This document shows, one piece after another, positions 1-64,000 of a DNA stretch of 64,000 nucleotides. The position numbers were made by a program, and so were the translations under genes. The stretch covers positions 1,302,001-1,366,000 of the forward strand of contig NZ_AP018338.1 of NCBI RefSeq assembly GCF_002356415.1, in the 5' to 3' direction. The notes beneath the pieces are model-generated. The model saw only the letters and a list, made by a program, of their open reading frames with translations, searched no databases and had not been told where the DNA came from. This DNA comes from Streptococcus oralis subsp. tigurinus. GTDB lineage: Bacteria; Bacillota; Bacilli; Lactobacillales; Streptococcaceae. Positions within the stretch are counted from its first letter, which is position 1, and every line of letters begins with the position of its first letter.

Positions 1-26
1 ATCACAAAAAATAGAGAGAGTTGCCT

Positions 27-623
27 TTAAATATAAGATTTCAAAATATCGACGACATCACTTCTTTTCTTGACCTGATAGGCCCTGATGCCCAATTTCT
101 GAGCTGCCATTGTATTGTCCTCAATATCGTCTAGAAAGACACAATTTGCGGGATCTAGCTGGTATTTGTCAAGAATCTCCTTAAACATTGCCAAATCCGG
201 CTTTATAGCTTTTATATCACAGGATAGGACAAAGCCATCTAAAAGTTCTTTTAAGGGAGATAGTTGGTCTTCTAGCAAGTCATAAAATACTTTTGAGGTA
301 TTGGACAAGACAAAGATGTGATGCCCCTTTTTCTTTAGTTCTGACAAAACAGGAAAGACTTCCCTATAAATATCAATGTAGCTAGGCCAATTCCAGATAA
401 CTTCTTCGACCTTCTTTTGATAGACCCTTCCAATCATCGACACAACTTTAAGCACCAACTCTTCTCTCGTCATAGTCCCAAGATCTAATCTTTCCCAAAG
501 TCCTGACTGGAAAATGGTCTTATCTAAAACCAAATATTCTTCCTTCGTATCCGAAATACTTTGTAAAATCTTATCCTTGTTCCATTCTAATAAGACGTTG
601 CCCATATCTAGTATGATATCCAT
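27..623 (-). CDS. HAD-superfamily hydrolase (YihX-like phosphatase)
   Basis: 198 residues. The N-terminus carries HAD motif I as L-D-M-G-N-V-L (Asp6 nucleophile; the second Asp of DxD is Gly8, as in YihX/epoxide-hydrolase-N-type HADs that read DxGN). Motif II is seen as V-L-S-N-T-S near residue 105 and motif III/IV as K-P-D...F-L-D-D-I-E-D-N near 140-170. The fold and spacing fit a soluble sugar-phosphate or small-molecule phosphatase; the substrate cannot be read from sequence. The start is preceded by an AAGGTGG ribosome site. It follows the GNAT gene on the same strand by about 60 nt and probably shares its consensus promoter at 1124-1152. Confidence 0.85.
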   Translation of the reverse strand: MDIILDMGNVLLEWNKDKILQSISDTKEEYLVLDKTIFQSGLWERLDLGTMTREELVLKVVSMIGRVYQKKVEEVIWNWPSYIDIYREVFPVLSELKKKGHHIFVLSNTSKVFYDLLEDQLSPLKELLDGFVLSCDIKAIKPDLAMFKEILDKYQLDPANCVFLDDIEDNTMAAQKLGIRAYQVKKRSDVVDILKSYI

Positions 624-682
624 TAGCCCACCTTCATAGTGATGTGAAGATTTCCTCTTTGATTTATACTTTCATATTCAGC

Positions 683-1093
683 TTACAAATCCTTTTGGTA
701 ATAGTATCTTTGTCCTGTGTAGGGATAGTTTTGCAAGGTAAAGACTTCCTTGTAGCCATGGCTTTTATAAAAATCTGGCGCTTGAAACTGGTAAGTATTG
801 ACGAAAGCAAAACGACAGTTTCGATTCTTAGCTTCACTTTCAGCTTGCTCCAATAGTTTTGAACCGATTCCCTGTCCTCGCAATTCCTCTCTCACAAACA
901 AATATTCGATTTCCAGCCAATTTCCGAAAGTCTCTGCTACTAAGCCCGCCATGAGATTGCCCTTTTCATCTTCAACATAAAGGTTCAGGGGCTCGCTTTC
1001 AGCCTCTTCTCTTTTGGAACGATTATAAGCACGAATCAAATTCCCTATTTCTTGCGCTTTCTGGGACGCTTTATTTTCCAATCTAACGTGCAT
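683..1093 (-). CDS. GNAT-family N-acetyltransferase
   Basis: 136 residues with the GNAT acetyl-CoA signature: a core strand ending L-F-V followed by R-E-E-L-R-G-Q-G-I-G-S-K-L-L (the Q/RxxGxG/A pantetheine-binding loop) in the middle of the protein, then the terminal Y-K-S-H-G-Y-K-E-V motif typical of small-molecule acetyltransferases. The acceptor substrate is unknown. The ATG at 1093 has an AGGAGG site 7 nt upstream and a near-perfect sigma-A promoter further up. It heads a probable two-gene unit with the HAD hydrolase. Confidence 0.85.
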   Translation of the reverse strand: MHVRLENKASQKAQEIGNLIRAYNRSKREEAESEPLNLYVEDEKGNLMAGLVAETFGNWLEIEYLFVREELRGQGIGSKLLEQAESEAKNRNCRFAFVNTYQFQAPDFYKSHGYKEVFTLQNYPYTGQRYYYQKDL

Positions 1094-1123
1094 CCAAACC
1101 TCCTAATAAACTACTACAGCTTG

Positions 1124-1152
1124 ATTATAATCCTATTTCAATAGACTGTCAA
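1124..1152 (-). promoter_or_regulatory. Sigma-A promoter of the GNAT-HAD unit
   Basis: On the minus strand TTGACA (1147-1152), a 17-nt spacer and TATAAT (1124-1129): both hexamers match the consensus perfectly. It lies just downstream of the permease terminator. Confidence 0.85.
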
Positions 1153-1156
1153 ACTA

Positions 1157-1180
1157 GAAAAAAACTCACCAAGCTGAGTT
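1157..1180 (-). terminator. Intrinsic terminator of the amino-acid permease gene
   Basis: Minus-strand hairpin AACTCA-GCTTGG-TGAGTT (1163-1180) followed by a run of seven T. It sits 14 nt past the permease stop. Confidence 0.7.
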
Positions 1181-1194
1181 GATGAGTTCATGAG

Positions 1195-2559
1195 TTATTT
1201 TCTAAATTTCCACTGGCTATAAATTCCGAAACCGATAATCCAGATAGCTGAACCAATTGCTCCCATAAAGGTAGATTCTTGTAAAAAGAGGGTTACAAAG
1301 ACAAAGATAAAGAAGAGCATGGTTAAAGGATTTAGAAAACGATAATGGGGCATGAGGTAGCCATCCGCCATGAAGTCTTGTGACTTGCGGTATTTGAGAT
1401 GGGCCACCATAATTAAGATATAAATCGCGATGTAAACACCTGATGAAGATGCCGTGATCAAAGCAAAGGCATCTGAAACACCTGGCAACACATTGATAAA
1501 GGCAGCCAGAGCAATTAAGATTGCTGAAGCAATAATAGCATTTTGTGGAACATTATGGCGAGAGAGAGTATCTGCCTTGATTGCTTTTAAGAAGCGATTG
1601 GGTGAATCATGGGCAATCTGGTAGAGGTGTCGTCCTGTTGAATAAAGGGTTGAGTTAAGCGCAGACGCTGCTGAGGTCAAGACAACAAAGTTGATTAGAG
1701 CCGCTGCCCACTTGATACCTGCTAGCTCAAAAACCGTTACAAATGGTGAATCTGAAGAAGCAAGTTCTCTCCAGGGAATAATAGACATAATGGCTAATAG
1801 AGCTCCACCATAGAAGAAGACAATCCGGAGAGGAATTTCTTTAACTGCTTTTGGCAAAACCTGACGAGGATTCTTCGTTTCAGAGGTTGTCACTCCGATA
1901 AATTCAATCATCAGATAGGCAAAAAATACCATTTGAAAGGCCATAACAAAGTTCATGACTCCATTTGGGAAAAGAGAGAATTGATTGCTGATATTTGCCA
2001 GACTTGCAGCACCATATGGTGTTTCAAATCCTGTCAAGACCATAAAGACCCCTGTTGCAATCATAGCTAAAATAGCCACAATCTTAACCATAGCAAACCA
2101 AAACTCGACTTCTCCAAAGAGCTTAACCGCAATCAGATTGACCAAGGACAAAATAGTTAAAAAAACAATCTGAATCAGCCAACTAGGCCAAGAAGGAAAC
2201 CAAAACTGAACATAATGCGAAATCGCAGTGATTTCTGCCATACCGATAAAGACAACAGACAACCAATAAGACCAAACCGAGAAATACCCCCAGCCTTTCC
2301 CCAAATGACGGGTGATAAAGTTGATAAAAGTATGTTGTTCTGGATCCTGATATAGCATCTCCCCAACAGCCCTCATCATCAAAAACATAAAGGCTCCTGT
2401 AATCATGTAAATCAGGATGATAGAAGGTCCAGTAAGGCTGATAGAACGACCAGCACCTAGGAAAAGTCCTGTTCCGATTGTCCCCGCAATGGCCATCACC
2501 TGAACATGGCGATTGGTTAAACCACGTTCCATTTTATTTTTTTTCTTATTTGAACTCAT
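1195..2559 (-). CDS. APC-family amino-acid permease
   Basis: 454 residues, very hydrophobic, with about 12 predicted membrane helices. The N-terminus has the amino-acid/polyamine/organocation signature G-T-I-G-T-G-L-F-L-G-A-G (about residues 26-37) that forms the substrate-binding unwound part of TM1, preceded by the R-G-L-T-N-R-H-V cytoplasmic motif typical of the AAT subfamily (GabP, AroP, CycA, LysP relatives). It should be a proton-coupled importer in the cytoplasmic membrane. Which amino acid is carried cannot be told from sequence. A TAGGAGA site lies in front of the ATG. It appears monocistronic: a hairpin precedes it and a clear terminator follows. Confidence 0.88.
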   Translation of the reverse strand: MSSNKKKNKMERGLTNRHVQVMAIAGTIGTGLFLGAGRSISLTGPSIILIYMITGAFMFLMMRAVGEMLYQDPEQHTFINFITRHLGKGWGYFSVWSYWLSVVFIGMAEITAISHYVQFWFPSWPSWLIQIVFLTILSLVNLIAVKLFGEVEFWFAMVKIVAILAMIATGVFMVLTGFETPYGAASLANISNQFSLFPNGVMNFVMAFQMVFFAYLMIEFIGVTTSETKNPRQVLPKAVKEIPLRIVFFYGGALLAIMSIIPWRELASSDSPFVTVFELAGIKWAAALINFVVLTSAASALNSTLYSTGRHLYQIAHDSPNRFLKAIKADTLSRHNVPQNAIIASAILIALAAFINVLPGVSDAFALITASSSGVYIAIYILIMVAHLKYRKSQDFMADGYLMPHYRFLNPLTMLFFIFVFVTLFLQESTFMGAIGSAIWIIGFGIYSQWKFRK

Positions 2560-2585
2560 ATAGTCTCCTATTTATTCAAAAAATC

Positions 2586-2627
2586 AAAAAGGAGTTGAGC
2601 AAGTCAAGACCTCCACTACTCCATTTT
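2586..2627 (-). terminator. Probable terminator after greA
   Basis: Inverted repeat AAAATGGAGT / ACTCCTTTTT (arms 2618-2627 and 2586-2595) with a long partly paired loop and a T-rich tail on the minus strand. It lies in the greA-permease gap. Confidence 0.45.
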
Positions 2628-2635
2628 CATGCTAT

Positions 2636-3118
2636 TTAGGCTGTTTTTTCAACCTTTAAAATTTTGACATCGTAACTACCAACAGGTGTCTCAATCGTAA
2701 CAATATCGCCTGTTTTTTTGCCGATCAAAGCTTGTCCAATCGGACTTTCATTTGATACCTTCCCAGCGAAAGCATCCGCACCTGCAGAACCGACGATGAT
2801 GTAGACTTCCTCTTCCTCTTCACCGATTTCTTGGATGGTTACGGTCTTACCGATAGCTACCTCATCTTGGGCAACTGCATCGCTATTAACAATTTCAGCA
2901 TAGCGAATTTTGGTTTCTAGACTTGAAATTTGTCCTTCAACAAAAGCTTGTTCATCCTTAGCTGCTTCGTACTCGCTGTTTTCTGAAAGATCCCCGTACG
3001 AACGAGCAATTTTGATACGCTCTACTACTTCAGGACGACGAACGAGTTTCAATTCTTCTAATTCTTTTTCTAGTTTTTCCTTTTCTTCAAGGGTCATTGG
3101 GTAAGTTTTTTCTGCCAT
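2636..3118 (-). CDS. greA: Transcription elongation factor GreA
   Basis: 160 residues, the family's standard length. The N-terminal half is the antiparallel coiled coil that enters the RNA polymerase secondary channel; the tip carries the acidic residues of the conserved [11 protein letters not shown] segment (about 40-51). The C-terminal FKBP-like globular domain contains the I-G-K-x-x-[12 protein letters not shown] signature. GreA stimulates cleavage of backtracked RNA so that stalled polymerase resumes. It lies 62 nt downstream of mltG, with a hairpin between the two, so part of its transcription may be read-through from the mltG promoter. The ribosome site is weak (GAAAG). Confidence 0.97.
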
Positions 3119-3154
3119 TTTTTCAACTTTCTTTTCTATTACTTTTTTTAAAAC

Positions 3155-3182
3155 AAAATTATGTGGAAAACCACATAATTTT
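3155..3182 (-). terminator. Hairpin between mltG and greA
   Basis: A perfect 12-bp inverted repeat (AAAATTATGTGG / CCACATAATTTT) with a 4-nt loop overlaps the mltG stop codon and is followed by T-rich sequence. It may be a partial terminator that sets the mltG:greA ratio, or a processing/stability hairpin. Confidence 0.55.
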
Positions 3183-4932
3183 AGTTTGAACTACTTGATT
3201 GTGTTAATTTACTATTGATATGTTCTGCAACGTTTTGGTCATGCTCTTCTTTTGTCGTTGCAAAGTATACTTTACCGTCTTCAACATTAGCTACAAAGTA
3301 CAAGTACTCACTCTTTGTCTGATTTACACTTGCCTCAATCGCATCGAGGCTTGGACTATCAACTGGTCCGGGCATGAGGCCAAGATGTGTATAAACATTA
3401 TAAGGTGAATCAATCGTAGTATCAATTGCAGTATCATCAGCCAAGCTAATCTTTTGGCCAAGTTTTCCTTCAGCATACAAAATAGCAATGTTGCTTTGAA
3501 GTGGCATACCAAGATTCAAGCGGTTATAGAAGACTCCCGCAATCAATTTACGATCTTCGGTCTTAGCACCTTCTTTTTCGACAAGAGAAGCAATACTGAG
3601 CAATTCATTAACTGTCAGATTCTTTTCTTTGATCGTAGTGTAATACGGTGACATGGCCTTGTCCATAGCTGCTAACATATCATCAATCAAGCTTTCAACT
3701 GTGGTGCTGTCTTTGATAGTGTAGGTTGCTGGGAAAAGGTAACCTTCAAGGCGATAACGAACGCCACTGTCTTTTGTTGGAAGACTTCCAAGAAGGTTTG
3801 GATACTTGGCTACTAGTTGGGAGATGAAGGTCTCATCTTGAGCTTTTGCCAAGAAAGCATCCGCAGTAAGAGGTTCTTTAAAATCACCTTGGAGTTGACC
3901 TACTGTCTGAGCAATTTGCTCTAAGGTATAACCTTCCGGAATAGTTAAGTTCGCAAGCACTGGTTCTTGAGGTTCAGGAGTTCCACCTTTTTGCAATTCT
4001 TGAATCAAGTCATCCGTACTCATGCTCTTCTTCAAATTGTAATAACCTGACTTCAAATCTGAACCCTTATACTTAGCATAAATACTAAAGATAAGTCCAT
4101 GTTTGACCAAACCAGATTTTTCCAAAGTGCTCCCAATTTGTTGCACATTTGATCCTTCTGGAATTTGAACTGTCACATACTCCTTAGAGCTCGCATCAAC
4201 AGGTTTCAAAGAGTTTTGAACGTAACCGTATCCAAAGTATCCACCAGCAGCCACAAGCACCAAGAGGACTAAAAAGGTTACTAGGAAACCTTTGGCCTTT
4301 GATTTCTTCTTTTTCTTGGTTGGTTTTTTACCTTTACGGCGACGGTTACGACGTGGTTCCTCCGTTAATCTGTCTGAGGATTCAGTCGAAACTAGCGCTT
4401 CAGCTTTATTCTCAGAAGAAGGAACTGATGTATTGGCCTCTTCTGTCTTATAAGTCACATCTATCTTGGTCGGAGTATCGTTAAATTCTTTTTCTTCAGG
4501 TTCAAGTTCAACTGGTTCCACCTTAGGTTGAACGGACTCCACTACAGGTTCTTCAGCTGGATGAATCGGTTCTACTAGAGGTTCTTCAGATTCTACAACT
4601 TCAATCTTGTCAATGACAGGCTGTCTAATCTCTTTCTCTTCTTTTTCATCCGTTTCATCAGTTTCAGCACTCGAAAGTGGGGGAACGCTCGGCGCATTCT
4701 TTAGAATTTTATCGACAACAGATAGGGAATCAGCCATCAACTCTTCTGTTGAAGCATCCGATTCAGGATTTGCAGGAGTTACTGAACTAGCTTGAGATGA
4801 TGAAGCTGTCAGATTTGGAATGTCTACTTCTTTCTCTCTTCTATCTTGTTCTTTTACTCTCTCTAAATCACGTAGAATCTGCTCTTTAAAGCTTAATTTT
4901 TCTTCTTCTCTTGATTTTTCAGTCAAAAGCAT
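3181..4932 (-). CDS. mltG: Endolytic murein transglycosylase MltG
   Basis: 583 residues. Residues 1-213 are a charged, low-complexity cytoplasmic region rich in Glu/Pro/Ser ending in a Lys/Arg stretch. One membrane helix spans about 216-237. The extracellular part has a LysM-like subdomain (about 250-320) and the YceG/MltG catalytic domain, with the active-site segment S-L-V-E-K-E-G (449-455; the catalytic Glu is in this motif) and N-R-L-x-x-x-M-P-L-Q-S (470-480). MltG cleaves nascent glycan strands and in pneumococci acts in peripheral peptidoglycan synthesis. The long cytoplasmic extension is typical of streptococcal members. An AGGAGGT ribosome site and a good promoter precede the ATG. Confidence 0.95.
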
Positions 4933-4957
4933 TACCTCCTTGTTGACAATCCATAAT

Positions 4958-4986
4958 ATTATATCTTAAAAGTTACAGAAAAGCAA
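4958..4986 (-). promoter_or_regulatory. Promoter of mltG
   Basis: Minus-strand TTGCTT (4981-4986), a 17-nt spacer and TATAAT (4958-4963), about 25 nt before the mltG start. Confidence 0.75.
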
Positions 4987-5022
4987 CAAAACATCCCTTT
5001 CTATAGCTATGATTCTCATTTT

Positions 5023-5511
5023 TTAAGGTTGCCAAACCATATCATACCAACTTTCACCCGCAAAGCTTGACTGGGATATTCCCTCGTTAACAAAGCCATG
5101 TTTTTCATAATAAGGGATGAGATAGTCATGACAGGTCAAGTTGATACCTTCTCGTTCATGTTCTAAAGCGACTTCTTTCAGAGCCCTTAAAAGTCTTTTC
5201 CCCACGCCCAAGGCTTGTGCCTCCTTAGCTATGGAGAGACAAGTCACAGAGATATAGCCACCAGGTCGATGGCTATAGTCTTTTATCTCTTCTGTAAAGG
5301 ACTGATCTTGTAGATGACGATGTGGGACGACTGGACCTTCAATGTAGCCAAGGACACGTCCCTCTTTTTCAGCGACGAGAAAGCTAGTTTGGATTTCTTG
5401 TAAATGCGCCTCAAAGACCGAACGAGGAATTGCTTCTTCAAGGGAGAAATTCTCCAGCTCTATCTCTAAAATTTGATCTAAATCCGAAAATCTTGCGTGT
5501 CTGATTTTCAT
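5023..5511 (-). CDS. GNAT-family N-acetyltransferase
   Basis: 162 residues. The GNAT core is visible as S-V-T-C-L-S-I-A followed by A-L-G-V-G-K-R-L-L (coenzyme A loop) and the terminal Y-Y-E-K-H-G-F-V-N-E-G. The family resembles arylalkylamine/ribosomal-protein-type acetyltransferases, but the substrate is unknown. Its start overlaps the upstream GNAT stop by 4 nt (ATGA), so the two are translationally coupled, and an AGGAGGAAG site lies inside the end of the upstream gene. The two neighbours look like diverged tandem duplicates. Confidence 0.85.
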   Translation of the reverse strand: MKIRHARFSDLDQILEIELENFSLEEAIPRSVFEAHLQEIQTSFLVAEKEGRVLGYIEGPVVPHRHLQDQSFTEEIKDYSHRPGGYISVTCLSIAKEAQALGVGKRLLRALKEVALEHEREGINLTCHDYLIPYYEKHGFVNEGISQSSFAGESWYDMVWQP

Positions 5512-5975
5512 ACTTCCTCCTGATCAAAAGGATTGGCCCAAATCAGATTCCATCCCAAAAATCTTGCGCATGAAGCTTCTGTCACTTCTTTCTCAACAAA
5601 GCCATTCATCTCAAAATAAGAGAGCAAGTCATCAGGACAAGTCAAGCGAAGATACTCATACCCTCCTTCCACCGCCACTTGTTTCAAGCTAGCAAGAAGA
5701 AGGGTCCCCAAGCCTTGCCCGCGATGGTCAGGATGAATAGCTAATGATCTTATTTCTATCCATGTGGGATGAAGAGACTGAGACTCTCCTAAAACATAGC
5801 CTACGAGCTGGTTTTCATCTCTAGCTACAAGAAAGGTATCCGCAATCTTACGGATACTCTCTTCTAAAAACTCGTAGCTCACTATTTCTTCTGAGGATAA
5901 ACAAGATTCTTCAATTGCTACAATTTCTTCTAAATCCGATAAAGTAACCCGTCCTATGGTGATTGGAATTTCCAT
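5508..5975 (-). CDS. GNAT-family N-acetyltransferase (tandem partner)
   Basis: 155 residues with the GNAT motif A segment I-R-S-L-A-I-H-P-D-H-R-G-Q-G-L-G-T-L-L-L and a terminal Y-F-E-M-N-G-F-V-E-K-E motif. It shares layout and length with the next gene. It starts 9 nt after murC, with only a weak purine-rich site, and is probably co-transcribed from the promoter in front of the 7331-7942 gene. Substrate unknown. Confidence 0.85.
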   Translation of the reverse strand: MEIPITIGRVTLSDLEEIVAIEESCLSSEEIVSYEFLEESIRKIADTFLVARDENQLVGYVLGESQSLHPTWIEIRSLAIHPDHRGQGLGTLLLASLKQVAVEGGYEYLRLTCPDDLLSYFEMNGFVEKEVTEASCARFLGWNLIWANPFDQEEV

Positions 5976-5984
5976 TCTTTTTTC

Positions 5985-7319
5985 TTATTGGACGTTGCTT
6001 GTCAAATTAGACAAAAGACGTTCAAATGAGTACTCATAGGTTTGGATATCTCCTGCTCCCATAAAGACATAGACTGCATTATCATGCTCAAGGAGTGGTG
6101 ATACATTTTCAACTGTGATGACTTGGCTTTTCTTCTTAATTTTATCTGCTAGGTCTTCTACCTTGACGTCACCATGATCCACCTCACGGGCTGATCCATA
6201 GATTTTCGCCAAGTAAACAGCATCTGCCTGGCTCAAAGCTTTAGCAAAGTCGTCCAATAGGGCAATGGTTCTAGTGAAAGTGTGTGGTTGGAAGATTGCA
6301 ACAATTTCCTTGCTTGGGTATTTCTGGCGAGCCGCATCTAAGGTCGCAATGATTTCCGTTGGATGATGGGCAAAATCATCGATAATAATAGTACCATTGA
6401 CAACCTTTTCAGTGAAACGACGCTTGACACCAGCAAATGTTTTCAAGTGTTCACGTACCAAGTTCAAGTCAAACCCTGCTGTATAAAGTAAACCAATAAC
6501 GGCTGTCGCATTCATAATATTATGACGACCAAAGGTTGGAATGTGGAATTGACCCAACTCTTGTCCGCGGAAATGAACTGTGAAGGTCGAACCAGTTGTA
6601 GAACGTAGAAGGTCGCTAGCTACAAAGTCATTTCCCTCAGCATCAAAGCCATAGTAATAGATTGGAGCATTGGCTGTAATCTTACGCAACTCAGCATCCT
6701 CACCGTAGACAAACAAACCTTTAGTAATTTGTTTGGCATAGTCATTAAAGGCGTTGAAAACATCCTCTAGACTTGTAAAGTAGTCTGGATGGTCAAAGTC
6801 AATATTGGTGATGATAGAGTATTCTGGGTGGTAAGGCATGAAATGACGCTCATATTCGTCAGATTCAAAAACAAAATACTTAGCATTTTCAGAACCTCGA
6901 CCCGTTCCATCCCCAATCAAGAAGCTAGTGTCTGTGATGTGAGACAAAACGTGAGACAGCATCCCAGTCGTTGATGTCTTTCCATGCGCTCCTGCAACCC
7001 CCATGCTGACAAAGTCACGCATAAAGCTGCCTAGGAATTCATGGTAACGTTTGTAGCTGATACCATTTTTGTCAGCATAGGCGATTTCAACATTGTTATC
7101 TGGACGAAAGGCATTTCCAGCAATAATTTCAAGATCCCCTTGCAGGTTCTTTTCATCAAAAGGAAGAATCGTAATCCCTGCCTGCTCTAGTCCACGTTGA
7201 GTAAAGTAGTATTTTTCAACGTCTGAACCTTGAACCTTGTGTCCCATTTGGTGCAACATCAAGGCCAAGGCACTCATCCCTGATCCCTTGATTCCAATAA
7301 AATGATATGTTTTTGACAT
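5985..7319 (-). CDS. murC: UDP-N-acetylmuramate--L-alanine ligase MurC
   Basis: 444 residues, the normal length. The N-terminal Rossmann domain begins [13 protein letters not shown] (UDP-binding). The ATP loop G-A-H-G-K-T-S-T-T is near residue 110, and the F-E-S-D-E-Y and D-D-F-A-H-H-P-T-E motifs of Mur ligases follow. MurC adds the first L-Ala to UDP-MurNAc in the cytoplasm. A GGGAGA site precedes the ATG. It follows the 203-residue hypothetical by 11 nt and is followed by two acetyltransferases, together forming a probable four-gene operon. Confidence 0.97.
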
Positions 7320-7330
7320 GTTTTTCTCCC

Positions 7331-7942
7331 TTACTCAGTAATTCTTGTCAGATTCAACTCTTGGGCAACCTGACGTTCCTGTTCCGTTTGCTTATTCTTT
7401 TTATTATATATTTGACTCTTCTTTAGAAAATCATAGTTGTTCTTTTTAGCCTTTCCCGTCTGGGATTTCGGAGTTGGAGTCACTACCTGGCCAGCTTCCT
7501 CGGCTAGAATATAGTGGGACTGGCTCAAGTTTTTACTAAACTTGGCAAACTCACCTGGATTTTCCTTTTGAAATGGTGCTGTTGGTTGGTTTCCTTGACG
7601 AACAAGTGTTGAACCATTGTGTCGTCTAGTATGACTAACATCCTGAGTCAAATACTTGGCCGAACGTTTCTTCTTCAGATCCGCACGCGCCTCTTCTCTA
7701 GCCAATTCAGCATACGTTTTTTCAACTTTTTTAGGTTCTGGGTTTGGTTCTGACTCCTTGCTAGCTGCCGAGGGAGTTACAGCCTGTTCCTCATTGATAG
7801 GAGACCATTCCAAATAGTTTTTATCGCGGTAATCACCCTTAATATTGCTAATAAAGTCTGACTCATCGTACAAGTCCATGACTGGCATTTTAGTCAGCAT
7901 AATCTCATCATCTGACACCAATGGAAATCGATCTTGTTTCAT
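7331..7942 (-). CDS. Hypothetical, mostly disordered streptococcal protein upstream of murC
   Basis: 203 residues, no recognised domain. It is strongly polar: a Glu/Pro/Lys-rich centre (about 60-100), an acidic N-terminus and a Lys/Gln-rich C-terminus. There is no signal peptide or membrane helix. [19 protein letters not shown] segment could form a charged helix. It has its own good promoter and is the first gene of the murC operon, which hints at a role tied to the cell envelope, but nothing in the sequence proves it. Confidence 0.75.
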
Positions 7943-7965
7943 TTTGTATTTCCTTTCAACACTTC

Positions 7966-7993
7966 ATTATAGCGTATTGTCTTGATTTTTCAA
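7966..7993 (-). promoter_or_regulatory. Promoter of the hypothetical-murC-GNAT operon
   Basis: Minus-strand TTGAAA (7988-7993), a 16-nt spacer and TATAAT (7966-7971). The -35 overlaps the stop codon of the SNF2 gene. Confidence 0.75.
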
Positions 7994-10900
7994 GTGCTGG
8001 CTTCAGAAATCCCTAAAATTTCTCGAATTTCTGCCAGACTAAGACTCGCACGCGATTCCGTCCCATCTAAAACTTGGGAAACCAGGTGTTTCTTCTGTTC
8101 TTGGAGTTCTTGAATCTTTTCTTCAATGGTTCCTCTAGTAATCAAACGGTAAACCTCTACCTTCCGCTCCTGTCCCATTCGGTGAGCGCGTCCGATAGCC
8201 TGAGCCTCGACAGCAGGATTCCACCAGAGGTCCACTAGGATGACGGTGTCAGCTCCTGTCAGATTGAGACCGACACCCCCCGCCTTAAGGGAGATGAGAA
8301 AGATATCCCTTTCCCCTTGATTAAATATTTTGCTCATCTCTTGTCGGTCTTGAGCAGGAGTTGAGCCCGTAATTTTGAAGGAAGTCAAGCCCAAATTTGG
8401 GAGCTCTTGCTCGATTTTTTCCAACATTCCTTTAAATTGAGAGAAAATCAAGACCCGATGCCCACCATCTGCCACTTGTAGCAATAAATCTCGAAGGCTA
8501 TCGAGTTTACCACTGGCTCCCTGGTAATCGTCCATGAAGAGAGCTGGCGTATCGCAAATCTGGCGCAATCGCATGAGGCCAGATAAGATTTCTACCCGAC
8601 TTCTCTGGAATTCTTGATCTGTCACTTGCGCTAGGCGGTCTCGCATCTGTTGCAACTGGGCTAGATAGATGGCCTTCTGCTGGTCTTCCAGTTCATTTTT
8701 ATAGACGACTTCGATCAGGTCAGGCAGCTCTGTTAGGACTTCTTCTTTCTTACGCCTCATGACGAAGGGCTTGATAAACTGCGCGACTCGGTCAGCCGGT
8801 AATTTCATAAACTCCTTTTTACTTGGCAAGAGCCCCGGAAGCACAATTTGAAAGATAGACCACAACTCTCCTAAGTGGTTTTCGATGGGCGTACCTGACA
8901 AAGCAAAGACTGCTGGTACCACAAACTGGCGCAAACTCTGAGCAATCTTGGTTTGAGCATTTTTCATGACCTGGGCTTCATCTAAGAAGAGAAAATCAAA
9001 AGCCATCTCTTGATAAAGCTCGCTGTCTTGACGAAAGGTAGCATAGCTAGTTACATAGATTTGGTGATTTTCAGAAAGAATCGCTTCTCGATTCGCTTTC
9101 AAACCATGAACGACAGCCAAATCTAACTGTGGGACAAATTTTCTGAATTCATCTGCCCAATTGTAGATCAAACCTGACGGCGCTAAAATCAAGACCCGAC
9201 TATCTTTGGTCACCTGACTAGTTAAAAAAGCAATAGTTTGCAGTGTTTTTCCCAGTCCCATATCATCTGCCAGAATGCCACCAAAGCCATAGTGATGAAG
9301 CATCTGAAGCCAACGGACACCCTTTTCCTGATAGTCTCTCAAACTCGCCTGCACCCGTATATCTCCCAAAGAAAAATCCTCTGGATGGGTCAAATCATGA
9401 GCTAAATGCTGAAATTCCTCTGAGAAGGAGATCCTGTCTCGACCTTCAAAAAGCTGAGAAAGGCTATAAGCCAGAGATTTTCGCGCTTGAAAAGAACCAT
9501 CTTTTAGCTCAACCCCCAGTTCCTGTAAATTTTGACGAATCTGCTTGGTTTCCTCATCAAAAAAGTATACTTGGTCAGAAGAACTGATATAGAAATCCTG
9601 ATTGCTAGTCAGTGCTTTGAGAGCTTGATCAATCTCTTCTTGGGCAATCCCTTGGAAATCAAACTGAATCTCCAACAGTCCTCCCTTGGACTTAATCTGA
9701 ACCTGAGGAGCTTGGACACTATAGAGCTGATTCATCTCATCAGACAAGAAAACCTGACCCAATTTCTCAAAAGCTGGAATCGTATGGTGAAAGAAAGAAT
9801 AAACTGCCTCTGGCTTCAAAGCCTGTCTCCAAGACTGAAAATCAGCCTCAAAACCAGCTCCTAAACAGACTTGAAATAGCTGGTTTTCCAAGACGGCATC
9901 GCTTGAAAATGGTAATTGTTCCAGCTGTTGCTGACTAGTCACCTTAAGATCTCCATAGTCAAACTGGATATCCAAACGAATGCGACCGTCATCCTCCCTA
10001 TCAAAGTAAAAGATTGGTGAAAAGGATCTGATTTGCAAGCGCTCAGGAGCAGAAACTGTGCCCAGCTGTCCAAACAAAGGCAAACAGGCTGCCAAGCGGT
10101 CACGATCACTGTTATCAAATTGGAGGCATTTCCTCCCTCTTTCCTCCTGAGGGAGCTCCTTGAGTTCCTTTAGTAGGCTGATTTGTTTAGGGTTTAATAG
10201 ATAAAGATTCCCCTTATGAAAGAGAACCGCTCCCCCATAAAATACGTTGACTCGCTCACTTTCAGAAATCTCCATCTCAAAATAATCGGGATACTCCTGA
10301 ACAGAAAAAGAGAACAGTTTCGCATCGGGATCTAAATCATGAAAGAGAAGATTTTCATAACTAGTAATCTGGTGCTCAAAATGAAAATCCTCCAAGGTCA
10401 TCAGCAACTCCACTCCCTGTTCAAAAAAGGTCAGAGGGAAAAAGAGGTGACGACCTTGATTGGGGAAAAAGAGGTCTTGACTCAGTCCCTCCTCAATCAA
10501 GCCACATAAAAAAGTAAGAACTTCTTGACTAGCTGTATCAAAAGCATCCCAAGACAAGTCATTTTCATAGTGTTTTCCAATCATATATGGCTTTCGATGG
10601 ACTAAGACCTTCAAAAAGAGTGGGATGTCACGAATGACATAATATTTTTGACTATCAACTAAACCGATTCGGAGAGTCCAAAGGAGGCGATTGGTTCCAG
10701 CCTCTACCTGACCTTGAGCCGACAAAGTGTAGATTTTTCCTCTCTTCTGAGGTTGGATACGCTCCAAAAAACTACCGCCAAAACTAACCTTGGTTTCGAC
10801 CTCTTCTTGCTCTTCATGTCCTTTTTCTAAGGCTCGTAAAATCACCTGGCCTTCTTCATCATTCTTCAGATAATGCTCGAGCGCTGCGAGGTGAACACAG

Positions 10901-11085
10901 TAACCTCTTTTTTGGAAAAAATCGCAAGCACAAAAAACCAGATCATCCTCTAAACTGTAGCGCAAGTCTTCTCCCGCCACACGAGTATAGAGGCGATTCC
11001 CTTTTTCCTTGATAATCTCAATGTTGCCTGTTTCATAGAGTGTAACCCCCTCCATGCGCAACTTTCCCGGAATCAATTTAGCCAT
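7990..11085 (-). CDS. SWIM zinc-finger / SNF2-family DNA-dependent ATPase
   Basis: 1031 residues. A SWIM zinc finger lies at the N-terminus (Cys52, Cys54, Cys63, His65; CxCx8CxH). A long middle domain of the bacterial SNF2-associated type follows. The ATPase has Walker A D-D-M-G-L-G-K-T (607-614), D-E-A-Q (702-705) and the C-terminal helicase lobe with A-G-G-V-G-L-N-L-T and Q-A-I-G-R-A-H-R-M-G-Q. It is a RapA/Swi2-like translocase expected to remodel protein-DNA or RNA polymerase complexes; it should not unwind DNA. The in vivo target is unknown. It seems to be transcribed alone from an extended -10 promoter. Confidence 0.93.
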   Translation of the reverse strand: MAKLIPGKLRMEGVTLYETGNIEIIKEKGNRLYTRVAGEDLRYSLEDDLVFCACDFFQKRGYCVHLAALEHYLKNDEEGQVILRALEKGHEEQEEVETKVSFGGSFLERIQPQKRGKIYTLSAQGQVEAGTNRLLWTLRIGLVDSQKYYVIRDIPLFLKVLVHRKPYMIGKHYENDLSWDAFDTASQEVLTFLCGLIEEGLSQDLFFPNQGRHLFFPLTFFEQGVELLMTLEDFHFEHQITSYENLLFHDLDPDAKLFSFSVQEYPDYFEMEISESERVNVFYGGAVLFHKGNLYLLNPKQISLLKELKELPQEERGRKCLQFDNSDRDRLAACLPLFGQLGTVSAPERLQIRSFSPIFYFDREDDGRIRLDIQFDYGDLKVTSQQQLEQLPFSSDAVLENQLFQVCLGAGFEADFQSWRQALKPEAVYSFFHHTIPAFEKLGQVFLSDEMNQLYSVQAPQVQIKSKGGLLEIQFDFQGIAQEEIDQALKALTSNQDFYISSSDQVYFFDEETKQIRQNLQELGVELKDGSFQARKSLAYSLSQLFEGRDRISFSEEFQHLAHDLTHPEDFSLGDIRVQASLRDYQEKGVRWLQMLHHYGFGGILADDMGLGKTLQTIAFLTSQVTKDSRVLILAPSGLIYNWADEFRKFVPQLDLAVVHGLKANREAILSENHQIYVTSYATFRQDSELYQEMAFDFLFLDEAQVMKNAQTKIAQSLRQFVVPAVFALSGTPIENHLGELWSIFQIVLPGLLPSKKEFMKLPADRVAQFIKPFVMRRKKEEVLTELPDLIEVVYKNELEDQQKAIYLAQLQQMRDRLAQVTDQEFQRSRVEILSGLMRLRQICDTPALFMDDYQGASGKLDSLRDLLLQVADGGHRVLIFSQFKGMLEKIEQELPNLGLTSFKITGSTPAQDRQEMSKIFNQGERDIFLISLKAGGVGLNLTGADTVILVDLWWNPAVEAQAIGRAHRMGQERKVEVYRLITRGTIEEKIQELQEQKKHLVSQVLDGTESRASLSLAEIREILGISEAST

Positions 11086-11110
11086 AGTTACCCCTTTATC
11101 TTATCTTTTC

Positions 11111-11119
11111 ATTATACCA
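11111..11119 (-). promoter_or_regulatory. Extended -10 promoter of the SNF2 gene
   Basis: Minus-strand TGGTATAAT, an extended -10 element without a clear -35, about 25 nt before the start codon. Confidence 0.6.
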
Positions 11120-11133
11120 CATTTTCCCCTACA

Positions 11134-11171
11134 AAAATAGCCTTCTAGGAAGACTTTTCTCCTAGAAGGCT
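11134..11171 (-). terminator. Terminator of metC-patB
   Basis: A perfect 12-bp stem (AGCCTTCTAGGA / TCCTAGAAGGCT, 11139-11150 and 11160-11171) with a 9-nt loop, followed on the minus strand by ATTTTT. Confidence 0.85.
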
Positions 11172-11176
11172 TGATT

Positions 11177-12343
11177 TTAAAGTGTAGAAAAAGTGGTCAC
11201 GATGCGTTGGCAAACTTCTTCCAGTACTGACTTCGGCATAGCTACATTGAGGCGGGCATGAAGAGTTCCCTCCTTTCCAAAGTCCAAACCTCGATTTAAG
11301 ATAACCTTGGCTTCATTCTTCAAAAGCTCTTGCAAGCGGTCATCCGTTAGGTCATAGGCTGAAAAATCAAGCCAAATCAAGTAGGTACCTTGCGGTTTCA
11401 GGACCTTAATCTTGGTTTCGTTGCCCAAAACATCCACTACATAGTTAATGTGGTCCTCGATGACTTCCTTTAACTCTCCTAACCAATCCTTGCCATAACG
11501 GTAGGCAGCTTCTGTCGCCAAATACCCCAAGCCTGAGATCTCATGCTGGTTATTGGCCAACTGGCGTTTTTGGAAAGCAACACGAAGCTTTGGATTTTCA
11601 ATAACTGCATAGGAATTCTTAGTCCCAGCAATATTAAAGGTTTTAGTGGCACTGCTCAAGATAAGGGCAAAGTTTTTAAAGTCTGGATCAATGGTATTAA
11701 AAGACTGGTGTTTGTGACCAAAGAGAGCCAAATCTTGGTGAATCTCATCTGAAACAAGCAAGACACCGTGTTTTTGGCAGAGATGACCAATCTTTTCTAA
11801 CACTTCCTTTTCCCAAACACGTCCACCAGGATTGTGAGGATTGCAAAGGATATAAAGCTTCACATCCTCTTCCACCATATCCTTCTCCAACTGGTCAAAG
11901 TCAATCTCAAACAACCCATCCTTTTCCACCAAAGGATTGGTAATCAATCGGCGATTGTTGAGTTTGACACTGCGAGCAAAAGGTGGATAGACCGGTGTGT
12001 TAATTAGAACAGCCTCCCCCTCTTTTGTAAAGGCTTGAATGGCTGTTGAAATAGCTGGCACCACTCCCTCGATAAAGACGAGGGCATCCTTGTCAAAGTG
12101 ATACCCGTGTTGGCTGGCTTCCCAGTCCTGAACCGATTCAATCAAAGCATCGCTAGCATAAGTATAGCCATAGACCAACTGATTTGCGTAGGCTTGTACA
12201 GCTTGTCGAACTTCAGGCAAAACTACAAAGTCCATATCCGCTATCCAGGCTGGTAGAACTTCTCGATCAGCTTCGGCTTCTTTCCATTTATAGGTATGGT
12301 GTCCAAAACGATTGGGCAGGCTTGTAAAATCATATTTTCCCAT
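11177..12343 (-). CDS. patB: PatB/MalY-type PLP-dependent C-S lyase
   Basis: 388 residues from the chosen ATG (M-G-K-Y-D-F-T-S-L-P-N-R). The reading frame is open 13 codons further upstream, but that would run into metC and has no ribosome site, while AAGGA lies 10 nt before this ATG. Fold-type I aminotransferase motifs are present: N-P-H-N-P-G-G, S-D-E-I-H-Q-D and S-S-A-T-K-T-F-N-I-A-G with the PLP lysine. Family members cleave cystathionine or cysteine to pyruvate, ammonia and a thiol; oral streptococcal relatives make H2S. It lies 7 nt after metC, so the two form a sulfur amino-acid unit. Confidence 0.88.
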   Translation of the reverse strand: MGKYDFTSLPNRFGHHTYKWKEAEADREVLPAWIADMDFVVLPEVRQAVQAYANQLVYGYTYASDALIESVQDWEASQHGYHFDKDALVFIEGVVPAISTAIQAFTKEGEAVLINTPVYPPFARSVKLNNRRLITNPLVEKDGLFEIDFDQLEKDMVEEDVKLYILCNPHNPGGRVWEKEVLEKIGHLCQKHGVLLVSDEIHQDLALFGHKHQSFNTIDPDFKNFALILSSATKTFNIAGTKNSYAVIENPKLRVAFQKRQLANNQHEISGLGYLATEAAYRYGKDWLGELKEVIEDHINYVVDVLGNETKIKVLKPQGTYLIWLDFSAYDLTDDRLQELLKNEAKVILNRGLDFGKEGTLHARLNVAMPKSVLEEVCQRIVTTFSTL

Positions 12344-12350
12344 ATCTGTC

Positions 12351-13445
12351 TTATCCTTCCAAAGCTTGTCGCAAGTCCGCAATCAAATCCCTAGCATCTT
12401 CAATCCCGATTGACAAGCGCAGGAGGTCATCTGTTAAGCCATAGGAATGGCGCACTTCTGCTGGAATATCCGCATGAGTCTGAGTTGTCGGATAGGTAAT
12501 CAGACTCTCTACCCCACCCAAACTTTCTGCAAATGAGAAGACCCTTAAGCTATTTAAAATATGAGGAATACGCTTTTCATCCACTACTTTAAAGGAAATC
12601 ATACCCCCACGTCCAGTATAGAGCACTTCCTTGACAGCAGGTGAAGCCTTCAAAAAAGCAACCACTTCTTGGGCATTTGCTGTAGAACGCTCCATACGAA
12701 GAGGTAGAGTTTTAAGACCACGAATCAACTGATAACTATCAAATGGTGACAAGACCGCACCAGTCGTATTCAAATTGTAGAACAGTTGCTCATATAGTTC
12801 TAAACTATTAGTCACAACCACCCCAGCCAAGACATCATTATGCCCTGCTAAATACTTGGTGGCAGAATGAAGAACGATATCCGCACCATCTTCAATCGGA
12901 CGTTGGTAAATCGGACTGTAAAAGGTATTGTCCACCACTACCTTGGAACCCTTGGCATGAGCTAGTTTGGCTAGTTTGGCAATATCAAATTCCAACATCA
13001 AGGGATTGGTTGGCGTTTCGATATAGAGAACATCCACATCTTTCTCTAACTCAGCAATCAACTCTTCTTCTGTATTAGCATAGGTAAAATGGAAGCGGCC
13101 TTCTTGCTCCACTTGGTTGAACCAACGGAAAGAACCCCCATACAGATCGCGCACAGCCAAGACTTTACTTCCTACTGGAAAAACACTAAAAGCCAGTACA
13201 ATCGCAGCCATTCCTGAGCTCGTTGCTAGGGCATAGTCTGCTGATTCGATTGCCGCCAAGACCTCCTCCGCCTTACTGCGAGTTGGGTTTTTAGTACGCG
13301 TATAGTCAAATCCCGTAGACTGACCAAACTCTGGATGCTGATAAGTTGTTGAAAAATGAAGCGGCGTCACCAAAGCACCTGTTGCCTCATCTGACTTGAT
13401 CCCTGCCTGGGCTAAAATTGTGTTGATGTGTAGTTCTTTGCTCAT
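12351..13445 (-). CDS. metC: Cys/Met metabolism PLP enzyme (cystathionine beta-lyase / gamma-synthase)
   Basis: 364 residues of the gamma-family PLP enzymes. Seen motifs: Y-T-R-T-K-N-P-T-R (phosphate contact from the neighbouring subunit), S-S-G-M-A-A, V-V-D-N-T-F-Y-S-P and H-S-A-T-K-Y-L-A-G-H-N-D with the PLP lysine, then S-L-G-G-V-E-S-L. This family includes MetB, MetC and MccB, and sequence alone does not decide among them; coupling to the C-S lyase favours cystathionine metabolism. An AGGAGG-like site (GGAGGT) precedes the ATG. The upstream gap contains a TACAAT box but no matching -35. Confidence 0.87.
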   Translation of the reverse strand: MSKELHINTILAQAGIKSDEATGALVTPLHFSTTYQHPEFGQSTGFDYTRTKNPTRSKAEEVLAAIESADYALATSSGMAAIVLAFSVFPVGSKVLAVRDLYGGSFRWFNQVEQEGRFHFTYANTEEELIAELEKDVDVLYIETPTNPLMLEFDIAKLAKLAHAKGSKVVVDNTFYSPIYQRPIEDGADIVLHSATKYLAGHNDVLAGVVVTNSLELYEQLFYNLNTTGAVLSPFDSYQLIRGLKTLPLRMERSTANAQEVVAFLKASPAVKEVLYTGRGGMISFKVVDEKRIPHILNSLRVFSFAESLGGVESLITYPTTQTHADIPAEVRHSYGLTDDLLRLSIGIEDARDLIADLRQALEG

Positions 13446-13539
13446 ACAATACCTCCAAATCTATAGTAACTATTGTATCATTTATTTTTGCCAACTCATT
13501 TTCTTGTTTTCAAGAGCTAGTTATAGTTTCAAACTATAT

Positions 13540-13573
13540 AAAAACGATAGTTCCTTGAGAAACTATCGTTTTT
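13540..13573 (-). terminator. Terminator of the aliB-like gene
   Basis: A perfect 13-bp stem (AAAAACGATAGTT / AACTATCGTTTTT) with an 8-nt loop. The A and T tracts make it work in either direction; it ends the lipoprotein gene on the minus strand. Confidence 0.85.
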
Positions 13574-13590
13574 CCTGTTGAATAGACTGG

Positions 13591-15549
13591 TTATTTAACG
13601 TGTTTTGCCAGTTCTTCTTGCGCTTTTTTATTTGATTCTTCTTTTTCTTTCTGCCATTTTTCTTTAGCTTTTTCATACTCATCAGTCGTTACAGTCTTAT
13701 CTTGCAACTTGAGGTACTTGTATGATTCGACACCCTTATTTCCAGCTTGTGAGAATGGCGCTGAGAATGGAACTGTCTTTCTCAAGCCAGGTGTTCCACC
13801 TTGGGAAACGTTTGGAATTGCAAGGGCGCTATCAACGAGCCAAGCTTGAATTTCAGCATATTTTTCATAACGTTTCGCTGGGTCTTGCTCCTTGTTCGCT
13901 TCTTCTAACATTTGAGTGTAAGTATCCAGACCAACTGCCTTAGCCTTGTCATTGACCTCACCTGGTTCTAGACCAAGGTTTTGCAACATACCACCGTTAT
14001 TGACATTTAGGATATCTAGATAGCTTGATGGATCCAAGTAGTCAGCACTCCAACCGCCATTATAGATATCAAAGTCTTTTTGAGCTGCCGTTTGAGCGAG
14101 GTAGCTAGAATTATCGTAGTCATCTGTTGATAATTGTTGGATATCGATAACCACATTCTCAGCTCCTAGAACAGATTCGATGGATTGTTTCAAAGAGCTC
14201 GCTTCAAGTACACCTTTTTTAGCTGATTGGTCAACTGATACGTCCAAGTGGATTGGGAATTGTACACCCTTAGCTTCCAATTCTTTCTTAGCTTCTGCAA
14301 ATTTAGCTTTAGCCTTGTCAGGATTGTAGTATGGGTCTTGCGCATCTGCAAAGTTGATTCCTTGCCATTCTTGGCCATAGTTGACCATCTTTTCTGAAAC
14401 AACATCGCCAAAGTCTTTTCCGTTAATACTTACAAATGTTGGAGGTACAACCAAGTTACGAATAATCTTTGTTGCTCCTTCTTCCCCTTGAGATTGTGCT
14501 CCATAGGCTGTACGGTTATAAGCATAGTTGAAGGCTTGACGGAAGTTTTTATTCAGAACTGCTTCTTGAGTTGATTTCTTTTCGATATCTGATGTTTTAG
14601 ACGTGAAGTTATAAGATTTTCTGTCCAAGTTGAAGTTCAAGTAATAAGAAGTTGCGTTTTGCATACTATAGATGATGTTATCCTTGTTCTTCTCTTTAAT
14701 TCCTTCAAAGCTTGAGCTATTTGGATAGAGACGCGCGTAGCTGTAGACTCCTTCTACAAAGTTACGAGCTAGGGCATCTTGGTCACTACCATCATAGTAA
14801 GTCAATTTCACATCATCCACAAAGACATTTTTAGCATCCCAGTAATTTGGATTCTTCTTGTATTCGATAACAGATTTTGAAACAAACGATTTCATCAAGA
14901 AAGGTCCACTGTACAAAATGCTAGAAGGATCTACCTTACCAAAATCATCCCCTTTTGATTTCAGGAAGTCTGCATTGACAGGGAAGAGAATGGTTGAAGT
15001 TGTTTTAGAATTCCAATAAGGTTCTGGACGTGTCAAAGTATACTGAACTGTTTGGTCGTCAATCGCCTTAACACCGACAGTTGAAAAGTCAGTTGTTTTC
15101 CCGTTGATATAGTCATCCAAACCTGCTACAGAGTCTTGAACCAGGTACAAGGCTTCGGATTTTTTATCAGCAGCATATTTCAACCCAGTGACAAAATCTT
15201 GCGCCGTTACAGGGGCGTATTCTTCACCCTCATAGGTATACCATTTTGCATCCTTACGCAATTTGTAAGTATAGGTCAAACCGTCCTGAGAAACAGTCCA
15301 ATCCTCTGCCAACGATGGAACATAGTTACCGTATTGGTCATTTTCCATCAATCCATCTACCAAATTAGTAACGATGTCGTTGGTTGTTGCACGGTTTTCT
15401 GCAAGATAGTTCAAACTAGATGGATCGCTCGAATAAACATAGTTATATGTTTTAGAAGAACTAGTTGAGTTTCCACATGCGCTCAGTAAGATACCTGCGC
15501 TTAACACGACACTTGCAAGTGTCAGATACTTGGCCTTAGACTTTTTCAT
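13591..15549 (-). CDS. aliB: AliB-like oligopeptide-binding lipoprotein
   Basis: 652 residues. A lipoprotein signal peptide ends in L-L-S-A-C (lipobox, Cys25). The rest is a solute-binding protein family 5 (OppA-type) fold, with D-A-K-W-Y-T...P-V-T-A-Q-D-F and W-S-A-D-Y-L-D-P motifs seen in peptide binders. Size and the Lys/Glu-rich C-terminal tail match the Ami-associated receptors AliA/AliB, which hand peptides to the AmiCDEF permease encoded elsewhere and affect competence and colonisation. There is no permease gene beside it, as is usual for Ali proteins. Paralogue choice (AliB versus AliA/C/D) rests on neighbourhood. Confidence 0.88.
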   Translation of the reverse strand: MKKSKAKYLTLASVVLSAGILLSACGNSTSSSKTYNYVYSSDPSSLNYLAENRATTNDIVTNLVDGLMENDQYGNYVPSLAEDWTVSQDGLTYTYKLRKDAKWYTYEGEEYAPVTAQDFVTGLKYAADKKSEALYLVQDSVAGLDDYINGKTTDFSTVGVKAIDDQTVQYTLTRPEPYWNSKTTSTILFPVNADFLKSKGDDFGKVDPSSILYSGPFLMKSFVSKSVIEYKKNPNYWDAKNVFVDDVKLTYYDGSDQDALARNFVEGVYSYARLYPNSSSFEGIKEKNKDNIIYSMQNATSYYLNFNLDRKSYNFTSKTSDIEKKSTQEAVLNKNFRQAFNYAYNRTAYGAQSQGEEGATKIIRNLVVPPTFVSINGKDFGDVVSEKMVNYGQEWQGINFADAQDPYYNPDKAKAKFAEAKKELEAKGVQFPIHLDVSVDQSAKKGVLEASSLKQSIESVLGAENVVIDIQQLSTDDYDNSSYLAQTAAQKDFDIYNGGWSADYLDPSSYLDILNVNNGGMLQNLGLEPGEVNDKAKAVGLDTYTQMLEEANKEQDPAKRYEKYAEIQAWLVDSALAIPNVSQGGTPGLRKTVPFSAPFSQAGNKGVESYKYLKLQDKTVTTDEYEKAKEKWQKEKEESNKKAQEELAKHVK

Positions 15550-15581
15550 CTCCAGAACCTCCTGTTTAAAAGTTTTGTCTT

Positions 15582-15610
15582 ATTATACAGCTTTGGTTTT
15601 ATTTAGTCAA
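15582..15610 (-). promoter_or_regulatory. Promoter of the aliB-like gene
   Basis: Minus-strand TTGACT (15605-15610), a 17-nt spacer and TATAAT (15582-15587), with an AGGAGG site before the ATG. Confidence 0.85.
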
Positions 15611-15695
15611 GTAATTTCTGAAGAAAAACTTAAAAAACATATTTTTCTACTCTTAATTTTAGAAAAAGTTCTCCTTTTTTAAGAAAAATGTACTA

Positions 15696-15722
15696 TAAAA
15701 ACCTTTCTATTAAAGAAAGGTT
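15696..15722 (-). terminator. Terminator of the murJ-like gene
   Basis: A 9-bp perfect stem (AACCTTTCT / AGAAAGGTT, arms 15700-15708 and 15714-15722) with a T5 tail on the minus strand, 29 nt past the stop codon. The rest of 15611-15750 is AT-rich with nothing else recognisable. Confidence 0.75.
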
Positions 15723-15750
15723 AATTCATTGCTTTTATTTATAAATCTTC

Positions 15751-17373
15751 TTACGATATTTTCAATCGTGTCCGTAGTCGGTCCGCTTGGGCTTTACCTA
15801 TTATCTTGTCTAAGAGTCGTGTTCGTAGGCTCATCAAACCATAGAGACATCCTCCAAGCCCTCCGATGAGAGCCACATAAAGGAAACTCCAGAAACGTCC
15901 ACTTGGTTGGAAGACAAAACCGAGTAGCCACTGCAAGAAGCCAACTAGGATAAACATGACAAGAGTCAAGATGGTGATCAAAATAGTCCGTTTCAAGATT
16001 ATCTTTCGACGAGCACCCGTTACCTGGCAGATGTCTCGGTACATCAAGACATTCGGAATAATCAAGCCGATAGTCGTTGAGATCAAGGGACCGTAGCTGT
16101 GAAAAATGGCAATGGTTGGCAATTGCAAGACGATCTTAGCAATAGAACCATAGACAAAATAAAGAACTGCCTTGCGATTTCGGAACATGGCCTGAAGCAT
16201 AGGGGACAAGACCATATACAAACCTAGGATAGTAGACTGCAAAACTGCAAAGACAAACAAGCCCATGGCCAGACTATCTGGCTTACCGTAAAAGACTGTG
16301 TAGAGCGGTTCTCCTACCATAACAACCCCAACCGTTGCTGGTAGCAAGAATAAGAAGAGCATGGTGAGGCTATCTTGGACTAAGCGAGCCGCTGCCCGCA
16401 AGTCGCCTTTTACATAGTTCTCCGTCAACAGCGGCAAACCAACACTCCCAATTGAAACTCCCACAGAGATTAAAATCATGGTAATTTTATTAGGATTGGC
16501 AGAGAAATAAGAAAACATGACAACCAAGTCTTCATTGCTGTAGTTGGTAAACCACTTCATACTATTGATAAAGGTCATCTGGTCTAAAATCTGGAAGAGC
16601 TGGATGGCTGATCCCGTCAGGATAAAGGGAATGGCTTCCTTGATGGTATCAACCAAAAGTCGCTTACTATTGATCTTATCCCGTGTTTCAAAGACTTTCT
16701 TAAGCAAACCTTCTTGGGCAAGGAAATAAATCAAAACTACAAAACTGGCCACCATCCCCACAAAGGCCGCAAAGGTCGATTGGGTAACGGCTGATAAGTA
16801 GTCACCAGACCCCATCTTCATAATGAAGAAGGTCGCCAACAACATCCAGATAACACGAATTACCTGCTCGGCGATTTGGCTCATAGCATAGGGTTTCAGG
16901 TTGTTCATCCCTTGGAAGAAGCCTCGGATAACACTCATAGATGGGAAAATCAAGACTGCCCAAGCCAAACTCTGCATGATGGGAATCAGGTCTTTCCCCA
17001 CACCTGACAAATCTGCTAGCCAAGGAGAAAAGAGATACAAAACCAAGGCAAAGACTAGACCCAAGCCCGTCATAAAGCTTAGGAAACTCCGAATCAAGGC
17101 AAAGCTATGCTCTTCTTCTCGCATGGTATTGTACTTAGCTACTTGTTTGGCGACCGCAACTGGGATACCCGCCGTCGAAATCAGTAAGAACCAGGCGTAA
17201 ATATTGTAGCCCATGGTAAAGAGACCATTTGCCTTGGCTGCATAGGTTCCCATCCAAATATACCAGGGAATAATGTAGATAGCCCCAAGAAGGCGACTAA
17301 TAAAGTTACTGGCTGTTAGCCAAGCAGTCCCTCGCAACATCTGGGCCTGCTGGTGATTGTTTTCGTTAGACAT
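15751..17373 (-). CDS. murJ: MurJ/YtgP-type lipid II flippase (MVF/MOP superfamily)
   Basis: 540 residues from the chosen ATG (M-S-N-E-N-N-H), which has GAGGAAG 2 nt ahead; an in-frame ATG five codons earlier has no such site. About 14 hydrophobic segments are visible and the first reads R-G-T-A-W-L-T-A-S-N-F-I-S-R-L-L-G-A, the polysaccharide-exporter signature. The streptococcal YtgP protein is known to complement MurJ loss in E. coli, so the expected role is moving lipid II to the outer face of the membrane. It is divergent from murE with interlocked promoters, consistent with a shared peptidoglycan role. Confidence 0.88.
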   Translation of the reverse strand: MSNENNHQQAQMLRGTAWLTASNFISRLLGAIYIIPWYIWMGTYAAKANGLFTMGYNIYAWFLLISTAGIPVAVAKQVAKYNTMREEEHSFALIRSFLSFMTGLGLVFALVLYLFSPWLADLSGVGKDLIPIMQSLAWAVLIFPSMSVIRGFFQGMNNLKPYAMSQIAEQVIRVIWMLLATFFIMKMGSGDYLSAVTQSTFAAFVGMVASFVVLIYFLAQEGLLKKVFETRDKINSKRLLVDTIKEAIPFILTGSAIQLFQILDQMTFINSMKWFTNYSNEDLVVMFSYFSANPNKITMILISVGVSIGSVGLPLLTENYVKGDLRAAARLVQDSLTMLFLFLLPATVGVVMVGEPLYTVFYGKPDSLAMGLFVFAVLQSTILGLYMVLSPMLQAMFRNRKAVLYFVYGSIAKIVLQLPTIAIFHSYGPLISTTIGLIIPNVLMYRDICQVTGARRKIILKRTILITILTLVMFILVGFLQWLLGFVFQPSGRFWSFLYVALIGGLGGCLYGLMSLRTRLLDKIIGKAQADRLRTRLKIS

Positions 17374-17420
17374 AGCTTCCTCATTCAATTTTGATAACTA
17401 GGAAATTTTCCTCATCTTCC

Positions 17421-17449
17421 ATTATAAACTTTTCCTTGTTACTTGTAAA
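17421..17449 (-). promoter_or_regulatory. Promoter of the murJ-like gene
   Basis: Minus-strand TTTACA (17444-17449), a 17-nt spacer and TATAAT (17421-17426). Its -35 covers the same bases as the -35 of the divergent murE promoter. Confidence 0.75.
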
Positions 17450-17471
17450 ATTCAGACTTTCGGTTTACAAT
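17443..17471 (+). promoter_or_regulatory. Promoter of murE, probably giving a leaderless mRNA
   Basis: TTGTAA (17443-17448), a 17-nt spacer and TACAAT (17466-17471). The -10 ends 7 nt before the murE ATG at 17479, so transcription should begin at or within a base or two of the start codon. There is no Shine-Dalgarno sequence. Confidence 0.7.
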
Positions 17472-17478
17472 AGAAAGT

Positions 17479-18924
17479 ATGATAAAGATTGAAACCGTAT
17501 TAGATATATTAAAGAAAGATGATCTCTTCCGCGAGATTATCGACCAAGGGCACTACCACTACAACTACAACGCAGTTGTTTTTGATAGCATCAGTTACGA
17601 CAGCCGAAAAGTAAAAGAAGGCACTCTTTTTTTTGCAAAAGGCGCTGCCTTTAAAAAAGAATACCTTCTTTCTGCTATAAGTCAGGGCTTAGCCTGGTAC
17701 GTCGCAGAAAAGGACTACGAAGTCGGTATCCCTGTCATCGTTGTGAACGATATCAAGAAAGCCATGAGTTTGATTGCGATGGAATTTTATGGTAATCCGC
17801 AAGCGAAACTAAAAATTCTCGCTTTCACAGGGACAAAAGGAAAGACAACATCTGCTTACTTTGCTTACCACATTCTATCTCAACGCTACCCAACAGCTCT
17901 CTTGTCAACTATGAATACAACTCTAGATGGCAAAACCTTCTTTAAATCTTCCTTCTCAACGCCTGAAAACATCGATCTTTTCGACATGATGGCCCAGGCT
18001 GTTAAGAATGGAAGAACCCATCTTGTAATGGAAGTATCTAGCCAAGCCTATCTTGTTCATCGAGTCTATGGTCTGACCTTTGATGTAGGTGTCTTTCTTA
18101 ACATTACTCCTGACCATATCGGTCCGATTGAGCATCCTAGCTTTGAAGATTACTTCTACCACAAACGTCTCTTGATGAAAAATAGCCGAGCAGTTGTCAT
18201 TAATAGCGACATGGACCACTTTTCTGTATTGAAAGAACAAGTGGAACATCAAGAACATGACTTCTATGGTAGCCATTCGAGCAACCAAATCGAGAACTCC
18301 AAAGCCTTTAGCTTTTCAGCTACTGGTAAACTCGCTGGTGATTATGATATTCAACTCATTGGCCACTTCAATCAAGAAAATGCTGTTGCTGCAGGACTTG
18401 CCTGTCTTCGTCTAGGTGCTAGTCTTGAAGATATCAAAAAAGGAATCGCTGCAACCCGCGTTCCTGGACGTATGGAAGTCCTGACTCAGAAAAATGGAGC
18501 CAAGGTCTTCATCGACTACGCCCATAATGGTGACAGCCTGAAGAAACTGATCTCTGTTGTTGAAACTCATCAAACTGGAAAAATTGCTCTGGTTCTCGGT
18601 TCGACTGGAAACAAGGGAGAAAGTCGACGCAAAGACTTTGGCCTCCTCCTTAATCAACATCCTGAGATTCAAGTCTTTCTCACCGCTGATGACCCCAACT
18701 ATGAAGATCCAATGGTGATTGCGGATGAAATTAGTAGCTATATCAGTCATCCTGTTGAAAAGATTGCCGATCGTGAACAAGCCATCAAGGCAGCTATGGC
18801 CATCACAAATCAAGAACTTGATGCCGTGATTATTGCTGGTAAGGGAGCTGATTGCTACCAGATCGTCCAAGGAAAGAAAGAAGACTATCCTGGAGATGCG
18901 GCTATCGCAGAACGTTATCTATAA
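17479..18924 (+). CDS. murE: UDP-MurNAc-L-Ala-D-Glu--L-lysine ligase MurE
   Basis: 481 residues. The ATP loop is G-T-K-G-K-T (118-123). The substrate-selecting motif is D-D-P-N (404-407), the form found in lysine-adding enzymes; meso-diaminopimelate enzymes read DNPR. This sets the peptidoglycan type as L-Lys, as in streptococci. The carbamylated lysine region Y-H-K-R-L-L follows at about 227. The enzyme adds Lys to UDP-MurNAc-dipeptide in the cytoplasm. It is transcribed alone, divergent from murJ, and ends at a strong bidirectional terminator. The start codon lacks a ribosome site, as noted for its promoter. Confidence 0.97.
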
Positions 18925-18955
18925 AAAATCAAGGGAAACATTCCCTTGATTTTTT
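18923..18955. terminator. Bidirectional terminator between murE and the CsbD-like gene
   Basis: A perfect 15-bp stem (arms 18923-18937 and 18941-18955) with a 3-nt loop and A/T tracts on both sides. It serves the two convergent genes. Confidence 0.92.
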
Positions 18956-19156
18956 TTAGTCTTCTTTTTTAAATGAATTTTTAAGACCTTCAACGGCACC
19001 TTCTACAGCACCTTTAGCATCTTCTACAACTTCTTTTGCTTTCGCAACTGTTTTTTCTACAGCACCTTCTGCTTCTGTCTTGCTATCGCCAGTAACTTTA
19101 CCAAATCCTTCTTTGATAGCACCAGTTGCTTGATCCAATTTATTTTCAAGTGACAT
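18956..19156 (-). CDS. CsbD-family small stress protein
   Basis: 66 residues from the ATG at 19156 ([12 protein letters not shown]), chosen because AAAGGAG lies 8 nt upstream; the frame is open further but that would include the promoter. The sequence is Lys/Glu/Ala-rich with the CsbD repeat [13 protein letters not shown]. CsbD proteins are general-stress proteins of unknown biochemistry, abundant in stationary or stressed Gram-positive cells. It is monocistronic. Its leader contains a perfect palindrome (19182-19196) placed like an operator. Confidence 0.88.
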
Positions 19157-19181
19157 AGCTCTGTCTCCTTTGCTTTTAATA

Positions 19182-19196
19182 CGATAATCGTTATCG
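19182..19196. promoter_or_regulatory. Perfect 15-bp palindrome in the CsbD-gene leader
   Basis: CGATAA-TCG-TTATCG, 9 nt downstream of the -10 box, where a bound repressor would block transcription start. It resembles Fur/PerR-type half-sites (GATAA...TTATC) only loosely. Confidence 0.45.
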
Positions 19197-19205
19197 CTTA
19201 CATTC

Positions 19206-19234
19206 AGTTTATGCTTATTCTTTAGTAAAGTCAA
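19206..19234 (-). promoter_or_regulatory. Promoter of the CsbD-like gene
   Basis: Minus-strand TTGACT (19229-19234), a 17-nt spacer and TAAACT (19206-19211). Confidence 0.65.
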
Positions 19235-19257
19235 ACAATCTGCTCAAAAGCTACCAA

Positions 19258-19908
19258 TTAAGACAAATAGAAAGACAAGCGTTCCTTGTCAAAATCAACA
19301 GCCAACTCATACTTCCCTTCTTCGTTTTGAACAATATAACCCAAGACGACCAAACTATCCACAAAGATATCACGGCGTTTCTGCATCAGTTGATCTTTTT
19401 TGAGGAATTTTAACAAAAAAGTCGTCATATATTTGAGGGCATACTCAGGGTTAACATCTCCTAAAATAGCATAGAGTTTCTGCTGTTTTTCTGTCAAAGG
19501 ATATTGGTGCTTGACCTTGTAGAAATAGTTGGATAGGGTCATCTTTTCTCTTGCAAAATCCGTAGATTCGACTAAAATGGCTGCATTGGTTTGATTGCGC
19601 AATTCTGTCTCAAAAGTCTTCTCTAGCAAAGTTTGATATACTGGACTATCCTCTCTGATAAAAATTTCTTGGTCAAGGGCTAAATCATCCGTAGATTCTA
19701 GAAAAGGAAGATTGAGCGAATAGTGTTTGTTTTCCCTTAGGATCAAGCCTGCCTTTATATACTCTTCTATAAGCTTATCAACTGATACATCTGGAAATTG
19801 AGCCTTTATCTCCCGAAGGATAACATCATCATGCTGGTCCAGATAGTCAACCAAATCTATAAAAAATGGCTGTCGAGTCAAACGAGAAGGATTAAAAATC
19901 TGAATCAT
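19258..19908 (-). CDS. DUF1803-type streptococcal protein
   Basis: 216 residues, soluble, no catalytic motif seen. The N-terminal half (F-F-I-D-L-V-D-Y-L ... L-I-E-E-Y-I-K-A-G-L-I) looks like a winged-helix-like segment, and the rest is helical. It resembles the uncharacterised DUF1803 proteins found in streptococci. It overlaps the end of the YiiX-like gene by 17 nt, so the two are translationally coupled. No function can be assigned. Confidence 0.7.
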   Translation of the reverse strand: MIQIFNPSRLTRQPFFIDLVDYLDQHDDVILREIKAQFPDVSVDKLIEEYIKAGLILRENKHYSLNLPFLESTDDLALDQEIFIREDSPVYQTLLEKTFETELRNQTNAAILVESTDFAREKMTLSNYFYKVKHQYPLTEKQQKLYAILGDVNPEYALKYMTTFLLKFLKKDQLMQKRRDIFVDSLVVLGYIVQNEEGKYELAVDFDKERLSFYLS

Positions 19909-20404
19909 GAAGATTCCTTTCTTTACATTCTAAAAGAGGGGATGCTGCCAACTGACTGGGATTGGTCCCTGGCTGATTCAGAGGCACAGGAAGTTCGAGT
20001 TTCCTGTAATATTCCCTCCAGAAATCACTAATCTCCTGCTCCCCATCTCCAAATTGCATCGGAACGCTTTCAAAAATAGGGAGGATTTCAGCGATGTACT
20101 GAGAGCAGTAAAAGCCAGATCCATCTGGATAAAAAGAGGCATTATAGGGTGCACCTAAATGTTTGCTAGCTCTTTCCTTCACCAAGTCAGCTTCCAGCTC
20201 TGGATAGACATAAAGGTCATAGAGATGAGTCGGTTCAAAAAATTCTACTGGTTCTTGACAGATAACACCTGCTTGCCCACTAGCATGATAAATCAAACCG
20301 TCCAAAAAGATAGCAACATGACTATAGTTCCCAGTAGAAATCTGGATGGCCTGCCCCATATCTGAAAGATCCTTCACAAAAATCAAATCGCCATTTTCTA
20401 ACAT
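19892..20404 (-). CDS. YiiX/YebB-like permuted NlpC/P60 (papain-like) hydrolase
   Basis: 170 residues. The N-terminus reads G-D-L-I-F-V and then S-H-V-A-I-F (His29), and the central part F-Y-C-S-Q-Y-I (Cys100, Ser101). A His before the Cys is the order of the circularly permuted NlpC/P60 group (YaeF/YiiX, peptidase C92-like), which are amidases or thioesterases rather than typical murein endopeptidases. There is no signal peptide, so it probably acts in the cytoplasm. An AGGAGAG site precedes the ATG. It is coupled to the DUF1803 gene. Confidence 0.8.
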   Translation of the reverse strand: MLENGDLIFVKDLSDMGQAIQISTGNYSHVAIFLDGLIYHASGQAGVICQEPVEFFEPTHLYDLYVYPELEADLVKERASKHLGAPYNASFYPDGSGFYCSQYIAEILPIFESVPMQFGDGEQEISDFWREYYRKLELPVPLNQPGTNPSQLAASPLLECKERNLHDSDF

Positions 20405-20416
20405 CTTTCTCTCCTA

Positions 20417-20438
20417 GAAAAAAAGGAGCCGAGACCCC
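20417..20438 (-). terminator. Possible terminator after ppaC
   Basis: Minus-strand GGGG-TCTCGG-CTCC followed by T7. A second small hairpin (GGAAAC-TAAG-GTTTCC) lies at 20450-20465, closer to the ppaC stop. Confidence 0.5.
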
Positions 20439-20489
20439 TTTAGATATAAGGAAACTAAGGTTTCCTCATTTCAATTATCACTCAGACTA

Positions 20490-21425
20490 TTAGCCATTAA
20501 AGCTTTCTGTCAACTGAGGCACCACTTGTTTCTTACGTGAAACGGCACCTGGAAGGAAGGCATGGTTGTTTTCAAGTTTAAAGTTGAAAGCTGCTTCCAC
20601 CTTGTCCATATTTGATCCAAGAGCAAGGATTTCTGAGTTTGAGTTGACGATATCTGTAATCATCAAGACAAAGTCAGAGTAACCGTTTGCTGTATTAGCC
20701 GCTTGCATTGCAGCTTCAATTTCTGCTTGGCGTTCCAAGACTTCAGCAATATCAACTGTATTAACCTGAGCTACACGAACCTTATTTCCGTTGAGTTCAA
20801 AGGTCTTAGCATCAATGTCAATCAATTCTTCAGCAGATTTGCTTGCCAAGTTTGTCCCAGCCTTGAGCATAGCTAGACCGTATTCTTCCAAGTTAACTCC
20901 AGCCAATTCAGCCAATTCAGGAGCAATGACCTTGTCACTTGGGTGTGTGGTTGGTGATTTCAAAAGAAGAGTATCTGAAATCAAACCTGACAGCATCAAA
21001 CCTGCAATTTCTTTAGGAACTGCTACACCGTGTTCTTTGAACATGCGGTAAACGATTGAAGACGCAGATCCAACTGGTTCCAAACGCATGTAGAGTGGGC
21101 TTGCAGTTTCAAAGTTAGCTACACGGTGGTGGTCTACAACACCATAAACTTCTACTTCAGCGATATCTGATACAGACTGTTGGAATTCATTGTGGTCGGT
21201 CAAAATAACTTGCTCTGCACCTTCTGCTTTAGCAGATGTGATGACGCGTGGTGCTTCTACACCAAAATAGTTCAAAACAAAGGCTGTTTCTTCATTTGGA
21301 GTTCCAAGTGCTACTGCTTCTGTGTCCAATCCATAAGCTTCTTTTGCAAGATAAGCAAAGGCTACAGATGACCCGATGGCATCTGAGTCTGGATTTTGGT
21401 GACCAAATACTAGAATCTTAGACAT
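20490..21425 (-). CDS. ppaC: Manganese-dependent (class II) inorganic pyrophosphatase
   Basis: 311 residues, the family's length. The DHH-superfamily motifs are clear: [12 protein letters not shown] (8-19), L-T-D-H-N-E, V-V-D-H-H-R and the C-terminal S-R-K-K-Q-V-V-P substrate-binding motif. It hydrolyses pyrophosphate from biosynthesis with Mn2+ (or Co2+) in the cytoplasm. A GAGGT site precedes the ATG, and a TTGTCA-17-TAAAAT promoter lies upstream. It appears monocistronic. Confidence 0.96.
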
Positions 21426-21454
21426 GATAATACCTCATTTAATTTATTCATCTT

Positions 21455-21483
21455 ATTTTAGCATTTTTTTCCTCTTTTGACAA
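21455..21483 (-). promoter_or_regulatory. Promoter of ppaC
   Basis: Minus-strand TTGTCA (21478-21483), a 17-nt spacer and an extended TGCTAAAAT (-10 hexamer 21455-21460). Confidence 0.75.
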
Positions 21484-21489
21484 AAGTAA

Positions 21490-21509
21490 GAGGAGCCAAA
21501 GGACTCCTC
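21490..21509 (-). terminator. Hairpin after the GIY-YIG gene
   Basis: GAGGAG / CTCCTC arms (21490-21495, 21504-21509) with a short T-rich tail on the minus strand. It is just ahead of the ppaC promoter. Confidence 0.5.
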
Positions 21510-21510
21510 G

Positions 21511-21795
21511 TTAGACATCAATATGATTGATTAGATTTTTCTCTTGATTTTCGGATAAAAATCGTTCTTTCTGTGGGCGTTTCTTTCGTTTGAGAAGAAC
21601 CTCTGCTGACATGGCTTCTTCCTTGCTAGCAAAACCCTCTACATAGATGAGTTTAACTGGCAAGCGAGCCCGGGTATACTTGGCTCCCTTACCACTATTA
21701 TGAACGGCAAGGCGCCTCTTCACATCCGTTGTATAGCCCGTATAGTAAGACCCGTCGCGACACTCAACCACATACATATAAGCCTTATGATCCAT
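21511..21795 (-). CDS. GIY-YIG-domain protein (UPF0213/YazA type)
   Basis: 94 residues from the ATG at 21795 ([12 protein letters not shown]). The frame is open for 30 codons further upstream inside the methyltransferase gene, but that would not match the family, whose members begin just before the [16 protein letters not shown] motif. The catalytic Tyr pair, Arg ([20 protein letters not shown]) and C-terminal Glu (A-M-S-A-E) are present. These small proteins have a nuclease fold; a cellular role is not settled. It overlaps the upstream gene by 11 nt and is translationally coupled. Confidence 0.85.
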
Positions 21796-22534
21796 AATAA
21801 ATCTCTTGAATTTCTGGCGTGTAGGAACCATCATCATTGTGAACAATGAGTGGTGGCAAGACCTTGAAGCCACTCGTCGATCCATCCTTAATAGCTTCGA
21901 TTAAAAGCATATTGGCTTCCTTTTCTCGTTTAGGATAGACAAATTGCAGGCGCTTGGGAGCCAGGTTATGGCGTTGAAGCATATCTAGAATATCCAAAAG
22001 TCGATCTGGACGATGAACCATAACCAAACGCCCATTAGACTTGAGAATACTCTGAGCACTTCGACAGATTTCCTTAAGATTAGTCGCAATTTCATGTCTA
22101 GCTAAAAGGTAGTGTTCACTCTCATTCAAATTGGAATGTGGATCCACCTTGAAATAAGGGGGATTGCACAAAATCATATCCACCTTACTTCCTTGGATGT
22201 GAGCAGGCATATTTTTCAAATCATCGCAGATAACCTGCATCTGCTCTTCCAAGCCATTCAACTGAACCGAACGCTCTGCCATATCCGCCAAGCGCTCTTG
22301 AATTTCTACAGAGAGAATTTTTGCCTTGGTACGACTACTTGCAAAAAGTCCAACTGCACCATTTCCAGCACAAAAGTCCACAATTAAACCCCGTTTAGGG
22401 AAGCGAGGAAAGCGTGACAAGAGAACACTATCCACCGAATAACTAAACACTTCTCTATTTTGAATGATCTTGATATCTGTCGAAAAGAGCTGGTTGATTC
22501 GCTCTCCTGATTTTAATAATTGTTCTTCTTTCAT
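21785..22534 (-). CDS. tRNA1(Val) (adenine37-N6)-methyltransferase family protein (TrmN6/YfiC-like)
   Basis: 249 residues. A class I SAM-methyltransferase fold: [11 protein letters not shown] (SAM loop), S-V-E-I-Q (acidic loop) and the N-P-P-Y catalytic motif of N6-adenine methyltransferases. This family modifies A37 in tRNA-Val in E. coli; the target here is inferred. The promoter's -10 ends 6 nt before the ATG with no ribosome site, predicting a leaderless transcript. It is coupled to the GIY-YIG gene. Confidence 0.85.
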
Positions 22535-22540
22535 ACTTTC

Positions 22541-22568
22541 ATTATATCAAATTATGTTAATAGCACAA
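22541..22568 (-). promoter_or_regulatory. Promoter of the TrmN6-like gene, leaderless type
   Basis: Minus-strand TTGTGC (22563-22568), a 16-nt spacer and TATAAT (22541-22546), then only GAAAGT before the ATG (22532-22534). Confidence 0.7.
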
Positions 22569-22587
22569 ATAATTTAGATAATCGTAT

Positions 22588-22947
22588 TTACGGCTTCTTT
22601 TTTAAATGCTCCAATGCTTCACGCGTCCAAACAGGCATCATTCGTCCAAGTGGTGCAAAACCGTGCTTGATTCGATCATTTGAAAAACGTCTCCGTCTTG
22701 GCAATTGATGTTTTTCCTCTTCTAAGGTACGGATAGAAAGGCTGGCCTTTCCAGTGTATTCGTCAAAATCCACTACCTGTACTTGAACCTCATCGCCAAT
22801 TTTTAAAATGTCATATATATTTTCAATAAATCCCGTCCGAATCTCCGAGATGTGAATCAGCCCTGTTACCCCTGTATCTAACTCAACAAAGGCACCATAG
22901 GGCTGAATTCCTGTAATACGCCCAGTTAGCTTATCACCAATTTTCAT
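22588..22947 (-). CDS. cvfD: S1-domain RNA-binding protein, CvfD/GSP13 type
   Basis: 119 residues from the ATG at 22947 (M-K-I-G-D-K-L-T-G), preceded by GAGGA and placed 1 nt after the upstream stop; the longer frame would run into that gene. Residues 1-75 form one S1/OB-fold (G-R-I-T-G-I-Q-P-Y-G-A-F-V-E-L ... G-L-I-H-I-S-E-I), followed by a basic tail with K-K/R-R-R clusters. In pneumococcus the CvfD protein is a pleiotropic RNA-binding regulator of virulence and stress, and position and size match. It is co-transcribed with the HAD-cyclophilin gene. Confidence 0.85.
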   Translation of the reverse strand: MKIGDKLTGRITGIQPYGAFVELDTGVTGLIHISEIRTGFIENIYDILKIGDEVQVQVVDFDEYTGKASLSIRTLEEEKHQLPRRRRFSNDRIKHGFAPLGRMMPVWTREALEHLKKKP

Positions 22948-22948
22948 T

Positions 22949-24349
22949 CTAGTCCTCAATTTCAATCGTTTCAATTACCACATCTTCAACTGGTTTGTCC
23001 ATTGCACCAGTCTCAACAGCTGCAATGGCATCCAAGACTGCAAAAGATTCAGCATCTACTAACTGCCCAAAAACAGTATGGCGGCGGTCAAGGTGAGGTG
23101 TTCCACCTTGTTCTGCATAAATCTCAGCGATTGGTTCAGGCCAACCACCACGCGCAATCTCTTTCTTAGAGTATGGCAAGTGTTGGTTTTGGACGATAAA
23201 GAACTGGCTTCCATTGGTATTTGGACCCGCATTGGCCATAGAAAGGGCACCACGAACATTATAGAGTTCTTCTGAAAATTCATCTTCAAAAGAGTCGCCG
23301 TAGATTGACTCACCACCCATACCAGTACCAGTTGGGTCTCCACCTTGGATCATAAAGTCCTTGATAATTCGGTGGAAAATCACACCATCATAGTAACCGT
23401 CTTTTGACAGAGCAACAAAGTTAGCCACTGTTTTAGGAGCGTGATCAGGGAAAAGTTTGATGCGCATATCACCATGATTTGTTTTAATAGTCGCTATCGG
23501 ACCTTCTACTGTTTCAATTTCTACTTGTGGAAAATGCAATTCTTTTTCTACCATACCAAATCCTTCTAAGGCATTAAAAATGCCATCTTCTTCTACTGTT
23601 TTTGTTATATAATCTGCTTTTTCTTTGATTTTATCATGGGAAACACCCATAGCAACGCTGATTCCAGCATAATCAAAGAGTTCCAAGTCATTGAGACCGT
23701 CACCAAAGACCATGACATTCTCTGGTTTCAAGCCTAAATGCTCCACCACCTTGGCTACACCTGTGGCTTTTGAACCTGAAATAGGCACAATATCAGATGA
23801 ATGTTTATGCCAACGCACCATGCGAAGTTTACCAGAGAGACTATCTGGTAGGTGCAAGTCATCTCCTTTATCTTCAAAGGTCCACATCTGGTATATATCT
23901 GCTTTTTCATGGAAGTCAGGATCCACATCCAAGTTCGGATAAATCGGATCAATAGCCTCACTGATCAGTTCTGTTCGAGTAGAGAGCTTGGCGTCATGAC
24001 TGCCAACCAAGCCATATTCAATTCCCTCTCGCTTAGTCCAAGAGATATACTCCTCAACATCTGACTTGTCAATCTGATGCAGATAAATGACCTGACTTTT
24101 TTTATCTTCAATATAGGCCCCATTTAGGGTTACAAAAAAGTCCGGCTTGAGCTCACGAATCTCTGGAACAACTCCAAAAATACCACGTCCAGAAGCAATA
24201 CCTGTTAAAATTCCTTTTTCACGCAACTGCTTAAAGACAGTGGGAATTGTAGCTGGAATAAAACCCGTCTTTGACGTACGCAGGGTATCATCAATATCAA
24301 AAAAAACGATTTTAATCTTCTTTGCCTTGTATTTTAATTTCGCATCCAT
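22949..24349 (-). CDS. HAD (Cof-type) phosphatase fused to cyclophilin peptidyl-prolyl isomerase
   Basis: 466 residues with two complete domains. Residues 11-265 are a Cof-type HAD phosphatase: D-I-D-D-T (18-22), S-G-R-G and G-D-G-L-N-D (216-221). Residues about 283-466 are a cyclophilin: [14 protein letters not shown] (325-338, catalytic Arg327), [15 protein letters not shown]. There is no signal peptide, so both act in the cytoplasm. The same fusion is known in pneumococcus, so it is not an assembly artefact. The CvfD gene follows 1 nt downstream. Confidence 0.93.
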
Positions 24350-24378
24350 CTCTCTACCTCTTTTCCATCACTCTTTCC

Positions 24379-24387
24379 ATTATACCA
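24379..24387 (-). promoter_or_regulatory. Extended -10 promoter of the HAD-cyclophilin / cvfD unit
   Basis: Minus-strand TGGTATAAT, about 30 nt before the ATG, with no clear -35. Confidence 0.6.
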
Positions 24388-24434
24388 TAAAGCTGATGAA
24401 ATTCCTTTTTTGAAAAAAGATGAAAATCCTATCA

Positions 24435-24467
24435 AAAAGAGAGCCAGTATAACTAGCCCTCTCTTTT
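24435..24467 (-). terminator. Terminator of the exopolysaccharide operon
   Basis: Minus-strand stem AAAAGAGAG / CTCTCTTTT (arms 24459-24467 and 24435-24443) with a partly paired 15-nt loop and a T tail. It lies 5 nt after the GH8 stop. Confidence 0.75.
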
Positions 24468-24471
24468 CATT

Positions 24472-25575
24472 CTAGAACATCTCTAGAGCAATCATGGTAA
24501 TCATTGTTGCATCATAGTAGTTGTCCAAAGATAAATCTTGTGTAAAAATGTATTTATTTTGCTGAAGAAGTTTCAGATAACCTTCTCCCTTGTCAGATGC
24601 ATAGGTAATCGGTGCCAAAAAACTACCTGCCTGGTATTGATTGAGGGCCGTTCCATTCAAGTCATAACCAGCATAAATACGTTGCTCTTTCATAAAGAAA
24701 TCCATCATCTTTTGAACGAGTTTTTGGCTTCTTTCATCCTGACTCTGTGACAAGTGATATGGCAAACGACAAGCGTTATAAGAATACGCTCCATCATACT
24801 GAGATTCGATAGTGTTGGCATCAACAAGACGTACCCCTGACTTCTCAGCCCAGATAAAGTCTGGCAAGAGACCCGTATCAGAATGAGAACTGATTTGCTC
24901 CAATTGCCCAAGCATCTTATCCTTAACATCTAACCACTGTTTGTTTCCAGTCAGGTCATAAAAAGACTGGAAATAGTGAGGAAGAGTATCAGACGTTCGC
25001 ATCAAGTAATAGTAATCGGAATCCTTGTTGGCCCAGTTCCCTACTGTCAGAACACCTGTCTCTTCGTTGTAATTGTATTGAAGGATATCAGCCAAGATCT
25101 TTTTAGCTTGCTCTTGGTATTCCTGTGCTTTATCTGGCCACTGTTTGGCAGCTTCAATTAAAGAATAAGCGATATAGAGATCTCCATCAGTTGCGTTTTG
25201 CTTCTCAACCGTTTCACTCTCATTTTTGATCACTTGCTTCCAAGACATCAACTGCGTCCCCTCAATACGATGATTTTGGTAATAACTATAAAGACTATCA
25301 AAATCTGCTTGACTTGCTTGCCCTTTTTGGGCAGCTAAAACTGTTATGAGCATGCCGTAACTTTGAGCTTCTGATAGAACTGTTGTCTCCTCAGAATCAT
25401 TCGTCGTACGGACATAGGACTGATTTCCCTTAGTCACAAGAAACTGTTGGCTCCATTGGTGGTAAATACGATTGCGCATCTCGACTTTACTCCTTCCTCT
25501 TGCCAAAAACAAGGTTAAACAAAAGATAGAAAGGATGAGCACAAACCATACATATTTTAATTTATTCGTTTTCAT
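24472..25575 (-). CDS. Membrane-anchored glycoside hydrolase family 8 (exopolysaccharide operon)
   Basis: 367 residues. One N-terminal membrane helix (about 7-25) anchors an extracellular (alpha/alpha)6-barrel domain. GH8 motifs: S-E-A-Q-S-Y-G-M (Glu69, general acid), A-T-D-G-D-L (Asp130) and Y-N-A-C-R-L-P (266-272). In the last motif the common GH8a base Asp is Asn267, as in subfamily GH8b (chitosanase/lichenase-type), where another acidic residue serves as base. GH8 enzymes in synthase operons (BcsZ, Listeria PssZ) trim the exported chain. It is the last gene, 8 nt after the synthase, with GGAGG before the ATG. Substrate unknown; an amino-sugar beta-1,4 polymer is plausible. Confidence 0.85.
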   Translation of the reverse strand: MKTNKLKYVWFVLILSIFCLTLFLARGRSKVEMRNRIYHQWSQQFLVTKGNQSYVRTTNDSEETTVLSEAQSYGMLITVLAAQKGQASQADFDSLYSYYQNHRIEGTQLMSWKQVIKNESETVEKQNATDGDLYIAYSLIEAAKQWPDKAQEYQEQAKKILADILQYNYNEETGVLTVGNWANKDSDYYYLMRTSDTLPHYFQSFYDLTGNKQWLDVKDKMLGQLEQISSHSDTGLLPDFIWAEKSGVRLVDANTIESQYDGAYSYNACRLPYHLSQSQDERSQKLVQKMMDFFMKEQRIYAGYDLNGTALNQYQAGSFLAPITYASDKGEGYLKLLQQNKYIFTQDLSLDNYYDATMITMIALEMF

Positions 25576-25583
25576 AAATCCTC

Positions 25584-26894
25584 CTATCCTGCAAATCGCT
25601 TGGTTTTAACCCACTTGGTTTCTTTTCGTCGGAGTACCTTGTCCAGAACGATTGAAGAAATGGAATCAATGGATACAACGATAAACATCTGTGCGTAAGA
25701 GAAATAGGCTACCAAGGCTAACCAGATTTGTTTTGTCGTCGCTTGTCCAAACTGACTTGCTAATGCCGTCATAATTTGCATCAAATAGAGACCAATCATG
25801 AGAATCCAGTTGAAGAGCATGAGCTGGGCGATGTAGATATTATCCGCATCAAAAGCAAATGGAATTCTGACATCTGGGAAGAAAAGATTAAGACAGATCG
25901 CTAGCACATTCGCTAGGAAAATCAAATCCGATAGGACAATGGCAAAGTTAAACCAAAAGAAAACACAAGAATAGTTAAAGACTTCTAGTTTAACGCGCCA
26001 GTTTGCTCTGCCAAATAAATGCTTAAAATTTGAGAGAACAACTTCGTAGTTTCCTTTAGCCCAACGTTTTCGTTGCATATAGTAACTCTTTAAGGTTTCA
26101 GGTTCTTGTTGGAAAGCCTCTGAGTTATAAGCAAGGGCGATCAATTTACCACTCTGCATGATTTTAAAAGAAATATCGGTATCCTCAGTCAAGGCACCAT
26201 TTTTCCAACCACCGATACTCTTTACAAAGTCGGTTTGAATGATAAAGTTGGTTCCTGGGATACGACCAATTTTAAAGAGATGCCACATCCCAACATGGTG
26301 CACCCGCTGGGTAACAACGATTTCTTGGTTGATACAACGAGTCAAAAAATTTTGATTGGCATTTCGAGTCTTGTTGCGACCGAAAGATGCCACGTGGCGT
26401 TCTGGGTCCTTTATCACTTCTTTGACAAGGAAATAAAGGGCATTTTTTTCAGGCATGGCATCTGCATCATAAACACAGATATATTCACCCGTTGCCATCT
26501 CTAAGGCATCGTTTAGAACGCCTGCTTTTCCTCCCGTACCAGTACGGTCGATAATAGTCAGATTTCTTCCTACATATTCAGGCAGAGCTTGTACAGACAA
26601 ACACTCTGCATAGGTGTTGTCCGAACAGTTATCCGCAAATAGAAGCAACTCCACACGATCGTGAGGGTAATTCATATCCAAGATAGCTTTTGCCGTCTGG
26701 GCAATAACCACATCCTCATTATGAGCAGGAACAACAATAGTAACCTTAGGGTAATAAGGTAGTGGCGAGGTATCCACACGAAAATCACTGTGTTTAAACC
26801 AAAAGTGAACAGCTGAAAAGAGAATTACCAAGCCCCAAGCTAGAGAAATCCAAATTGTAAGCAAGGTAAAAATCATTAACATTTGACTAATCAT
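25584..26894 (-). CDS. Processive family 2 glycosyltransferase (BcsA/IcaA-like polysaccharide synthase)
   Basis: 436 residues. One N-terminal membrane helix (about 5-28), a cytoplasmic GT-A domain and about three C-terminal helices (308-336, 356-378, 388-412). Processive-synthase motifs: V-P-A-H-N-E (55-60), Asp88, D-A-D (143-145), T-E-D (236-238) and Q-R-K-R-W (274-278). It should polymerise a beta-linked sugar on the cytoplasmic face and pass the chain through the membrane. There is no C-terminal PilZ domain, so control must come from elsewhere, most simply the degenerate-GGDEF neighbour. Its start overlaps the end of the 46-residue gene by 8 nt. Confidence 0.92.
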   Translation of the reverse strand: MISQMLMIFTLLTIWISLAWGLVILFSAVHFWFKHSDFRVDTSPLPYYPKVTIVVPAHNEDVVIAQTAKAILDMNYPHDRVELLLFADNCSDNTYAECLSVQALPEYVGRNLTIIDRTGTGGKAGVLNDALEMATGEYICVYDADAMPEKNALYFLVKEVIKDPERHVASFGRNKTRNANQNFLTRCINQEIVVTQRVHHVGMWHLFKIGRIPGTNFIIQTDFVKSIGGWKNGALTEDTDISFKIMQSGKLIALAYNSEAFQQEPETLKSYYMQRKRWAKGNYEVVLSNFKHLFGRANWRVKLEVFNYSCVFFWFNFAIVLSDLIFLANVLAICLNLFFPDVRIPFAFDADNIYIAQLMLFNWILMIGLYLMQIMTALASQFGQATTKQIWLALVAYFSYAQMFIVVSIDSISSIVLDKVLRRKETKWVKTKRFAG

Positions 26895-27027
26895 GATTCA
26901 CCGCCTTAAAATTTTTGTTCACTCGATGGTAGAGAATATTGTATGCAATAAATAGTATAATAAAACAAATGCCAAAGGTGAGACTGAGTCCCAAAGCAAT
27001 GCCAAAAAATATATTGGTTAGAGTCAT
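26887..27027 (-). CDS. 46-residue single-span membrane protein of the exopolysaccharide operon
   Basis: A short gene between the GGDEF-like gene and the synthase. GGAGGG lies 4 nt before its ATG and overlaps the upstream stop codon; its own stop lies 8 nt inside the synthase gene. The protein starts M-T-L-T-N-I-F-F-G-I, has one membrane helix (about 5-34) and a basic C-terminus (H-R-V-N-K-N-F-K). The tight coupling on both sides argues that it is real. By position it recalls IcaD/PgaD, small membrane partners of PNAG synthases, but it is too short for homology to be claimed. Confidence 0.75.
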   Translation of the reverse strand: MTLTNIFFGIALGLSLTFGICFIILFIAYNILYHRVNKNFKAVNHD

Positions 27028-27036
27028 GTTTCCCTC

Positions 27037-27816
27037 CTAATATTCTACAATTACATCTGTCTCTAATTGACGCTTGAGATTACTGGCAACATCCGAGTAG
27101 TTTTGGTATTTATCTTTATTATCAGAGTTAATCATCAAGTAACCTGTTTGGAATTGAATTCCTTGGTTTCCATCTTCTCCATGAAAAACTAAACTGCCTA
27201 GTTTCTCCTGCAAACCATTCAAATAGAGTTGCTTCAAAGAATCTTGACTACTATTAGATAAAACAAGAAAATTCCCATTTGAAACGTAATAGAGTTTATC
27301 GTTGTAACTCAATTCCTGAGAAATTACCTCTTGAATGCGACTGAGCATCAGATTATGTTCTTTCGGTTTAATCTGGAAGAACAAATCTTCATGCGCCCAA
27401 TGAATCAATAAGGACTGTACCGTCACATCACTTTGTTCAGTTACCATAGCATGGTAATCTGCTCGAGCTGCGTCCTCCTGTTCTTGTACCTTTGAGGCCA
27501 CCTTGAAGAAATAATAACGAACCTTAAGTAGAATCCCAATCAAAAGAGGAAAACTGATTAATAAGAAGACCAGTTGAATGATTGGGATATAAACCACACC
27601 CGCCACCAAAACGATAAGTCCAAGCCCAAATGTTAAGATAAGGGTCCAAGTAAGCAAAAGGTCAGATAATACCAACACTGCAAACAAGGCTAAAGCTAAA
27701 AACAAGATTTGTTCTAAAATGATTGCTCGAGCATACAAAAAACAAAGCACCAAAAGAATGGCCTCACAAGCAAGCAAAGCCATAAGCCAGTTTTTAAATT
27801 GACTCCAATTTTTCAT
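27037..27816 (-). CDS. Membrane protein with degenerate GGDEF domain
   Basis: 259 residues. Residues 8-105 hold about four membrane helices. Residues 106-130 form a charged linker and 131-259 a GGDEF-like fold: the sequence D-K-L-Y-Y-V-S-N-G-N-F-L-V-L (173-186) aligns with the active-site hairpin, with S-N-G-N-F (179-183) for GGDEF; the inhibitory-site R-x-x-D five residues upstream is S-Y-N-D (170-173), so its Arg is lost. G-I-Q-F-Q-T-G-Y (219-226) matches the later core strand. It cannot be a normal diguanylate cyclase. It starts 6 nt after the epimerase gene and is a likely regulator of the synthase, comparable to Listeria PssE. Confidence 0.8.
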   Translation of the reverse strand: MKNWSQFKNWLMALLACEAILLVLCFLYARAIILEQILFLALALFAVLVLSDLLLTWTLILTFGLGLIVLVAGVVYIPIIQLVFLLISFPLLIGILLKVRYYFFKVASKVQEQEDAARADYHAMVTEQSDVTVQSLLIHWAHEDLFFQIKPKEHNLMLSRIQEVISQELSYNDKLYYVSNGNFLVLSNSSQDSLKQLYLNGLQEKLGSLVFHGEDGNQGIQFQTGYLMINSDNKDKYQNYSDVASNLKRQLETDVIVEY

Positions 27817-27822
27817 GTTATC

Positions 27823-28971
27823 TTATTTCCCCCCTTTGAATTCAGATACAGAAGTCGCTGCACCAAAGTACTGTTGAATGGATTGGACGATTCGTTCAGA
27901 GGCTCTTCCATCTCCATAAGGATTCGGTGCCTGGGACATTTGTATATAAAGAGCTCCATCTGTTAAGAGAGCTGTCATTGCTTCTTTCACACGTACTGGA
28001 TCCGTACCAACTAGCTTCAAAGTACCTGCTCTTACTCCTTCTGGACGTTCCGTCGTGTCACGAAGGACAAGGACAGGTTTGCCGAGAGAAGGCGCCTCTT
28101 CCTGAACACCTCCAGAGTCAGTCATGATAAAATAGCTTCTTGAAGCCAAATTATGAAAATCAAGTACATCTAAAGGCTCAATCAAGTGAATACGATCATG
28201 ACCAGCTAAGATATCGTTTGCTGTTTCTTGCACAGCAGGGCTAAGGTGAACAGGATAAACAACTTCAATTTCCTGATGAAGATCGACCATCTCACGTAAA
28301 GCTGTAAAGACATTTCTCATTGGTTGACCTTGATTCTCACGACGGTGCATGGTTACCAATACAAGTTTCTTATCTGTATCCAATTGATCTAGAACTTCAT
28401 GATAGTAATCCGATTGAACGGTTAGTTTCAAGGCATCAATGGCTGTATTTCCCGTAATGACAATAGCAGACTCAGGATGATTTTCCTTGAGTAGATTTTC
28501 TTTACTCTCACTAGTTGGAGCAAAATAGAGATCCGCAAGGTTATCTGTCATCTGACGATTCATTTCTTCTGGGAAGGGAGAATACTTATCAAAGGTCCTT
28601 AGACCAGCTTCAACGTGGCCGATACGTACCTGATTATAGAAAGCAACTAAACTTGCTACAAAAGTTGTCGTTGTATCTCCATGAACAAGAATCATATCTG
28701 GACGTTCTTGCTTAACAATTGGATCAAACTTTTCTAAAATTTTTCCAGTAATATCTAAGAGGGATTGATTTTGCCCCATAATATCCAGGTCATAATGTGG
28801 CTCGATGCTAAACGTTTCAAGAACTTGATCTAGCATTTGACGATGCTGAGCTGTCACAACTGTAATCGTCTCAATACTATCACTATGTTTTTGCAATTCT
28901 AACACTAAAGGGGCCATTTTAATAGCTTCTGGTCGTGTTCCAAAAACAACCATCACTTTCAATTTCTTCAT
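27823..28971 (-). CDS. mnaA: UDP-N-acetylglucosamine 2-epimerase (non-hydrolysing)
   Basis: 382 residues, standard length. Motifs of the WecB/MnaA family: V-F-G-T-R-P-E-A-I-K-M-A-P-L (9-22), H-G-D-T-T-T, H-V-E-A-G-L-R-T, M-H-R-R-E-N and T-D-S-G-G-V-Q-E-E-A-P-S-L-G-K-P. It interconverts UDP-GlcNAc and UDP-ManNAc in the cytoplasm. As first gene of the synthase operon it points to a ManNAc-containing polymer, although a UDP-ManNAc role in other surface glycans cannot be excluded. AAGGA precedes the ATG. The gene end forms the G-rich ribosome site of the next gene. Confidence 0.93.
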   Translation of the reverse strand: MKKLKVMVVFGTRPEAIKMAPLVLELQKHSDSIETITVVTAQHRQMLDQVLETFSIEPHYDLDIMGQNQSLLDITGKILEKFDPIVKQERPDMILVHGDTTTTFVASLVAFYNQVRIGHVEAGLRTFDKYSPFPEEMNRQMTDNLADLYFAPTSESKENLLKENHPESAIVITGNTAIDALKLTVQSDYYHEVLDQLDTDKKLVLVTMHRRENQGQPMRNVFTALREMVDLHQEIEVVYPVHLSPAVQETANDILAGHDRIHLIEPLDVLDFHNLASRSYFIMTDSGGVQEEAPSLGKPVLVLRDTTERPEGVRAGTLKLVGTDPVRVKEAMTALLTDGALYIQMSQAPNPYGDGRASERIVQSIQQYFGAATSVSEFKGGK

Positions 28972-29402
28972 TATGGTATCCTTCTACTATAATAAAATTT
29001 GACACATCAGATTAATCTTTATATCGAATTATTGCGCAAATCAATTAATTTGATTATCTTAATTATTTTACCGCTAATTAATTTATATGTCAAATTTTTC
29101 CAAGTATATTATTGCATTTAATTTAATTTTAAATAATCGTAATATTTTTGTAACGCTGTGATTTATAGCTTGTAAACCTTATACCTTAAAGTTTCCTTAA
29201 AATTTTTTTTGAGTGAAGTATTTTTTAAACATTCTAAAACTTACCATTATCTAAATATTTATTTTTTCTTAATAATTCAGATAATTATATTTTAGCGTTT
29301 CATAGAATATATCTCTTTTTCTAATACGAAAAAATCCCTCTCTAATGAAAAAGGGATTTACGACTTCTTGCTATTTTAAAGTTAAACCTTATAAGATCTA
29401 TC
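28972..29402 (-). promoter_or_regulatory. AT-rich control region upstream of the exopolysaccharide operon
   Basis: About 430 bp without a gene, visibly far more AT-rich than its surroundings. One possible promoter for the epimerase reads TTGATT, 15 nt, TATAAA around 29013-29045 on the minus strand, but spacing is poor. The left end holds the terminator of the GNAT gene (29332-29359). Nothing else was recognised. The length suggests regulatory binding sites. Confidence 0.45.
29332..29359 (-). terminator. Terminator of the GNAT gene at 29403
   Basis: Minus-strand AAATCCC / GGGATTT stem (arms 29353-29359 and 29332-29338), 14-nt loop, T-rich tail. Confidence 0.7.
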
Positions 29403-29912
29403 TTAAATCAAATCTTTTGACAGATATAAAACAAGGTCACCGATATCTTCACAAATAGCATCCATAGCCGGTCTGTGATTTTGATACCAAACACCCGTCC
29501 CATCTGGAATATAGCCTCGTTTGATGTACAATCTCTGGGCAGGTCCATACCCTGAATGGAGCCCAACACCAAGGGTCACCTTATCCGATATGAGCCTAAC
29601 TCGTTTTTCTGCTTCTTCCAGCAAGAGATTTCCAATACCTTGATTTTGAAAGGGCTCAAAAACATTGAAATCTGAAAGTTCTGGAGCCATTCCAGCAAAG
29701 GGACCCTGCTTAGCATCGGGTAAAATCGTAATGTAACCCGCTACAGCACCCTCAACCTCTGCAACTAAGACTTCTCTCTCCCCACTTTCTTGTTCAAGAA
29801 AATATCTATCCAAAATTTCTTCTCTACCCGGCCAACCTTGGCTGATAAATCCTCGAGATAGATCTTGTATGTCAGATTCTTGCATTTTTCTAATTGAACA
29901 TGTCGTCTTCAT
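29403..29912 (-). CDS. GNAT-family N-acetyltransferase
   Basis: 169 residues. GNAT motif A is seen as F-N-V-F-E-P-F-Q-N-Q-G-I-G-N-L-L-L-E-E-A and the C-terminal region Q-R-L-Y-I-K-R-G-Y-I-P-D-G-T-G-V-W-Y. The phrase A-G-Y-I-T-I-L-P precedes it. The acceptor is unknown. AAAGGAG precedes the ATG, an extended -10 TGCTATAAT lies at 29942-29950, and terminators flank it on both sides, so it is a single-gene unit between the polysaccharide operon and rpsR. Confidence 0.85.
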   Translation of the reverse strand: MKTTCSIRKMQESDIQDLSRGFISQGWPGREEILDRYFLEQESGEREVLVAEVEGAVAGYITILPDAKQGPFAGMAPELSDFNVFEPFQNQGIGNLLLEEAEKRVRLISDKVTLGVGLHSGYGPAQRLYIKRGYIPDGTGVWYQNHRPAMDAICEDIGDLVLYLSKDLI

Positions 29913-29941
29913 AAGCTGCTCCTTTATAGCTTTCTCCTACC

Positions 29942-29950
29942 ATTATAGCA
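29942..29950 (-). promoter_or_regulatory. Extended -10 promoter of the GNAT gene
   Basis: Minus-strand TGCTATAAT about 30 nt before the start codon; no clear -35. Confidence 0.55.
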
Positions 29951-29968
29951 CGATAATAAAGATTAAAA

Positions 29969-30003
29969 GAAAAACCTAGTAAGACAAAAGAATCTTACTA
30001 GGT
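29969..30003 (-). terminator. Last terminator downstream of rpsR
   Basis: A perfect 11-bp stem (ACCTAGTAAGA / TCTTACTAGGT, arms 29974-29984 and 29993-30003) followed by T5 on the minus strand. It lies between the repeat array and the GNAT promoter. Confidence 0.85.
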
Positions 30004-30045
30004 CAACAGGGAATCCTTTCTAACAAAATCCTATAAAAATCTGAA

Positions 30046-30241
30046 AAAGAGGTCCCCCGGACCGAACTCGCCTTCTCATTTCAAGGCTCGTAAAAAAAAG
30101 ACCCGTAAGGGTCTTATTCGCTTTCTTATTTCCGAGCTCATGAAAAAGAGGTCCACTGGACCTCAACTCGCTCTCTCATTTCAAAGCTCATGAAAAAAAG
30201 ACCCGTAAGGGTCTGAAAAAGAGGTCCCCCGGACCTCTTTT
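30046..30241 (-). repeat. Tandem array of five terminator hairpins downstream of rpsR
   Basis: Five hairpins start at 30049, 30099, 30148, 30199 and 30220. The first four are 50, 49 and 51 nt apart. Stems alternate between GGTCC-type (GAGGTCC/GGACCTC) and AGACCC-GTAA-GGGTCT. On the minus strand each is followed by 5-8 T. The approximately 33-nt linkers are copies of one another (CATGAGC...GAAAT.AGA..GCGA). The hairpin nearest rpsR (12-bp stem) is its true terminator; the rest look like duplications that kept pairing. Confidence 0.85.
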
Positions 30242-30481
30242 TTAATCTTCGTTTACGAAAGGCATCAAAGCCATTACGCGAGCGCGTTTGATAGCTGTTG
30301 TTACTTTACGTTGGTTTTTAGCTGAAGTTCCTGTTACACGACGAGGAAGGATTTTCCCACGTTCTGAAACGAAACGGCTAAGAAGCTCAGTATCTTTGTA
30401 ATCAACATATTCAATTTTGTTTGCTGCGATGTAATCAACTTTTTTACGGCGTTTGAATCCGCCACGACGTTGTTGAGCCAT
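30242..30481 (-). CDS. rpsR: 30S ribosomal protein S18
   Basis: 79 residues, standard. Starts [17 protein letters not shown] and contains the S18 signature [19 protein letters not shown]. It binds 16S rRNA together with S6. It lacks the Zn-binding cysteines of some S18 forms. It is the last gene of rpsF-ssb-rpsR, 31 nt after ssb, and is followed directly by the hairpin array. Confidence 0.98.
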
Positions 30482-30512
30482 GTTTTTTCTCCTTTATAGT
30501 ATTAATTGTCCA

Positions 30513-30983
30513 TTAGAATGGTAAATCATCATCTGAAATGTCCAATGGATTGGTTGCTCCGAATGGATTTTCAGAACGTGAAAAGTCTGGTACTGGGTTT
30601 GCAGGTGCTGATTGACCAGCAGTTGGTGCAGAATAAGCCCCACCTGTATGTCCTTCGCGCACTCCGCGGCTTTCCAACATTTGGAAATTCTCAGCCACGA
30701 CTTCTGTTACGTAGACACGTTGTCCTTGCTGGTTATCGTAACTACGAGTCTGGATACGGCCTGTGATCCCGATAAGAGAGCCTTTTTTAGCCCAGTTGGC
30801 AAGATTTTCAGCCTGTTGGCGCCACATAACGACATTGATGAAATCAGCCTCACGTTCGCCATTTTGACTCTTAAATGTACGGTTTACTGCAAGAGTAAAA
30901 GTCGCAACTGCTACATTTGATGGGGTATAACGCAACTCAGCGTCACGTGTCATACGCCCTACAAGTACAACATTGTTAATCAT
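30513..30983 (-). CDS. ssb: Single-stranded DNA-binding protein
   Basis: 156 residues. The N-terminal OB-fold (1-105) begins [19 protein letters not shown] and contains W-R-Q-Q-A-E-N. A Gly/Ala/Pro-rich linker leads to the acidic partner-binding tip D-I-S-D-D-D-L-P-F. It coats ssDNA in replication and repair. It lies between rpsF and rpsR, the arrangement conserved in Firmicutes. Confidence 0.97.
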
Positions 30984-30994
30984 AATTTACCTTC

Positions 30995-31285
30995 TTACGC
31001 GTCAAGTTTGACGATCATGTGACGAAGAATGTCAGTGTTGATTTTTGAAAGACGGTCAAACTCTTTAAGAGCTGCGTCGTCGTTTGCTTCAACGTTAACG
31101 ATGTGGTAAAGTCCTTCACGGAAATCTTGGATTTCGTATGCAAGACGACGTTTTTCCCATGATTTTGATTCAACAACAGTTGCACCGTTGTCAGTCAAGA
31201 TAGAGTCAAAACGTGCTACCAAAGCGTTTTTCGCTTCTTCTTCAATGTTTGGACGAATGATATAAAGAATTTCGTATTTAGCCAT
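30995..31285 (-). CDS. rpsF: 30S ribosomal protein S6
   Basis: 96 residues. Starts [13 protein letters not shown] and has the S6 motifs [10 protein letters not shown] and G-L-Y-H-I-V. It pairs with S18 on the 30S platform. First gene of the rpsF-ssb-rpsR operon, with an AGGAGG site, a strong promoter and a structured leader. Confidence 0.98.
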
Positions 31286-31353
31286 TGATATGTTCCTCCT
31301 TTTGGTCTAATGACCCCTAGTCTTTGCAAGGGGTAAGTGAGGTTTGCTCACAA
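31286..31353 (-). promoter_or_regulatory. Structured 5' leader of rpsF
   Basis: On the minus strand the leader has two hairpins: GTGAG-CAAAC-CTCAC and ACCCC / GGGGT with a 12-nt loop. Firmicute rpsF leaders are often bound by the S6:S18 complex as feedback control. I do not see the conserved CCG bulge clearly, so this assignment is tentative. Confidence 0.4.
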
Positions 31354-31359
31354 TAAACT

Positions 31360-31388
31360 ATTATACTAGAAAAACTGATAGATAGCAA
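31360..31388 (-). promoter_or_regulatory. Promoter of rpsF-ssb-rpsR
   Basis: Minus-strand TTGCTA (31383-31388), 17-nt spacer, TATAAT (31360-31365). Confidence 0.85.
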
Positions 31389-31399
31389 GATAAAAGTGA

Positions 31400-31427
31400 A
31401 AAAAGAAGATGAAATTATCTTCTTTTT
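31400..31427 (-). terminator. Terminator of asnS
   Basis: An 11-bp perfect stem (AAAAAGAAGAT / ATCTTCTTTTT), 6-nt loop, 7 nt after the asnS stop. Although AT-rich it ends in a T run on either strand. Confidence 0.7.
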
Positions 31428-31433
31428 ACTAGT

Positions 31434-32777
31434 TTATGGTTTGATACGGTGTAGCATACGTGGGAATGGAATAGCTTCACGGATGTGTTTTGTACCTGCT
31501 GCGAAAGTGACCATACGCTCGATACCGATACCAAAGCCACCGTGTGGTACAGTACCGTATTTACGAAGGTCAAGGTAGAATTCATACTCTGTACGATCCA
31601 TGCCAAGTTCATCCATCTTAGCAACTAATGCATCGTAGTCTTCCTCACGCATAGATCCACCGATGATTTCTCCGTAACCTTCTGGAGCAAGCAAGTCTGC
31701 ACAAAGCACGCGCTCTGGATTTCCAGGAACTGGTTTCATGTAGAAGGCCTTGATAGCAGCTGGGTAGTTCATAACAAATGTTGGCACACCAAAGTGGTTT
31801 GAAATCCATGTTTCGTGTGGTGAACCAAAGTCATCTCCATGCTCAAGATGCTCGTAGTCAGCATCTTCATCATTTTCATGCTCTTGCAAAAGGTCAATGG
31901 CTTGATCGTAAGTGATGCGTTTAAATGGCTCTGCAATGTAGCGTTTCAAGAGCTCTATATCACGTTCCAAGGTTTCCAAGGCTTGAGGTGCACGATCAAG
32001 TACACCTTGAAGAAGGGCTTTTACGTAAGCTTCTTGCAAGTCAAGTGATTCATCGTGTGTCAGGTAGGAGTACTCAGCATCCATCATCCAGAACTCAGTC
32101 AAGTGACGGCGTGTTTTTGATTTTTCAGCACGGAATACTGGACCAAAGTCAAAGACACGACCAAGAGCCATAGCTCCTGCTTCTAGGTAAAGCTGACCTG
32201 ATTGGCTCAAGTAGGCTGGCGTTCCAAAGTAGTCTGTTTCAAAGAGTTCAGTTGAATCCTCTGCCGCATTTCCTGAAAGAATTGGGCTATCAAATTTCAT
32301 GAAGCCGTTCTTGTCGAAAAACTCATAAGTCGCATAGATAATCGCGTTACGGATTTGCATAACCGCTACTTGCTTACGAGAGCGGAGCCATAAGTGACGG
32401 TTGTCCATCAAGAAGTCAGTTCCGTGTTCTTTTGGTGTGATTGGGTAGTCTTGAGATTCACCGATGACTTCGATGTCTGTAATATCCAACTCATAGCCAA
32501 ACTTAGAACGTTCGTCTTCTTTGACAATTCCTGTCACATAAACAGAAGTTTCTTGGCTCAAGCGTTTGATGGTGTCAAATTTTTCAAGACCTACCTCTTC
32601 ACCAAATTTTTCAATAAAGTTTGGTTTGAAGGCAACTCCTTGGAAAAAGGCTGTTCCATCACGCAATTGCAAGAAGGCAATTTTTCCTTTTCCTGATTTG
32701 TTGGCAACCCAGGCCCCAATGGTCACTTCTTGACCAACGTAGTCTTTTACTTCGATAATTGTTACACGTTTTGTCAT
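31434..32777 (-). CDS. asnS: Asparaginyl-tRNA synthetase
   Basis: 447 residues. An N-terminal OB anticodon-binding domain ([21 protein letters not shown]) is followed by the class IIb catalytic core: motif 2 [15 protein letters not shown] and motif 3 G-F-G-I-G-I-E-R. It charges tRNA-Asn in the cytoplasm. Gene order tseB-aspB-asnS is conserved with Bacillus (ypmB-aspB-asnS). A terminator separates it from aspB, and it has an extended -10 (TGGTAAAAT, about 32826-32834). Confidence 0.97.
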
Positions 32778-32886
32778 GTTTTATCTTCCTTTTCTTTACC
32801 TTGTCCGAAGACGTCATTACTCATTATTTTACCACAAATAGACTCTGATAGCTAGGTTCTACTGGAGAAAATTCGAGAGAATTTCA

Positions 32887-32920
32887 TTACAAAAATCTTC
32901 GCCAAGATGACGAAGATTTT
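32887..32920 (-). terminator. Terminator of tseB-aspB
   Basis: A 10-bp perfect stem (AAAATCTTCG / CGAAGATTTT, 32892-32901 and 32911-32920), 9-nt loop, T5 on the minus strand. Confidence 0.85.
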
Positions 32921-32925
32921 GAGTT

Positions 32926-34104
32926 TTAGTTTTCCATAAATTGATGCAAACGGCGAATCGCTTCTTTCAAGGTGTCCAAGTCAGTTGCATAACTGAGACG
33001 GACATTTTCTGGCGCCCCAAACCCTGCTCCTGTAATCAAGGCCAGACCGACTTCCTCAAGAATAGCCGTTGTAAAGTCCGTCACATCGGTATAGCCCTTC
33101 ATCTCCATCGCTTTTTTAACATTTGGGAAGAGATAGAAAGCTCCTTGGGGCTTGACAACTTCAAATCCTGGCACTTGGCACAAGAGAGGATAAATGGTAT
33201 TCAAACGCTCTTCAAAGGCTTGGCGCATGATTTCGACAGAGTCTTGTGGTCCAGTCAGGGCTTCAATGGTAGCATATTGTGATACAGCAGTCAGGTTTGA
33301 GGTTGTTTGTCCTGTTAGTTTGCTCATAGCAGCGATAATTTCAGGATTTCCCACAGCATAACCTACCCGCCAACCAGTCATGGCATAAGCCTTAGATACA
33401 CCGTTAATCACGATGCTTTGCTTGCGAATGGCTTCTGACAGACTAGAGATTGGAACAAATTCGTTCCCGTTATAAACCAAACGACCATAAATATCATCTG
33501 CTAGGATAAGGACATCATGCGTAACAGCCCAATTTCCGATAGCCATGAGTTCCTCACGAGAGTAAATCATACCAGTCGGATTCGATGGCGAATTGAGAAC
33601 CAAGACCTTAGTCTTGTCTGTTCGAGCCGCTTCTAGCTGCTCGACTGTCACCTTAAAGTGATTGTCTTCCTTGGCTTGTACAAAGACTGGCACACCTTCT
33701 GCCATCTTGACTTGGTCTCCATAACTGACCCAGTATGGTGTAGGGATAATGACCTCATCACCTGGATTGACCACGGCCATAAAAAAGGTATAGAGAGAGA
33801 ACTTAGCACCTGTGGCAAAGGTAACCTCATTGGCTGCGACAGAATAGCCATAATAGCGTTCAAAATAGGTATTAACCGCAGCCTTTAAGTCTGGTAGACC
33901 TGAAGCTACTGTATAAAAGGAAGCACGGCCATCACGAATCGCTTCCACCGCCGCATCCTGAATATTTTCAGGAGTATGAAAATCTGGCTGTCCCAAGGTT
34001 AAGAAAAGAACATCTTTTCCTTGAGCTTTTAATGCTTTGGCTCTTGCATCACTGGCTAGAGTGACGCTTTCTTCCATTTCTAGTACACGCTTGGATAGTT
34101 TCAT
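32926..34104 (-). CDS. aspB: Aspartate aminotransferase (class I, type Ib)
   Basis: 392 residues. PLP fold-type I features: N-S-P-S-N-P-T-G, A-D-D-I-Y-G-R-L-V-Y and the PLP-lysine motif N-G-V-S-K-A-Y-A-M-T-G-W-R-V-G-Y, plus the C-terminal R-L-S-Y substrate arginine. It makes aspartate from oxaloacetate and glutamate. Placement beside asnS, which uses the derived asparagine, is conserved across Firmicutes. It starts 9 nt after tseB. Confidence 0.93.
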   Translation of the reverse strand: MKLSKRVLEMEESVTLASDARAKALKAQGKDVLFLTLGQPDFHTPENIQDAAVEAIRDGRASFYTVASGLPDLKAAVNTYFERYYGYSVAANEVTFATGAKFSLYTFFMAVVNPGDEVIIPTPYWVSYGDQVKMAEGVPVFVQAKEDNHFKVTVEQLEAARTDKTKVLVLNSPSNPTGMIYSREELMAIGNWAVTHDVLILADDIYGRLVYNGNEFVPISSLSEAIRKQSIVINGVSKAYAMTGWRVGYAVGNPEIIAAMSKLTGQTTSNLTAVSQYATIEALTGPQDSVEIMRQAFEERLNTIYPLLCQVPGFEVVKPQGAFYLFPNVKKAMEMKGYTDVTDFTTAILEEVGLALITGAGFGAPENVRLSYATDLDTLKEAIRRLHQFMEN

Positions 34105-34113
34105 ATGCCCTCC

Positions 34114-34590
34114 TTATTGGATCACTGCTCCTGTTTCAAAGTCCACCAGATAGTACTGGTTCCCAGACTTAACTTCCCAAATCGGCTTGTCCTGATAACG
34201 ACCAAAGGTGACTTTGTCAATGTCGCTAGCTCCTTTTTCCTTCGAAATCGTCACCGCCTTGTCTTGAGAAATCCCCTTATCTAGCTGATAAACATAAATC
34301 TTGTGGTCATTCTTTTCAATCAGTACGGCAATGGCCTCTTGCTTTTTATTATGCCCCAAAACGCTGTAATAACCTTCTAGTCCATTATAAAAATCAACCT
34401 GATCTGCCTGTTCCAATTCTGCATACTGCTTGGCTAGTTTTTCTCCCTCAACTCTAGCATCTTGATAAGGTTTCATACTGAGGAAAATCAGGTAAAGAAA
34501 GGATCCAGTCAGCACTAGTAGCACCAGAGAAATACCGATTCCATACTGTATAAGTAGCTTGTTTTTTGCTTTTTTCTGTCTTAGTTTCAC
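34114..34590 (-). CDS. tseB: Cell-wall elongation regulator TseB-like protein (YpmB)
   Basis: 158 residues beginning at a GTG codon. A basic N-terminus and one membrane helix (about 13-33) anchor two extracellular PepSY-like (DUF5590) repeats. In Bacillus the TseB/YpmB protein modulates a class A/B PBP (PBP2A) during elongation; a similar envelope role is inferred. The -10 box ends 6 nt before the GTG with no ribosome site, so the mRNA should be leaderless. It is co-transcribed with aspB. Confidence 0.85.
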   Translation of the reverse strand: MKLRQKKAKNKLLIQYGIGISLVLLVLTGSFLYLIFLSMKPYQDARVEGEKLAKQYAELEQADQVDFYNGLEGYYSVLGHNKKQEAIAVLIEKNDHKIYVYQLDKGISQDKAVTISKEKGASDIDKVTFGRYQDKPIWEVKSGNQYYLVDFETGAVIQ

Positions 34591-34596
34591 TCGTCT

Positions 34597-34625
34597 ATTT
34601 TACCATCTCTCAACCTTTATTACAA
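34597..34625 (-). promoter_or_regulatory. Promoter of tseB-aspB, leaderless type
   Basis: Minus-strand TTGTAA (34620-34625), 17-nt spacer, extended TGGTAAAAT (hexamer 34597-34602), then six bases before the GTG start. Confidence 0.72.
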
Positions 34626-34674
34626 GAGAATATGGGAACTTTCTTAGATAATTTTCCTATAAAATCCATGCCTC

Positions 34675-34703
34675 TTGTATTTTTATTTATTTATTGATAG
34701 AAT
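34675..34703 (+). promoter_or_regulatory. Promoter of the marR gene, leaderless type
   Basis: TTGTAT (34675-34680), 17-nt spacer, TAGAAT (34698-34703), then ACCCTT and the ATG at 34710. No ribosome site. Confidence 0.7.
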
Positions 34704-34709
34704 ACCCTT

Positions 34710-35156
34710 ATGAAACAATATTTGAAAGAAAAAATTTCCCAAAATCAATTAGACTTAAAAACAGCTATCATCCTCAACAAAGCAATGCGAAGTTTCAAAC
34801 CATATGAAGCCAAGGCTGCTAAAGAACACGGGCTAACACCCACCCAATTTTCAGTTTTGGAAACCCTCTATAGCAAGGGAGAACTACGCATTCAGGATTT
34901 GATTGAAAAAATGCTAGCCACTTCTGGAAACATGACTGTTGTCATTCGAAATATGGTTCGAGATGGTTGGATTTCTAGAACTTGTGACCCAAAAGACCGT
35001 CGTTCTTTTTTCCTGAAACTAACACCTGCAGGACGTAGAAAAATCGAAGAGGTTCTTCCTGACCATATCGATTCTATCGTAGAAGTACTCAGCATCTTGG
35101 AAGATGGCGAAAAGGAAGACTTAATCCAGATTTTAAAAAAATTTAAAAATTTGTGA
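34710..35156 (+). CDS. MarR-family transcriptional regulator
   Basis: 148 residues. A winged helix-turn-helix is seen around L-T-P-T-Q-F-S-V-L-E-T-L-Y...I-Q-D-L-I-E-K and the wing D-P-K-D-R-R-S-F-F-L-K-L-T-P-A-G. Flanking helices form the dimer interface. MarR proteins usually repress their own gene and a neighbour and release DNA on binding a phenolic or oxidant ligand. The flavin reductase gene 90 nt downstream, with a palindrome over its promoter, is the natural target. The mRNA is predicted to be leaderless. Confidence 0.9.
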   Translation: MKQYLKEKISQNQLDLKTAIILNKAMRSFKPYEAKAAKEHGLTPTQFSVLETLYSKGELRIQDLIEKMLATSGNMTVVIRNMVRDGWISRTCDPKDRRSFFLKLTPAGRRKIEEVLPDHIDSIVEVLSILEDGEKEDLIQILKKFKNL

Positions 35157-35165
35157 GCAAAATTA

Positions 35166-35194
35166 TTGCTAATTAGTATTATTTGTTGTAACAT
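35166..35194 (+). promoter_or_regulatory. Promoter of the FMN reductase gene
   Basis: TTGCTA (35166-35171), 17-nt spacer, TAACAT (35189-35194). An imperfect palindrome (35183-35206, TTGTT...AACAA) covers the -10 and could be a MarR operator. Confidence 0.6.
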
Positions 35195-35246
35195 ATATGG
35201 TAACAAAAGGGTTCACTCTTTAAATTTTAACTAAAGGAGACACATC

Positions 35247-35795
35247 ATGTCTAAAAAAGTACTATTTATCGTCGGTTCACTTCGCCAAGGTTCTTTCAAC
35301 CACCAAATGGCCCTCGAAGCTGAAAAAGCACTTGCTGGCAAAGTGGAAGTTAGCTATCTTGATTACTCAGCTGTTCCCCTCTTCAGCCAAGATCTTGAAG
35401 TTCCAACTCATCCAGCTGTAGCTGCCGCTCGCGAAGCTGTCCTTGCTGCCGATGCCATCTGGATCTTCTCTCCAGTCTACAACTTCTCTATCCCTGGAAC
35501 AGTGAAGAACTTGCTTGACTGGCTTTCTCGCGCCCTTGACTTGACAGATACACGTAGCGCTTCTGCCCTCCAAGACAAGTTTGTTACTGTCTCATCTGTA
35601 GCCAATGCCGGTCACGAACAACTCTTTGCGATTTATAAAGATCTCTTGCCATTTATCCGTACACAAGTCGTTGGTGACTTTACTGCCGCGCGTGTCAATG
35701 ACTCTGCTTGGGCAGACGGAAAATTGGTGTTAGAAGAAACAACTGCTTCATCACTTGCCAAACAAGCTGAAGACCTTCTTGTAGCAATCAACTAA
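35247..35795 (+). CDS. NADPH-dependent FMN reductase-like flavoprotein
   Basis: 182 residues with a flavodoxin-like fold: V-G-S-L-R-Q-G-S-F-N (phosphate loop of FMN), S-P-V-Y-N-F-S-I-P-G-T-V-K-N-L-L-D-W (ring contacts) and V-A-N-A-G-H. Relatives reduce quinones, azo dyes or flavins with NAD(P)H. AAAGGAG precedes the ATG. Codon use (many GCT, CTT, GAA) suggests fairly high expression. It is probably controlled by the upstream MarR protein, as in oxidant- or quinone-sensing pairs. Confidence 0.9.
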   Translation: MSKKVLFIVGSLRQGSFNHQMALEAEKALAGKVEVSYLDYSAVPLFSQDLEVPTHPAVAAAREAVLAADAIWIFSPVYNFSIPGTVKNLLDWLSRALDLTDTRSASALQDKFVTVSSVANAGHEQLFAIYKDLLPFIRTQVVGDFTAARVNDSAWADGKLVLEETTASSLAKQAEDLLVAIN

Positions 35796-35802
35796 TCCAG
35801 CA

Positions 35803-35828
35803 AAAACCAGCTCGAATGAGCTGGTTTT
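35803..35828. terminator. Bidirectional terminator between the FMN reductase and yaaA
   Basis: A perfect 11-bp stem (AAAACCAGCTC / GAGCTGGTTTT), 4-nt loop, overlapping the yaaA stop codon. Confidence 0.9.
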
Positions 35829-36555
35829 ATGCTTGTTTCACAAAGACGAGTTCTGAGTCGCTTGATAAATCAGGTCGGTAGTCAAAGCCTGCAAAACTGA
35901 GCTTGCGAGCTTGTTCGACTGTTTTGACCTGCCCCTCTATCAAGGCGGTCAAAAAGGCGCCACGGGCTTTTTTTGAAATGGTTGAGTGGATTTTCAACTG
36001 ACCTACCTTGTCCTCCATAAATTTGAAGGTCACCATCTTTTCTCTGATTTCCTTAGAAAATACAGTTTCAAACTCTGATGACAAAAGAGAAAATATCAAG
36101 TCCTCATCCTGTAGCGCCTCATCGTAGGCTGACTTCCAATGAGTCTTGAGTGTTTTACCAGCTACTTTTAATTTCATCAAAAAGTCCAAACGGTGAGGAG
36201 CCATGGGAGATAGGGCTGGAACTACGCCATACAAAGCTGATGTAATTAAAACATGATCTTCAAGATAGGTTTGTTCAGCCTCGGTTAACCCATCTCGTTT
36301 GATGTAGCGATACATGAGACCGTCAAAGAGTTTCAGGGCTGGATAATTCTTAGCCCTCTGATCTTTTAGAGCTTGAATATTAGTGTACTCTTCTTCTGCT
36401 TTCTCGTCAGATACCTTATAAAAAGTCTCTAATTCACTAGCTGAGTAATTCGCCAGTGAGTCAAGGACTGCCTGACTTTCTTCCCTCAAAGGGAGCGCTT
36501 CGATACAAGGATGGTCTGTGTTCATTTCTTTTGCTGTTGGGATTAAAATTTTCAT
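35827..36555 (-). CDS. yaaA: Peroxide stress protein YaaA family (UPF0246)
   Basis: 242 residues. The N-terminal M-K-I-L-I-P-T-A-K-E-M and the C-terminal K-K-A-R-G-A-F and F-A-G-F-D-Y segments match the DUF328/YaaA family. In E. coli YaaA limits free iron and DNA damage under peroxide stress; streptococci make much H2O2, so this role would fit but is inferred. A TTGGTC-17-TACACT promoter ends 6 nt before the ATG, again predicting a leaderless mRNA. It is a single-gene unit. Confidence 0.9.
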   Translation of the reverse strand: MKILIPTAKEMNTDHPCIEALPLREESQAVLDSLANYSASELETFYKVSDEKAEEEYTNIQALKDQRAKNYPALKLFDGLMYRYIKRDGLTEAEQTYLEDHVLITSALYGVVPALSPMAPHRLDFLMKLKVAGKTLKTHWKSAYDEALQDEDLIFSLLSSEFETVFSKEIREKMVTFKFMEDKVGQLKIHSTISKKARGAFLTALIEGQVKTVEQARKLSFAGFDYRPDLSSDSELVFVKQA

Positions 36556-36561
36556 ATTGTT

Positions 36562-36590
36562 AGTGTAGCATATTTTTCAATCACGACCAA
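36562..36590 (-). promoter_or_regulatory. Promoter of yaaA, leaderless type
   Basis: Minus-strand TTGGTC (36585-36590), 17-nt spacer, extended TGCTACACT (hexamer 36562-36567), six bases, ATG. Confidence 0.65.
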
Positions 36591-36602
36591 GAATTTCATC
36601 TT

Positions 36603-36626
36603 AAAAACCTCGGTTCACACCGAGGT
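36603..36626 (-). terminator. Terminator of the 36635-38230 gene
   Basis: An 8-bp stem (ACCTCGGT / ACCGAGGT, 36607-36614 and 36619-36626), 4-nt loop, T5 on the minus strand. Confidence 0.85.
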
Positions 36627-36634
36627 CTCTTTGT

Positions 36635-38230
36635 TTACTTCACTTTGAAGGTCTTGAGGTAATTATCTTTTCCAACCTGACCTTCGAAGGATTGGCCATT
36701 TTCAAGGTAAGGAAGGTCGTCTGATACGGAAGCCTTGACCTTATAAATCTTGCCATCAACTTTAAAGAAATAGACGGTATCCCCCTTGATAACAGCGGAT
36801 TTAAGATCTGAAACCACTCCATTGATACTTTCTACCGTTTCATTATCCAGGTCGAGGTCGTTTTTATTGGCATATTTACTGAGGAGTTCATCTACTGTAG
36901 CTGCTACGATGACGTTTTGGTACTCCACTGCATCAACCAAAGCATACTCCTTGACCAAGCCTGCATTGTCCTTCAAGCCCATGATGTAGAGCGGTTTGTC
37001 GTTGAGATTGACAAGGATAGGGAAGGTCGCCTTGTAGGCTTTCTCCTGCACGGCTCCTTCTGCGGACGCACGGGCAGATTCTTCGGTTGCTGATGCTAGA
37101 TTGTACTTGGTGATTTCACCAGTACGCATGTTTTCAAGGATAAATCCTAAATTACTTTCGTCAGCATTTGCTGAAGTCACACCCGTGTAGAGATAAATGT
37201 CATTTCCGATAGAAAGATAGTTATAGCCCTCGGTCGTTTGGGTAACGTTTTTCTTAGAAATCAAGGCATTCCAGAAGCCGTCTTTATACTTGCCGTTGTA
37301 GTTGATTTGCTCGATAGTTTCTTCAGCTGGATAGACACGATCCACCCATTCTGGGACTTCATCCAAGCTGTATTCCTTGGTTTCTCCATTGGTGGCGTCT
37401 AAGATAATAACAGATGAAGGACGAGGTACTCCTAGACCAAACTGCTTTTGATAAACGGTTGCTACATAGAAAGGATTGCCTTCATCATCCACCTCAAAGG
37501 AGGGCGTTTTAAAAATCTTGGTTGGGTACTTGATCCGAAGATGACGTTTGACATCGCGGTTAAAATATTCAGAGTCTGAATACTTCATTGGCGTTTTTAA
37601 ATCCACCAATTCCGCATTTCCCGTCACCATATCAACCTTGATATACTCGCCAATTCCTTTGGACTGATTATTAAACCATTTGATCGGGTCGGCATACTCC
37701 AAAGGAGTCACCCGATAGGGTTTGCCATCAACTGTCAGCTGGGTATAAGTATCTGCTGCTACGTACTGGGAGACCTTATCCGTCAGAGAGCCTAGATAAC
37801 GGTCCCCAATCTTTTCTGCAGTGCTCCGATCTAGGATTGGAACCTTACTGGTATCACTCTTAGGAAAATCTTTAAAGTCTTTTTCTGTGATAGACACCAC
37901 ATTAGCATAATTTTTTGCTTGGAAAAAGCTTGATGTCACTAAGGCAACCAGACCAGCAAGGGCAAAGATAAGTCCTGCGGCCAGCAACAATCCTCCACCT
38001 AATTTATTAAAATGAAATCCTTCTAGATTGAGATCTTTGGCAGCCTTGCCATGACGTACATGAACAGTTTTAAGGAGATTGGTATCCTTGCGGAAACTAA
38101 ACAAAATCCCCATCACCACCAAATGCCCACAGAGAAAGAAGATGAATTCCCAGCTAGTTAAATTGAAGGGCGGCAAAAAGATATACCAAGTCGTTGCGAT
38201 AAAAACAAGTTCAAAAAGTATGCGTTTCAT
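36635..38230 (-). CDS. Unrecognised membrane protein with large extracellular PepSY-like region
   Basis: 531 residues. Membrane helices at about 5-23, 27-46 and 77-102; the remaining 430 residues should be extracellular. That region contains at least three similar strand-turn-strand units: I-K-V-D-M-V-T-G-N-A-E-L-V, V-I-I-L-D-A-T-N-G-E-T-K-E-Y and F-I-L-E-N-M-R-T-G-E-I-T-K-Y, which look like PepSY-type repeats. No catalytic motif is seen. It lies 11 nt after the deformylase-like gene, which it follows in one operon. Function unknown; an envelope-associated regulatory or protease-inhibiting role is only a guess. Confidence 0.8.
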   Translation of the reverse strand: MKRILFELVFIATTWYIFLPPFNLTSWEFIFFLCGHLVVMGILFSFRKDTNLLKTVHVRHGKAAKDLNLEGFHFNKLGGGLLLAAGLIFALAGLVALVTSSFFQAKNYANVVSITEKDFKDFPKSDTSKVPILDRSTAEKIGDRYLGSLTDKVSQYVAADTYTQLTVDGKPYRVTPLEYADPIKWFNNQSKGIGEYIKVDMVTGNAELVDLKTPMKYSDSEYFNRDVKRHLRIKYPTKIFKTPSFEVDDEGNPFYVATVYQKQFGLGVPRPSSVIILDATNGETKEYSLDEVPEWVDRVYPAEETIEQINYNGKYKDGFWNALISKKNVTQTTEGYNYLSIGNDIYLYTGVTSANADESNLGFILENMRTGEITKYNLASATEESARASAEGAVQEKAYKATFPILVNLNDKPLYIMGLKDNAGLVKEYALVDAVEYQNVIVAATVDELLSKYANKNDLDLDNETVESINGVVSDLKSAVIKGDTVYFFKVDGKIYKVKASVSDDLPYLENGQSFEGQVGKDNYLKTFKVK

Positions 38231-38241
38231 CTGAGTTCCTC

Positions 38242-38652
38242 CTAAATAATCCGTCCTTCCAAATGATCCAGTTCATGTTGACAGATTTGAGCTGGAAAAC
38301 CTGTTAGCGTAATGGTCTGCTCCTGCCACTTACTATCACGATAGGAAACCGTAATCGTTTCATAACGAGTTGTTGGTCGCACCCCAGTCAAGGACAAACA
38401 ACCTTCCTCTGTCTCGTAAGGTCCTTTATAGGAAAGGAGAATGGGGTTAAACATGACCATGGGAACTAGGCCAAGATTAAAGATAATCACGCGCTTCTGC
38501 ACCCCAATCATATTGGCCGCTAGACCGACACAGGTCTCGCGATTGGCCAGCAGGGTATCCTGCAAATCTCTAGCTAGATAAAGGTCTTCCTGACTTGCAG
38601 GTTTCGAGACCTGCGACAAGAATAAGACATCTCGGACAATTTTCTTTTCCAT
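38242..38652 (-). CDS. Peptide deformylase-like protein, probably degenerate
   Basis: 136 residues, shorter than the usual 200-residue streptococcal deformylase. Motif 2 E-G-C-L-S-L (83-88) and motif 3 H-E-L-D-H (126-130), which hold the metal ligands Cys85, His126 and His130, are intact. Motif 1 should be G-x-G-L-A-A-P-Q; here it is V-G-L-A-A-N-M (42-48), so the catalytic Gln is Met48. It may be a weakened or retasked paralogue of Def. An AAGGAG site and an extended -10 (TGCTATAAT, 38681-38689) precede it. Confidence 0.85.
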   Translation of the reverse strand: MEKKIVRDVLFLSQVSKPASQEDLYLARDLQDTLLANRETCVGLAANMIGVQKRVIIFNLGLVPMVMFNPILLSYKGPYETEEGCLSLTGVRPTTRYETITVSYRDSKWQEQTITLTGFPAQICQHELDHLEGRII

Positions 38653-38680
38653 TCTCTTTCACTCCTTGCTATTTTACTTT

Positions 38681-38689
38681 ATTATAGCA
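38681..38689 (-). promoter_or_regulatory. Extended -10 promoter of the deformylase-like gene
   Basis: Minus-strand TGCTATAAT about 30 nt before the ATG. No good -35. Confidence 0.55.
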
Positions 38690-38726
38690 CAAAAGGGAGC
38701 AACTCCTAGTCCTTTCTCTCAAATGC

Positions 38727-38752
38727 AAAAAAAGCCATCCGAAGATGACTTT
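38727..38752 (-). terminator. Terminator of caxP
   Basis: A 9-bp stem (AAAGTCATC / GATGGCTTT with one wobble) closed by a TTCG tetraloop and followed by a T run on the minus strand. Confidence 0.85.
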
Positions 38753-38756
38753 CTTT

Positions 38757-41453
38757 TTAAATCGCGTTCTTATCAAGACCAAGTTTACGTTGAACAAACT
38801 TAACGATTTCGACGATAAGTATCATTGAGAAGCTTCCAGCTAGAACAATAGCCCATTGTGACAAGTCTAGTTTGGTTACGTGGAAGATACCTTCAAGTGG
38901 TTCTACAACGATTGTTGCCATCAAGAGGATGAAGGATACCAAGATAGACCAGTTGAAGGTCTTAGACTTGAATGGTCCGACTGTCAAGATGGATTGGTAA
39001 ACAGACTTGACGTTGTAGGCATGGAAGAGTTGGATCAAACCAAGTGTTGCAAAGGCCATGGTGAGGGCATCCGCATGAATGGCTTGGTTGTCTCCTACAT
39101 GGACTGGATAGGCAAGAGCAAGACCATAAACAGTCAAGACGAGAGCCCCTTGGAGTACACCTTGATAGATGATAGAACTCATGACCCCACCTGAGAAGAA
39201 GCTTGATTTGCGTCCACGTGGTTTGTGGGTCATAACACCTGGCTCAGCTGGTTCAACACCAAGGGCGATAGCTGGGAAGGTATCGGTTACCAAGTTAATC
39301 CACAAAAGATGAACTGGCTGTAGGACATCCCAACCAAACAAGGTTGATAGGAAGATGGTTAATACTTCAGCCGTATTGGCAGAAAGCAAGTACTGAATAG
39401 TCTTTTGAATATTTGAGAAGACCTTACGTCCTTCTTCAACTGCGACGATAATAGTCGCAAAGTTATCATCCGCAAGAATCATATCAGAAGCTCCCTTAGA
39501 AACCTCTGTACCAGTGATTCCCATACCGATACCGATATCGGCTGTTTTCAGAGCTGGGGCGTCATTAACACCGTCACCTGTCATGGCAACAACCTTACCT
39601 TGGTTTTGCCAAGCTTTCACGATACGAACCTTGTGTTCTGGAGATACACGCGCATAAACAGAGTATTGACCAACTACTTTTTCAAATTCTTCATCTGAAA
39701 GTTCGTTGAGCTCAGCACCTGTCAAGACATGGTCTTCTGAGTCATTTTCATCAATAATTCCCAAACGTTTGGCAATGGCTTCCGCTGTGTCTTGGTGGTC
39801 ACCAGTGATCATGATTGGACGGATTCCTGCTTCCTTAGCAACACGAACCGCTTCTGCTGCTTCGGCACGCTCAGGGTCAATCATCCCAATTAAACCAGTA
39901 AAGATCAAGTTGTTTTCAAGCTCTTCAGAAGTAAGATTTTCTGGAATACTATCGATAATCTTATAAGCACCTGCAAGGACACGCAAGGCTTGGTGAGCCA
40001 TTTCCGAGTTGTTTGTATGGATTAATTCAGTGACTTTCTCATCAATCGGAGCAACATCTCCAGCTTTATCACGAGCAACACAGCGTTTCAAAAGTTGATC
40101 TGGAGCCCCCTTGACTGCCACGAGGAATTTGCCATCTGGCAATGGATGAACCGTTGACATGAGTTTACGATCTGAGTCAAATGGCAACTCAGCAACACGC
40201 GGATATTTCTCTAAGAACCCTTTAACATCATAGCCTTTGTCCAAGGCATACTGGATGAAGGCTGTTTCCGTTGGATCCCCAATCAGGTTTCCTTCAGCAT
40301 CAATCTTAGTATCGTTGGCCAAGACAACAGAACGAAGAAGAGGCATTTCAAGACCTAGTTCAATGTCATCAGCAGAATCATGTAGAACTGCGTCATAGAA
40401 GACTTTCTCGACTGTCATCTTGTTCATGGTAAGCGTACCAGTCTTATCAGAAGCGATGATTTCTGTTGAACCAAGTGTTTCGACTGCTGGCAACTTACGA
40501 ACGATAGAGTTTCGTTTGGCCAAAACTTGAGTACCAAGGGCAAGAACGATCGTCACGATAGCAGGAAGTCCTTCTGGAATGGCTGCAACAGCAAGCGCAA
40601 CAGAGGTCATCAACTCACCAAGTGGATTTTTACCTTGAATGAAGACTCCAACTACAAAAGTAACAAGGGCAATAACCAAAATTGCATAGGTCAAAACCTT
40701 AGAAAGGTTGTTCAAGTTTTGTTTGAGTGGCGTGTCTGTCTCGTCAGCATCTTGGAGCATGCCAGCGATATGACCCACTTCAGTGTACATACCTGTATTG
40801 ACAACAACACCAAGACCACGACCATAGGTCACGTTTGAGTTTTGGAAGGCCATATTGACACGGTCACCAATACCAGCATCTGCAGCGAGCTCGACGGTCA
40901 AATCTTTTTCAACTGGAACAGACTCACCTGTCAATGCTGCTTCTTCGATTTTAAGAGAATTAGCTTCTAGCAATCGTAGGTCTGCTGGAACTACATCACC
41001 AGCTTCAAGAGCAACGATATCACCTGGTACCAATTCTTTGGAATCAATCTCAGCCATGTGCCCATCACGAATAACGCGAGCAGCTGGACTAGACATAGAC
41101 TTGAGGGCTTCGATGGCTTCTTCTGCTTTTCCTTCTTGGTAAACACCAAAGGCAGCGTTGATGATAACCACGGCTAGGATAATGATGGCATCTGCGATAT
41201 CTTCCCCACCAGAAGTTACGACTGACAAGATAGCCGCAGCAACTAGGATGATAATCATCAAATCCTTAAATTGCTCGATAAACTTGACTAGGAGAGATTT
41301 TTTCTCACCCTCTTCCAGTTCATTGCGTCCATATTCAGCTAGACGTTTCTGCGCTTCGCTTGACGAAAGACCTTGCTCAGTTGCTTCAACTGACTTCAAG
41401 ACCTCTTCAGGACTTTGAGTGTAAAACGCTTGGCGTTTTTGTTCTTTTGACAT
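38757..41453 (-). CDS. caxP: P-type Ca2+/Mn2+-exporting ATPase
   Basis: 898 residues from the ATG at 41453 (M-S-K-E-Q-K-R-Q-A-F), chosen because AAGGAGGAG lies just ahead; an open frame further up runs into the leader. P2-type features: T-G-E-S-V-P, phosphorylation site D-K-T-G-T-L-T, K-G-A-P-D (nucleotide), M-I-T-G-D-H and G-D-G-V-N-D-A-P. Helix 4 reads V-A-A-I-P-E-G-L-P-A (ion site) and helix 6 N-L-V-T-D. It matches pneumococcal CaxP (also called MgtA), which exports Ca2+ and is switched on by Mn through its leader riboswitch. It is divergent from mntE. Confidence 0.93.
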   Translation of the reverse strand: MSKEQKRQAFYTQSPEEVLKSVEATEQGLSSSEAQKRLAEYGRNELEEGEKKSLLVKFIEQFKDLMIIILVAAAILSVVTSGGEDIADAIIILAVVIINAAFGVYQEGKAEEAIEALKSMSSPAARVIRDGHMAEIDSKELVPGDIVALEAGDVVPADLRLLEANSLKIEEAALTGESVPVEKDLTVELAADAGIGDRVNMAFQNSNVTYGRGLGVVVNTGMYTEVGHIAGMLQDADETDTPLKQNLNNLSKVLTYAILVIALVTFVVGVFIQGKNPLGELMTSVALAVAAIPEGLPAIVTIVLALGTQVLAKRNSIVRKLPAVETLGSTEIIASDKTGTLTMNKMTVEKVFYDAVLHDSADDIELGLEMPLLRSVVLANDTKIDAEGNLIGDPTETAFIQYALDKGYDVKGFLEKYPRVAELPFDSDRKLMSTVHPLPDGKFLVAVKGAPDQLLKRCVARDKAGDVAPIDEKVTELIHTNNSEMAHQALRVLAGAYKIIDSIPENLTSEELENNLIFTGLIGMIDPERAEAAEAVRVAKEAGIRPIMITGDHQDTAEAIAKRLGIIDENDSEDHVLTGAELNELSDEEFEKVVGQYSVYARVSPEHKVRIVKAWQNQGKVVAMTGDGVNDAPALKTADIGIGMGITGTEVSKGASDMILADDNFATIIVAVEEGRKVFSNIQKTIQYLLSANTAEVLTIFLSTLFGWDVLQPVHLLWINLVTDTFPAIALGVEPAEPGVMTHKPRGRKSSFFSGGVMSSIIYQGVLQGALVLTVYGLALAYPVHVGDNQAIHADALTMAFATLGLIQLFHAYNVKSVYQSILTVGPFKSKTFNWSILVSFILLMATIVVEPLEGIFHVTKLDLSQWAIVLAGSFSMILIVEIVKFVQRKLGLDKNAI

Positions 41454-41510
41454 GTGTCTCCTCCTTGACATTGTGTGCAAAACAAGTTCTCTTTTAGTTT
41501 TATGACAAAC

Positions 41511-41632
41511 AAAAAGAGACCTGTTAATCATAACAAGTCTCGCTGTTTAAGATAGTGCCGGAAAACATACTTTTCAGTATACAATTCGGAATGACGACAC
41601 TATCACAGGTTTCTGCCAGCTACTCCCTTGAG
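41511..41632 (-). ncRNA. yybP-ykoY-type Mn2+ riboswitch in the caxP leader
   Basis: On the minus strand the leader opens with the conserved loop CTCAAGGGAGTAGC (about 41619-41632), later CGGCACTATC pairing with GATAGTGTCG, and ends with a terminator hairpin (GAGACTTGTTA / TAACAGGTCTC, 41516-41541, one wobble) plus T5. This fits a transcriptional riboswitch that lets RNA polymerase through when Mn2+ binds. The same arrangement is established for the orthologous pneumococcal gene. Exact aptamer limits are approximate. Confidence 0.8.
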
Positions 41633-41639
41633 TAGTACT

Positions 41640-41667
41640 ATTATATCAAAATTTGAAAAGTTTTCAA
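41640..41667 (-). promoter_or_regulatory. Promoter of the caxP riboswitch transcript
   Basis: Minus-strand TTGAAA (41662-41667), 16-nt spacer, TATAAT (41640-41645). About 30 bp separate it from the divergent mntE promoter. Confidence 0.75.
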
Positions 41668-41697
41668 GGGTTTAAATCCGATGAAACAAGACTAAAT

Positions 41698-41726
41698 TTG
41701 AATTTTCCCTTGAAAACCAGTATAAT
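41698..41726 (+). promoter_or_regulatory. Promoter of mntE
   Basis: TTGAAT (41698-41703), 17-nt spacer, TATAAT (41721-41726); AAAGGAAG ribosome site follows at about 41748. Confidence 0.8.
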
Positions 41727-41759
41727 GGTAGAATACTATATGACTAGAAAGGAAGCCCG

Positions 41760-42944
41760 ATGAACCAATCCATGTCAAATCTCAAATTGGCAGAACGTGG
41801 AGCCATTATCAGTATTTCAACCTACCTCCTCTTGTCTGCGGCAAAATTGGCAACTGGTCACCTCCTGCATTCTTCCAGTTTGGTGGCAGATGGTTTCAAC
41901 AACGTATCCGATATTATCGGAAACGTTGCCCTCTTGATTGGGATTCGGATGGCCCGCCAACCTGCAGACCGTGACCATCGCTTTGGTCACTGGAAGATTG
42001 AAGATTTGGCTAGCTTGATTACTTCCATCATCATGTTCTATGTTGGTTTTGATGTGCTTCGGGACACCATTCAGAAAATCCTCAGTCGGGAACAAACACC
42101 TATTGATCCTTTGGGAGCGATTCTAGGAATCATTTCTGCGGCGGTTATGTTTGTCGTTTATCTCTATAACACAGGCCTCAGTAAGAAATCCAAATCCAAA
42201 GCTCTAAAGGCAGCTGCTAAGGATAATCTTTCTGATGCTGTTACCTCACTTGGAACCGCCATTGCCATACTAGCTAGCAGTTTCAATTATCCAATTGTGG
42301 ATAAACTGGTTGCTATCATCATCACTTTCTTTATCTTAAAGACAGCCTATGATATCTTTATCGAATCTTCCTTCAGTCTTTCAGATGGTTTTGATGACCG
42401 GCTACTAGAAGACTACCAAAAGGCTATCATGGAGATTCCAAAGATTAGTAAGGTCAAGTCCCAAAGAGGGCGTACCTACGGTAGCAACATCTACCTTGAT
42501 ATTACCTTAGAAATGAATCCCGATTTATCAGTCTATGAGAGTCACGAAATTGCAGATCAGGTCGAGTCTATGCTAGAAGAGCGATTTGGAGTCTTTGATA
42601 CCGATGTCCATATCGAACCAGCTCCCATACCTGAGGACGAAATTTTAGACAATGTCTACAAAAAACTGCTCATGCGTGAACAATTGATTGACCAAGGAAA
42701 TCAGCTAGAAGAACTCCTTGCTGAGGACTTTATCTATATCCGTCAAGATGGGGAGCAGATGGATAAAGAGGCTTATAAGGCTGAAAAAGAACTTAAAGCT
42801 ACAATTAAGGACATTCAGATTACCTCCATTAGTCAGAAAACCAAACTCATTTGCTATGAGATGGACGGTATCGTCCACACCAGTATCTGGCGCCGTCACG
42901 AAACTTGGCAAAAAATCTTTCATCAAGAAACCAAAAAAGAATAG
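41760..42944 (+). CDS. mntE: Manganese exporter MntE (cation diffusion facilitator)
   Basis: 394 residues. Six membrane helices in the first 215 residues. Metal-site motifs D-G-F-N-N-V-S-D (TM2) and D-N-L-S-D-A (TM5) are those of Mn-type CDF proteins; Zn-type ones carry His. A cytoplasmic ferredoxin-like domain follows, and the C-terminal 100 residues are a charged extension. It pumps Mn2+ out and protects from Mn overload. It is divergent from caxP, giving a two-exporter metal locus. It ends at a bidirectional terminator. Confidence 0.93.
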   Translation: MNQSMSNLKLAERGAIISISTYLLLSAAKLATGHLLHSSSLVADGFNNVSDIIGNVALLIGIRMARQPADRDHRFGHWKIEDLASLITSIIMFYVGFDVLRDTIQKILSREQTPIDPLGAILGIISAAVMFVVYLYNTGLSKKSKSKALKAAAKDNLSDAVTSLGTAIAILASSFNYPIVDKLVAIIITFFILKTAYDIFIESSFSLSDGFDDRLLEDYQKAIMEIPKISKVKSQRGRTYGSNIYLDITLEMNPDLSVYESHEIADQVESMLEERFGVFDTDVHIEPAPIPEDEILDNVYKKLLMREQLIDQGNQLEELLAEDFIYIRQDGEQMDKEAYKAEKELKATIKDIQITSISQKTKLICYEMDGIVHTSIWRRHETWQKIFHQETKKE

Positions 42945-42972
42945 AGAAATCCTGTCATAAGACGGGATTTTT
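42945..42972. terminator. Bidirectional terminator between mntE and the ABC-F gene
   Basis: A 10-bp stem (AAATCCTGTC / GACGGGATTT with one wobble), 4-nt loop, A/T tracts on both sides. Confidence 0.85.
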
Positions 42973-42980
42973 CTATCCTC

Positions 42981-44852
42981 CTAATTATCAAACTCACTTA
43001 AATATTCATAGCGTTCGTATTTTTCAAGGAGTTCTTCGTTTTTTTCATCGAGCTCTTTCTGAAGTGTCGCAAGTTTACCAAAATCAGAACCATTTGCCTG
43101 CATCTCCTCTTCAATAGCAGCGATACGATTTTCCAAGGCTTCAATATCACCTTCAATGCTTGCCCACTCCTGCTTTTCTTGGTAGGTCATGCGTTTCTTG
43201 TCTTCTCGAACCTTGACCACTCTTTCCTTTTCGGCCTTTTGCACTTGATTGGCCATCTCTGTTTCAAAGGCTTTTTCGTCAAGGTAGTCAGTGTAATGAC
43301 CAAAGAAAGGACGAATCTTGCCATCTTCAAAAGCGAGAATCTTGGTCGCTACCTTATCCAGGAAATAACGGTCGTGGCTAACTGTCAAGACAGGACCCGC
43401 AAAGCCCTGCAAGAAATTTTCCAAGACTGTCAAGGTCGCAATATCTAGGTCATTTGTCGGTTCGTCCAAGAGAAGTACATTGGGTTTTTCCAAGAGCAAT
43501 TTGAGCAGATAAAGGCGTTTTTTCTCTCCACCAGACAATTTCTCAATCAAGGTTCCATGCGTCGAACGTGGGAAGAGGAACTGCTCCAGCAACTCTGCAA
43601 TGGAAGTCCTAGAACCACCACTGGTCTTAACCTCTTCTGCCACTTCCTGCAGGTAATTGATCACTCGCTTGCTTTCATCCAAGCCTTCGATTTGCTGAGA
43701 GAAATAGGCGATGCGAACAGTTTCCCCAATCACAACTTGACCTGCTGTCGGCTCAAGACTTCCTGCAATCAAGTTGAGGAGGGTTGATTTCCCCACACCA
43801 TTGTCCCCAACAATTCCAATACGGTCTTTGGCCTGCACCAAGAGATTAAAATCTTGCAAAATCGGCTTGTTCTCATAAGCGAAGGAAACATCTTTAAACT
43901 CGATGATTTTCTTACCAATCCGACTGGTCTCAAAGTTCATGGTTAAGTCTGTCTCAGTAGGATTATCTGAAACTTCCTTTTTCAAGTCATGGAAACGATT
44001 GATACGAGCCTGCTGCTTGGTCGCACGCGCTTGCGGTTGTCTGCGCATCCAGGCTAATTCTTGCTTATAGAGTTGTTCTTTTTTGTGGAGCATAGCTACG
44101 TCACGCTCATCCTGCTCTGCTTTGAGGCGAACATAGTCCTGATAATTTCCCTGATACTCGGTCAAGCCTGCTCGGTCCAGCTCGAAAATTCGCGTTGACA
44201 GCGCATCTAGGAAATAACGATCGTGGGTGATAAAAAGGACGGTTTTCTTGGAATTTTTCAAAAAGAGGGTCAGCCACTCAATGGTTGAAATGTCCAGGTG
44301 GTTGGTCGGCTCATCCAATAGCAAGAGATCGTGGTCTCCAAGAAGAACTTGCGCCAACTGAACCCGTCTTCTCAGACCACCTGACAATTCACCAACTGGA
44401 GTCGACAAGTCCTGAATACCCAACTTACTGAGAACGGTCTTGACCTGACTCTCGATTTCCCAAGCTTGGAGAGAGTCCATCTCAGCCATGACGCGTTCCA
44501 AACGAGCCTGCTTGTCCTCGCTGTAGTTGAGCATGATCAACTCATACTCACGAATGAGCTGAATTTCCTTGAGGTCGCTGGAAAGAACCGTATCCAAGAC
44601 CGTCTTGCTATCATCAAAATCTGGATTCTGAGTCAAGTAGCCAATCTGATAATCATTCTTAGCTGAAAAGGGGCTAACGTCCCCATCAAAGCCAGAAGTG
44701 CCAGAAAGGACGTCCAAAAGGGTTGTCTTACCCGTTCCATTAACACCAATCAGACCAATTCTATCCAAATCATGGATAATAAAGGAAATATCCTTAAAAA
44801 CGGTCTTGTCACCAACGGATTTGCTTAGTTTTTCAACGATAAAATCACTCAT
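42981..44852 (-). CDS. ABC-F family ATPase (Uup/YfmR-like)
   Basis: 623 residues with two ABC domains: Walker [10 protein letters not shown] and G-D-N-G-V-G-K-S-T, signatures L-S-G-G-L-R-R-R and L-S-G-G-E-K-K-R, and an interdomain linker rich in Arg/Gln ([14 protein letters not shown]). There are no membrane helices. A C-terminal coiled coil (about 540-620) is the mark of the Uup/YfmR branch, ribosome-associated factors that help with stalled translation. It starts a unit with cca and dapB at its 5' side (4-nt overlap with cca). Confidence 0.9.
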
Positions 44853-46048
44853 TTTTTCTCCCTCAGGTAAGCATGGATTGCTTGACGATCATTTTCCAAC
44901 TCTCCATCGACAATGGCAAACTCAATCTCCGTTAAAATCTCTCCCAAGTCTGGTCCTGGCTGGTAACCATATTCCTTAATCAGAACTCCTCCGTTAATCT
45001 GGATTTCTTTCTTATCATGAATGGTCAAACTCTGGTAAGTTTCTGTGATGGCTTGTGGGTTGACTTCTTTCCCTTGAGCCTGACGAAGACTTTCAGCTTG
45101 TAGAAGGGAATCCAAGTCAAAGCGGTAACAATCGCGCTTGCTCAGCTCTCCTTCTTCTCGCAAAACCAAAATAGTCAGCAAATCCTGTACTTGCTTGGCA
45201 AACTGGCGTGAGGTTTTCCAAGCTTTCAAAAATGGCTGTGCATCTTTAATCTCCAAAGCCCACAACAGAGCTGCCCAGGCTTGTTCAGAAGATTCAAAAG
45301 TGAAATCAGTCTCCAAAACAAACAGTCTGTTGAGCTTGCCCTGGCTTCCTGCCATGTCTGGAAGATAGTCATAAGCTCGACTCTCAATCATGGAAGACAG
45401 ACCAACTCGCCAAAAAGGAGCCAGCAAGAGTTTATCAAACTCAACGAAGGTGCGCTCCACAGAAATTTTCTCCAAGAGTGGCGTCAAAGTCTTCATCGCC
45501 ACAAAAGTTTCTGGTTCAAGTTTAAAACCGAGACTGGCCTGAAAGCGGAAACCACGCATAATACGCAGAGCATCTTCGTTGAAACGCTCACTAGCCACTC
45601 CAACTGCTCGCAAGACTTGGTTTTTCAAATCTTCTAAACCATGGAACAAGTCAATAATTTCGCCTGTTTCATCCAAAGCGAAGGCATTGACTGTGAAATC
45701 ACGGCGCTTGAGGTCTTCTTCTAGCGAACGCACAAAGGAAACCGCACTGGGTCTACGATAGTCCACATAGACATCCTCTGTTCGAAAGGTTGTTACCTCA
45801 TACTCCTCGTCCCCATCTAGGACCAAGACGGTTCCGTGCTCGATTCCGATGTCAGCTGTGCGAGGGAAAATCTGCTTGGTTTCTTCTGGATAAGAAGACG
45901 TCGCGATGTCCACATCATGGATGGGGCGATTGAGTAGGGCATCTCTGACGGAGCCCCCAACAAAATAGGCCTCAAAGCCTGCTTCTTTAATTTTTTCTAA
46001 TACTGGTAAAGCCTTCTGAAATTCAGAAGGCATTTGTGTTAATCTCAT
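44849..46048 (-). CDS. cca: CCA-adding tRNA nucleotidyltransferase
   Basis: 399 residues, class II type. The head domain has G-G-S-V-R-D and D-V-D-I-A-T (metal ligands), then R-R-D-F-T-V-N-A and the nucleotide-selecting E-D...R motif ([12 protein letters not shown]). It adds or repairs the 3' CCA of tRNAs. The residues R-Q-A-Q-G-K-E near 320 look like normal tail sequence. Overlaps of 4 nt with dapB upstream and the ABC-F gene downstream show translational coupling. Confidence 0.96.
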
Positions 46049-46812
46049 AATAAGTGTTCTAATCCATAGACAAGCTCATGACGCTTGACAACTTCTTTGA
46101 TTCCCAAATTGACCCCTGTCATGAAGGAGCTGCGATCATAGGAGTCATGACGAAGGGTCAATCCTTCTCCCTGATTGCCAAAGATGACTTCCTGATGGGC
46201 TACCAAGCCTGGTAGGCGGACTGAGTGTATGCGCATGCCATCAAAGTCAGCACCACGAGCACCTGCAATCAATTCTTCCTCATCAGGCGCACCTTGCTGA
46301 ATAGACTCTCGAACTTCCGCCATTAACTCGGCAGTTTTAATAGCTGTTCCACTCGGAGCATCTTTTTTCTTGTCATGATGGAGCTCGATAATCTCCACAT
46401 TTGGGAAATATTTGGCAGCCTGCGCCGCAAATTGCATCAGCAAGACAGCTCCCAAGGCAAAGTTAGGGGCAATCAAGCCACCCAAATCTTGTTCACGGGA
46501 AAACGCTTTGAGTTCTGCAATTTCTTCACTAGTGAATCCTGTTGTTCCTACGACTGGGGCAAAGCCATTTTCAAGAGCAAAGCGTGTATTTTCGTAGGCA
46601 ACAGCTGGAGTTGTAAAATCTACCCAGACATCCGCTTCAAAACCAGCCAAGTCAGCCTTATCATTGAAGACAGGAATTCCCTGCCATTCTGACGCAGACT
46701 CAAAGGGATCCAAAACCGCGACCAAGTCCAAGTCCGGATCAGCAAAGACCATCTGACAGGCAGCTTGGCCCATCTTTCCCCTAAACCCGGCGATAATTAC
46801 TCGAATACTCAT
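46045..46812 (-). CDS. dapB: 4-hydroxy-tetrahydrodipicolinate reductase
   Basis: 255 residues. N-terminal Rossmann motif G-F-R-G-K-M-G-Q-A, then V-D-F-T-T-P and V-V-G-T-T-G-F, and the catalytic [14 protein letters not shown]. It reduces dihydrodipicolinate with NAD(P)H in lysine biosynthesis, here feeding the L-Lys used by MurE. It is the first gene of dapB-cca-ABC-F. Confidence 0.96.
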
Positions 46813-46826
46813 CTCTACTCCTGTCT

Positions 46827-47060
46827 AAGATACAAAGCCTGTAAGAACATAAAGTGAAAATAGGAGTTCTGATCAAGGAGTGTCTACTCCTTGGAAGAAC
46901 TATCTTTTTCACACAGGGTTCTAGGCATGTTCAATTATCAAGATACAAAGGACGTTAGTTGCCCATGAAAAATAGGGAATGACGCTGACTTTCCACGAAA
47001 GGCAAGACAGGCATCTTTTTCAAGAGGCAATAGTCCGTGTTCAATTACTAAGATACAAAA
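46827..47060. repeat. Direct repeats between degV and dapB
   Basis: The 262-bp gap holds no gene. AAGATACAAA occurs three times (46827-46836, 46940-46949, 47051-47060). The last two are embedded in a longer repeat of about 48 bp (ATCTTTTTCA...TGTTCAATTA..AAGATACAAA), and the first and third share TGTAAGAACA downstream. It looks like decayed copies of an intergenic repeat. No match to BOX. Confidence 0.6.
46865..46901. terminator. Long hairpin in the degV-dapB gap
   Basis: Nested arms AGTTCT / AGAACT (46865-46870, 46896-46901) and CAAGGAGT / ACTCCTTG (46874-46881, 46886-46893) around a 4-nt loop. The T run (ATCTTTTTC) follows on the plus strand only, so its role as degV terminator is uncertain; it may be part of a small RNA. 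Confidence 0.5.
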
Positions 47061-47074
47061 CTTGTAAGAACAAT

Positions 47075-47923
47075 CTAGACGACTGGTGTATAGCTTAAAG
47101 CGATACTACCTTCTCCAAGGTGGGTTCCAATGACACTACCAAAGGTATCAATTGGAATTTCAGCAGTCACACCACTCTCCATCAAAAGCTGACGTAAATC
47201 CGCTGCCTTTTGAGGAGCATTGCCATGGATGACTGTTATACGGTAGTCCCCATCTTTTGTCAACTCCTTGATGATTTCCACCAAACGTTTGATTGCTTTC
47301 TTTTCTGTACGAACTTTTTCGTAAACTTCAATCACTCCTTGGTCATTAAAGTAAAGGATAGGCTTGATACTGAGGAGATTCCCTAAGATAGCTGCCCCAT
47401 TTGACAAACGTCCTCCCTTAACCAAATGATCAAGGTCATCTACTATGATAAAGGCTGAATTATCAGCAATTTGGATAGCCAACTTCTCCTGAATCTGGGC
47501 AAAATCATCGCCTTGTTCTGCCCATTCAAAGGCACTCTCTACCATAAATCCTAGAGGGGAACTTGTGATATGGGTATCTGGAAAGGCAATGGTCAAGCCA
47601 TCATACTCATCCAACATGTATTGGATGTTCTGATAAAAGCCTGAAATTCCTGACGAAAGAAAGAGTCCCAAGACATGGGTATAGCCTTCATCTTTCAAGG
47701 AACTTAGAATCTCATCCAATTTGGCAATACTTGGTTGACTAGTTTTAGGCAATTCTGCAGACTGAGCCATTTTTTGATAAAATTCCTCAGCAGTCAGATT
47801 GACACCTTCAACATACTCCTCCCCATCAATATTGACAGGAATATCCAAGATAAATAGATTCTCTCTTTGCAGCGTCTTCTCCTCTAAATAGGCTGAAGAA
47901 TCTGTAATGACAGCTAATTTCAT
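47075..47923 (-). CDS. DegV-family fatty-acid-binding protein
   Basis: 282 residues. DegV signatures: I-T-D-S-S-A-Y (7-13), T-S-Q-P-S (61-65), S-S-G-I-S-G-F-Y-Q and G-G-R-L-S-N-G-A. Members bind a fatty acid between two domains; some are FakB subunits that present exogenous fatty acid to FakA kinase. Which role applies here cannot be read. It lies 2 nt after the DUF1149 gene. Confidence 0.9.
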
Positions 47924-47925
47924 GA

Positions 47926-48300
47926 CTAAAACTCCAAATTGATCCCTGGAAGATCCAAGGCGATTTCTGTTACTTCATACGTCAAACGATTGAGCATGTT
48001 CAAACATGGACGTGCCAGAGTTTCAACTTCTTCTTGGTTAAATTCGCTTGGTTCGTTGACAATGCGACCTTCCACATGGTTAACTTGGGAAATCGTTCCG
48101 CTGATGACAAATTTGTCAAAGACAATCATGAAACTCAAGATAACAACTAGCGAGGTTACTTGGTTTTCTTGGTCGTATTGGAGCAACTGGAAATTCACGT
48201 CTACCTTGGTTTCAGGAGCCCCATTTTCATTTTCCCATTCAAAGTTACGAGCATCAAAGTGATACTGGCTAACAAATTCTTGTTCTCGTTTAAGATTCAT
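47926..48300 (-). CDS. DUF1149-family protein (SecB-like fold)
   Basis: 124 residues, soluble. It contains [11 protein letters not shown]...[17 protein letters not shown], the beta-rich core of DUF1149 proteins, and a C-terminal helix with [18 protein letters not shown]. Structures of this family resemble SecB, the secretion chaperone, but no function has been shown that I know of. It is coupled to degV. GAGAGA precedes the ATG. Confidence 0.85.
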
Positions 48301-48373
48301 TTCTCTCTCCCATTGCTACAATTTACTATGCAATTGTACCACATTTTTATCATTTCATCTAGTTTTCTAGGCT

Positions 48374-49726
48374 TTAGTCAATACCGATCTCATCTTTAAC
48401 AACAGTAGCAATCGTATCTACATAGTAATTGACTTCTTCTGTTGTAGGTGCCTCTGCCATAACTCGCAAGAGAGGTTCGGTACCACTTGGGCGAACAAGG
48501 ATACGGCCGTTTCCTGCCATTTCTCCTTCCATCTTTTCGATGATTGCCTTGATGGCTGGTACTTCCATGGCTTTTTCTTTCATGGCATTTTCCACTCGGA
48601 TATTGACCAGTTTTTGTGGGTAAATCGTTACTTCTGATGCCAGTTGAGACAAGGTTTTACCGGTTTCCCGTATAACTTTTGTTAGTTGAACGGCAGTTAA
48701 CTGTCCATCACCTGTCGTATTGTAATCCATCAAGATAACGTGACCAGACTGTTCACCACCAAGGTTATAGCCTGATTTTCTCATTTCTTCGACGACATAG
48801 CGGTCACCAACCGCAGTGACTGCCTTATTGATGCCTTCACGATCCAAGGCCTTATGGAACCCAAGGTTAGACATAACCGTTGTCACGATGGTGTTTTGAG
48901 CTAACTGGCCTTTTTCAGAAAGGTATTTCCCGATGATGTACATGATCTTATCACCATCAACGATGTCACCATTTTCATCAACAGCAATCAAACGGTCACT
49001 GTCTCCGTCGAAGGCTAAACCAATAGCTGACTGGCTTTCTTTGACTACTTCTTGAAGAGCTTCTGGGTGAGTTGAACCAACATTCAAGTTGATATTAAGA
49101 CCATCTGGTGTCTCACCGATAACTGTCAACTGAGCACCAAGATCAGCGAAAATCTGGCGAGCACTTGTAAACGCTGCACCGTTCGCTGTGTCCAAGGACA
49201 CTTTCATTCCCTCAAGAGGCGTTCCAGTTGAAACAAGGTAGCCTTCATACTTACGCAAACCTTCTGGATAGTCCACTAAGGTTCCCAAGCCTTCGGCACT
49301 TGGACGAGGAAGAGTGTCTTCGGTAGCATCTAGCAAGGCTTCAATTTCTGCCTCTTTTTCATCATCAAGTTTGAAACCATCCCCACCAAAGAACTTAATC
49401 CCATTATCGAGGGCTGGGTTGTGGCTGGCAGAAATCATAACACCTGCACTGGCTCCCTCAGTTTTGACCAAGTAAGCTACTGCTGGTGTTGCAAGGACAC
49501 CAAGTTTGTAGACGTGAATCCCTGCAGAGAGAAGACCTGCCACCAAGGCTGATTCTAACATTTCTCCTGAGATACGTGTATCACGTCCTACAAAGACTTT
49601 AGGGGCTTCTGTTTCGTGTTGACTGAGGACATATCCACCAAAACGGCCTAGTTTAAAAGCCAATTCTGGTGTCAGTTCTACGTTTGCTTCTCCACGGACT
49701 CCATCGGTCCCAAAATATTTACCCAT
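48374..49726 (-). CDS. glmM: Phosphoglucosamine mutase
   Basis: 450 residues from the ATG before [11 protein letters not shown], the family's usual start; an ATG four codons earlier overlaps the ribosome site (AAAAGGA). The phosphoserine loop is S-A-S-H-N-P (active Ser near 100), with D-G-D-S-D-R for metal. It makes GlcN-1-P for UDP-GlcNAc, the precursor of peptidoglycan and of the sugar used by the epimerase at 27823. The cdaA-cdaR-glmM order is conserved, and GlmM is known to bind and inhibit CdaA. Confidence 0.96.
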
Positions 49727-49754
49727 TTTATTTATCATCCTTTTCTATTATTTA

Positions 49755-50537
49755 TTATTGTTTAGACGAATCTGATTTTGTTTCTGAACTCGTTGAAGAC
49801 GAACTGCCTTCTGAGGAACTTGTTGACGAGTTACTTGAACTAGACGTTGCTGTTTTTGTTGTAATTTTCATAGTTGTGTCAAACGGCATAATGACGCTTG
49901 GTAAGACATTTCCATTTTTATCGACTGCTTGTAGAGGAACAGAGGACGAGTAGTTTCTAGTTATCCGTTCACTCGTCGGTAAGATAGCAATGACACGATC
50001 TACTTTGGAGAGGGTTTCCTCATCACTAATAACCGTTACTTTTTCATCTGATACAGTAACTGTATCGATTTTCACGCGAGAATCAATCTGACTAGGGTCA
50101 ATCTCCGGCACAACAATGACATTGTCTCGTTTTGCTTTTTTACCAACCTTCACTGTTATCTTTTGCGGAGTTGCAACAGCCGTCAAACCACTCGGTAAAT
50201 TTTCAATAGTCAGAGGAACTTCGATGGTTCCTACACTGGCATCAGAAAGATCAGCCGTCACCTTAAATTTGCGGGTACTTTCCTGCATCTCACTCGCCAA
50301 AGCAACTCTGTTTGACCCTGTTAGAAAGACCGTCACCTCAGATGTAAAACCACTGATAAAATACTGATCACTGTCATACTGAATATCAATTGGGACATTA
50401 AGAACTGTGTTTGTATAAGTCTCCGTCCGCACCTGTCTGGCACTGTTGCTATTCTGATAGTTTGTCAATGTTGCATAGATAAAGAGAATGCAAGCGAAAA
50501 AGAAGGAAGAAATGATGTATAGACTATTTTTTCTCAT
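49755..50537 (-). CDS. cdaR: CdaA regulatory protein CdaR (YbbR repeats)
   Basis: 260 residues. One N-terminal membrane helix (about 6-26) is followed by two YbbR repeats (about 40-220) and a Ser/Thr-rich tail of about 30 residues. The repeats lie outside the membrane and signal to the membrane-bound CdaA. Overlaps the end of cdaA by 14 nt. Confidence 0.94.
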   Translation of the reverse strand: MRKNSLYIISSFFFACILFIYATLTNYQNSNSARQVRTETYTNTVLNVPIDIQYDSDQYFISGFTSEVTVFLTGSNRVALASEMQESTRKFKVTADLSDASVGTIEVPLTIENLPSGLTAVATPQKITVKVGKKAKRDNVIVVPEIDPSQIDSRVKIDTVTVSDEKVTVISDEETLSKVDRVIAILPTSERITRNYSSSVPLQAVDKNGNVLPSVIMPFDTTMKITTKTATSSSSNSSTSSSEGSSSSTSSETKSDSSKQ

Positions 50538-51381
50538 GTTTCAATCCTCCTAGCAAGCGCTCTTTCAGACCTTGCTTTTTCTCTGATTTTGGAAGTAAGA
50601 TTCTTCTCAATTCAGATTCAAACTCTTCCAAGGTCAAATCGTGCTTAAAGACTCCATTATAGGTGATTGAGATTCCACCAGTTTCTTCCGAAACCACAAA
50701 GGTAAGAGCATCTGATACTTCCGACAAACCAATCGCCGCCCTGTGACGCGTTCCAAACTCCTTGGAAATCCCGGTATCTTCAGTCAAGGGTAGATAGGCT
50801 GAAGTTACAGCAATCCGGTCTTCCTTGATAATGACAGCACCATCATGCAAGGGAGTATTGGGAATGAAAATATTGATAAGCAATTCAGCCGAAATTTTAG
50901 CATCTAAAGGGATCCCTGTCGAGATGTATTCCTGCAAGGTTCTCACTCTCTGAACCACTACAAGCGCCCCAATCTTACGAGGGCTCATGTATTCAACTGA
51001 TTTCACAAATGCACGGACCATCTGCTCTTCCGCACTAATAGGGGCATTGGAGAAGAAATCAGTAGCCCGGCCCAATCGCTCCAAACCAGTCCGAATCTCT
51101 GGTGAAAAGATAACCACCGCTGCAATCACCCCGTAGGTGATGATCTGATTGATCAACCAGGAAATAGTCGTTAAACCAATCATATTGGAAAGAATCTGGG
51201 CTAGAATAAAAACTAAGACTCCACGGACCAATATCATAATCTTGGTGCCTGCAATAGCTTTAGTAAAATGATATAAAATATAAGTCACAATGAGAATATC
51301 AATCAGATTGGTGACTATACTCCAAGGACTTGAAAACAAACTCGTCCAGTATTGTAAATTGGATAATTGTTGAAAATTCAT
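50524..51381 (-). CDS. cdaA: Diadenylate cyclase CdaA
   Basis: 285 residues from the ATG at 51381 (M-N-F-Q-Q-L-S-N-L), which has GGGAGGAGG ahead; upstream in-frame codons lie within that site. Three membrane helices (about 18-90) precede the DAC domain, with the catalytic D-G-A-V-I-I and R-H-R-A-A-I-G motifs. It makes c-di-AMP, the cell's main cyclic dinucleotide, controlling K+ and osmotic balance and competence. An extended -10 promoter TGGTATAAT lies at 51418-51426. Confidence 0.96.
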   Translation of the reverse strand: MNFQQLSNLQYWTSLFSSPWSIVTNLIDILIVTYILYHFTKAIAGTKIMILVRGVLVFILAQILSNMIGLTTISWLINQIITYGVIAAVVIFSPEIRTGLERLGRATDFFSNAPISAEEQMVRAFVKSVEYMSPRKIGALVVVQRVRTLQEYISTGIPLDAKISAELLINIFIPNTPLHDGAVIIKEDRIAVTSAYLPLTEDTGISKEFGTRHRAAIGLSEVSDALTFVVSEETGGISITYNGVFKHDLTLEEFESELRRILLPKSEKKQGLKERLLGGLKHEKK

Positions 51382-51417
51382 CCTTGGCCTCCTCCCTGTC
51401 AAAACACTTTACTCATC

Positions 51418-51426
51418 ATTATACCA
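51418..51426 (-). promoter_or_regulatory. Extended -10 promoter of cdaA-cdaR-glmM
   Basis: Minus-strand TGGTATAAT, no strong -35. Confidence 0.6.
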
Positions 51427-51517
51427 TTTTTTGCCCATTTTTTCCCTATCCTACCTCATTTTAAATTAAGCAAAAATATGATAAAATAAACTGACTAGAA
51501 AAAACAAAGGAGAAATC

Positions 51518-52486
51518 ATGTCTCAACTCTATGATATTACCATTGTAGGTGGCGGTCCTGTCGGGCTCTTTGCTGCCTTTTACGCCCACCTACGCCAAGC
51601 CAAAGTCCAAATCATCGACTCTCTTCCCCAGCTCGGTGGTCAACCAGCTATCCTCTACCCTGAAAAGCAAATCCTTGATGTTCCAGGTTTTCCAAACTTA
51701 ACCGGAGAAGAGTTGACCAATCGCTTGATTGAACAGCTAAACGGCTTTGATACCCCTATTCATCTCAATGAAACAGTTCTTGAGATTGAAAAACAAGAAG
51801 AAGGCTTTGCCATTACAACCTCTAAAGGTAGCCACCTGACTAAAACAGTTATCATTGCCATGGGGGGTGGTGCCTTCAAACCACGTCCGCTCGAATTAGA
51901 TGGAGTTGAAAACTATGAAAATATCCACTACCACGTTTCCAATATCCAACAATACGCTGGGAAGAAAGTAACCATCCTTGGTGGGGGAGACTCAGCTGTG
52001 GACTGGGCTCTAGCTTTTGAAAAAATTGCGCCAACTACCCTTGTTCACCGCAGAGATAATTTCCGCGCCTTGGAACACAGTGTGCAAGCCCTGCAAGAAT
52101 CATCTGTAACCATCAAGACACCGTTCGTCCCTAGCCAACTTCTCGGAGATGGAAAAACACTCGACAAACTAGAAATCACCAAAGTCAAATCAGATGAAAC
52201 CGAAACTATCGAGGTAGACCACCTCTTTGTCAACTATGGTTTCAAATCATCTGTCGGCAATCTTAAAAATTGGGGTCTGGACCTCAACCGTCATAAGATT
52301 ATCGTCAATAGCAAGCAAGAATCCAGCCAAACGGGTATTTACGCTATTGGAGACTGCTGCTACTACGAAGGAAAGATTGATTTGATTGCCACAGGACTGG
52401 GTGAAGCACCAACCGCCGTCAATAATGCCATCAACTACATCGACCCAGAACAAAAAGTGCAACCAAAACACTCAACAAGTTTATAA
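51518..52486 (+). CDS. Ferredoxin/flavodoxin--NADP+ reductase (TrxR-like, YumC type)
   Basis: 322 residues. FAD loop G-G-G-P-V-G-L-F-A-A (10-19), NADPH loop G-G-G-D-S-A-V-D-W-A and C-terminal G-D-C-C-Y-Y-E-G-K-I-D-L-I-A-T-G. The redox-active CxxC of thioredoxin reductase is missing, which marks the YumC-type ferredoxin-NADP reductases. It could serve the ferredoxin at 59624. AAAGGAG precedes the ATG, and TGATAAAAT lies about 30 nt upstream. It ends at a bidirectional terminator. Confidence 0.92.
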   Translation: MSQLYDITIVGGGPVGLFAAFYAHLRQAKVQIIDSLPQLGGQPAILYPEKQILDVPGFPNLTGEELTNRLIEQLNGFDTPIHLNETVLEIEKQEEGFAITTSKGSHLTKTVIIAMGGGAFKPRPLELDGVENYENIHYHVSNIQQYAGKKVTILGGGDSAVDWALAFEKIAPTTLVHRRDNFRALEHSVQALQESSVTIKTPFVPSQLLGDGKTLDKLEITKVKSDETETIEVDHLFVNYGFKSSVGNLKNWGLDLNRHKIIVNSKQESSQTGIYAIGDCCYYEGKIDLIATGLGEAPTAVNNAINYIDPEQKVQPKHSTSL

Positions 52487-52492
52487 GAAAAG

Positions 52493-52518
52493 AACCACGG
52501 ATTCAACAATCCGTGGTT
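52493..52518. terminator. Bidirectional terminator between the ferredoxin reductase gene and whiA
   Basis: A perfect 11-bp stem (AACCACGGATT / AATCCGTGGTT) with a 4-nt loop; it overlaps the end of the convergent whiA region. Confidence 0.85.
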
Positions 52519-53430
52519 TCATAGTTCCTCTGCAATCTTGTTTATTTTTCGGAGTCTGTGGTTGACGCCACTTTTGGTTAGGGGATTGCTCAGGCTATCT
52601 GCCAACTGCTGGATAGAGTAATCTGGGTGCTGAATTCGCAACTGAGCCACCTCTTGCAAATCCACGGGTAAATTTTCCAAACCCATTCTATCTTTGATTT
52701 TACTGATATTATTAATGGTCTTCATACTAGCAGAAACCGTTCGAGCGATATTGGCTGTTTCAGCGTTATTGGCTCGATTGAGATCGTTACGAGTTTCACG
52801 CAAAATCTTGACACGCTCAAAATTATCACGCGCCTGCATGGCCCCAATCACGATCAAGAAATCCATGATGTCTTCTGCACGCTGGAGATAGGTAACTGCA
52901 CCTTTCTTGCGTTCAATAACCTTGGCGTCCAATAAAAACTGCTGAAGGAGAGAGGCCAATCCTTGGGCATGGTCCAGATAAACAGAACTAATCTCCAACT
53001 GGTACTTGCCAGACTCAGGATCTCGGATGCTACCATTTGCCAGAAAGGCCCCACATAAGTAAGCACGACCAGCCTCCTCATCCGCTAAGATATCGGGATC
53101 AATGCCTGTCTCCAAACCAAAGAAGGAATCCGCAAGTCGCAAATCAGCTAAAAGCTCCTGCACCCTCTCATCGGTATAGACCGTGTAGACACGATTCTTA
53201 CGAAGATTGCTCCTCTGATGATGTCGAATTTCTGACTTAATATCATAAAAATGGAGAAAGGACTCATAAAGGTGACGAGCCAACTTGGCATTTTCAGTCA
53301 CAACAGACAAGGTCAAGCCCGAAGTCGAGAGACCGATACTGCCAGACATCTTGATGATAGCTGATAGTTCATGACGACTGAGATGGTGCTGACCAAGAAT
53401 TTCTTCTTTTACTGCAACTGTAAAACTCAT
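52519..53430 (-). CDS. whiA: WhiA-family DNA-binding regulator
   Basis: 303 residues. N-terminal LAGLIDADG-like homing-endonuclease fold (G-A-F-L-A-N-G-S-I region) and a C-terminal helix-turn-helix ([22 protein letters not shown]). In Gram-positive bacteria WhiA affects division and nucleoid organisation. It overlaps yvcK by 4 nt (ATGA) in the conserved rapZ-yvcK-whiA operon. Confidence 0.96.
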
Positions 53431-54404
53431 TTTCTCACCTGTATAATTCGCATCAATTCATCCACAATCAAATCCCCATCGTGGAAGGCTCCTCCATTTT
53501 CCAAACGAAGGAAGTTGGATGAAATCACACGAGGAACCTGTTTACAGAGACCAGCAAAATCATGCTCTACCTGTACCAAATATTCATCGAAACGGTTGGT
53601 ATCCATGTATTCTCTAGGAACCTTTTCAATATTGACCAAGACCGTATCAATAAAAGGCCGACCTAGATGGCGATGGAGGACTTCCACGTGGTCACTGTCT
53701 GAAAAGTGCTCTGTTTCCCCACGCTGGGTCATGATATTGCAGACATAGGCGATCTCCGCCTTGGTCTCCAAGAGAGCCTGCCCAATCTCCTCAATGACAA
53801 TATTTGGCAAAATCGATGTAAAGAGAGAACCAGGCCCCAAGACGATCATGTCACTCTCGAGAATAGTATTGACCACTCGACGGCTGGCTTGAGGTGTTTC
53901 ATCATCCAGAGTATTGGTCACATAGACATGGTCAATCATACCTGGATGATCAGCAATGTGGCTCTCACCTGCCACCTCAGAACCATCTTTAAAGACTGCA
54001 TGCAGTGTCAAAGGCTGATCGCTTGAGGGGTAGATTTTTCCTGTTGTGTGGAAAAAGAGACTTAGCAGCTGCATGGCATTATAAGTGGACCCTTGCATTT
54101 CAGAGAGCCCAGCTATGATGATATTCCCCAGTGGATGACCCGCAAAAGCACCAGCGTCTTCTGAAAAACGGTACTGAAAAACCTTCTCATAAAACTTAGG
54201 CATATCCGACATAGCCACCAGAACATTACGAAGATCACCTGGTGGTGTCAGCTGTTGGATATTCTTTCTTAGTTCACCAGAAGATCCACCATCATCAGCT
54301 ACCGTTACGATGGCTGCGATATCAACATCCTTTTCTCGCAAACTTTTCAAAATGACGGGGATACCCGTTCCTCCACCAATCACCGTTATCCTTGGTTTTC
54401 TCAT
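53427..54404 (-). CDS. yvcK: YvcK/GlmR-family protein (gluconeogenesis factor)
   Basis: 325 residues of the CofD-like fold. It begins [18 protein letters not shown], the UDP-sugar-binding loop, and has [11 protein letters not shown] and H-P-L-G-N-I. In Bacillus GlmR binds UDP-GlcNAc and stimulates GlmS, linking carbon supply to cell-wall synthesis. Overlaps of 4 nt with both neighbours. Confidence 0.95.
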
Positions 54405-55291
54405 GAACGGTTTACCGTTTCCTTTCTTCTGTCTTTGTCACGATGGCTTTCATTGACAGGCCAATTTTTAGCAAGATCCTTTGCGATTCGTTTGGCAAAG
54501 GCAACACTACGGTGCTGCCCACCTGTACATCCTACTGCAATGGTCAAAACAGACTTGCCTTCTTTCTTGTAACTTGGCAAGATTGGTTCAATCAAGGCGA
54601 GTAAGTGCTGATAGAAACTTTCAGACTCTTCATGATTCATCACATAGTCATAAACTGCTTGATCCTCACCTGTCTGATTACGGAGCTTCGGAAGGTAGTA
54701 TGGATTTGGCAAGAAACGGACATCAAAAACCAAGTCTGCATCAATAGGGATACCATACTTGAATCCAAAAGACATGACTTCGATACGAAAAGACTGGGCT
54801 TGTTCTTGGTCTGAAAATTGCTCTGCAATGGTTTTACGAAGTTCACGCGGAGTGAGTTCGGTCGTATCCACCACATTTTGACTCATATTTTTCAAAGGTG
54901 CCAAAAGTTCACGTTCCAGCTTAATGCCATCTAAAATCCGACCATCCGCTGCTAGAGGGTGACTTCTTCTCGTTTCCTTATAGCGTGCCACCAATTCCTT
55001 ATCTTTTGCATCCAAAAAGAGAATTTTGAAATCCAATTCATCTTGGTTTTCCAATTCATCCAAAACAGCCTGAATCTCTGAAAAGAAGGAACGGCTCCGC
55101 ATATCCACCACTAGGGCCAACTTATGGTCATCATCCTTGGTCTCGACCAACTGTAAAAACTTTGGCAAGAGGGCTGGCGGCATATTGTCAATAGTGAAAT
55201 ATCCCAAATCTTCGAAAGACTGAATGGCTACTGTTTTCCCTGCGCCACTCATCCCTGTCACAATCACAAGGTGAAGTTGTTTCTTTGTCAT
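54401..55291 (-). CDS. rapZ: RNase adapter / nucleotide-binding protein RapZ (YvcJ)
   Basis: 296 residues. Walker A G-M-S-G-A-G-K-T (about 13-20), D-N-M-P-P and the C-terminal [10 protein letters not shown]. In E. coli RapZ senses GlcN6P and controls GlmS; the Firmicute YvcJ form is less well known. It is first in the rapZ-yvcK-whiA operon. Confidence 0.95.
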
Positions 55292-55308
55292 CTATCTCTC
55301 CTTATATC

Positions 55309-55334
55309 AAAAAAAGTTTGGCAGAGCCAAACTT
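55309..55334 (-). terminator. Hairpin in front of rapZ, downstream-to-upstream boundary with ridA
   Basis: A perfect 9-bp stem (AAGTTTGGC / GCCAAACTT, 55314-55322 and 55326-55334), 3-nt loop, followed by T7 on the minus strand. It terminates clpX-engB-ridA. Confidence 0.9.
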
Positions 55335-55342
55335 CAACTAGC

Positions 55343-55723
55343 TTATCCAATCTCTGCGATCACTTCAATTTCGACTTTTACATCACGAGGAAGACGTGAA
55401 ACCTCTACAGCTGAACGAGCTGGGAATTCCTCTTTAAAGGCCGTTTGGTAAACCTCGTTAAAAGGAACAAAGTCATTCATATCGCTCAAGAAGCAAGTTG
55501 TTTTGACAACGTGGTCAAAGTCCGTTCCCGCTTCTGCCAAAATAGCACCGATATTTTTCAAAACTTGTTCTGTCTGTTCTTGGATAGTCTCTCCTACAAT
55601 TTCACCAGTTTCAGGAGATAGGGGAACTTGACCGCTAGCAAACAAAAGATTGCCAACGATTTTCCCTTGAACATAAGGTCCGATAGCCTTTGGAGCCTTG
55701 TCTGTATGAATTGTTTTTGCCAT
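55343..55723 (-). CDS. ridA: RidA/YjgF-family enamine/imine deaminase
   Basis: 126 residues, standard length. Motifs: A-P-K-A-I-G-P-Y, G-N-L-L-F-A-S-G-Q-V-P and C-F-L-S-D-M...F-P-A-R-S-A-V-E-V with the substrate Arg. It hydrolyses reactive 2-aminoacrylate-type imines made by PLP enzymes. It lies 9 nt after engB. Confidence 0.95.
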   Translation of the reverse strand: MAKTIHTDKAPKAIGPYVQGKIVGNLLFASGQVPLSPETGEIVGETIQEQTEQVLKNIGAILAEAGTDFDHVVKTTCFLSDMNDFVPFNEVYQTAFKEEFPARSAVEVSRLPRDVKVEIEVIAEIG

Positions 55724-55732
55724 TTCTTTCCC

Positions 55733-56320
55733 TCACAATTTTTCTAATATTGCATTCCAAGCCTGATCCATCCCTGCCTTGCTGACAGATGAAAAGAGGA
55801 TGAAGTCGTCACTTGGGTCAAAGTTTAATTTCTTTTTGATTGCAGATTCGTGCTTGTTCCATTTACCACGAGGAATCTTGTCCGCCTTGGTCGCAACGAT
55901 GATAACCGGAATCTCATAATACTTGAGAAATTCGTACATCTGCACATCATCTGCTGACGGGTCATGACGAAGGTCAACTAAACTGACCACGGCACGGAGA
56001 TTTTCACGAGTTGTCAGGTACTCCTCAATCATGCGGCCCCACTTTTCACGTTCCTTTTTGGAAACGCGGGCATAGCCATACCCAGGCACATCCACAAAGC
56101 GCATCTTGTCATCAATGTTAAAAAAGTTAAGGAGCTGGGTTTTCCCAGGTTTCCCTGATGTACGGGCAAGATTTTTGCGGTTGAGCATGGTGTTGATAAA
56201 GCTAGACTTGCCAACATTTGAACGCCCTGCAAGGGCAATCTCTGGCAGGTCATCCTGCGGATAATGAGATTTATTGGCCGCACTGAGCAAGATTTCAGCA
56301 TTGTGTGTATTGATTTCCAT
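55733..56320 (-). CDS. engB: Ribosome-biogenesis GTPase EngB (YsxC)
   Basis: 195 residues from the ATG at 56320, with AGAGG ahead; a GTG two codons earlier is also possible. G1 G-R-S-N-V-G-K-S, G2 T-P/T region G-K-T-Q, G3 D-V-P-G-Y-G and G4 T-K-A-D are all present. It helps assemble the 50S subunit and is essential in many Firmicutes. It follows clpX by 8 nt. Confidence 0.95.
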
Positions 56321-56328
56321 AGTCACCT

Positions 56329-57561
56329 CTAGGCTGTTTCCAGGATCGGTTTATCCGTTCCATCAACAGCTTCTTTAGTGATGCGGACCAATTTCACATT
56401 TTCCTGACTCGGTACTTCAAACATAACATCTAGCATGGTTTCTTCGATGATGGAGCGAAGACCACGCGCACCCGTTTTGCGTTCGATGGCTTTATTAGCG
56501 ATTTCTCGCAGGGCTTCGTCGTCAAATTCCAACTCAACGTCATCATAAGAAAGCAAGGTTTGGTATTGTTTCACCAAGGCGTTTCTTGGTTCTTTCAAGA
56601 TGCGAACCAAGTCATCGGCCGTCAATTGTTCAAGAGCAGCAAAGACAGGCAAGCGTCCAATCAACTCAGGGATAATCCCGAATTTTTGAATGTCTTCTGC
56701 GATGATTTCTTGCATGTATGAGCTGTTTTCGTCAATCGCCTTGTTGTTTTGACCAAAGCCGATGACTTTTTCTCCCAAACGCTGTTTAACAATTTCTTCG
56801 ATGCCATCAAAGGCACCACCCACAATGAAGAGGATATTCTTGGTATCTACCTGAATCATCTCTTGTTGTGGATGTTTACGTCCGCCTTGAGGCGGTACGC
56901 TGGCAACAGTTCCCTCGATAATCTTGAGAAGGGCTTGTTGCACCCCTTCACCCGAAACATCACGTGTGATAGACACATTCTCGCTCTTTTTGGCAATCTT
57001 GTCTATTTCATCAACGTAGATAATCCCACGTTCTGCACGTTCGATGTTAAAGTCAGCAGCCTGCAAGAGTTTGAGGAGGATATTTTCCACGTCCTCACCC
57101 ACATACCCAGCCTCAGTAAGAGCTGTCGCATCTGCAATAGCAAAAGGTACGTTCAAGCTCTTAGCCAAGGTCTGGGCCAAAAAAGTTTTCCCAGAACCAG
57201 TTGGGCCAATCATCAAGATGTTTGACTTCTGCAAATCCACATCTTCTGACTCTTCACGCGTATCGTGGAAATTGATGCGTTTATAGTGATTGTATACAGC
57301 CACTGCCAAGGCACGTTTGGCACGATCCTGACCAATCACATAGTGGTTCAAGATATTGAGGAGCTCGATTGGTTTTGGCACTTCAGACAAGTCTGCCAAA
57401 ACTTCTTCGGCCAACTCCTCCCGAATGATTTCCTGGGCCAACTCCACACATTCATTACAGATAAAAGCGTTGTTCCCAGCTATTATTTTCTTTACTTCTT
57501 CTTGGCTTTTGCCACAAAATGAGCAATAAACCATCATATCATTTTTCCTATTTGTAGGCAT
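56329..57561 (-). CDS. clpX: ATP-dependent Clp protease ATP-binding subunit ClpX
   Basis: 410 residues, standard. A C4 zinc-binding domain at the N-terminus (Cys13, Cys16, Cys35, Cys38), Walker A G-P-T-G-S-G-K-T, Walker B V-D-E-I-D-K, and the pore motif G-Y-V-G. It unfolds substrates for ClpP, which is encoded elsewhere. An AAGGA site precedes the ATG. It lies 31 nt after the small 56-residue gene. Confidence 0.97.
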
Positions 57562-57592
57562 GATTTCCTTCCATTCTAATTTATCATTCTAT

Positions 57593-57763
57593 CTAAAATA
57601 AGTTCATGTAAAAAGCATGAATACTGTTTACCAGATTGGTAAAAGCATTCAGCCAGAGTAAGGCAGACAGTCCATAGCGCTTCTTACGAAAAGCCTGTGC
57701 TCCAGTCAAAATACAGATTACACACAAAAAAGCTGTGAAAAATCCAAATATACTGCGCTCCAT
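57593..57763 (-). CDS. 56-residue membrane protein between folA and clpX
   Basis: Short gene beginning [13 protein letters not shown]. Its ATG overlaps the folA stop (TAATG), with AAAGGA 8 nt upstream. One membrane helix (about 5-21), a basic turn F-R-K-K-R-Y-G, and a second amphipathic or membrane segment with W-L-N-A-F-T-N-L-V-N-S-I-H-A-F. Size and position match a small hypothetical in pneumococcus at the same place, which supports it. Function unknown. Confidence 0.75.
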   Translation of the reverse strand: MERSIFGFFTAFLCVICILTGAQAFRKKRYGLSALLWLNAFTNLVNSIHAFYMNLF

Positions 57764-58269
57764 TAGACTTCCTTTCTATCTCGGTATTCGATGGTAAAAT
57801 CATAGTCATTTTTCTCATCTCGGGTGTAAGATTTGCTTGCGACTGTCTCAAAACGAGACAAGTCAAACTCCTCAGGAAAATAGGTATCTCCCTCCACCTG
57901 AGCATGAATCTGCGTCACGATGATTTCATCTAAATAAGGCTCAAAAGTCTGAAAAATCTGCTTTCCGCCAATGATATAGAGATTTTTTTCCTGACTCTGA
58001 TACCACGCTAAAACAGACTCCACATCTTGAAATACGAGCGCCCCATCTATGACTTCTTCGCTATTGCGCGTTAAAATCAGGGTTTGCCGTTTTGGAAGCA
58101 GACGACGTCCCATGCCATCAAAGGTCACTCGCCCCATCAGTATAGCATGATTTAAAGTTGTTTCCTTAAAATGTTGCAACTCTGCCGGCAAATGCCAAGG
58201 GAGACGATTTTCCTTCCCAATCACACCTTTTTCATCCTGGGCCCAAATGGCTATGATTTTCTTTGTCAT
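57763..58269 (-). CDS. folA: Dihydrofolate reductase
   Basis: 168 residues, pneumococcal type. Substrate motifs: A-I-W-A-Q-D...[24 protein letters not shown] and Y-I-I-G-G-K-Q-I-F. It reduces dihydrofolate with NADPH. Residue 100 is Ile, the usual form; the trimethoprim-resistance change I100L is absent. AAGGACGG precedes the ATG, with TGATAAAAT upstream. Confidence 0.96.
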
Positions 58270-58349
58270 GCTTCCGTCCTTTTTATTGATATTACTATTT
58301 TATCAAAATTCTCCCAAAAAGACTGTTTTGAAACGCGCACAAAAGAGAG

Positions 58350-58380
58350 AAAAGGAGCAGGCATCATCTAGCCTGCTCCT
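58350..58380 (-). terminator. Terminator of the LysM-cmk unit
   Basis: A perfect 10-bp stem (AGGAGCAGGC / GCCTGCTCCT, 58353-58362 and 58371-58380), 8-nt loop, T-rich tail on the minus strand. Confidence 0.88.
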
Positions 58381-58387
58381 CTCGTCC

Positions 58388-59062
58388 CTAGGACATATAT
58401 TTTTTTGCTTCTGATTCAATTTTTTCGACCACTTCTTGGATACTTAGTCCAGTTGTGTCGAGGTAAACTGCATCCTCAGCCTGTTTGAGAGGCGAGGTTT
58501 CACGATGACTATCTTTGTAGTCACGTGCCGCAATTTCCTCTTTCAAAGTTTCCAAGTCAGTTTCAATCCCTTTAGCAATATTTTCCTTGTAACGACGCTC
58601 TGCTCTTTCTTCAACAGAAGCCACTAGGAAAATCTTGAGTTCAGCTTGTGGTAAAACAACCGTCCCGATATCACGTCCATCCATGACGATACCACCTTGC
58701 TGAGCGATCTCTTGCTGTAGCGAAACCAACTTCTCACGCACCTCAGGAATTGCAGCAATGCTTGAAACCTTGTTGGTCACTTCATTTTCACGAATCGGAT
58801 GCGTAATCTCAACATCCCCTACAAAAACAAGTTGCTCACCTGTTTCTGAACGACCAAAACTAATGGGGTGTTGGTTAAGAAGCTCAAGAAGTTGGTCTAC
58901 ATTTCCCGCATCCAACTGGTGCTTGAGCGCTATATAAGTCGCAGCACGATACATAGCACCTGTATCGAGATAAGTGTAACCAAAATCTTTAGCGACAATC
59001 TTTGCGACCGTACTCTTACCACTCGAAGCTGGACCATCGATAGCAATTTGAATTGTCTTCAT
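58388..59062 (-). CDS. cmk: Cytidylate kinase
   Basis: 224 residues. P-loop G-P-A-S-S-G-K-S-T (10-18), Y-L-D-T-G-A-M-Y-R (31-39) and [10 protein letters not shown]. It phosphorylates CMP and dCMP. It lies 9 nt after the LysM gene. Confidence 0.97.
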
Positions 59063-59071
59063 GACCGACTC

Positions 59072-59578
59072 CTATCTTGTCTTGATCACATCACCTGGGT
59101 TGGCAAACCAAGATCCAGATGACATGTGAGAAGGATTTAGGGCTTCTAGCTGGGCAATGGAAATCCCTGCACGTTGAGCAAGAGCTGCCTCACCCTCTCC
59201 AGGATGCACTGTGATTGTTCCCTCTCCTTCTGTGTGTTCTTCTGAACTGCTCTCTGAAGGAGTTGTTTCAGAAGAAGATGTTTCTTCTACCTTGCTACTT
59301 GAAGATGACGATGCTTCTACTTTAGAACTTGAACTTGTAGAAGGAGACGATGTATCATAGAAGTCCTTCAAAGATGAAGTACGATTGCTTCCTCCGGTTG
59401 ATAAGTAAATCAATACAACTACCATCGCTACAACGATCACAAAGAAGAGGCTAGCTAGAACTGTTAAGACACGATTGGCAACAGCCCCTTTTCCTTTTTG
59501 TTTACGGCGACGACGCTCTGACCTTGATTCTTCCTCACTATTTTCATAGATATCTTCTTGCCATGGTTCCTTTGCCAT
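59072..59578 (-). CDS. LysM-domain membrane protein (SAG1386/EF1546 family)
   Basis: 168 residues. An acidic then Arg/Lys-rich cytoplasmic N-terminus (S-E-R-R-R-R-K-Q-K-G-K-G), one membrane helix (about 35-60), a Ser-rich extracellular linker (about 75-115) and a C-terminal LysM (T-I-T-V-H-P-G-E-G-E-A-A-L-A-Q-R-A-G-I) that should bind peptidoglycan. AAGGAG precedes the ATG. It is coupled to cmk and divergent from the ferredoxin gene. Confidence 0.9.
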   Translation of the reverse strand: MAKEPWQEDIYENSEEESRSERRRRKQKGKGAVANRVLTVLASLFFVIVVAMVVVLIYLSTGGSNRTSSLKDFYDTSSPSTSSSSKVEASSSSSSKVEETSSSETTPSESSSEEHTEGEGTITVHPGEGEAALAQRAGISIAQLEALNPSHMSSGSWFANPGDVIKTR

Positions 59579-59588
59579 ACCTTACTCC

Positions 59589-59617
59589 TTGTATTTTTTA
59601 AACTTTCTTATTACAAT
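59589..59617 (+). promoter_or_regulatory. Promoter of the ferredoxin gene, leaderless type
   Basis: TTGTAT (59589-59594), 17-nt spacer, TACAAT (59612-59617), then six bases and the ATG at 59624. The -35 is identical to that of the marR gene. Confidence 0.72.
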
Positions 59618-59623
59618 ATAAAT

Positions 59624-59827
59624 ATGAAACTCACACTTATACCTGAACGGTGCATTGCCTGCGGGCTTTGCCAAACCTATTCTGAACTCTTTGATTACCA
59701 TGATAATGGAATCGTTCGATTTTGCGATGATCCAGTTGAATTGCAAAGAGAAATCGCTGAGAGCAGCGATGTTCTAGAGGCCATCAAAAATTGTCCTACA
59801 CATGCACTTCTAAAAGATCCATCATAG
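59624..59827 (+). CDS. fer: 4Fe-4S ferredoxin
   Basis: 67 residues from the ATG at 59624 (M-K-L-T-L-I-P-E-R-C), the normal start; the longer frame runs through the promoter. Cys10, Cys13, Cys16 (C-I-A-C-G-L-C) and Cys57 (N-C-P-T-H) ligate a single cluster. It carries electrons, perhaps with the reductase at 51518. The mRNA is predicted to be leaderless. Confidence 0.93.
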   Translation: MKLTLIPERCIACGLCQTYSELFDYHDNGIVRFCDDPVELQREIAESSDVLEAIKNCPTHALLKDPS

Positions 59828-59909
59828 TTTAAAAGGGAGATTGATTTTGTAGATTCTCTTTATCACTTTAATCCCTTCACCTACTAGTTTAGCATATTTC
59901 TAGGTAAAA

Positions 59910-60872
59910 TTATAGTCTTTTCCGGTTATTTTTTCCTTCAACAATAGAAAGATCACTTTTTTCTTTGATGAGGTAGAGTGGTCTTTTTTTGGTCTCTAAA
60001 TAAATCTTACTGATATACTTGCCCAGAATCCCAATGGTCAGGAGTTGAATCCCTCCAAGAAAGAGAATGACAGCCATCAGAGAGGTCCAGCCAGATGTCG
60101 GATTTCCCAAGATAAGGGTCCGAAACACCACAAAAACAGTCATCACAAAAGAAATAAAACAAGATAGAAGTCCCGCTACAAAGGCTATACTCAAGGGAAA
60201 ATCTGAAAAATTGAGAATCCCTTCAATCGAGTAGAAAAAGAGCTGTCTAAAACTCCAACTGGTCTTGCCAGCCTGTCGTTCAACGTTCGGATAATCAAGA
60301 TAGTGCGTTTTAAAACCCACCCAGGCAAAGAGTCCTTTAGAAAAACGATTGAACTCGGTCAGGGTTAAAATAGCATCTACCACAGACCTTCTCATCATGC
60401 GAAAATCACGGACACCCGAGGGCAGAGCTACTGGGCTGATTTTTTGCATGAGGCGGTAAAAGAGATCAGCACAGAAGCTACGAAAGAAGGGTTCTCCCTC
60501 CCGACTGGTTCTCCGTGTACCAACACAGTCTAAGTCTGCATTCTGGTCTAGTAAGGCTTTCATCTCAAGTAGCATACCGGGAGGGTCCTGGAGGTCTGCA
60601 TCCATCACGACCACCAGGTCCCCAGTTGCATGCTGCAAGCCTGCATACAGAGCTGCCTCCTTCCCAAAATTTCTCGAGAAAGAGATATAATGCACCGCAG
60701 GATTTTGCTCCCGATAAGCCTTCAAAAGAGCTAAGGTCCCATCGCTTGAGCCATCGTCTATAAAGACATACTCGACCTCTGCTCCCAGGTCAGGAAGCAA
60801 ATCTTCAACAGACTGATAAAAAAGAGGAAATACTTCCTCTTCATTTAAACAGGGGACAATGATCGAAATCAT
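59910..60872 (-). CDS. Family 2 glycosyltransferase, GtrB/CsbB type
   Basis: 320 residues from the ATG at 60872 (M-I-S-I-I-V-P-C-L-N-E-E-E), 4 nt after galE; the longer frame would overlap galE. GT-A motifs D-D-G-S-S-D-G-T and D-A-D-L-Q-D-P-P are present, and two C-terminal membrane helices (about 220-285). These enzymes attach glucose or another sugar to undecaprenyl phosphate for later transfer to surface glycans. Coupling to galE suggests a Gal/Glc-type sugar donor. Confidence 0.88.
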   Translation of the reverse strand: MISIIVPCLNEEEVFPLFYQSVEDLLPDLGAEVEYVFIDDGSSDGTLALLKAYREQNPAVHYISFSRNFGKEAALYAGLQHATGDLVVVMDADLQDPPGMLLEMKALLDQNADLDCVGTRRTSREGEPFFRSFCADLFYRLMQKISPVALPSGVRDFRMMRRSVVDAILTLTEFNRFSKGLFAWVGFKTHYLDYPNVERQAGKTSWSFRQLFFYSIEGILNFSDFPLSIAFVAGLLSCFISFVMTVFVVFRTLILGNPTSGWTSLMAVILFLGGIQLLTIGILGKYISKIYLETKKRPLYLIKEKSDLSIVEGKNNRKRL

Positions 60873-60876
60873 TATC

Positions 60877-61896
60877 TTAATCTTCAAATCCGTTTGGATG
60901 CTTACTTTGCCAACGCCATGCGTCTTCACACATTTTCGTGATATCAAATTCTGCTTCCCAGCCGAGTTCTGCTTTGGCTTTTGCAGGATCTGAATAGCAG
61001 GCAGCGATGTCTCCTGGGCGGCGTTCTACGATGCGGTAAGGAATTGGATGTCCCACTGCTTTTTCCATATTTTGAATAATTTCAAGAACAGAGTAGCCCT
61101 TGCCTGTTCCAAGGTTATAAATGTTAAGGCCAGACCCTTTTTGGATTTTTTGAAGAGCTGCAACGTGACCTTTAGCCAAGTCAACAACGTGGATATAGTC
61201 ACGAACACCAGTTCCATCTTCCGTATCGTAATCGTCTCCGAAGACTTGCACTTGCTCTAATTTTCCAACAGCTACCTGAGTCACATATGGTAAGAGATTG
61301 TTTGGAATACCGTTTGGATTTTCTCCTAAATCTCCACTCTCATGTGCTCCAATTGGGTTAAAGTAACGAAGCAAGACCACATTCCATTCTGAGTCTGCTT
61401 TGTAGATATCGGTCAAGATTTCTTCTAGCATGAGTTTGGTACGACCGTAAGGATTGGTCACTGAAAGTGGGAAATCTTCTAAGATTGGAACCGTGTGAGG
61501 ATCTCCATATACTGTCGCAGAAGAACTGAAGATGATATTCTTACAGTTTGCTTCTTCCATAACTTTTAAAAGACTAAGAGTTCCAGCGATATTGTTGTCA
61601 TAGTAGGCAAGAGGGATACGGGTTGATTCGCCAACAGCCTTCAAGCCCGCAAAGTGAATGACACCAGTCGGTTCTTCCTGCTTGAAAATATCTCTGAGAG
61701 TATCTGTATCACGGATATCCGCCTCATAGAAAGGCACTTCAACCCCTGTAATTCTCTCAACAACTTCTATACTTTTACGATTGCTATTGACAAGATTATC
61801 CACTACAACCACTTGATGACCTGCTTGGATTAACTCAATAACAGTGTGGGTTCCGATAAAACCTGCTCCACCTGTTACCAAAATTTTTTCTTGCAT
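60877..61896 (-). CDS. galE: UDP-glucose 4-epimerase
   Basis: 339 residues. NAD-binding G-G-A-G-F-I-G-T-H (9-17), Y-G-R-T-K catalytic motif (Y-x-x-x-K) near 155 and N-P-I-G-A-H-x-S-G. It interconverts UDP-Glc and UDP-Gal. Transcribed with the glycosyltransferase. The upstream gap to 62199 holds the BOX element. Confidence 0.96.
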   Translation of the reverse strand: MQEKILVTGGAGFIGTHTVIELIQAGHQVVVVDNLVNSNRKSIEVVERITGVEVPFYEADIRDTDTLRDIFKQEEPTGVIHFAGLKAVGESTRIPLAYYDNNIAGTLSLLKVMEEANCKNIIFSSSATVYGDPHTVPILEDFPLSVTNPYGRTKLMLEEILTDIYKADSEWNVVLLRYFNPIGAHESGDLGENPNGIPNNLLPYVTQVAVGKLEQVQVFGDDYDTEDGTGVRDYIHVVDLAKGHVAALQKIQKGSGLNIYNLGTGKGYSVLEIIQNMEKAVGHPIPYRIVERRPGDIAACYSDPAKAKAELGWEAEFDITKMCEDAWRWQSKHPNGFED

Positions 61897-61999
61897 CTTT
61901 TTTCCTCGATTCTCGAATTATTTTTTCTTATTTTACCATTTTTGATAGGGAATGTCATTTGCCATCCTAGAGGGGAGACTAAAATTTCAGTAAAATGCT

Positions 62000-62202
62000 T
62001 ATACTCTTCGAAAATCTCTTCAAACCATGTTAGATTCGCCTTGCCGTGGATTGGTATGGTTACTGGCTTCATCAGTTCGATCCACAACCTCAAAACAGTG
62101 TTTTGAGCTGACTTCGTCAGTTCTATCTACAACCTCAAAGCCGTGCTTTGAGCAGCCTGCGGCTAGCTTCCTAGTTTGCTCTTTGATTTTCATTGAGTAT
62201 TA
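62000..62202. repeat. BOX element (boxA-boxB-boxB-boxC)
   Basis: It starts TATACTCTTCGAAAATCTC and ends GATTTTCATTGAGTATTA, the known BOX termini. BoxA covers about 62000-62063, two boxB units (TTCATCAG or TTCGTCAG...TTTTGAGCT) about 62064-62109 and 62110-62154, and boxC 62155-62202. Such elements are typical of S. pneumoniae and S. mitis. The final TTA (minus TAA) is the stop codon of the oxidase gene. Confidence 0.92.
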
Positions 62203-63303
62203 TTCGCTTTTTACTCGTTTGACATAGTTTTCAATTGGATAGTTTACTGGGTCCAGAGTCAATTCCTTGTCTTGGATCAGTTGAGCTAAATGATAACCAA
62301 TGATAGGGCCGGTTGTGAGGCCTGATGAACCTAGACCACTAGCCGCATAGACACCTGCTAAACCAGGTACTTGCCCAAAGAAAGGTGAGAAATCACGAGT
62401 ATAGGCACGGATTCCCACACGCTCAGCTCTGGAAGTCGCTTTAGCTAAGGCTGGATAGTGAGGCAAGGCCGCATCCTCCATTTGTTGGAGCAAGGTTTCA
62501 TCTACCGTCAAATCAAATCCCATGTCATTTTCATGAGTAGCGCCTAAGGACAATTTCCCACCTGCAAAAGGAATCAAATCCCACTCCCCTTCTGGCATGA
62601 CAACAGGGTATGATTCTAGATCTTCGGAGAGTTGATAATCTCGGAGTTGCCCCTTTTGGGGACGAACATCTACCTCATATCCTAAAGGCTCCAAAATGTC
62701 CCCCAACCAAGCTCCTGTCGCCAAAATAACCCGTTCAAACACCTCTTCGCCAATCTGATAGCCGGATGCTAAAGGTATCAGACTCACTTTTTCTTTGACC
62801 AACTTGACCTGACTGGCTTCTAGCAAACGAGTCACTAAGAGGTGGCCATCTACTCTCGCCCCACCAGAAGCATAGAGCAGGTGGTCAAATCCCTGCAAAC
62901 CAGGAAATAATTCATTAGCTGAGGCTTGGTCCAGAATAGCTAACTGGCCTATCAAGGGAGATTCTTCTCTGCGCTGGAGGGCTAGTTCATAGAGTTCTTC
63001 CAACTTGGATTCGTCCTTTTTCAAGAGAAAAACTCCTGAGCGTTGGTAAAAGTCGATTTCCTGACCAGACTTTTCTAAATCAGCCAACAAATCCATATAA
63101 AAGTCAGCCCCCAAGCGTGCCATCTTGTACCAAGCTTTATTGCGGCGTTTTGAAAACCAAGGACTGATAATTCCTGCTGCAGCCTTGGTTGCCTGACCTT
63201 GACCATGGTCAAAAACGGTCACCTCTAGGTCGCTTTCTTTTGAGAGATAGTAGGCAGCTGTTGCTCCCACAATCCCTGCTCCAATAATGGCAACTTTTTT
63301 CAT
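62200..63303 (-). CDS. FAD-dependent amino-acid oxidase/dehydrogenase (DadA-like)
   Basis: 367 residues from the ATG before K-K-V-A-I-I-G-A-G-I-V-G, which has AGAAGG at good spacing; a GTG three codons earlier is weaker. The DAO fold is shown by the FAD loop G-A-G-I-V-G-A-T-A-A-Y-Y-L, A-A-A-G-I-I-S-P-W, and the C-terminal G-L-G-S-S-G-L-T-T-G-P. The substrate is a D-amino acid or glycine-like amine, undetermined. It follows the Nif3 gene by 16 nt, and its stop codon is donated by the BOX element. Confidence 0.87.
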   Translation of the reverse strand: MKKVAIIGAGIVGATAAYYLSKESDLEVTVFDHGQGQATKAAAGIISPWFSKRRNKAWYKMARLGADFYMDLLADLEKSGQEIDFYQRSGVFLLKKDESKLEELYELALQRREESPLIGQLAILDQASANELFPGLQGFDHLLYASGGARVDGHLLVTRLLEASQVKLVKEKVSLIPLASGYQIGEEVFERVILATGAWLGDILEPLGYEVDVRPQKGQLRDYQLSEDLESYPVVMPEGEWDLIPFAGGKLSLGATHENDMGFDLTVDETLLQQMEDAALPHYPALAKATSRAERVGIRAYTRDFSPFFGQVPGLAGVYAASGLGSSGLTTGPIIGYHLAQLIQDKELTLDPVNYPIENYVKRVKSE

Positions 63304-63319
63304 TGTCTTCACCTTCTAA

Positions 63320-64000
63320 CTAGATATGGTGGAAAGGATTAGTTGATGCCTGACTAGGCAAGATATCAATAGTCCAGCCCTTTTCTGACTTCCATTGAGT
63401 AAGTAGTGCTGCGATTCTTTCCACAAAGAGAACTTCAATATAGTGGCCTGGGTCCAATGCCAACAAGCCATCAGACAGCATATCCTGAGCAGTGTGGTAG
63501 TAGATATCACCAGTGATGTAGACATCTGCCCCCTTTGCCAAAGCATCAGGATAGAAAGACTTACCACTACCACCGCAAATGGCAACTCTTGAAATTTCCT
63601 TCTTCAAATCACTCTCTTGATAATGTACCATTCGAAGACTATCTAGACCAAAGACTTGCTTAACATGCTGGGCCAATTCCCCAAATATCTGAGGCCGAAT
63701 ATTTCCAATACGACCAATTCCACGTTCAGGGCCTGTTTCCTGCAGATAAGTCGTCTCCTCAATGCCTAGCATCTGGCAGAACCAGTCATTGAGACCATTT
63801 TCAACGATGTCAATATTGGTATGGCTGACATAAACTGCGATGTCATGCTTGATGAGATCAATGTAAATCTGATTTTGCGGACGGCTAGCAACCAAGTCTT
63901 TGATGGGACGAAAAATCGGCGCGTGCTTGGCGATAATCAAATCCACACCCTTCTCAATGGCTTCAGCCACCGTCTCTTCACGAATATCCAGAGCAACCAT
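63320..64000 (-). CDS. Nif3-like dinuclear metal protein, 5' end outside the window
   Basis: 226 residues visible; the true start lies beyond the window, as the family usually opens about 35-40 residues before V-A-L-D-I-R-E-E-T. Motifs I-A-K-H-A-P-I-F (metal His), S-H-T-N-I-D and [10 protein letters not shown] fit the NIF3/DUF34 family. Enzymatic role is disputed (GTP cyclohydrolase I-like claims exist). It is coupled to the FAD oxidase. Confidence 0.9.

Follow-up and report, generated by a model that had tools for sequence, protein, structure and literature searches.

A five-gene operon of Streptococcus oralis subsp. tigurinus predicted to make a secreted amino-sugar polymer, probably without c-di-GMP control

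Described systems and the layout of the operon

The Pss locus of Listeria monocytogenes, which comprises pssA-E and pssZ, is reported in papers citing the original work to produce beta-1,4-ManNAc with alpha-1,6-Gal (PMC7926710, PMC5422440), and PssE is described as a c-di-GMP receptor that acts via its I-site (PMC4125290). In Bacillus subtilis, the EPS operon ydaJKLMN is described as holding a 4-TM degenerate-GGDEF protein beside putative glycosyltransferases, and by the same account YdaK is a c-di-GMP receptor that needs both RxxD and a diguanylate cyclase, R202A or D205A having abolished EPS (PMC5422440). In E. coli, NfrB, a BcsA-like GT2 of the NGR system (NfrA, NfrB, WecB, and DgcJ), is described as dependent on the WecB-type epimerase, the two being proposed to produce a glycan of ManNAc (PMC8669472). 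Pel of Streptococcus intermedius is described as a matrix polymer that depends on a synthase and occurs in streptococci in which no diguanylate cyclases are known (PMC12345266).

The operon studied here lies in a window of 64,000 nucleotides, the whole stretch of DNA that was analysed. It consists of five ORFs, all on the - strand, in the order epimerase, 4-TM degenerate-GGDEF protein, 46-aa membrane protein, GT2 synthase, and anchored GH8. The first-pass annotation had called these genes tightly coupled, and our ORF check of the window confirmed their coordinates, their strand, and inter-gene gaps of exactly 6, 9, -8, and 8 nt. It had also placed the locus within a HAD-cyclophilin/rpsR stretch, which is correct on one side: the insertion beside HAD-cyclophilin is supported by an empty site in nine of the ten operon-less relatives fetched, which were picked from the 153 synthase-less genomes for the closest HAD-cyclophilin, but a GNAT gene (29403-29912) intervenes before rpsR, so that the operon, whose five genes are the only ones between the two, separates GNAT from HAD-cyclophilin.

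A promoter-like site, TTGACA-17-TAAAAT (29065..29093, - strand, 11/12 match in a consensus scan), precedes the epimerase start by about 95 nt; it is weak evidence by itself because the region holds 19 such sites against 15.0 +/- 3.5 in shuffles. The scan also found a terminator-like hairpin in the gap that separates the operon from the GNAT gene upstream (29332..29359, - strand), which is likewise weak evidence alone because two such hairpins occur in the region and 3.6 are expected in shuffles. Another terminator-like hairpin (24434..24466, - strand), absent from the consensus-scan list, follows the GH8 stop codon directly and folds at -19.4 kcal/mol (z -5.88), as well as none of 200 shuffles. 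Rfam gave no match at gathering score in positions 22000-32000.

With Listeria Pss the operon shares a PssC-like GT2, a 4-TM degenerate-GGDEF protein, a hydrolase related to the GH8 clan, and probably ManNAc. It differs in having a 46-aa protein instead of PssA, PssB, and the BcsB-type PssD, a GH8 instead of a GH126, and the epimerase inside the operon. Since PssA, PssB, and the BcsB-type PssD are missing from it, the operon does not have the genes of a Pss locus; the likeness drawn in the first-pass annotation is supported, with a PssC-type GT2 and a PssE homologue. Pss-type relatives carry ORFs of PssA, PssB, and PssD sizes, and in the one tested for BcsB (L133) the match reached 130 bits. 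By its description, yda is alike in the 4-TM degenerate-GGDEF protein next to putative glycosyltransferases but differs in depending on RxxD and a cyclase (PMC5422440). Judged in the same way, NGR resembles the operon in a BcsA-like GT2 that depends on a WecB-type epimerase and in a proposed ManNAc polymer, whereas it has an MshEN-like c-di-GMP module in NfrB, a requirement for DgcJ, an outer-membrane exporter, and its epimerase in the ECA cluster (PMC8669472). S. intermedius Pel is likewise a streptococcal system with an altered receptor domain, but it is described as using Pel genes, making a GalNAc-rich polymer, and having a PelD without a GGDEF domain outright rather than with a dead one (PMC12345266).

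The first-pass annotation had proposed searching streptococcal genomes for the five proteins as a set; the synthase is present in 44 of 197 sampled Streptococcus genomes, and all five genes stand in the same order at 21 of 24 named Streptococcus loci. L002, L009, and L013, which count among these 21, each have one gene that is incomplete because of a contig end or masked bases; of the other three loci, L021 and L024 are cut within the synthase and L022 is decayed. The core of degenerate GGDEF protein, small protein, GT2, and GH8 is present in all 20 fetched non-Streptococcus Lactobacillales loci, with synthases 55-69% identical and with one gene interrupted or shortened in each of L070, L073, L077, and L078. 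The operon is therefore not special to the mitis group, for which the first-pass annotation knew of no characterised polymer of this kind; no characterisation of this locus was found in the literature searched. We also dismissed the impression that the operon is decaying in many strains, as G187 (= L024, L112), L013, L002, and L034 looked broken only through masked bases. Among the 44 synthase-bearing Streptococcus genomes, real damage was seen in G161 (= L022, L114), where synthase and hydrolase are each split, the genome has no epimerase, and no more of the GGDEF protein is recognisable than its final 17 residues; in G172 (= L113), which keeps a synthase remnant and GH8; and in G169 (= L042), where the synthase has a premature stop.

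Synthase, epimerase, and the predicted sugar

The GT2 membrane-integrated polysaccharide synthase (25584..26894, - strand, 436 aa) matched PF13641 with 78.7 bits in Pfam and carries the motifs D143xD145, E237-D238-T239, and Q274xxRW; invariant residues, the model, identity to PssC and PgaC, and the tree agree with this assignment. Its AlphaFold2 model (pLDDT 86.9, pTM 0.86) has the folds of hyaluronan synthase and cellulose synthase (HAS/BcsA). Since synthases of this fold export their own product, we infer that this one does so too. The first-pass annotation had spoken of complete parts for making, exporting, and trimming a polymer; a synthase-dependent exopolysaccharide operon is supported, and completeness for export would follow from the GT2 fold. 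Bacterial cellulose was rejected (CelA 80.8 bits against 699.1, BcsZ 65.9 against 299), and the profile searches gave no PilZ match. Pel membership was rejected as well, the sole transferase of the operon being a GT2; a Pel system has PelF, a GT4, and PelG.

Next to the synthase gene lies that of a single-pass membrane protein of 46 aa (26887..27027, - strand), a predicted small synthase partner known from its translation and from relatives. All 20 fetched Lactobacillales loci from outside Streptococcus have an ORF of 44-56 aa with one hydrophobic stretch at this position, and so do all three fetched loci of this type from more distant relatives (f12; nine genomes with a 47-50% identical synthase). 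This arrangement recalls the PNAG systems PgaCD and IcaAD, in which a GT2 synthase has a small membrane partner; IcaD is that partner in IcaAD, and we observed PgaD next to PgaC.

The synthase is 35% identical over 411 residues to PssC of a Listeria whose PssE shares 96% identity with L. monocytogenes proteins, and 21% identical to PgaC. The motifs IPGTNF, YDAD, and EDT are common to the synthase and PssC, while PgaC differs there. In the tree, from which, as from the alignment and identity comparison, GT2 rows no longer than 380 aa (L070) were omitted, the synthase falls within its own 38-row clade beside a 12-row Pss-type clade, and PgaC sits on a very long branch. The 35% identity to PssC does not fix the sugar.

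The UDP-GlcNAc 2-epimerase of the non-hydrolysing WecB/MnaA type (27823..28971, - strand, 382 aa), the predicted UDP-ManNAc supplier, scored 412.6 bits against Epimerase_2 (PF02350) and 514.5 bits against the equivalog TIGR00236 (cut-off 210.15). It is the only PF02350 match in the source genome, and the profile search found no PF03808 (TagA/WecG) match in that genome. An epimerase accompanies all 40 intact synthases in the 197-genome Streptococcus sample and is also present in G187, with a partly masked synthase, and in G169; the genomes with broken synthases G161 and G172 have none. Together this gives 42/44 against 39/153 synthase-less genomes (Fisher p 7e-18, genomes treated as independent), an association that largely follows from the two genes sharing one operon. 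Outside Streptococcus, an epimerase occurs in 68 of 68 GT2-positive genomes against 174 of at most 264 others (p 3e-11, relatedness ignored). Epimerases are common there, in 242 of at most 332 genomes of the order sample (345 new genomes less 13 seen as Streptococcus, with 99 rows unlisted). The gene adjoins the cluster, in differing layouts, in L110, L086, L096, L097, and L098. Of the 23 loci of this type seen outside Streptococcus (20 fetched, L110, L020, and L023), only 2 have the epimerase gene next to the cluster, so the link there is one of co-occurrence.

Based on the sole PF02350 gene, the lack of a TagA/WecG match, the 40 of 40 co-presence, and the epimerase genes next to related synthases in other arrangements, the sugar best supported for the predicted polymer is ManNAc, as the first-pass annotation had read from a dedicated epimerase. 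The same machine could instead use UDP-GlcNAc directly to make a chitin-, chitosan-, or PNAG-like chain, the epimerase buffering or diverting the pool or serving another glycan. For this reading speak PgaC_IcaA (TIGR03937) as the best NCBIfam match of the synthase, chitosanases among the GH8 relatives with solved structures, and the position of the epimerase outside the cluster in most non-Streptococcus loci. However, that match, at 129.5 bits, is far below the cut-off of 422.3, so that we rejected a PNAG synthase proper; the synthase is closer to PssC than to the long-branched PgaC, the operon has no deacetylase, and the genome's sole epimerase is the first gene of the operon, with no consumer of the TagA/WecG type found. 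We consider direct use of UDP-GlcNAc unlikely, though it is the strongest of the alternatives.

The degenerate GGDEF protein and the hydrolase

The membrane protein of 259 aa (27037..27816, - strand) has four helices at its N-terminus and a degenerate GGDEF domain at its C-terminus. It gave no significant Pfam match, and a PDB sequence search with the degenerate domain returned chance matches only; its identity came instead from structure and relatives. The AlphaFold2 model (mean pLDDT 86.2) matches solved GGDEF domains in Foldseek (best E 7.2e-6, probability 1.0; TM by target 0.67-0.76, ranks 1-7), homologues elsewhere exceed the Pfam GGDEF cut-off, and hhalign to a PssE alignment gave a probability of 97.4% (E 9.1e-12). 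The degenerate GGDEF domain named in the first-pass annotation is thus borne out. In the motif columns, SYND replaces the I-site RxxD. The signature of an active diguanylate cyclase is absent as well: SNGNF replaces GGDEF, and HWAH occupies the position in the first beta strand at which the metal-binding Asp is expected.

RxxD is found in none of 33 rows of the GGDEF alignment, from which L004 (start misjudged), L078 (gene in two pieces), and loci near-identical to kept rows were left out, but in all three fetched f12 relatives, which are large-genome Bacilli. In 12 of the 33 rows, though not in the window protein, an Arg precedes the I-site position by one residue (RLPEE and similar), which may be a shifted I-site remnant. 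A PF00990 profile search found no match in the source genome and matches in only 2 of the 44 GT2-positive Streptococcus genomes. Because RxxD is kept in those three relatives, c-di-GMP control was probably lost in this lineage. The loss is not simply tied to loss of the messenger, since in G256, G295, G501, and G465 this protein lacks RxxD although full GGDEF domains are encoded at other loci.

A Pss- or Yda-type system still gated by c-di-GMP, or by some other cyclic dinucleotide that binds the degenerate domain, would fit the PssE match and the GGDEF fold, the receptor roles described for PssE and YdaK (PMC4125290, PMC5422440), and the reported production of c-di-AMP by streptococci (PMC10243994). 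On the contrary, the motif whose substitution is described as abolishing EPS in YdaK (PMC5422440) is absent from all aligned rows, the source genome has no PF00990 match, and the operon is without PssA, PssB, and BcsB; we regard such gating as improbable.

The hydrolase (24472..25575, - strand, 367 aa) has one N-terminal hydrophobic anchor and matched Glyco_hydro_8 (PF01270) with 106 bits against a cut-off of 24, its best solved relatives being a GH8 glucanase (5xd0) and a GH8 chitosanase (1v5c). In the family alignment, which excluded rows of 315 aa or less (L077), the candidate catalytic acid E69 as well as D261 and N267 are present in 34 of 34 rows; the N267 position is that of the classical GH8 base Asp. 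The alignment does not support E257, which aligns with the catalytic base of chitosanase K17, as the base, since it is Glu in only 6 of 34 rows. The first-pass annotation had cited a GH8 PssZ as a match, but PssZ is described as GH126 in CAZy although its discoverers named it GH8 (PMC7479077), and its entry 6R2M is not among the 29 PDB sequences matched by the hydrolase; by its profile, the operon enzyme is a plain GH8, unlike PssZ. A GH8 match in G144 proved to be an unrelated enzyme (22% identity).

The membrane anchor, seen in the window sequence and in the hydropathy of relatives, and the supply of capsule and teichoic acid by epimerase products in other bacteria would suit a wall- or lipid-linked, capsule- or teichoic-acid-like polymer, with GH8 as a wall-remodelling enzyme, but as none of the five genes is of a LytR-CpsA-Psr, Wzx/Wzy, priming transferase, or teichoic acid type, and the synthase model has the fold of free-polymer synthases, this is very improbable.

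Predicted mechanism and its meaning

We therefore favour, as the probable reading, an operon whose predicted product is a secreted homopolymer of a beta-linked amino sugar, with poly-N-acetylmannosamine as the likeliest candidate, made independently of c-di-GMP. The epimerase, by its family, would turn UDP-GlcNAc into UDP-ManNAc, and the membrane GT2, by its modelled fold, would polymerise this sugar and pass the chain out via its own transmembrane channel. The synthase may need both the degenerate-GGDEF protein and the 46-aa protein as structural partners. The GGDEF domain would descend from a c-di-GMP receptor that gated synthesis; as the binding site appears to be gone, we propose that it acts as a fixed scaffold or reads a ligand other than c-di-GMP. 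Outside the cell, the anchored GH8 may cut the chain, releasing or clearing it. Polymer output would be set by transcription and the UDP-GlcNAc pool. Because the operon is without PssA, PssB, and BcsB, the chain probably has a simpler structure than that of Listeria Pss and may carry no galactose branches.

More tentatively, the operon could represent a widespread, so far unnamed Lactobacillales system, a minimal poly-ManNAc synthase of degenerate GGDEF protein, 46-aa protein, GT2, and GH8 whose ancestor was gated by c-di-GMP, as the existence of RxxD-bearing relatives suggests, and which lost the messenger while the receptor fold was kept as an essential scaffold or re-tuned to another ligand. 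If this is right, many oral streptococci carry genes for a matrix polymer besides glucans and Pel, and it becomes clear why a genome in which the search gave no ManNAc transferase of the TagA/WecG type has a sole UDP-ManNAc maker. It would also be a natural case of a c-di-GMP-controlled synthase outliving c-di-GMP, with RxxD in three large-genome Bacilli and in none of the 33 aligned Lactobacillales members, and the role of a degenerate GGDEF domain without its ligand would be directly testable in a commensal.

Organization, distribution and genomic site of the operon

ORF inspection of the window revealed a five-gene unit on the minus strand, running from 28971 down to 24472. It encodes, in order, an epimerase of the WecB/MnaA type, a membrane protein of 259 aa (27037-27816), a 46-aa membrane protein, a GT2 synthase of 436 aa and a GH8 hydrolase of 367 aa with an N-terminal hydrophobic anchor, and our measurements returned the same gaps of 6, 9, -8 and 8 nt from which the first-pass annotation had described a compact operon. 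A 430-nt AT-rich spacer (28972-29402) separates the epimerase gene from the GNAT gene upstream, and a terminator-like hairpin is located between the GNAT gene and the operon. The promoter of the operon is likely within this spacer, which contains a promoter-like site at 29093-29065, about 95 nt before the operon, with 11 of 12 consensus matches, although a shuffled stretch yields similar numbers. The Rfam scan of the spacer gave 0 families at the gathering score, and a strong hairpin (z -5.88) directly follows the hydrolase stop.

The genome of the window (G000) is a single contig of 1.889 Mb. The synthase was detected in 44 of 197 Streptococcus genomes (E 1e-30), and among our 26 named loci (24 from Streptococcus and two from Liquorilactobacillus) S. 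oralis DD24 and DD15 had the nearest synthases, with 98% identity. All five genes were found in order in 21 of the 24 named Streptococcus loci; the remaining three end at a contig edge (L021), contain masked bases (L024) or are decayed (L022). The decayed copy, from Streptococcus sp. Marseille-Q5986 (L022/L114, genome G161), occupies the same site; its synthase and hydrolase are each in two frames, the last 17 residues alone of its GGDEF protein are recognisable, and the genome has no epimerase. Outside Streptococcus, 21 genomes of the Lactobacillales sample carry a synthase with 55-69% identity. In all 20 fetched loci a GH8 gene is accompanied by a membrane protein that has 3-4 hydrophobic stretches and by an ORF of 44-56 aa that has a single one; the contig of the 21st (L110) ends inside the synthase. 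L078 has its GGDEF gene split in two, and in L070, L073 and L077 a synthase or hydrolase gene is shortened or interrupted. In a family outside Lactobacillales (f12), nine genomes carry a synthase with 47-50% identity, and in the three loci fetched (genomes of 5.6-7.6 Mb) the synthase comes after a GGDEF-type protein and a small one, with a 386-405 aa one-TM protein ahead, which matches Pfam GH8 in one of the three. A divergent synthase was observed in L098 (genome G253, 4388-8652), with 45% identity to PssC, the GT2 protein of the Listeria Pss exopolysaccharide system, and 32% to that of the window. Here the epimerase gene overlaps the synthase end and a 598-aa protein stands in front, and L098 may represent a third arrangement of this system.

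Ten operon-less relatives were fetched from the 153 synthase-less genomes. In nine of them ssb, rpsR, GNAT and HAD-cyclophilin genes are consecutive, with GNAT adjoining HAD-cyclophilin; the tenth (L104) shows the same adjacency in a fetched stretch without rpsR and ssb. The operon therefore splits GNAT from HAD-cyclophilin, so that the interruption reported at first pass stands, but its boundary is GNAT, the upstream neighbour of the operon, rather than rpsR. The neighbours vary elsewhere. The upstream gene is rpoC in strain HMSC072G04 (L004) and S. sanguinis KO16 (L010), in S. ferus (L014) the operon is preceded by an RNase J gene and followed by one for an ABC protein, and still other genes flank it in S. 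vestibularis, S. hyointestinalis and strain DD12. The synthase tree within Streptococcus mostly follows the species groups, with some weakly supported forks. Taken with the varied neighbours, this suggests that the operon moved between sites more than once. Separately, an S. sinensis HKU4 contig (L003, 3083-7578) carries an operon copy whose synthase is 97% identical to that of the window. S. sinensis is not a relative of S. oralis, and this copy may reflect either a recent transfer or a mixed assembly.

The degenerate GGDEF protein and c-di-GMP control

The 259-aa membrane protein had no significant Pfam match. Its AlphaFold2 model (mean pLDDT 86.2) combines four long helices with a C-terminal domain, for which GGDEF domains were the best PDB matches. 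Its alignment matched that of PssE, the degenerate GGDEF protein of Pss, with 97.4% probability, and three relatives exceed the Pfam GGDEF cut-off of 23.8 bits (L084, 31.2; L131, 27.2; L132, 26.3). In the window protein the signature is SNGNF, the region of the first-strand Asp is HWAH and the I-site RxxD is SYND. Fold, PssE match and altered motifs agree with the first-pass proposal, and by model and motifs the protein is a dead GGDEF. RxxD is found in none of the 33 aligned proteins of the window type and in all three f12 members (RYED, RFED, RFED); an Arg one residue before the I-site position occurs in 12 of the 33 rows, none streptococcal. This gene is also much more divergent than its neighbours: between the window and S. 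parasanguinis (L005, L006) its identity is about 52%, compared with 88-89% for the synthase, 82% for the epimerase and 70-71% for GH8.

Among eight PssE-type proteins, RxxD is kept in L090, L091, L094 and L095 and absent from L092, L093, L096 and L097. The genomes keeping it (G268, G375, G249, G226) contain other, full GGDEF genes, and three genomes lacking it (G453, G510, G442) gave no GGDEF match; the exception, G389, lost RxxD and has GGDEF genes, with 5% contamination. The Pss-type loci L093, L096 and L097 encode PssE lacking RxxD in genomes without a PF00990 match, which would fit an independent loss of c-di-GMP control there. The correspondence is imperfect for streptococcal-type clusters too: those in G256, G295, G501 and G465 lack RxxD despite full GGDEF domains elsewhere in the genome.

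PF00990 had no match in G000 and matched in two of the 44 synthase-bearing Streptococcus genomes (G181, G187), and the Pfam scan of the synthase gave no PilZ match. Listeria PssE binds c-di-GMP (PMC4125290), and in B. subtilis exopolysaccharide depends on the RxxD of the equivalent protein, YdaK, and on a cyclase (PMC5422440). Given the missing PF00990 match in G000, the missing PilZ match in the synthase and this dependence elsewhere, the operon would not, as far as sequence can tell, be run by the c-di-GMP switch.

The epimerase and the hydrolase

ManNAc is the best-supported candidate for the sugar. The operon epimerase is the sole PF02350 match in G000, where PF03808 (TagA/WecG) gave no match. 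Epimerases were found in 42 of 44 synthase-positive Streptococcus genomes versus 39 of 153 synthase-negative ones (Fisher p 7e-18, uncorrected for relatedness), an association that arises largely because both genes share one operon. All 40 genomes with an intact synthase have one, as do G187 (synthase masked) and G169 (premature stop); in G161 and G172, which lack it, the synthase is broken. In the non-Streptococcus genomes of the order sample, where window-type and Pss-type synthases were counted together (E 1e-40), epimerases occur in 68 of 68 synthase-positive genomes versus 174 of at most 264 others (Fisher p 3e-11, again uncorrected). In five more places the epimerase adjoins a synthase cluster of the superfamily in differing layouts: before the GGDEF gene (L110), after GH8 (L086), after pssE (L096, L097) and right after the synthase (L098). 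On the other side, it is adjacent in only two of the 23 non-streptococcal loci of streptococcal type (L086 and L110, among 20 fetched plus L110, L020 and L023), and lies elsewhere in both Liquorilactobacillus genomes. A precedent for a synthase relying on an epimerase is the E. coli NfrB-dependent phage receptor, for which wecB is the only ECA gene needed and a ManNAc polymer is proposed (PMC8669472).

The hydrolase matches GH8 with 106 bits, and its nearest solved relatives are, by name, a glucanase and a chitosanase. E69, D130, D132, D196, D239, D261 and N267 are invariant in 34 of 34 GH8 rows, and E69 is the Glu aligned to the acid of chitosanase K17; the E257 position is Glu in six of the 34. 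The GH8 match indicates that the enzyme is not of the GH126 type, in which CAZy places PssZ, the Pss hydrolase (PMC7479077), and this corrects the first-pass label of PssZ as GH8.

Relation to Pss and proposed mechanism

Pss reportedly consists of a beta-1,4-ManNAc chain with alpha-1,6-galactose (PMC7926710, PMC5422440). Of the resemblance to Pss claimed at first pass, the PssC-like GT2 synthase and the PssE-like degenerate GGDEF protein are retained, but five features differ. The window operon has no PssA, PssB or BcsB. It contains the 46-aa protein and has the epimerase inside the operon. Its hydrolase is GH8 and its GGDEF protein lacks RxxD. A literature search, mostly without subscription journals, found no description of this operon branch.

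The gene set, its conservation, the folds, the I-site absence and the co-occurrence are established at the level of sequence comparison and predicted models. A GT2 and degenerate-GGDEF exopolysaccharide system with a hydrolase is an already known kind, represented by Pss and, by description, Yda. On the best reading, the epimerase of the window operon would supply UDP-ManNAc, and the GT2 protein would polymerise the chain, probably through beta linkages, and export it. The synthase may be kept in an active state by two partners, the dead GGDEF protein and the 46-aa one, and GH8 would trim, and so probably release, the chain outside the cell.
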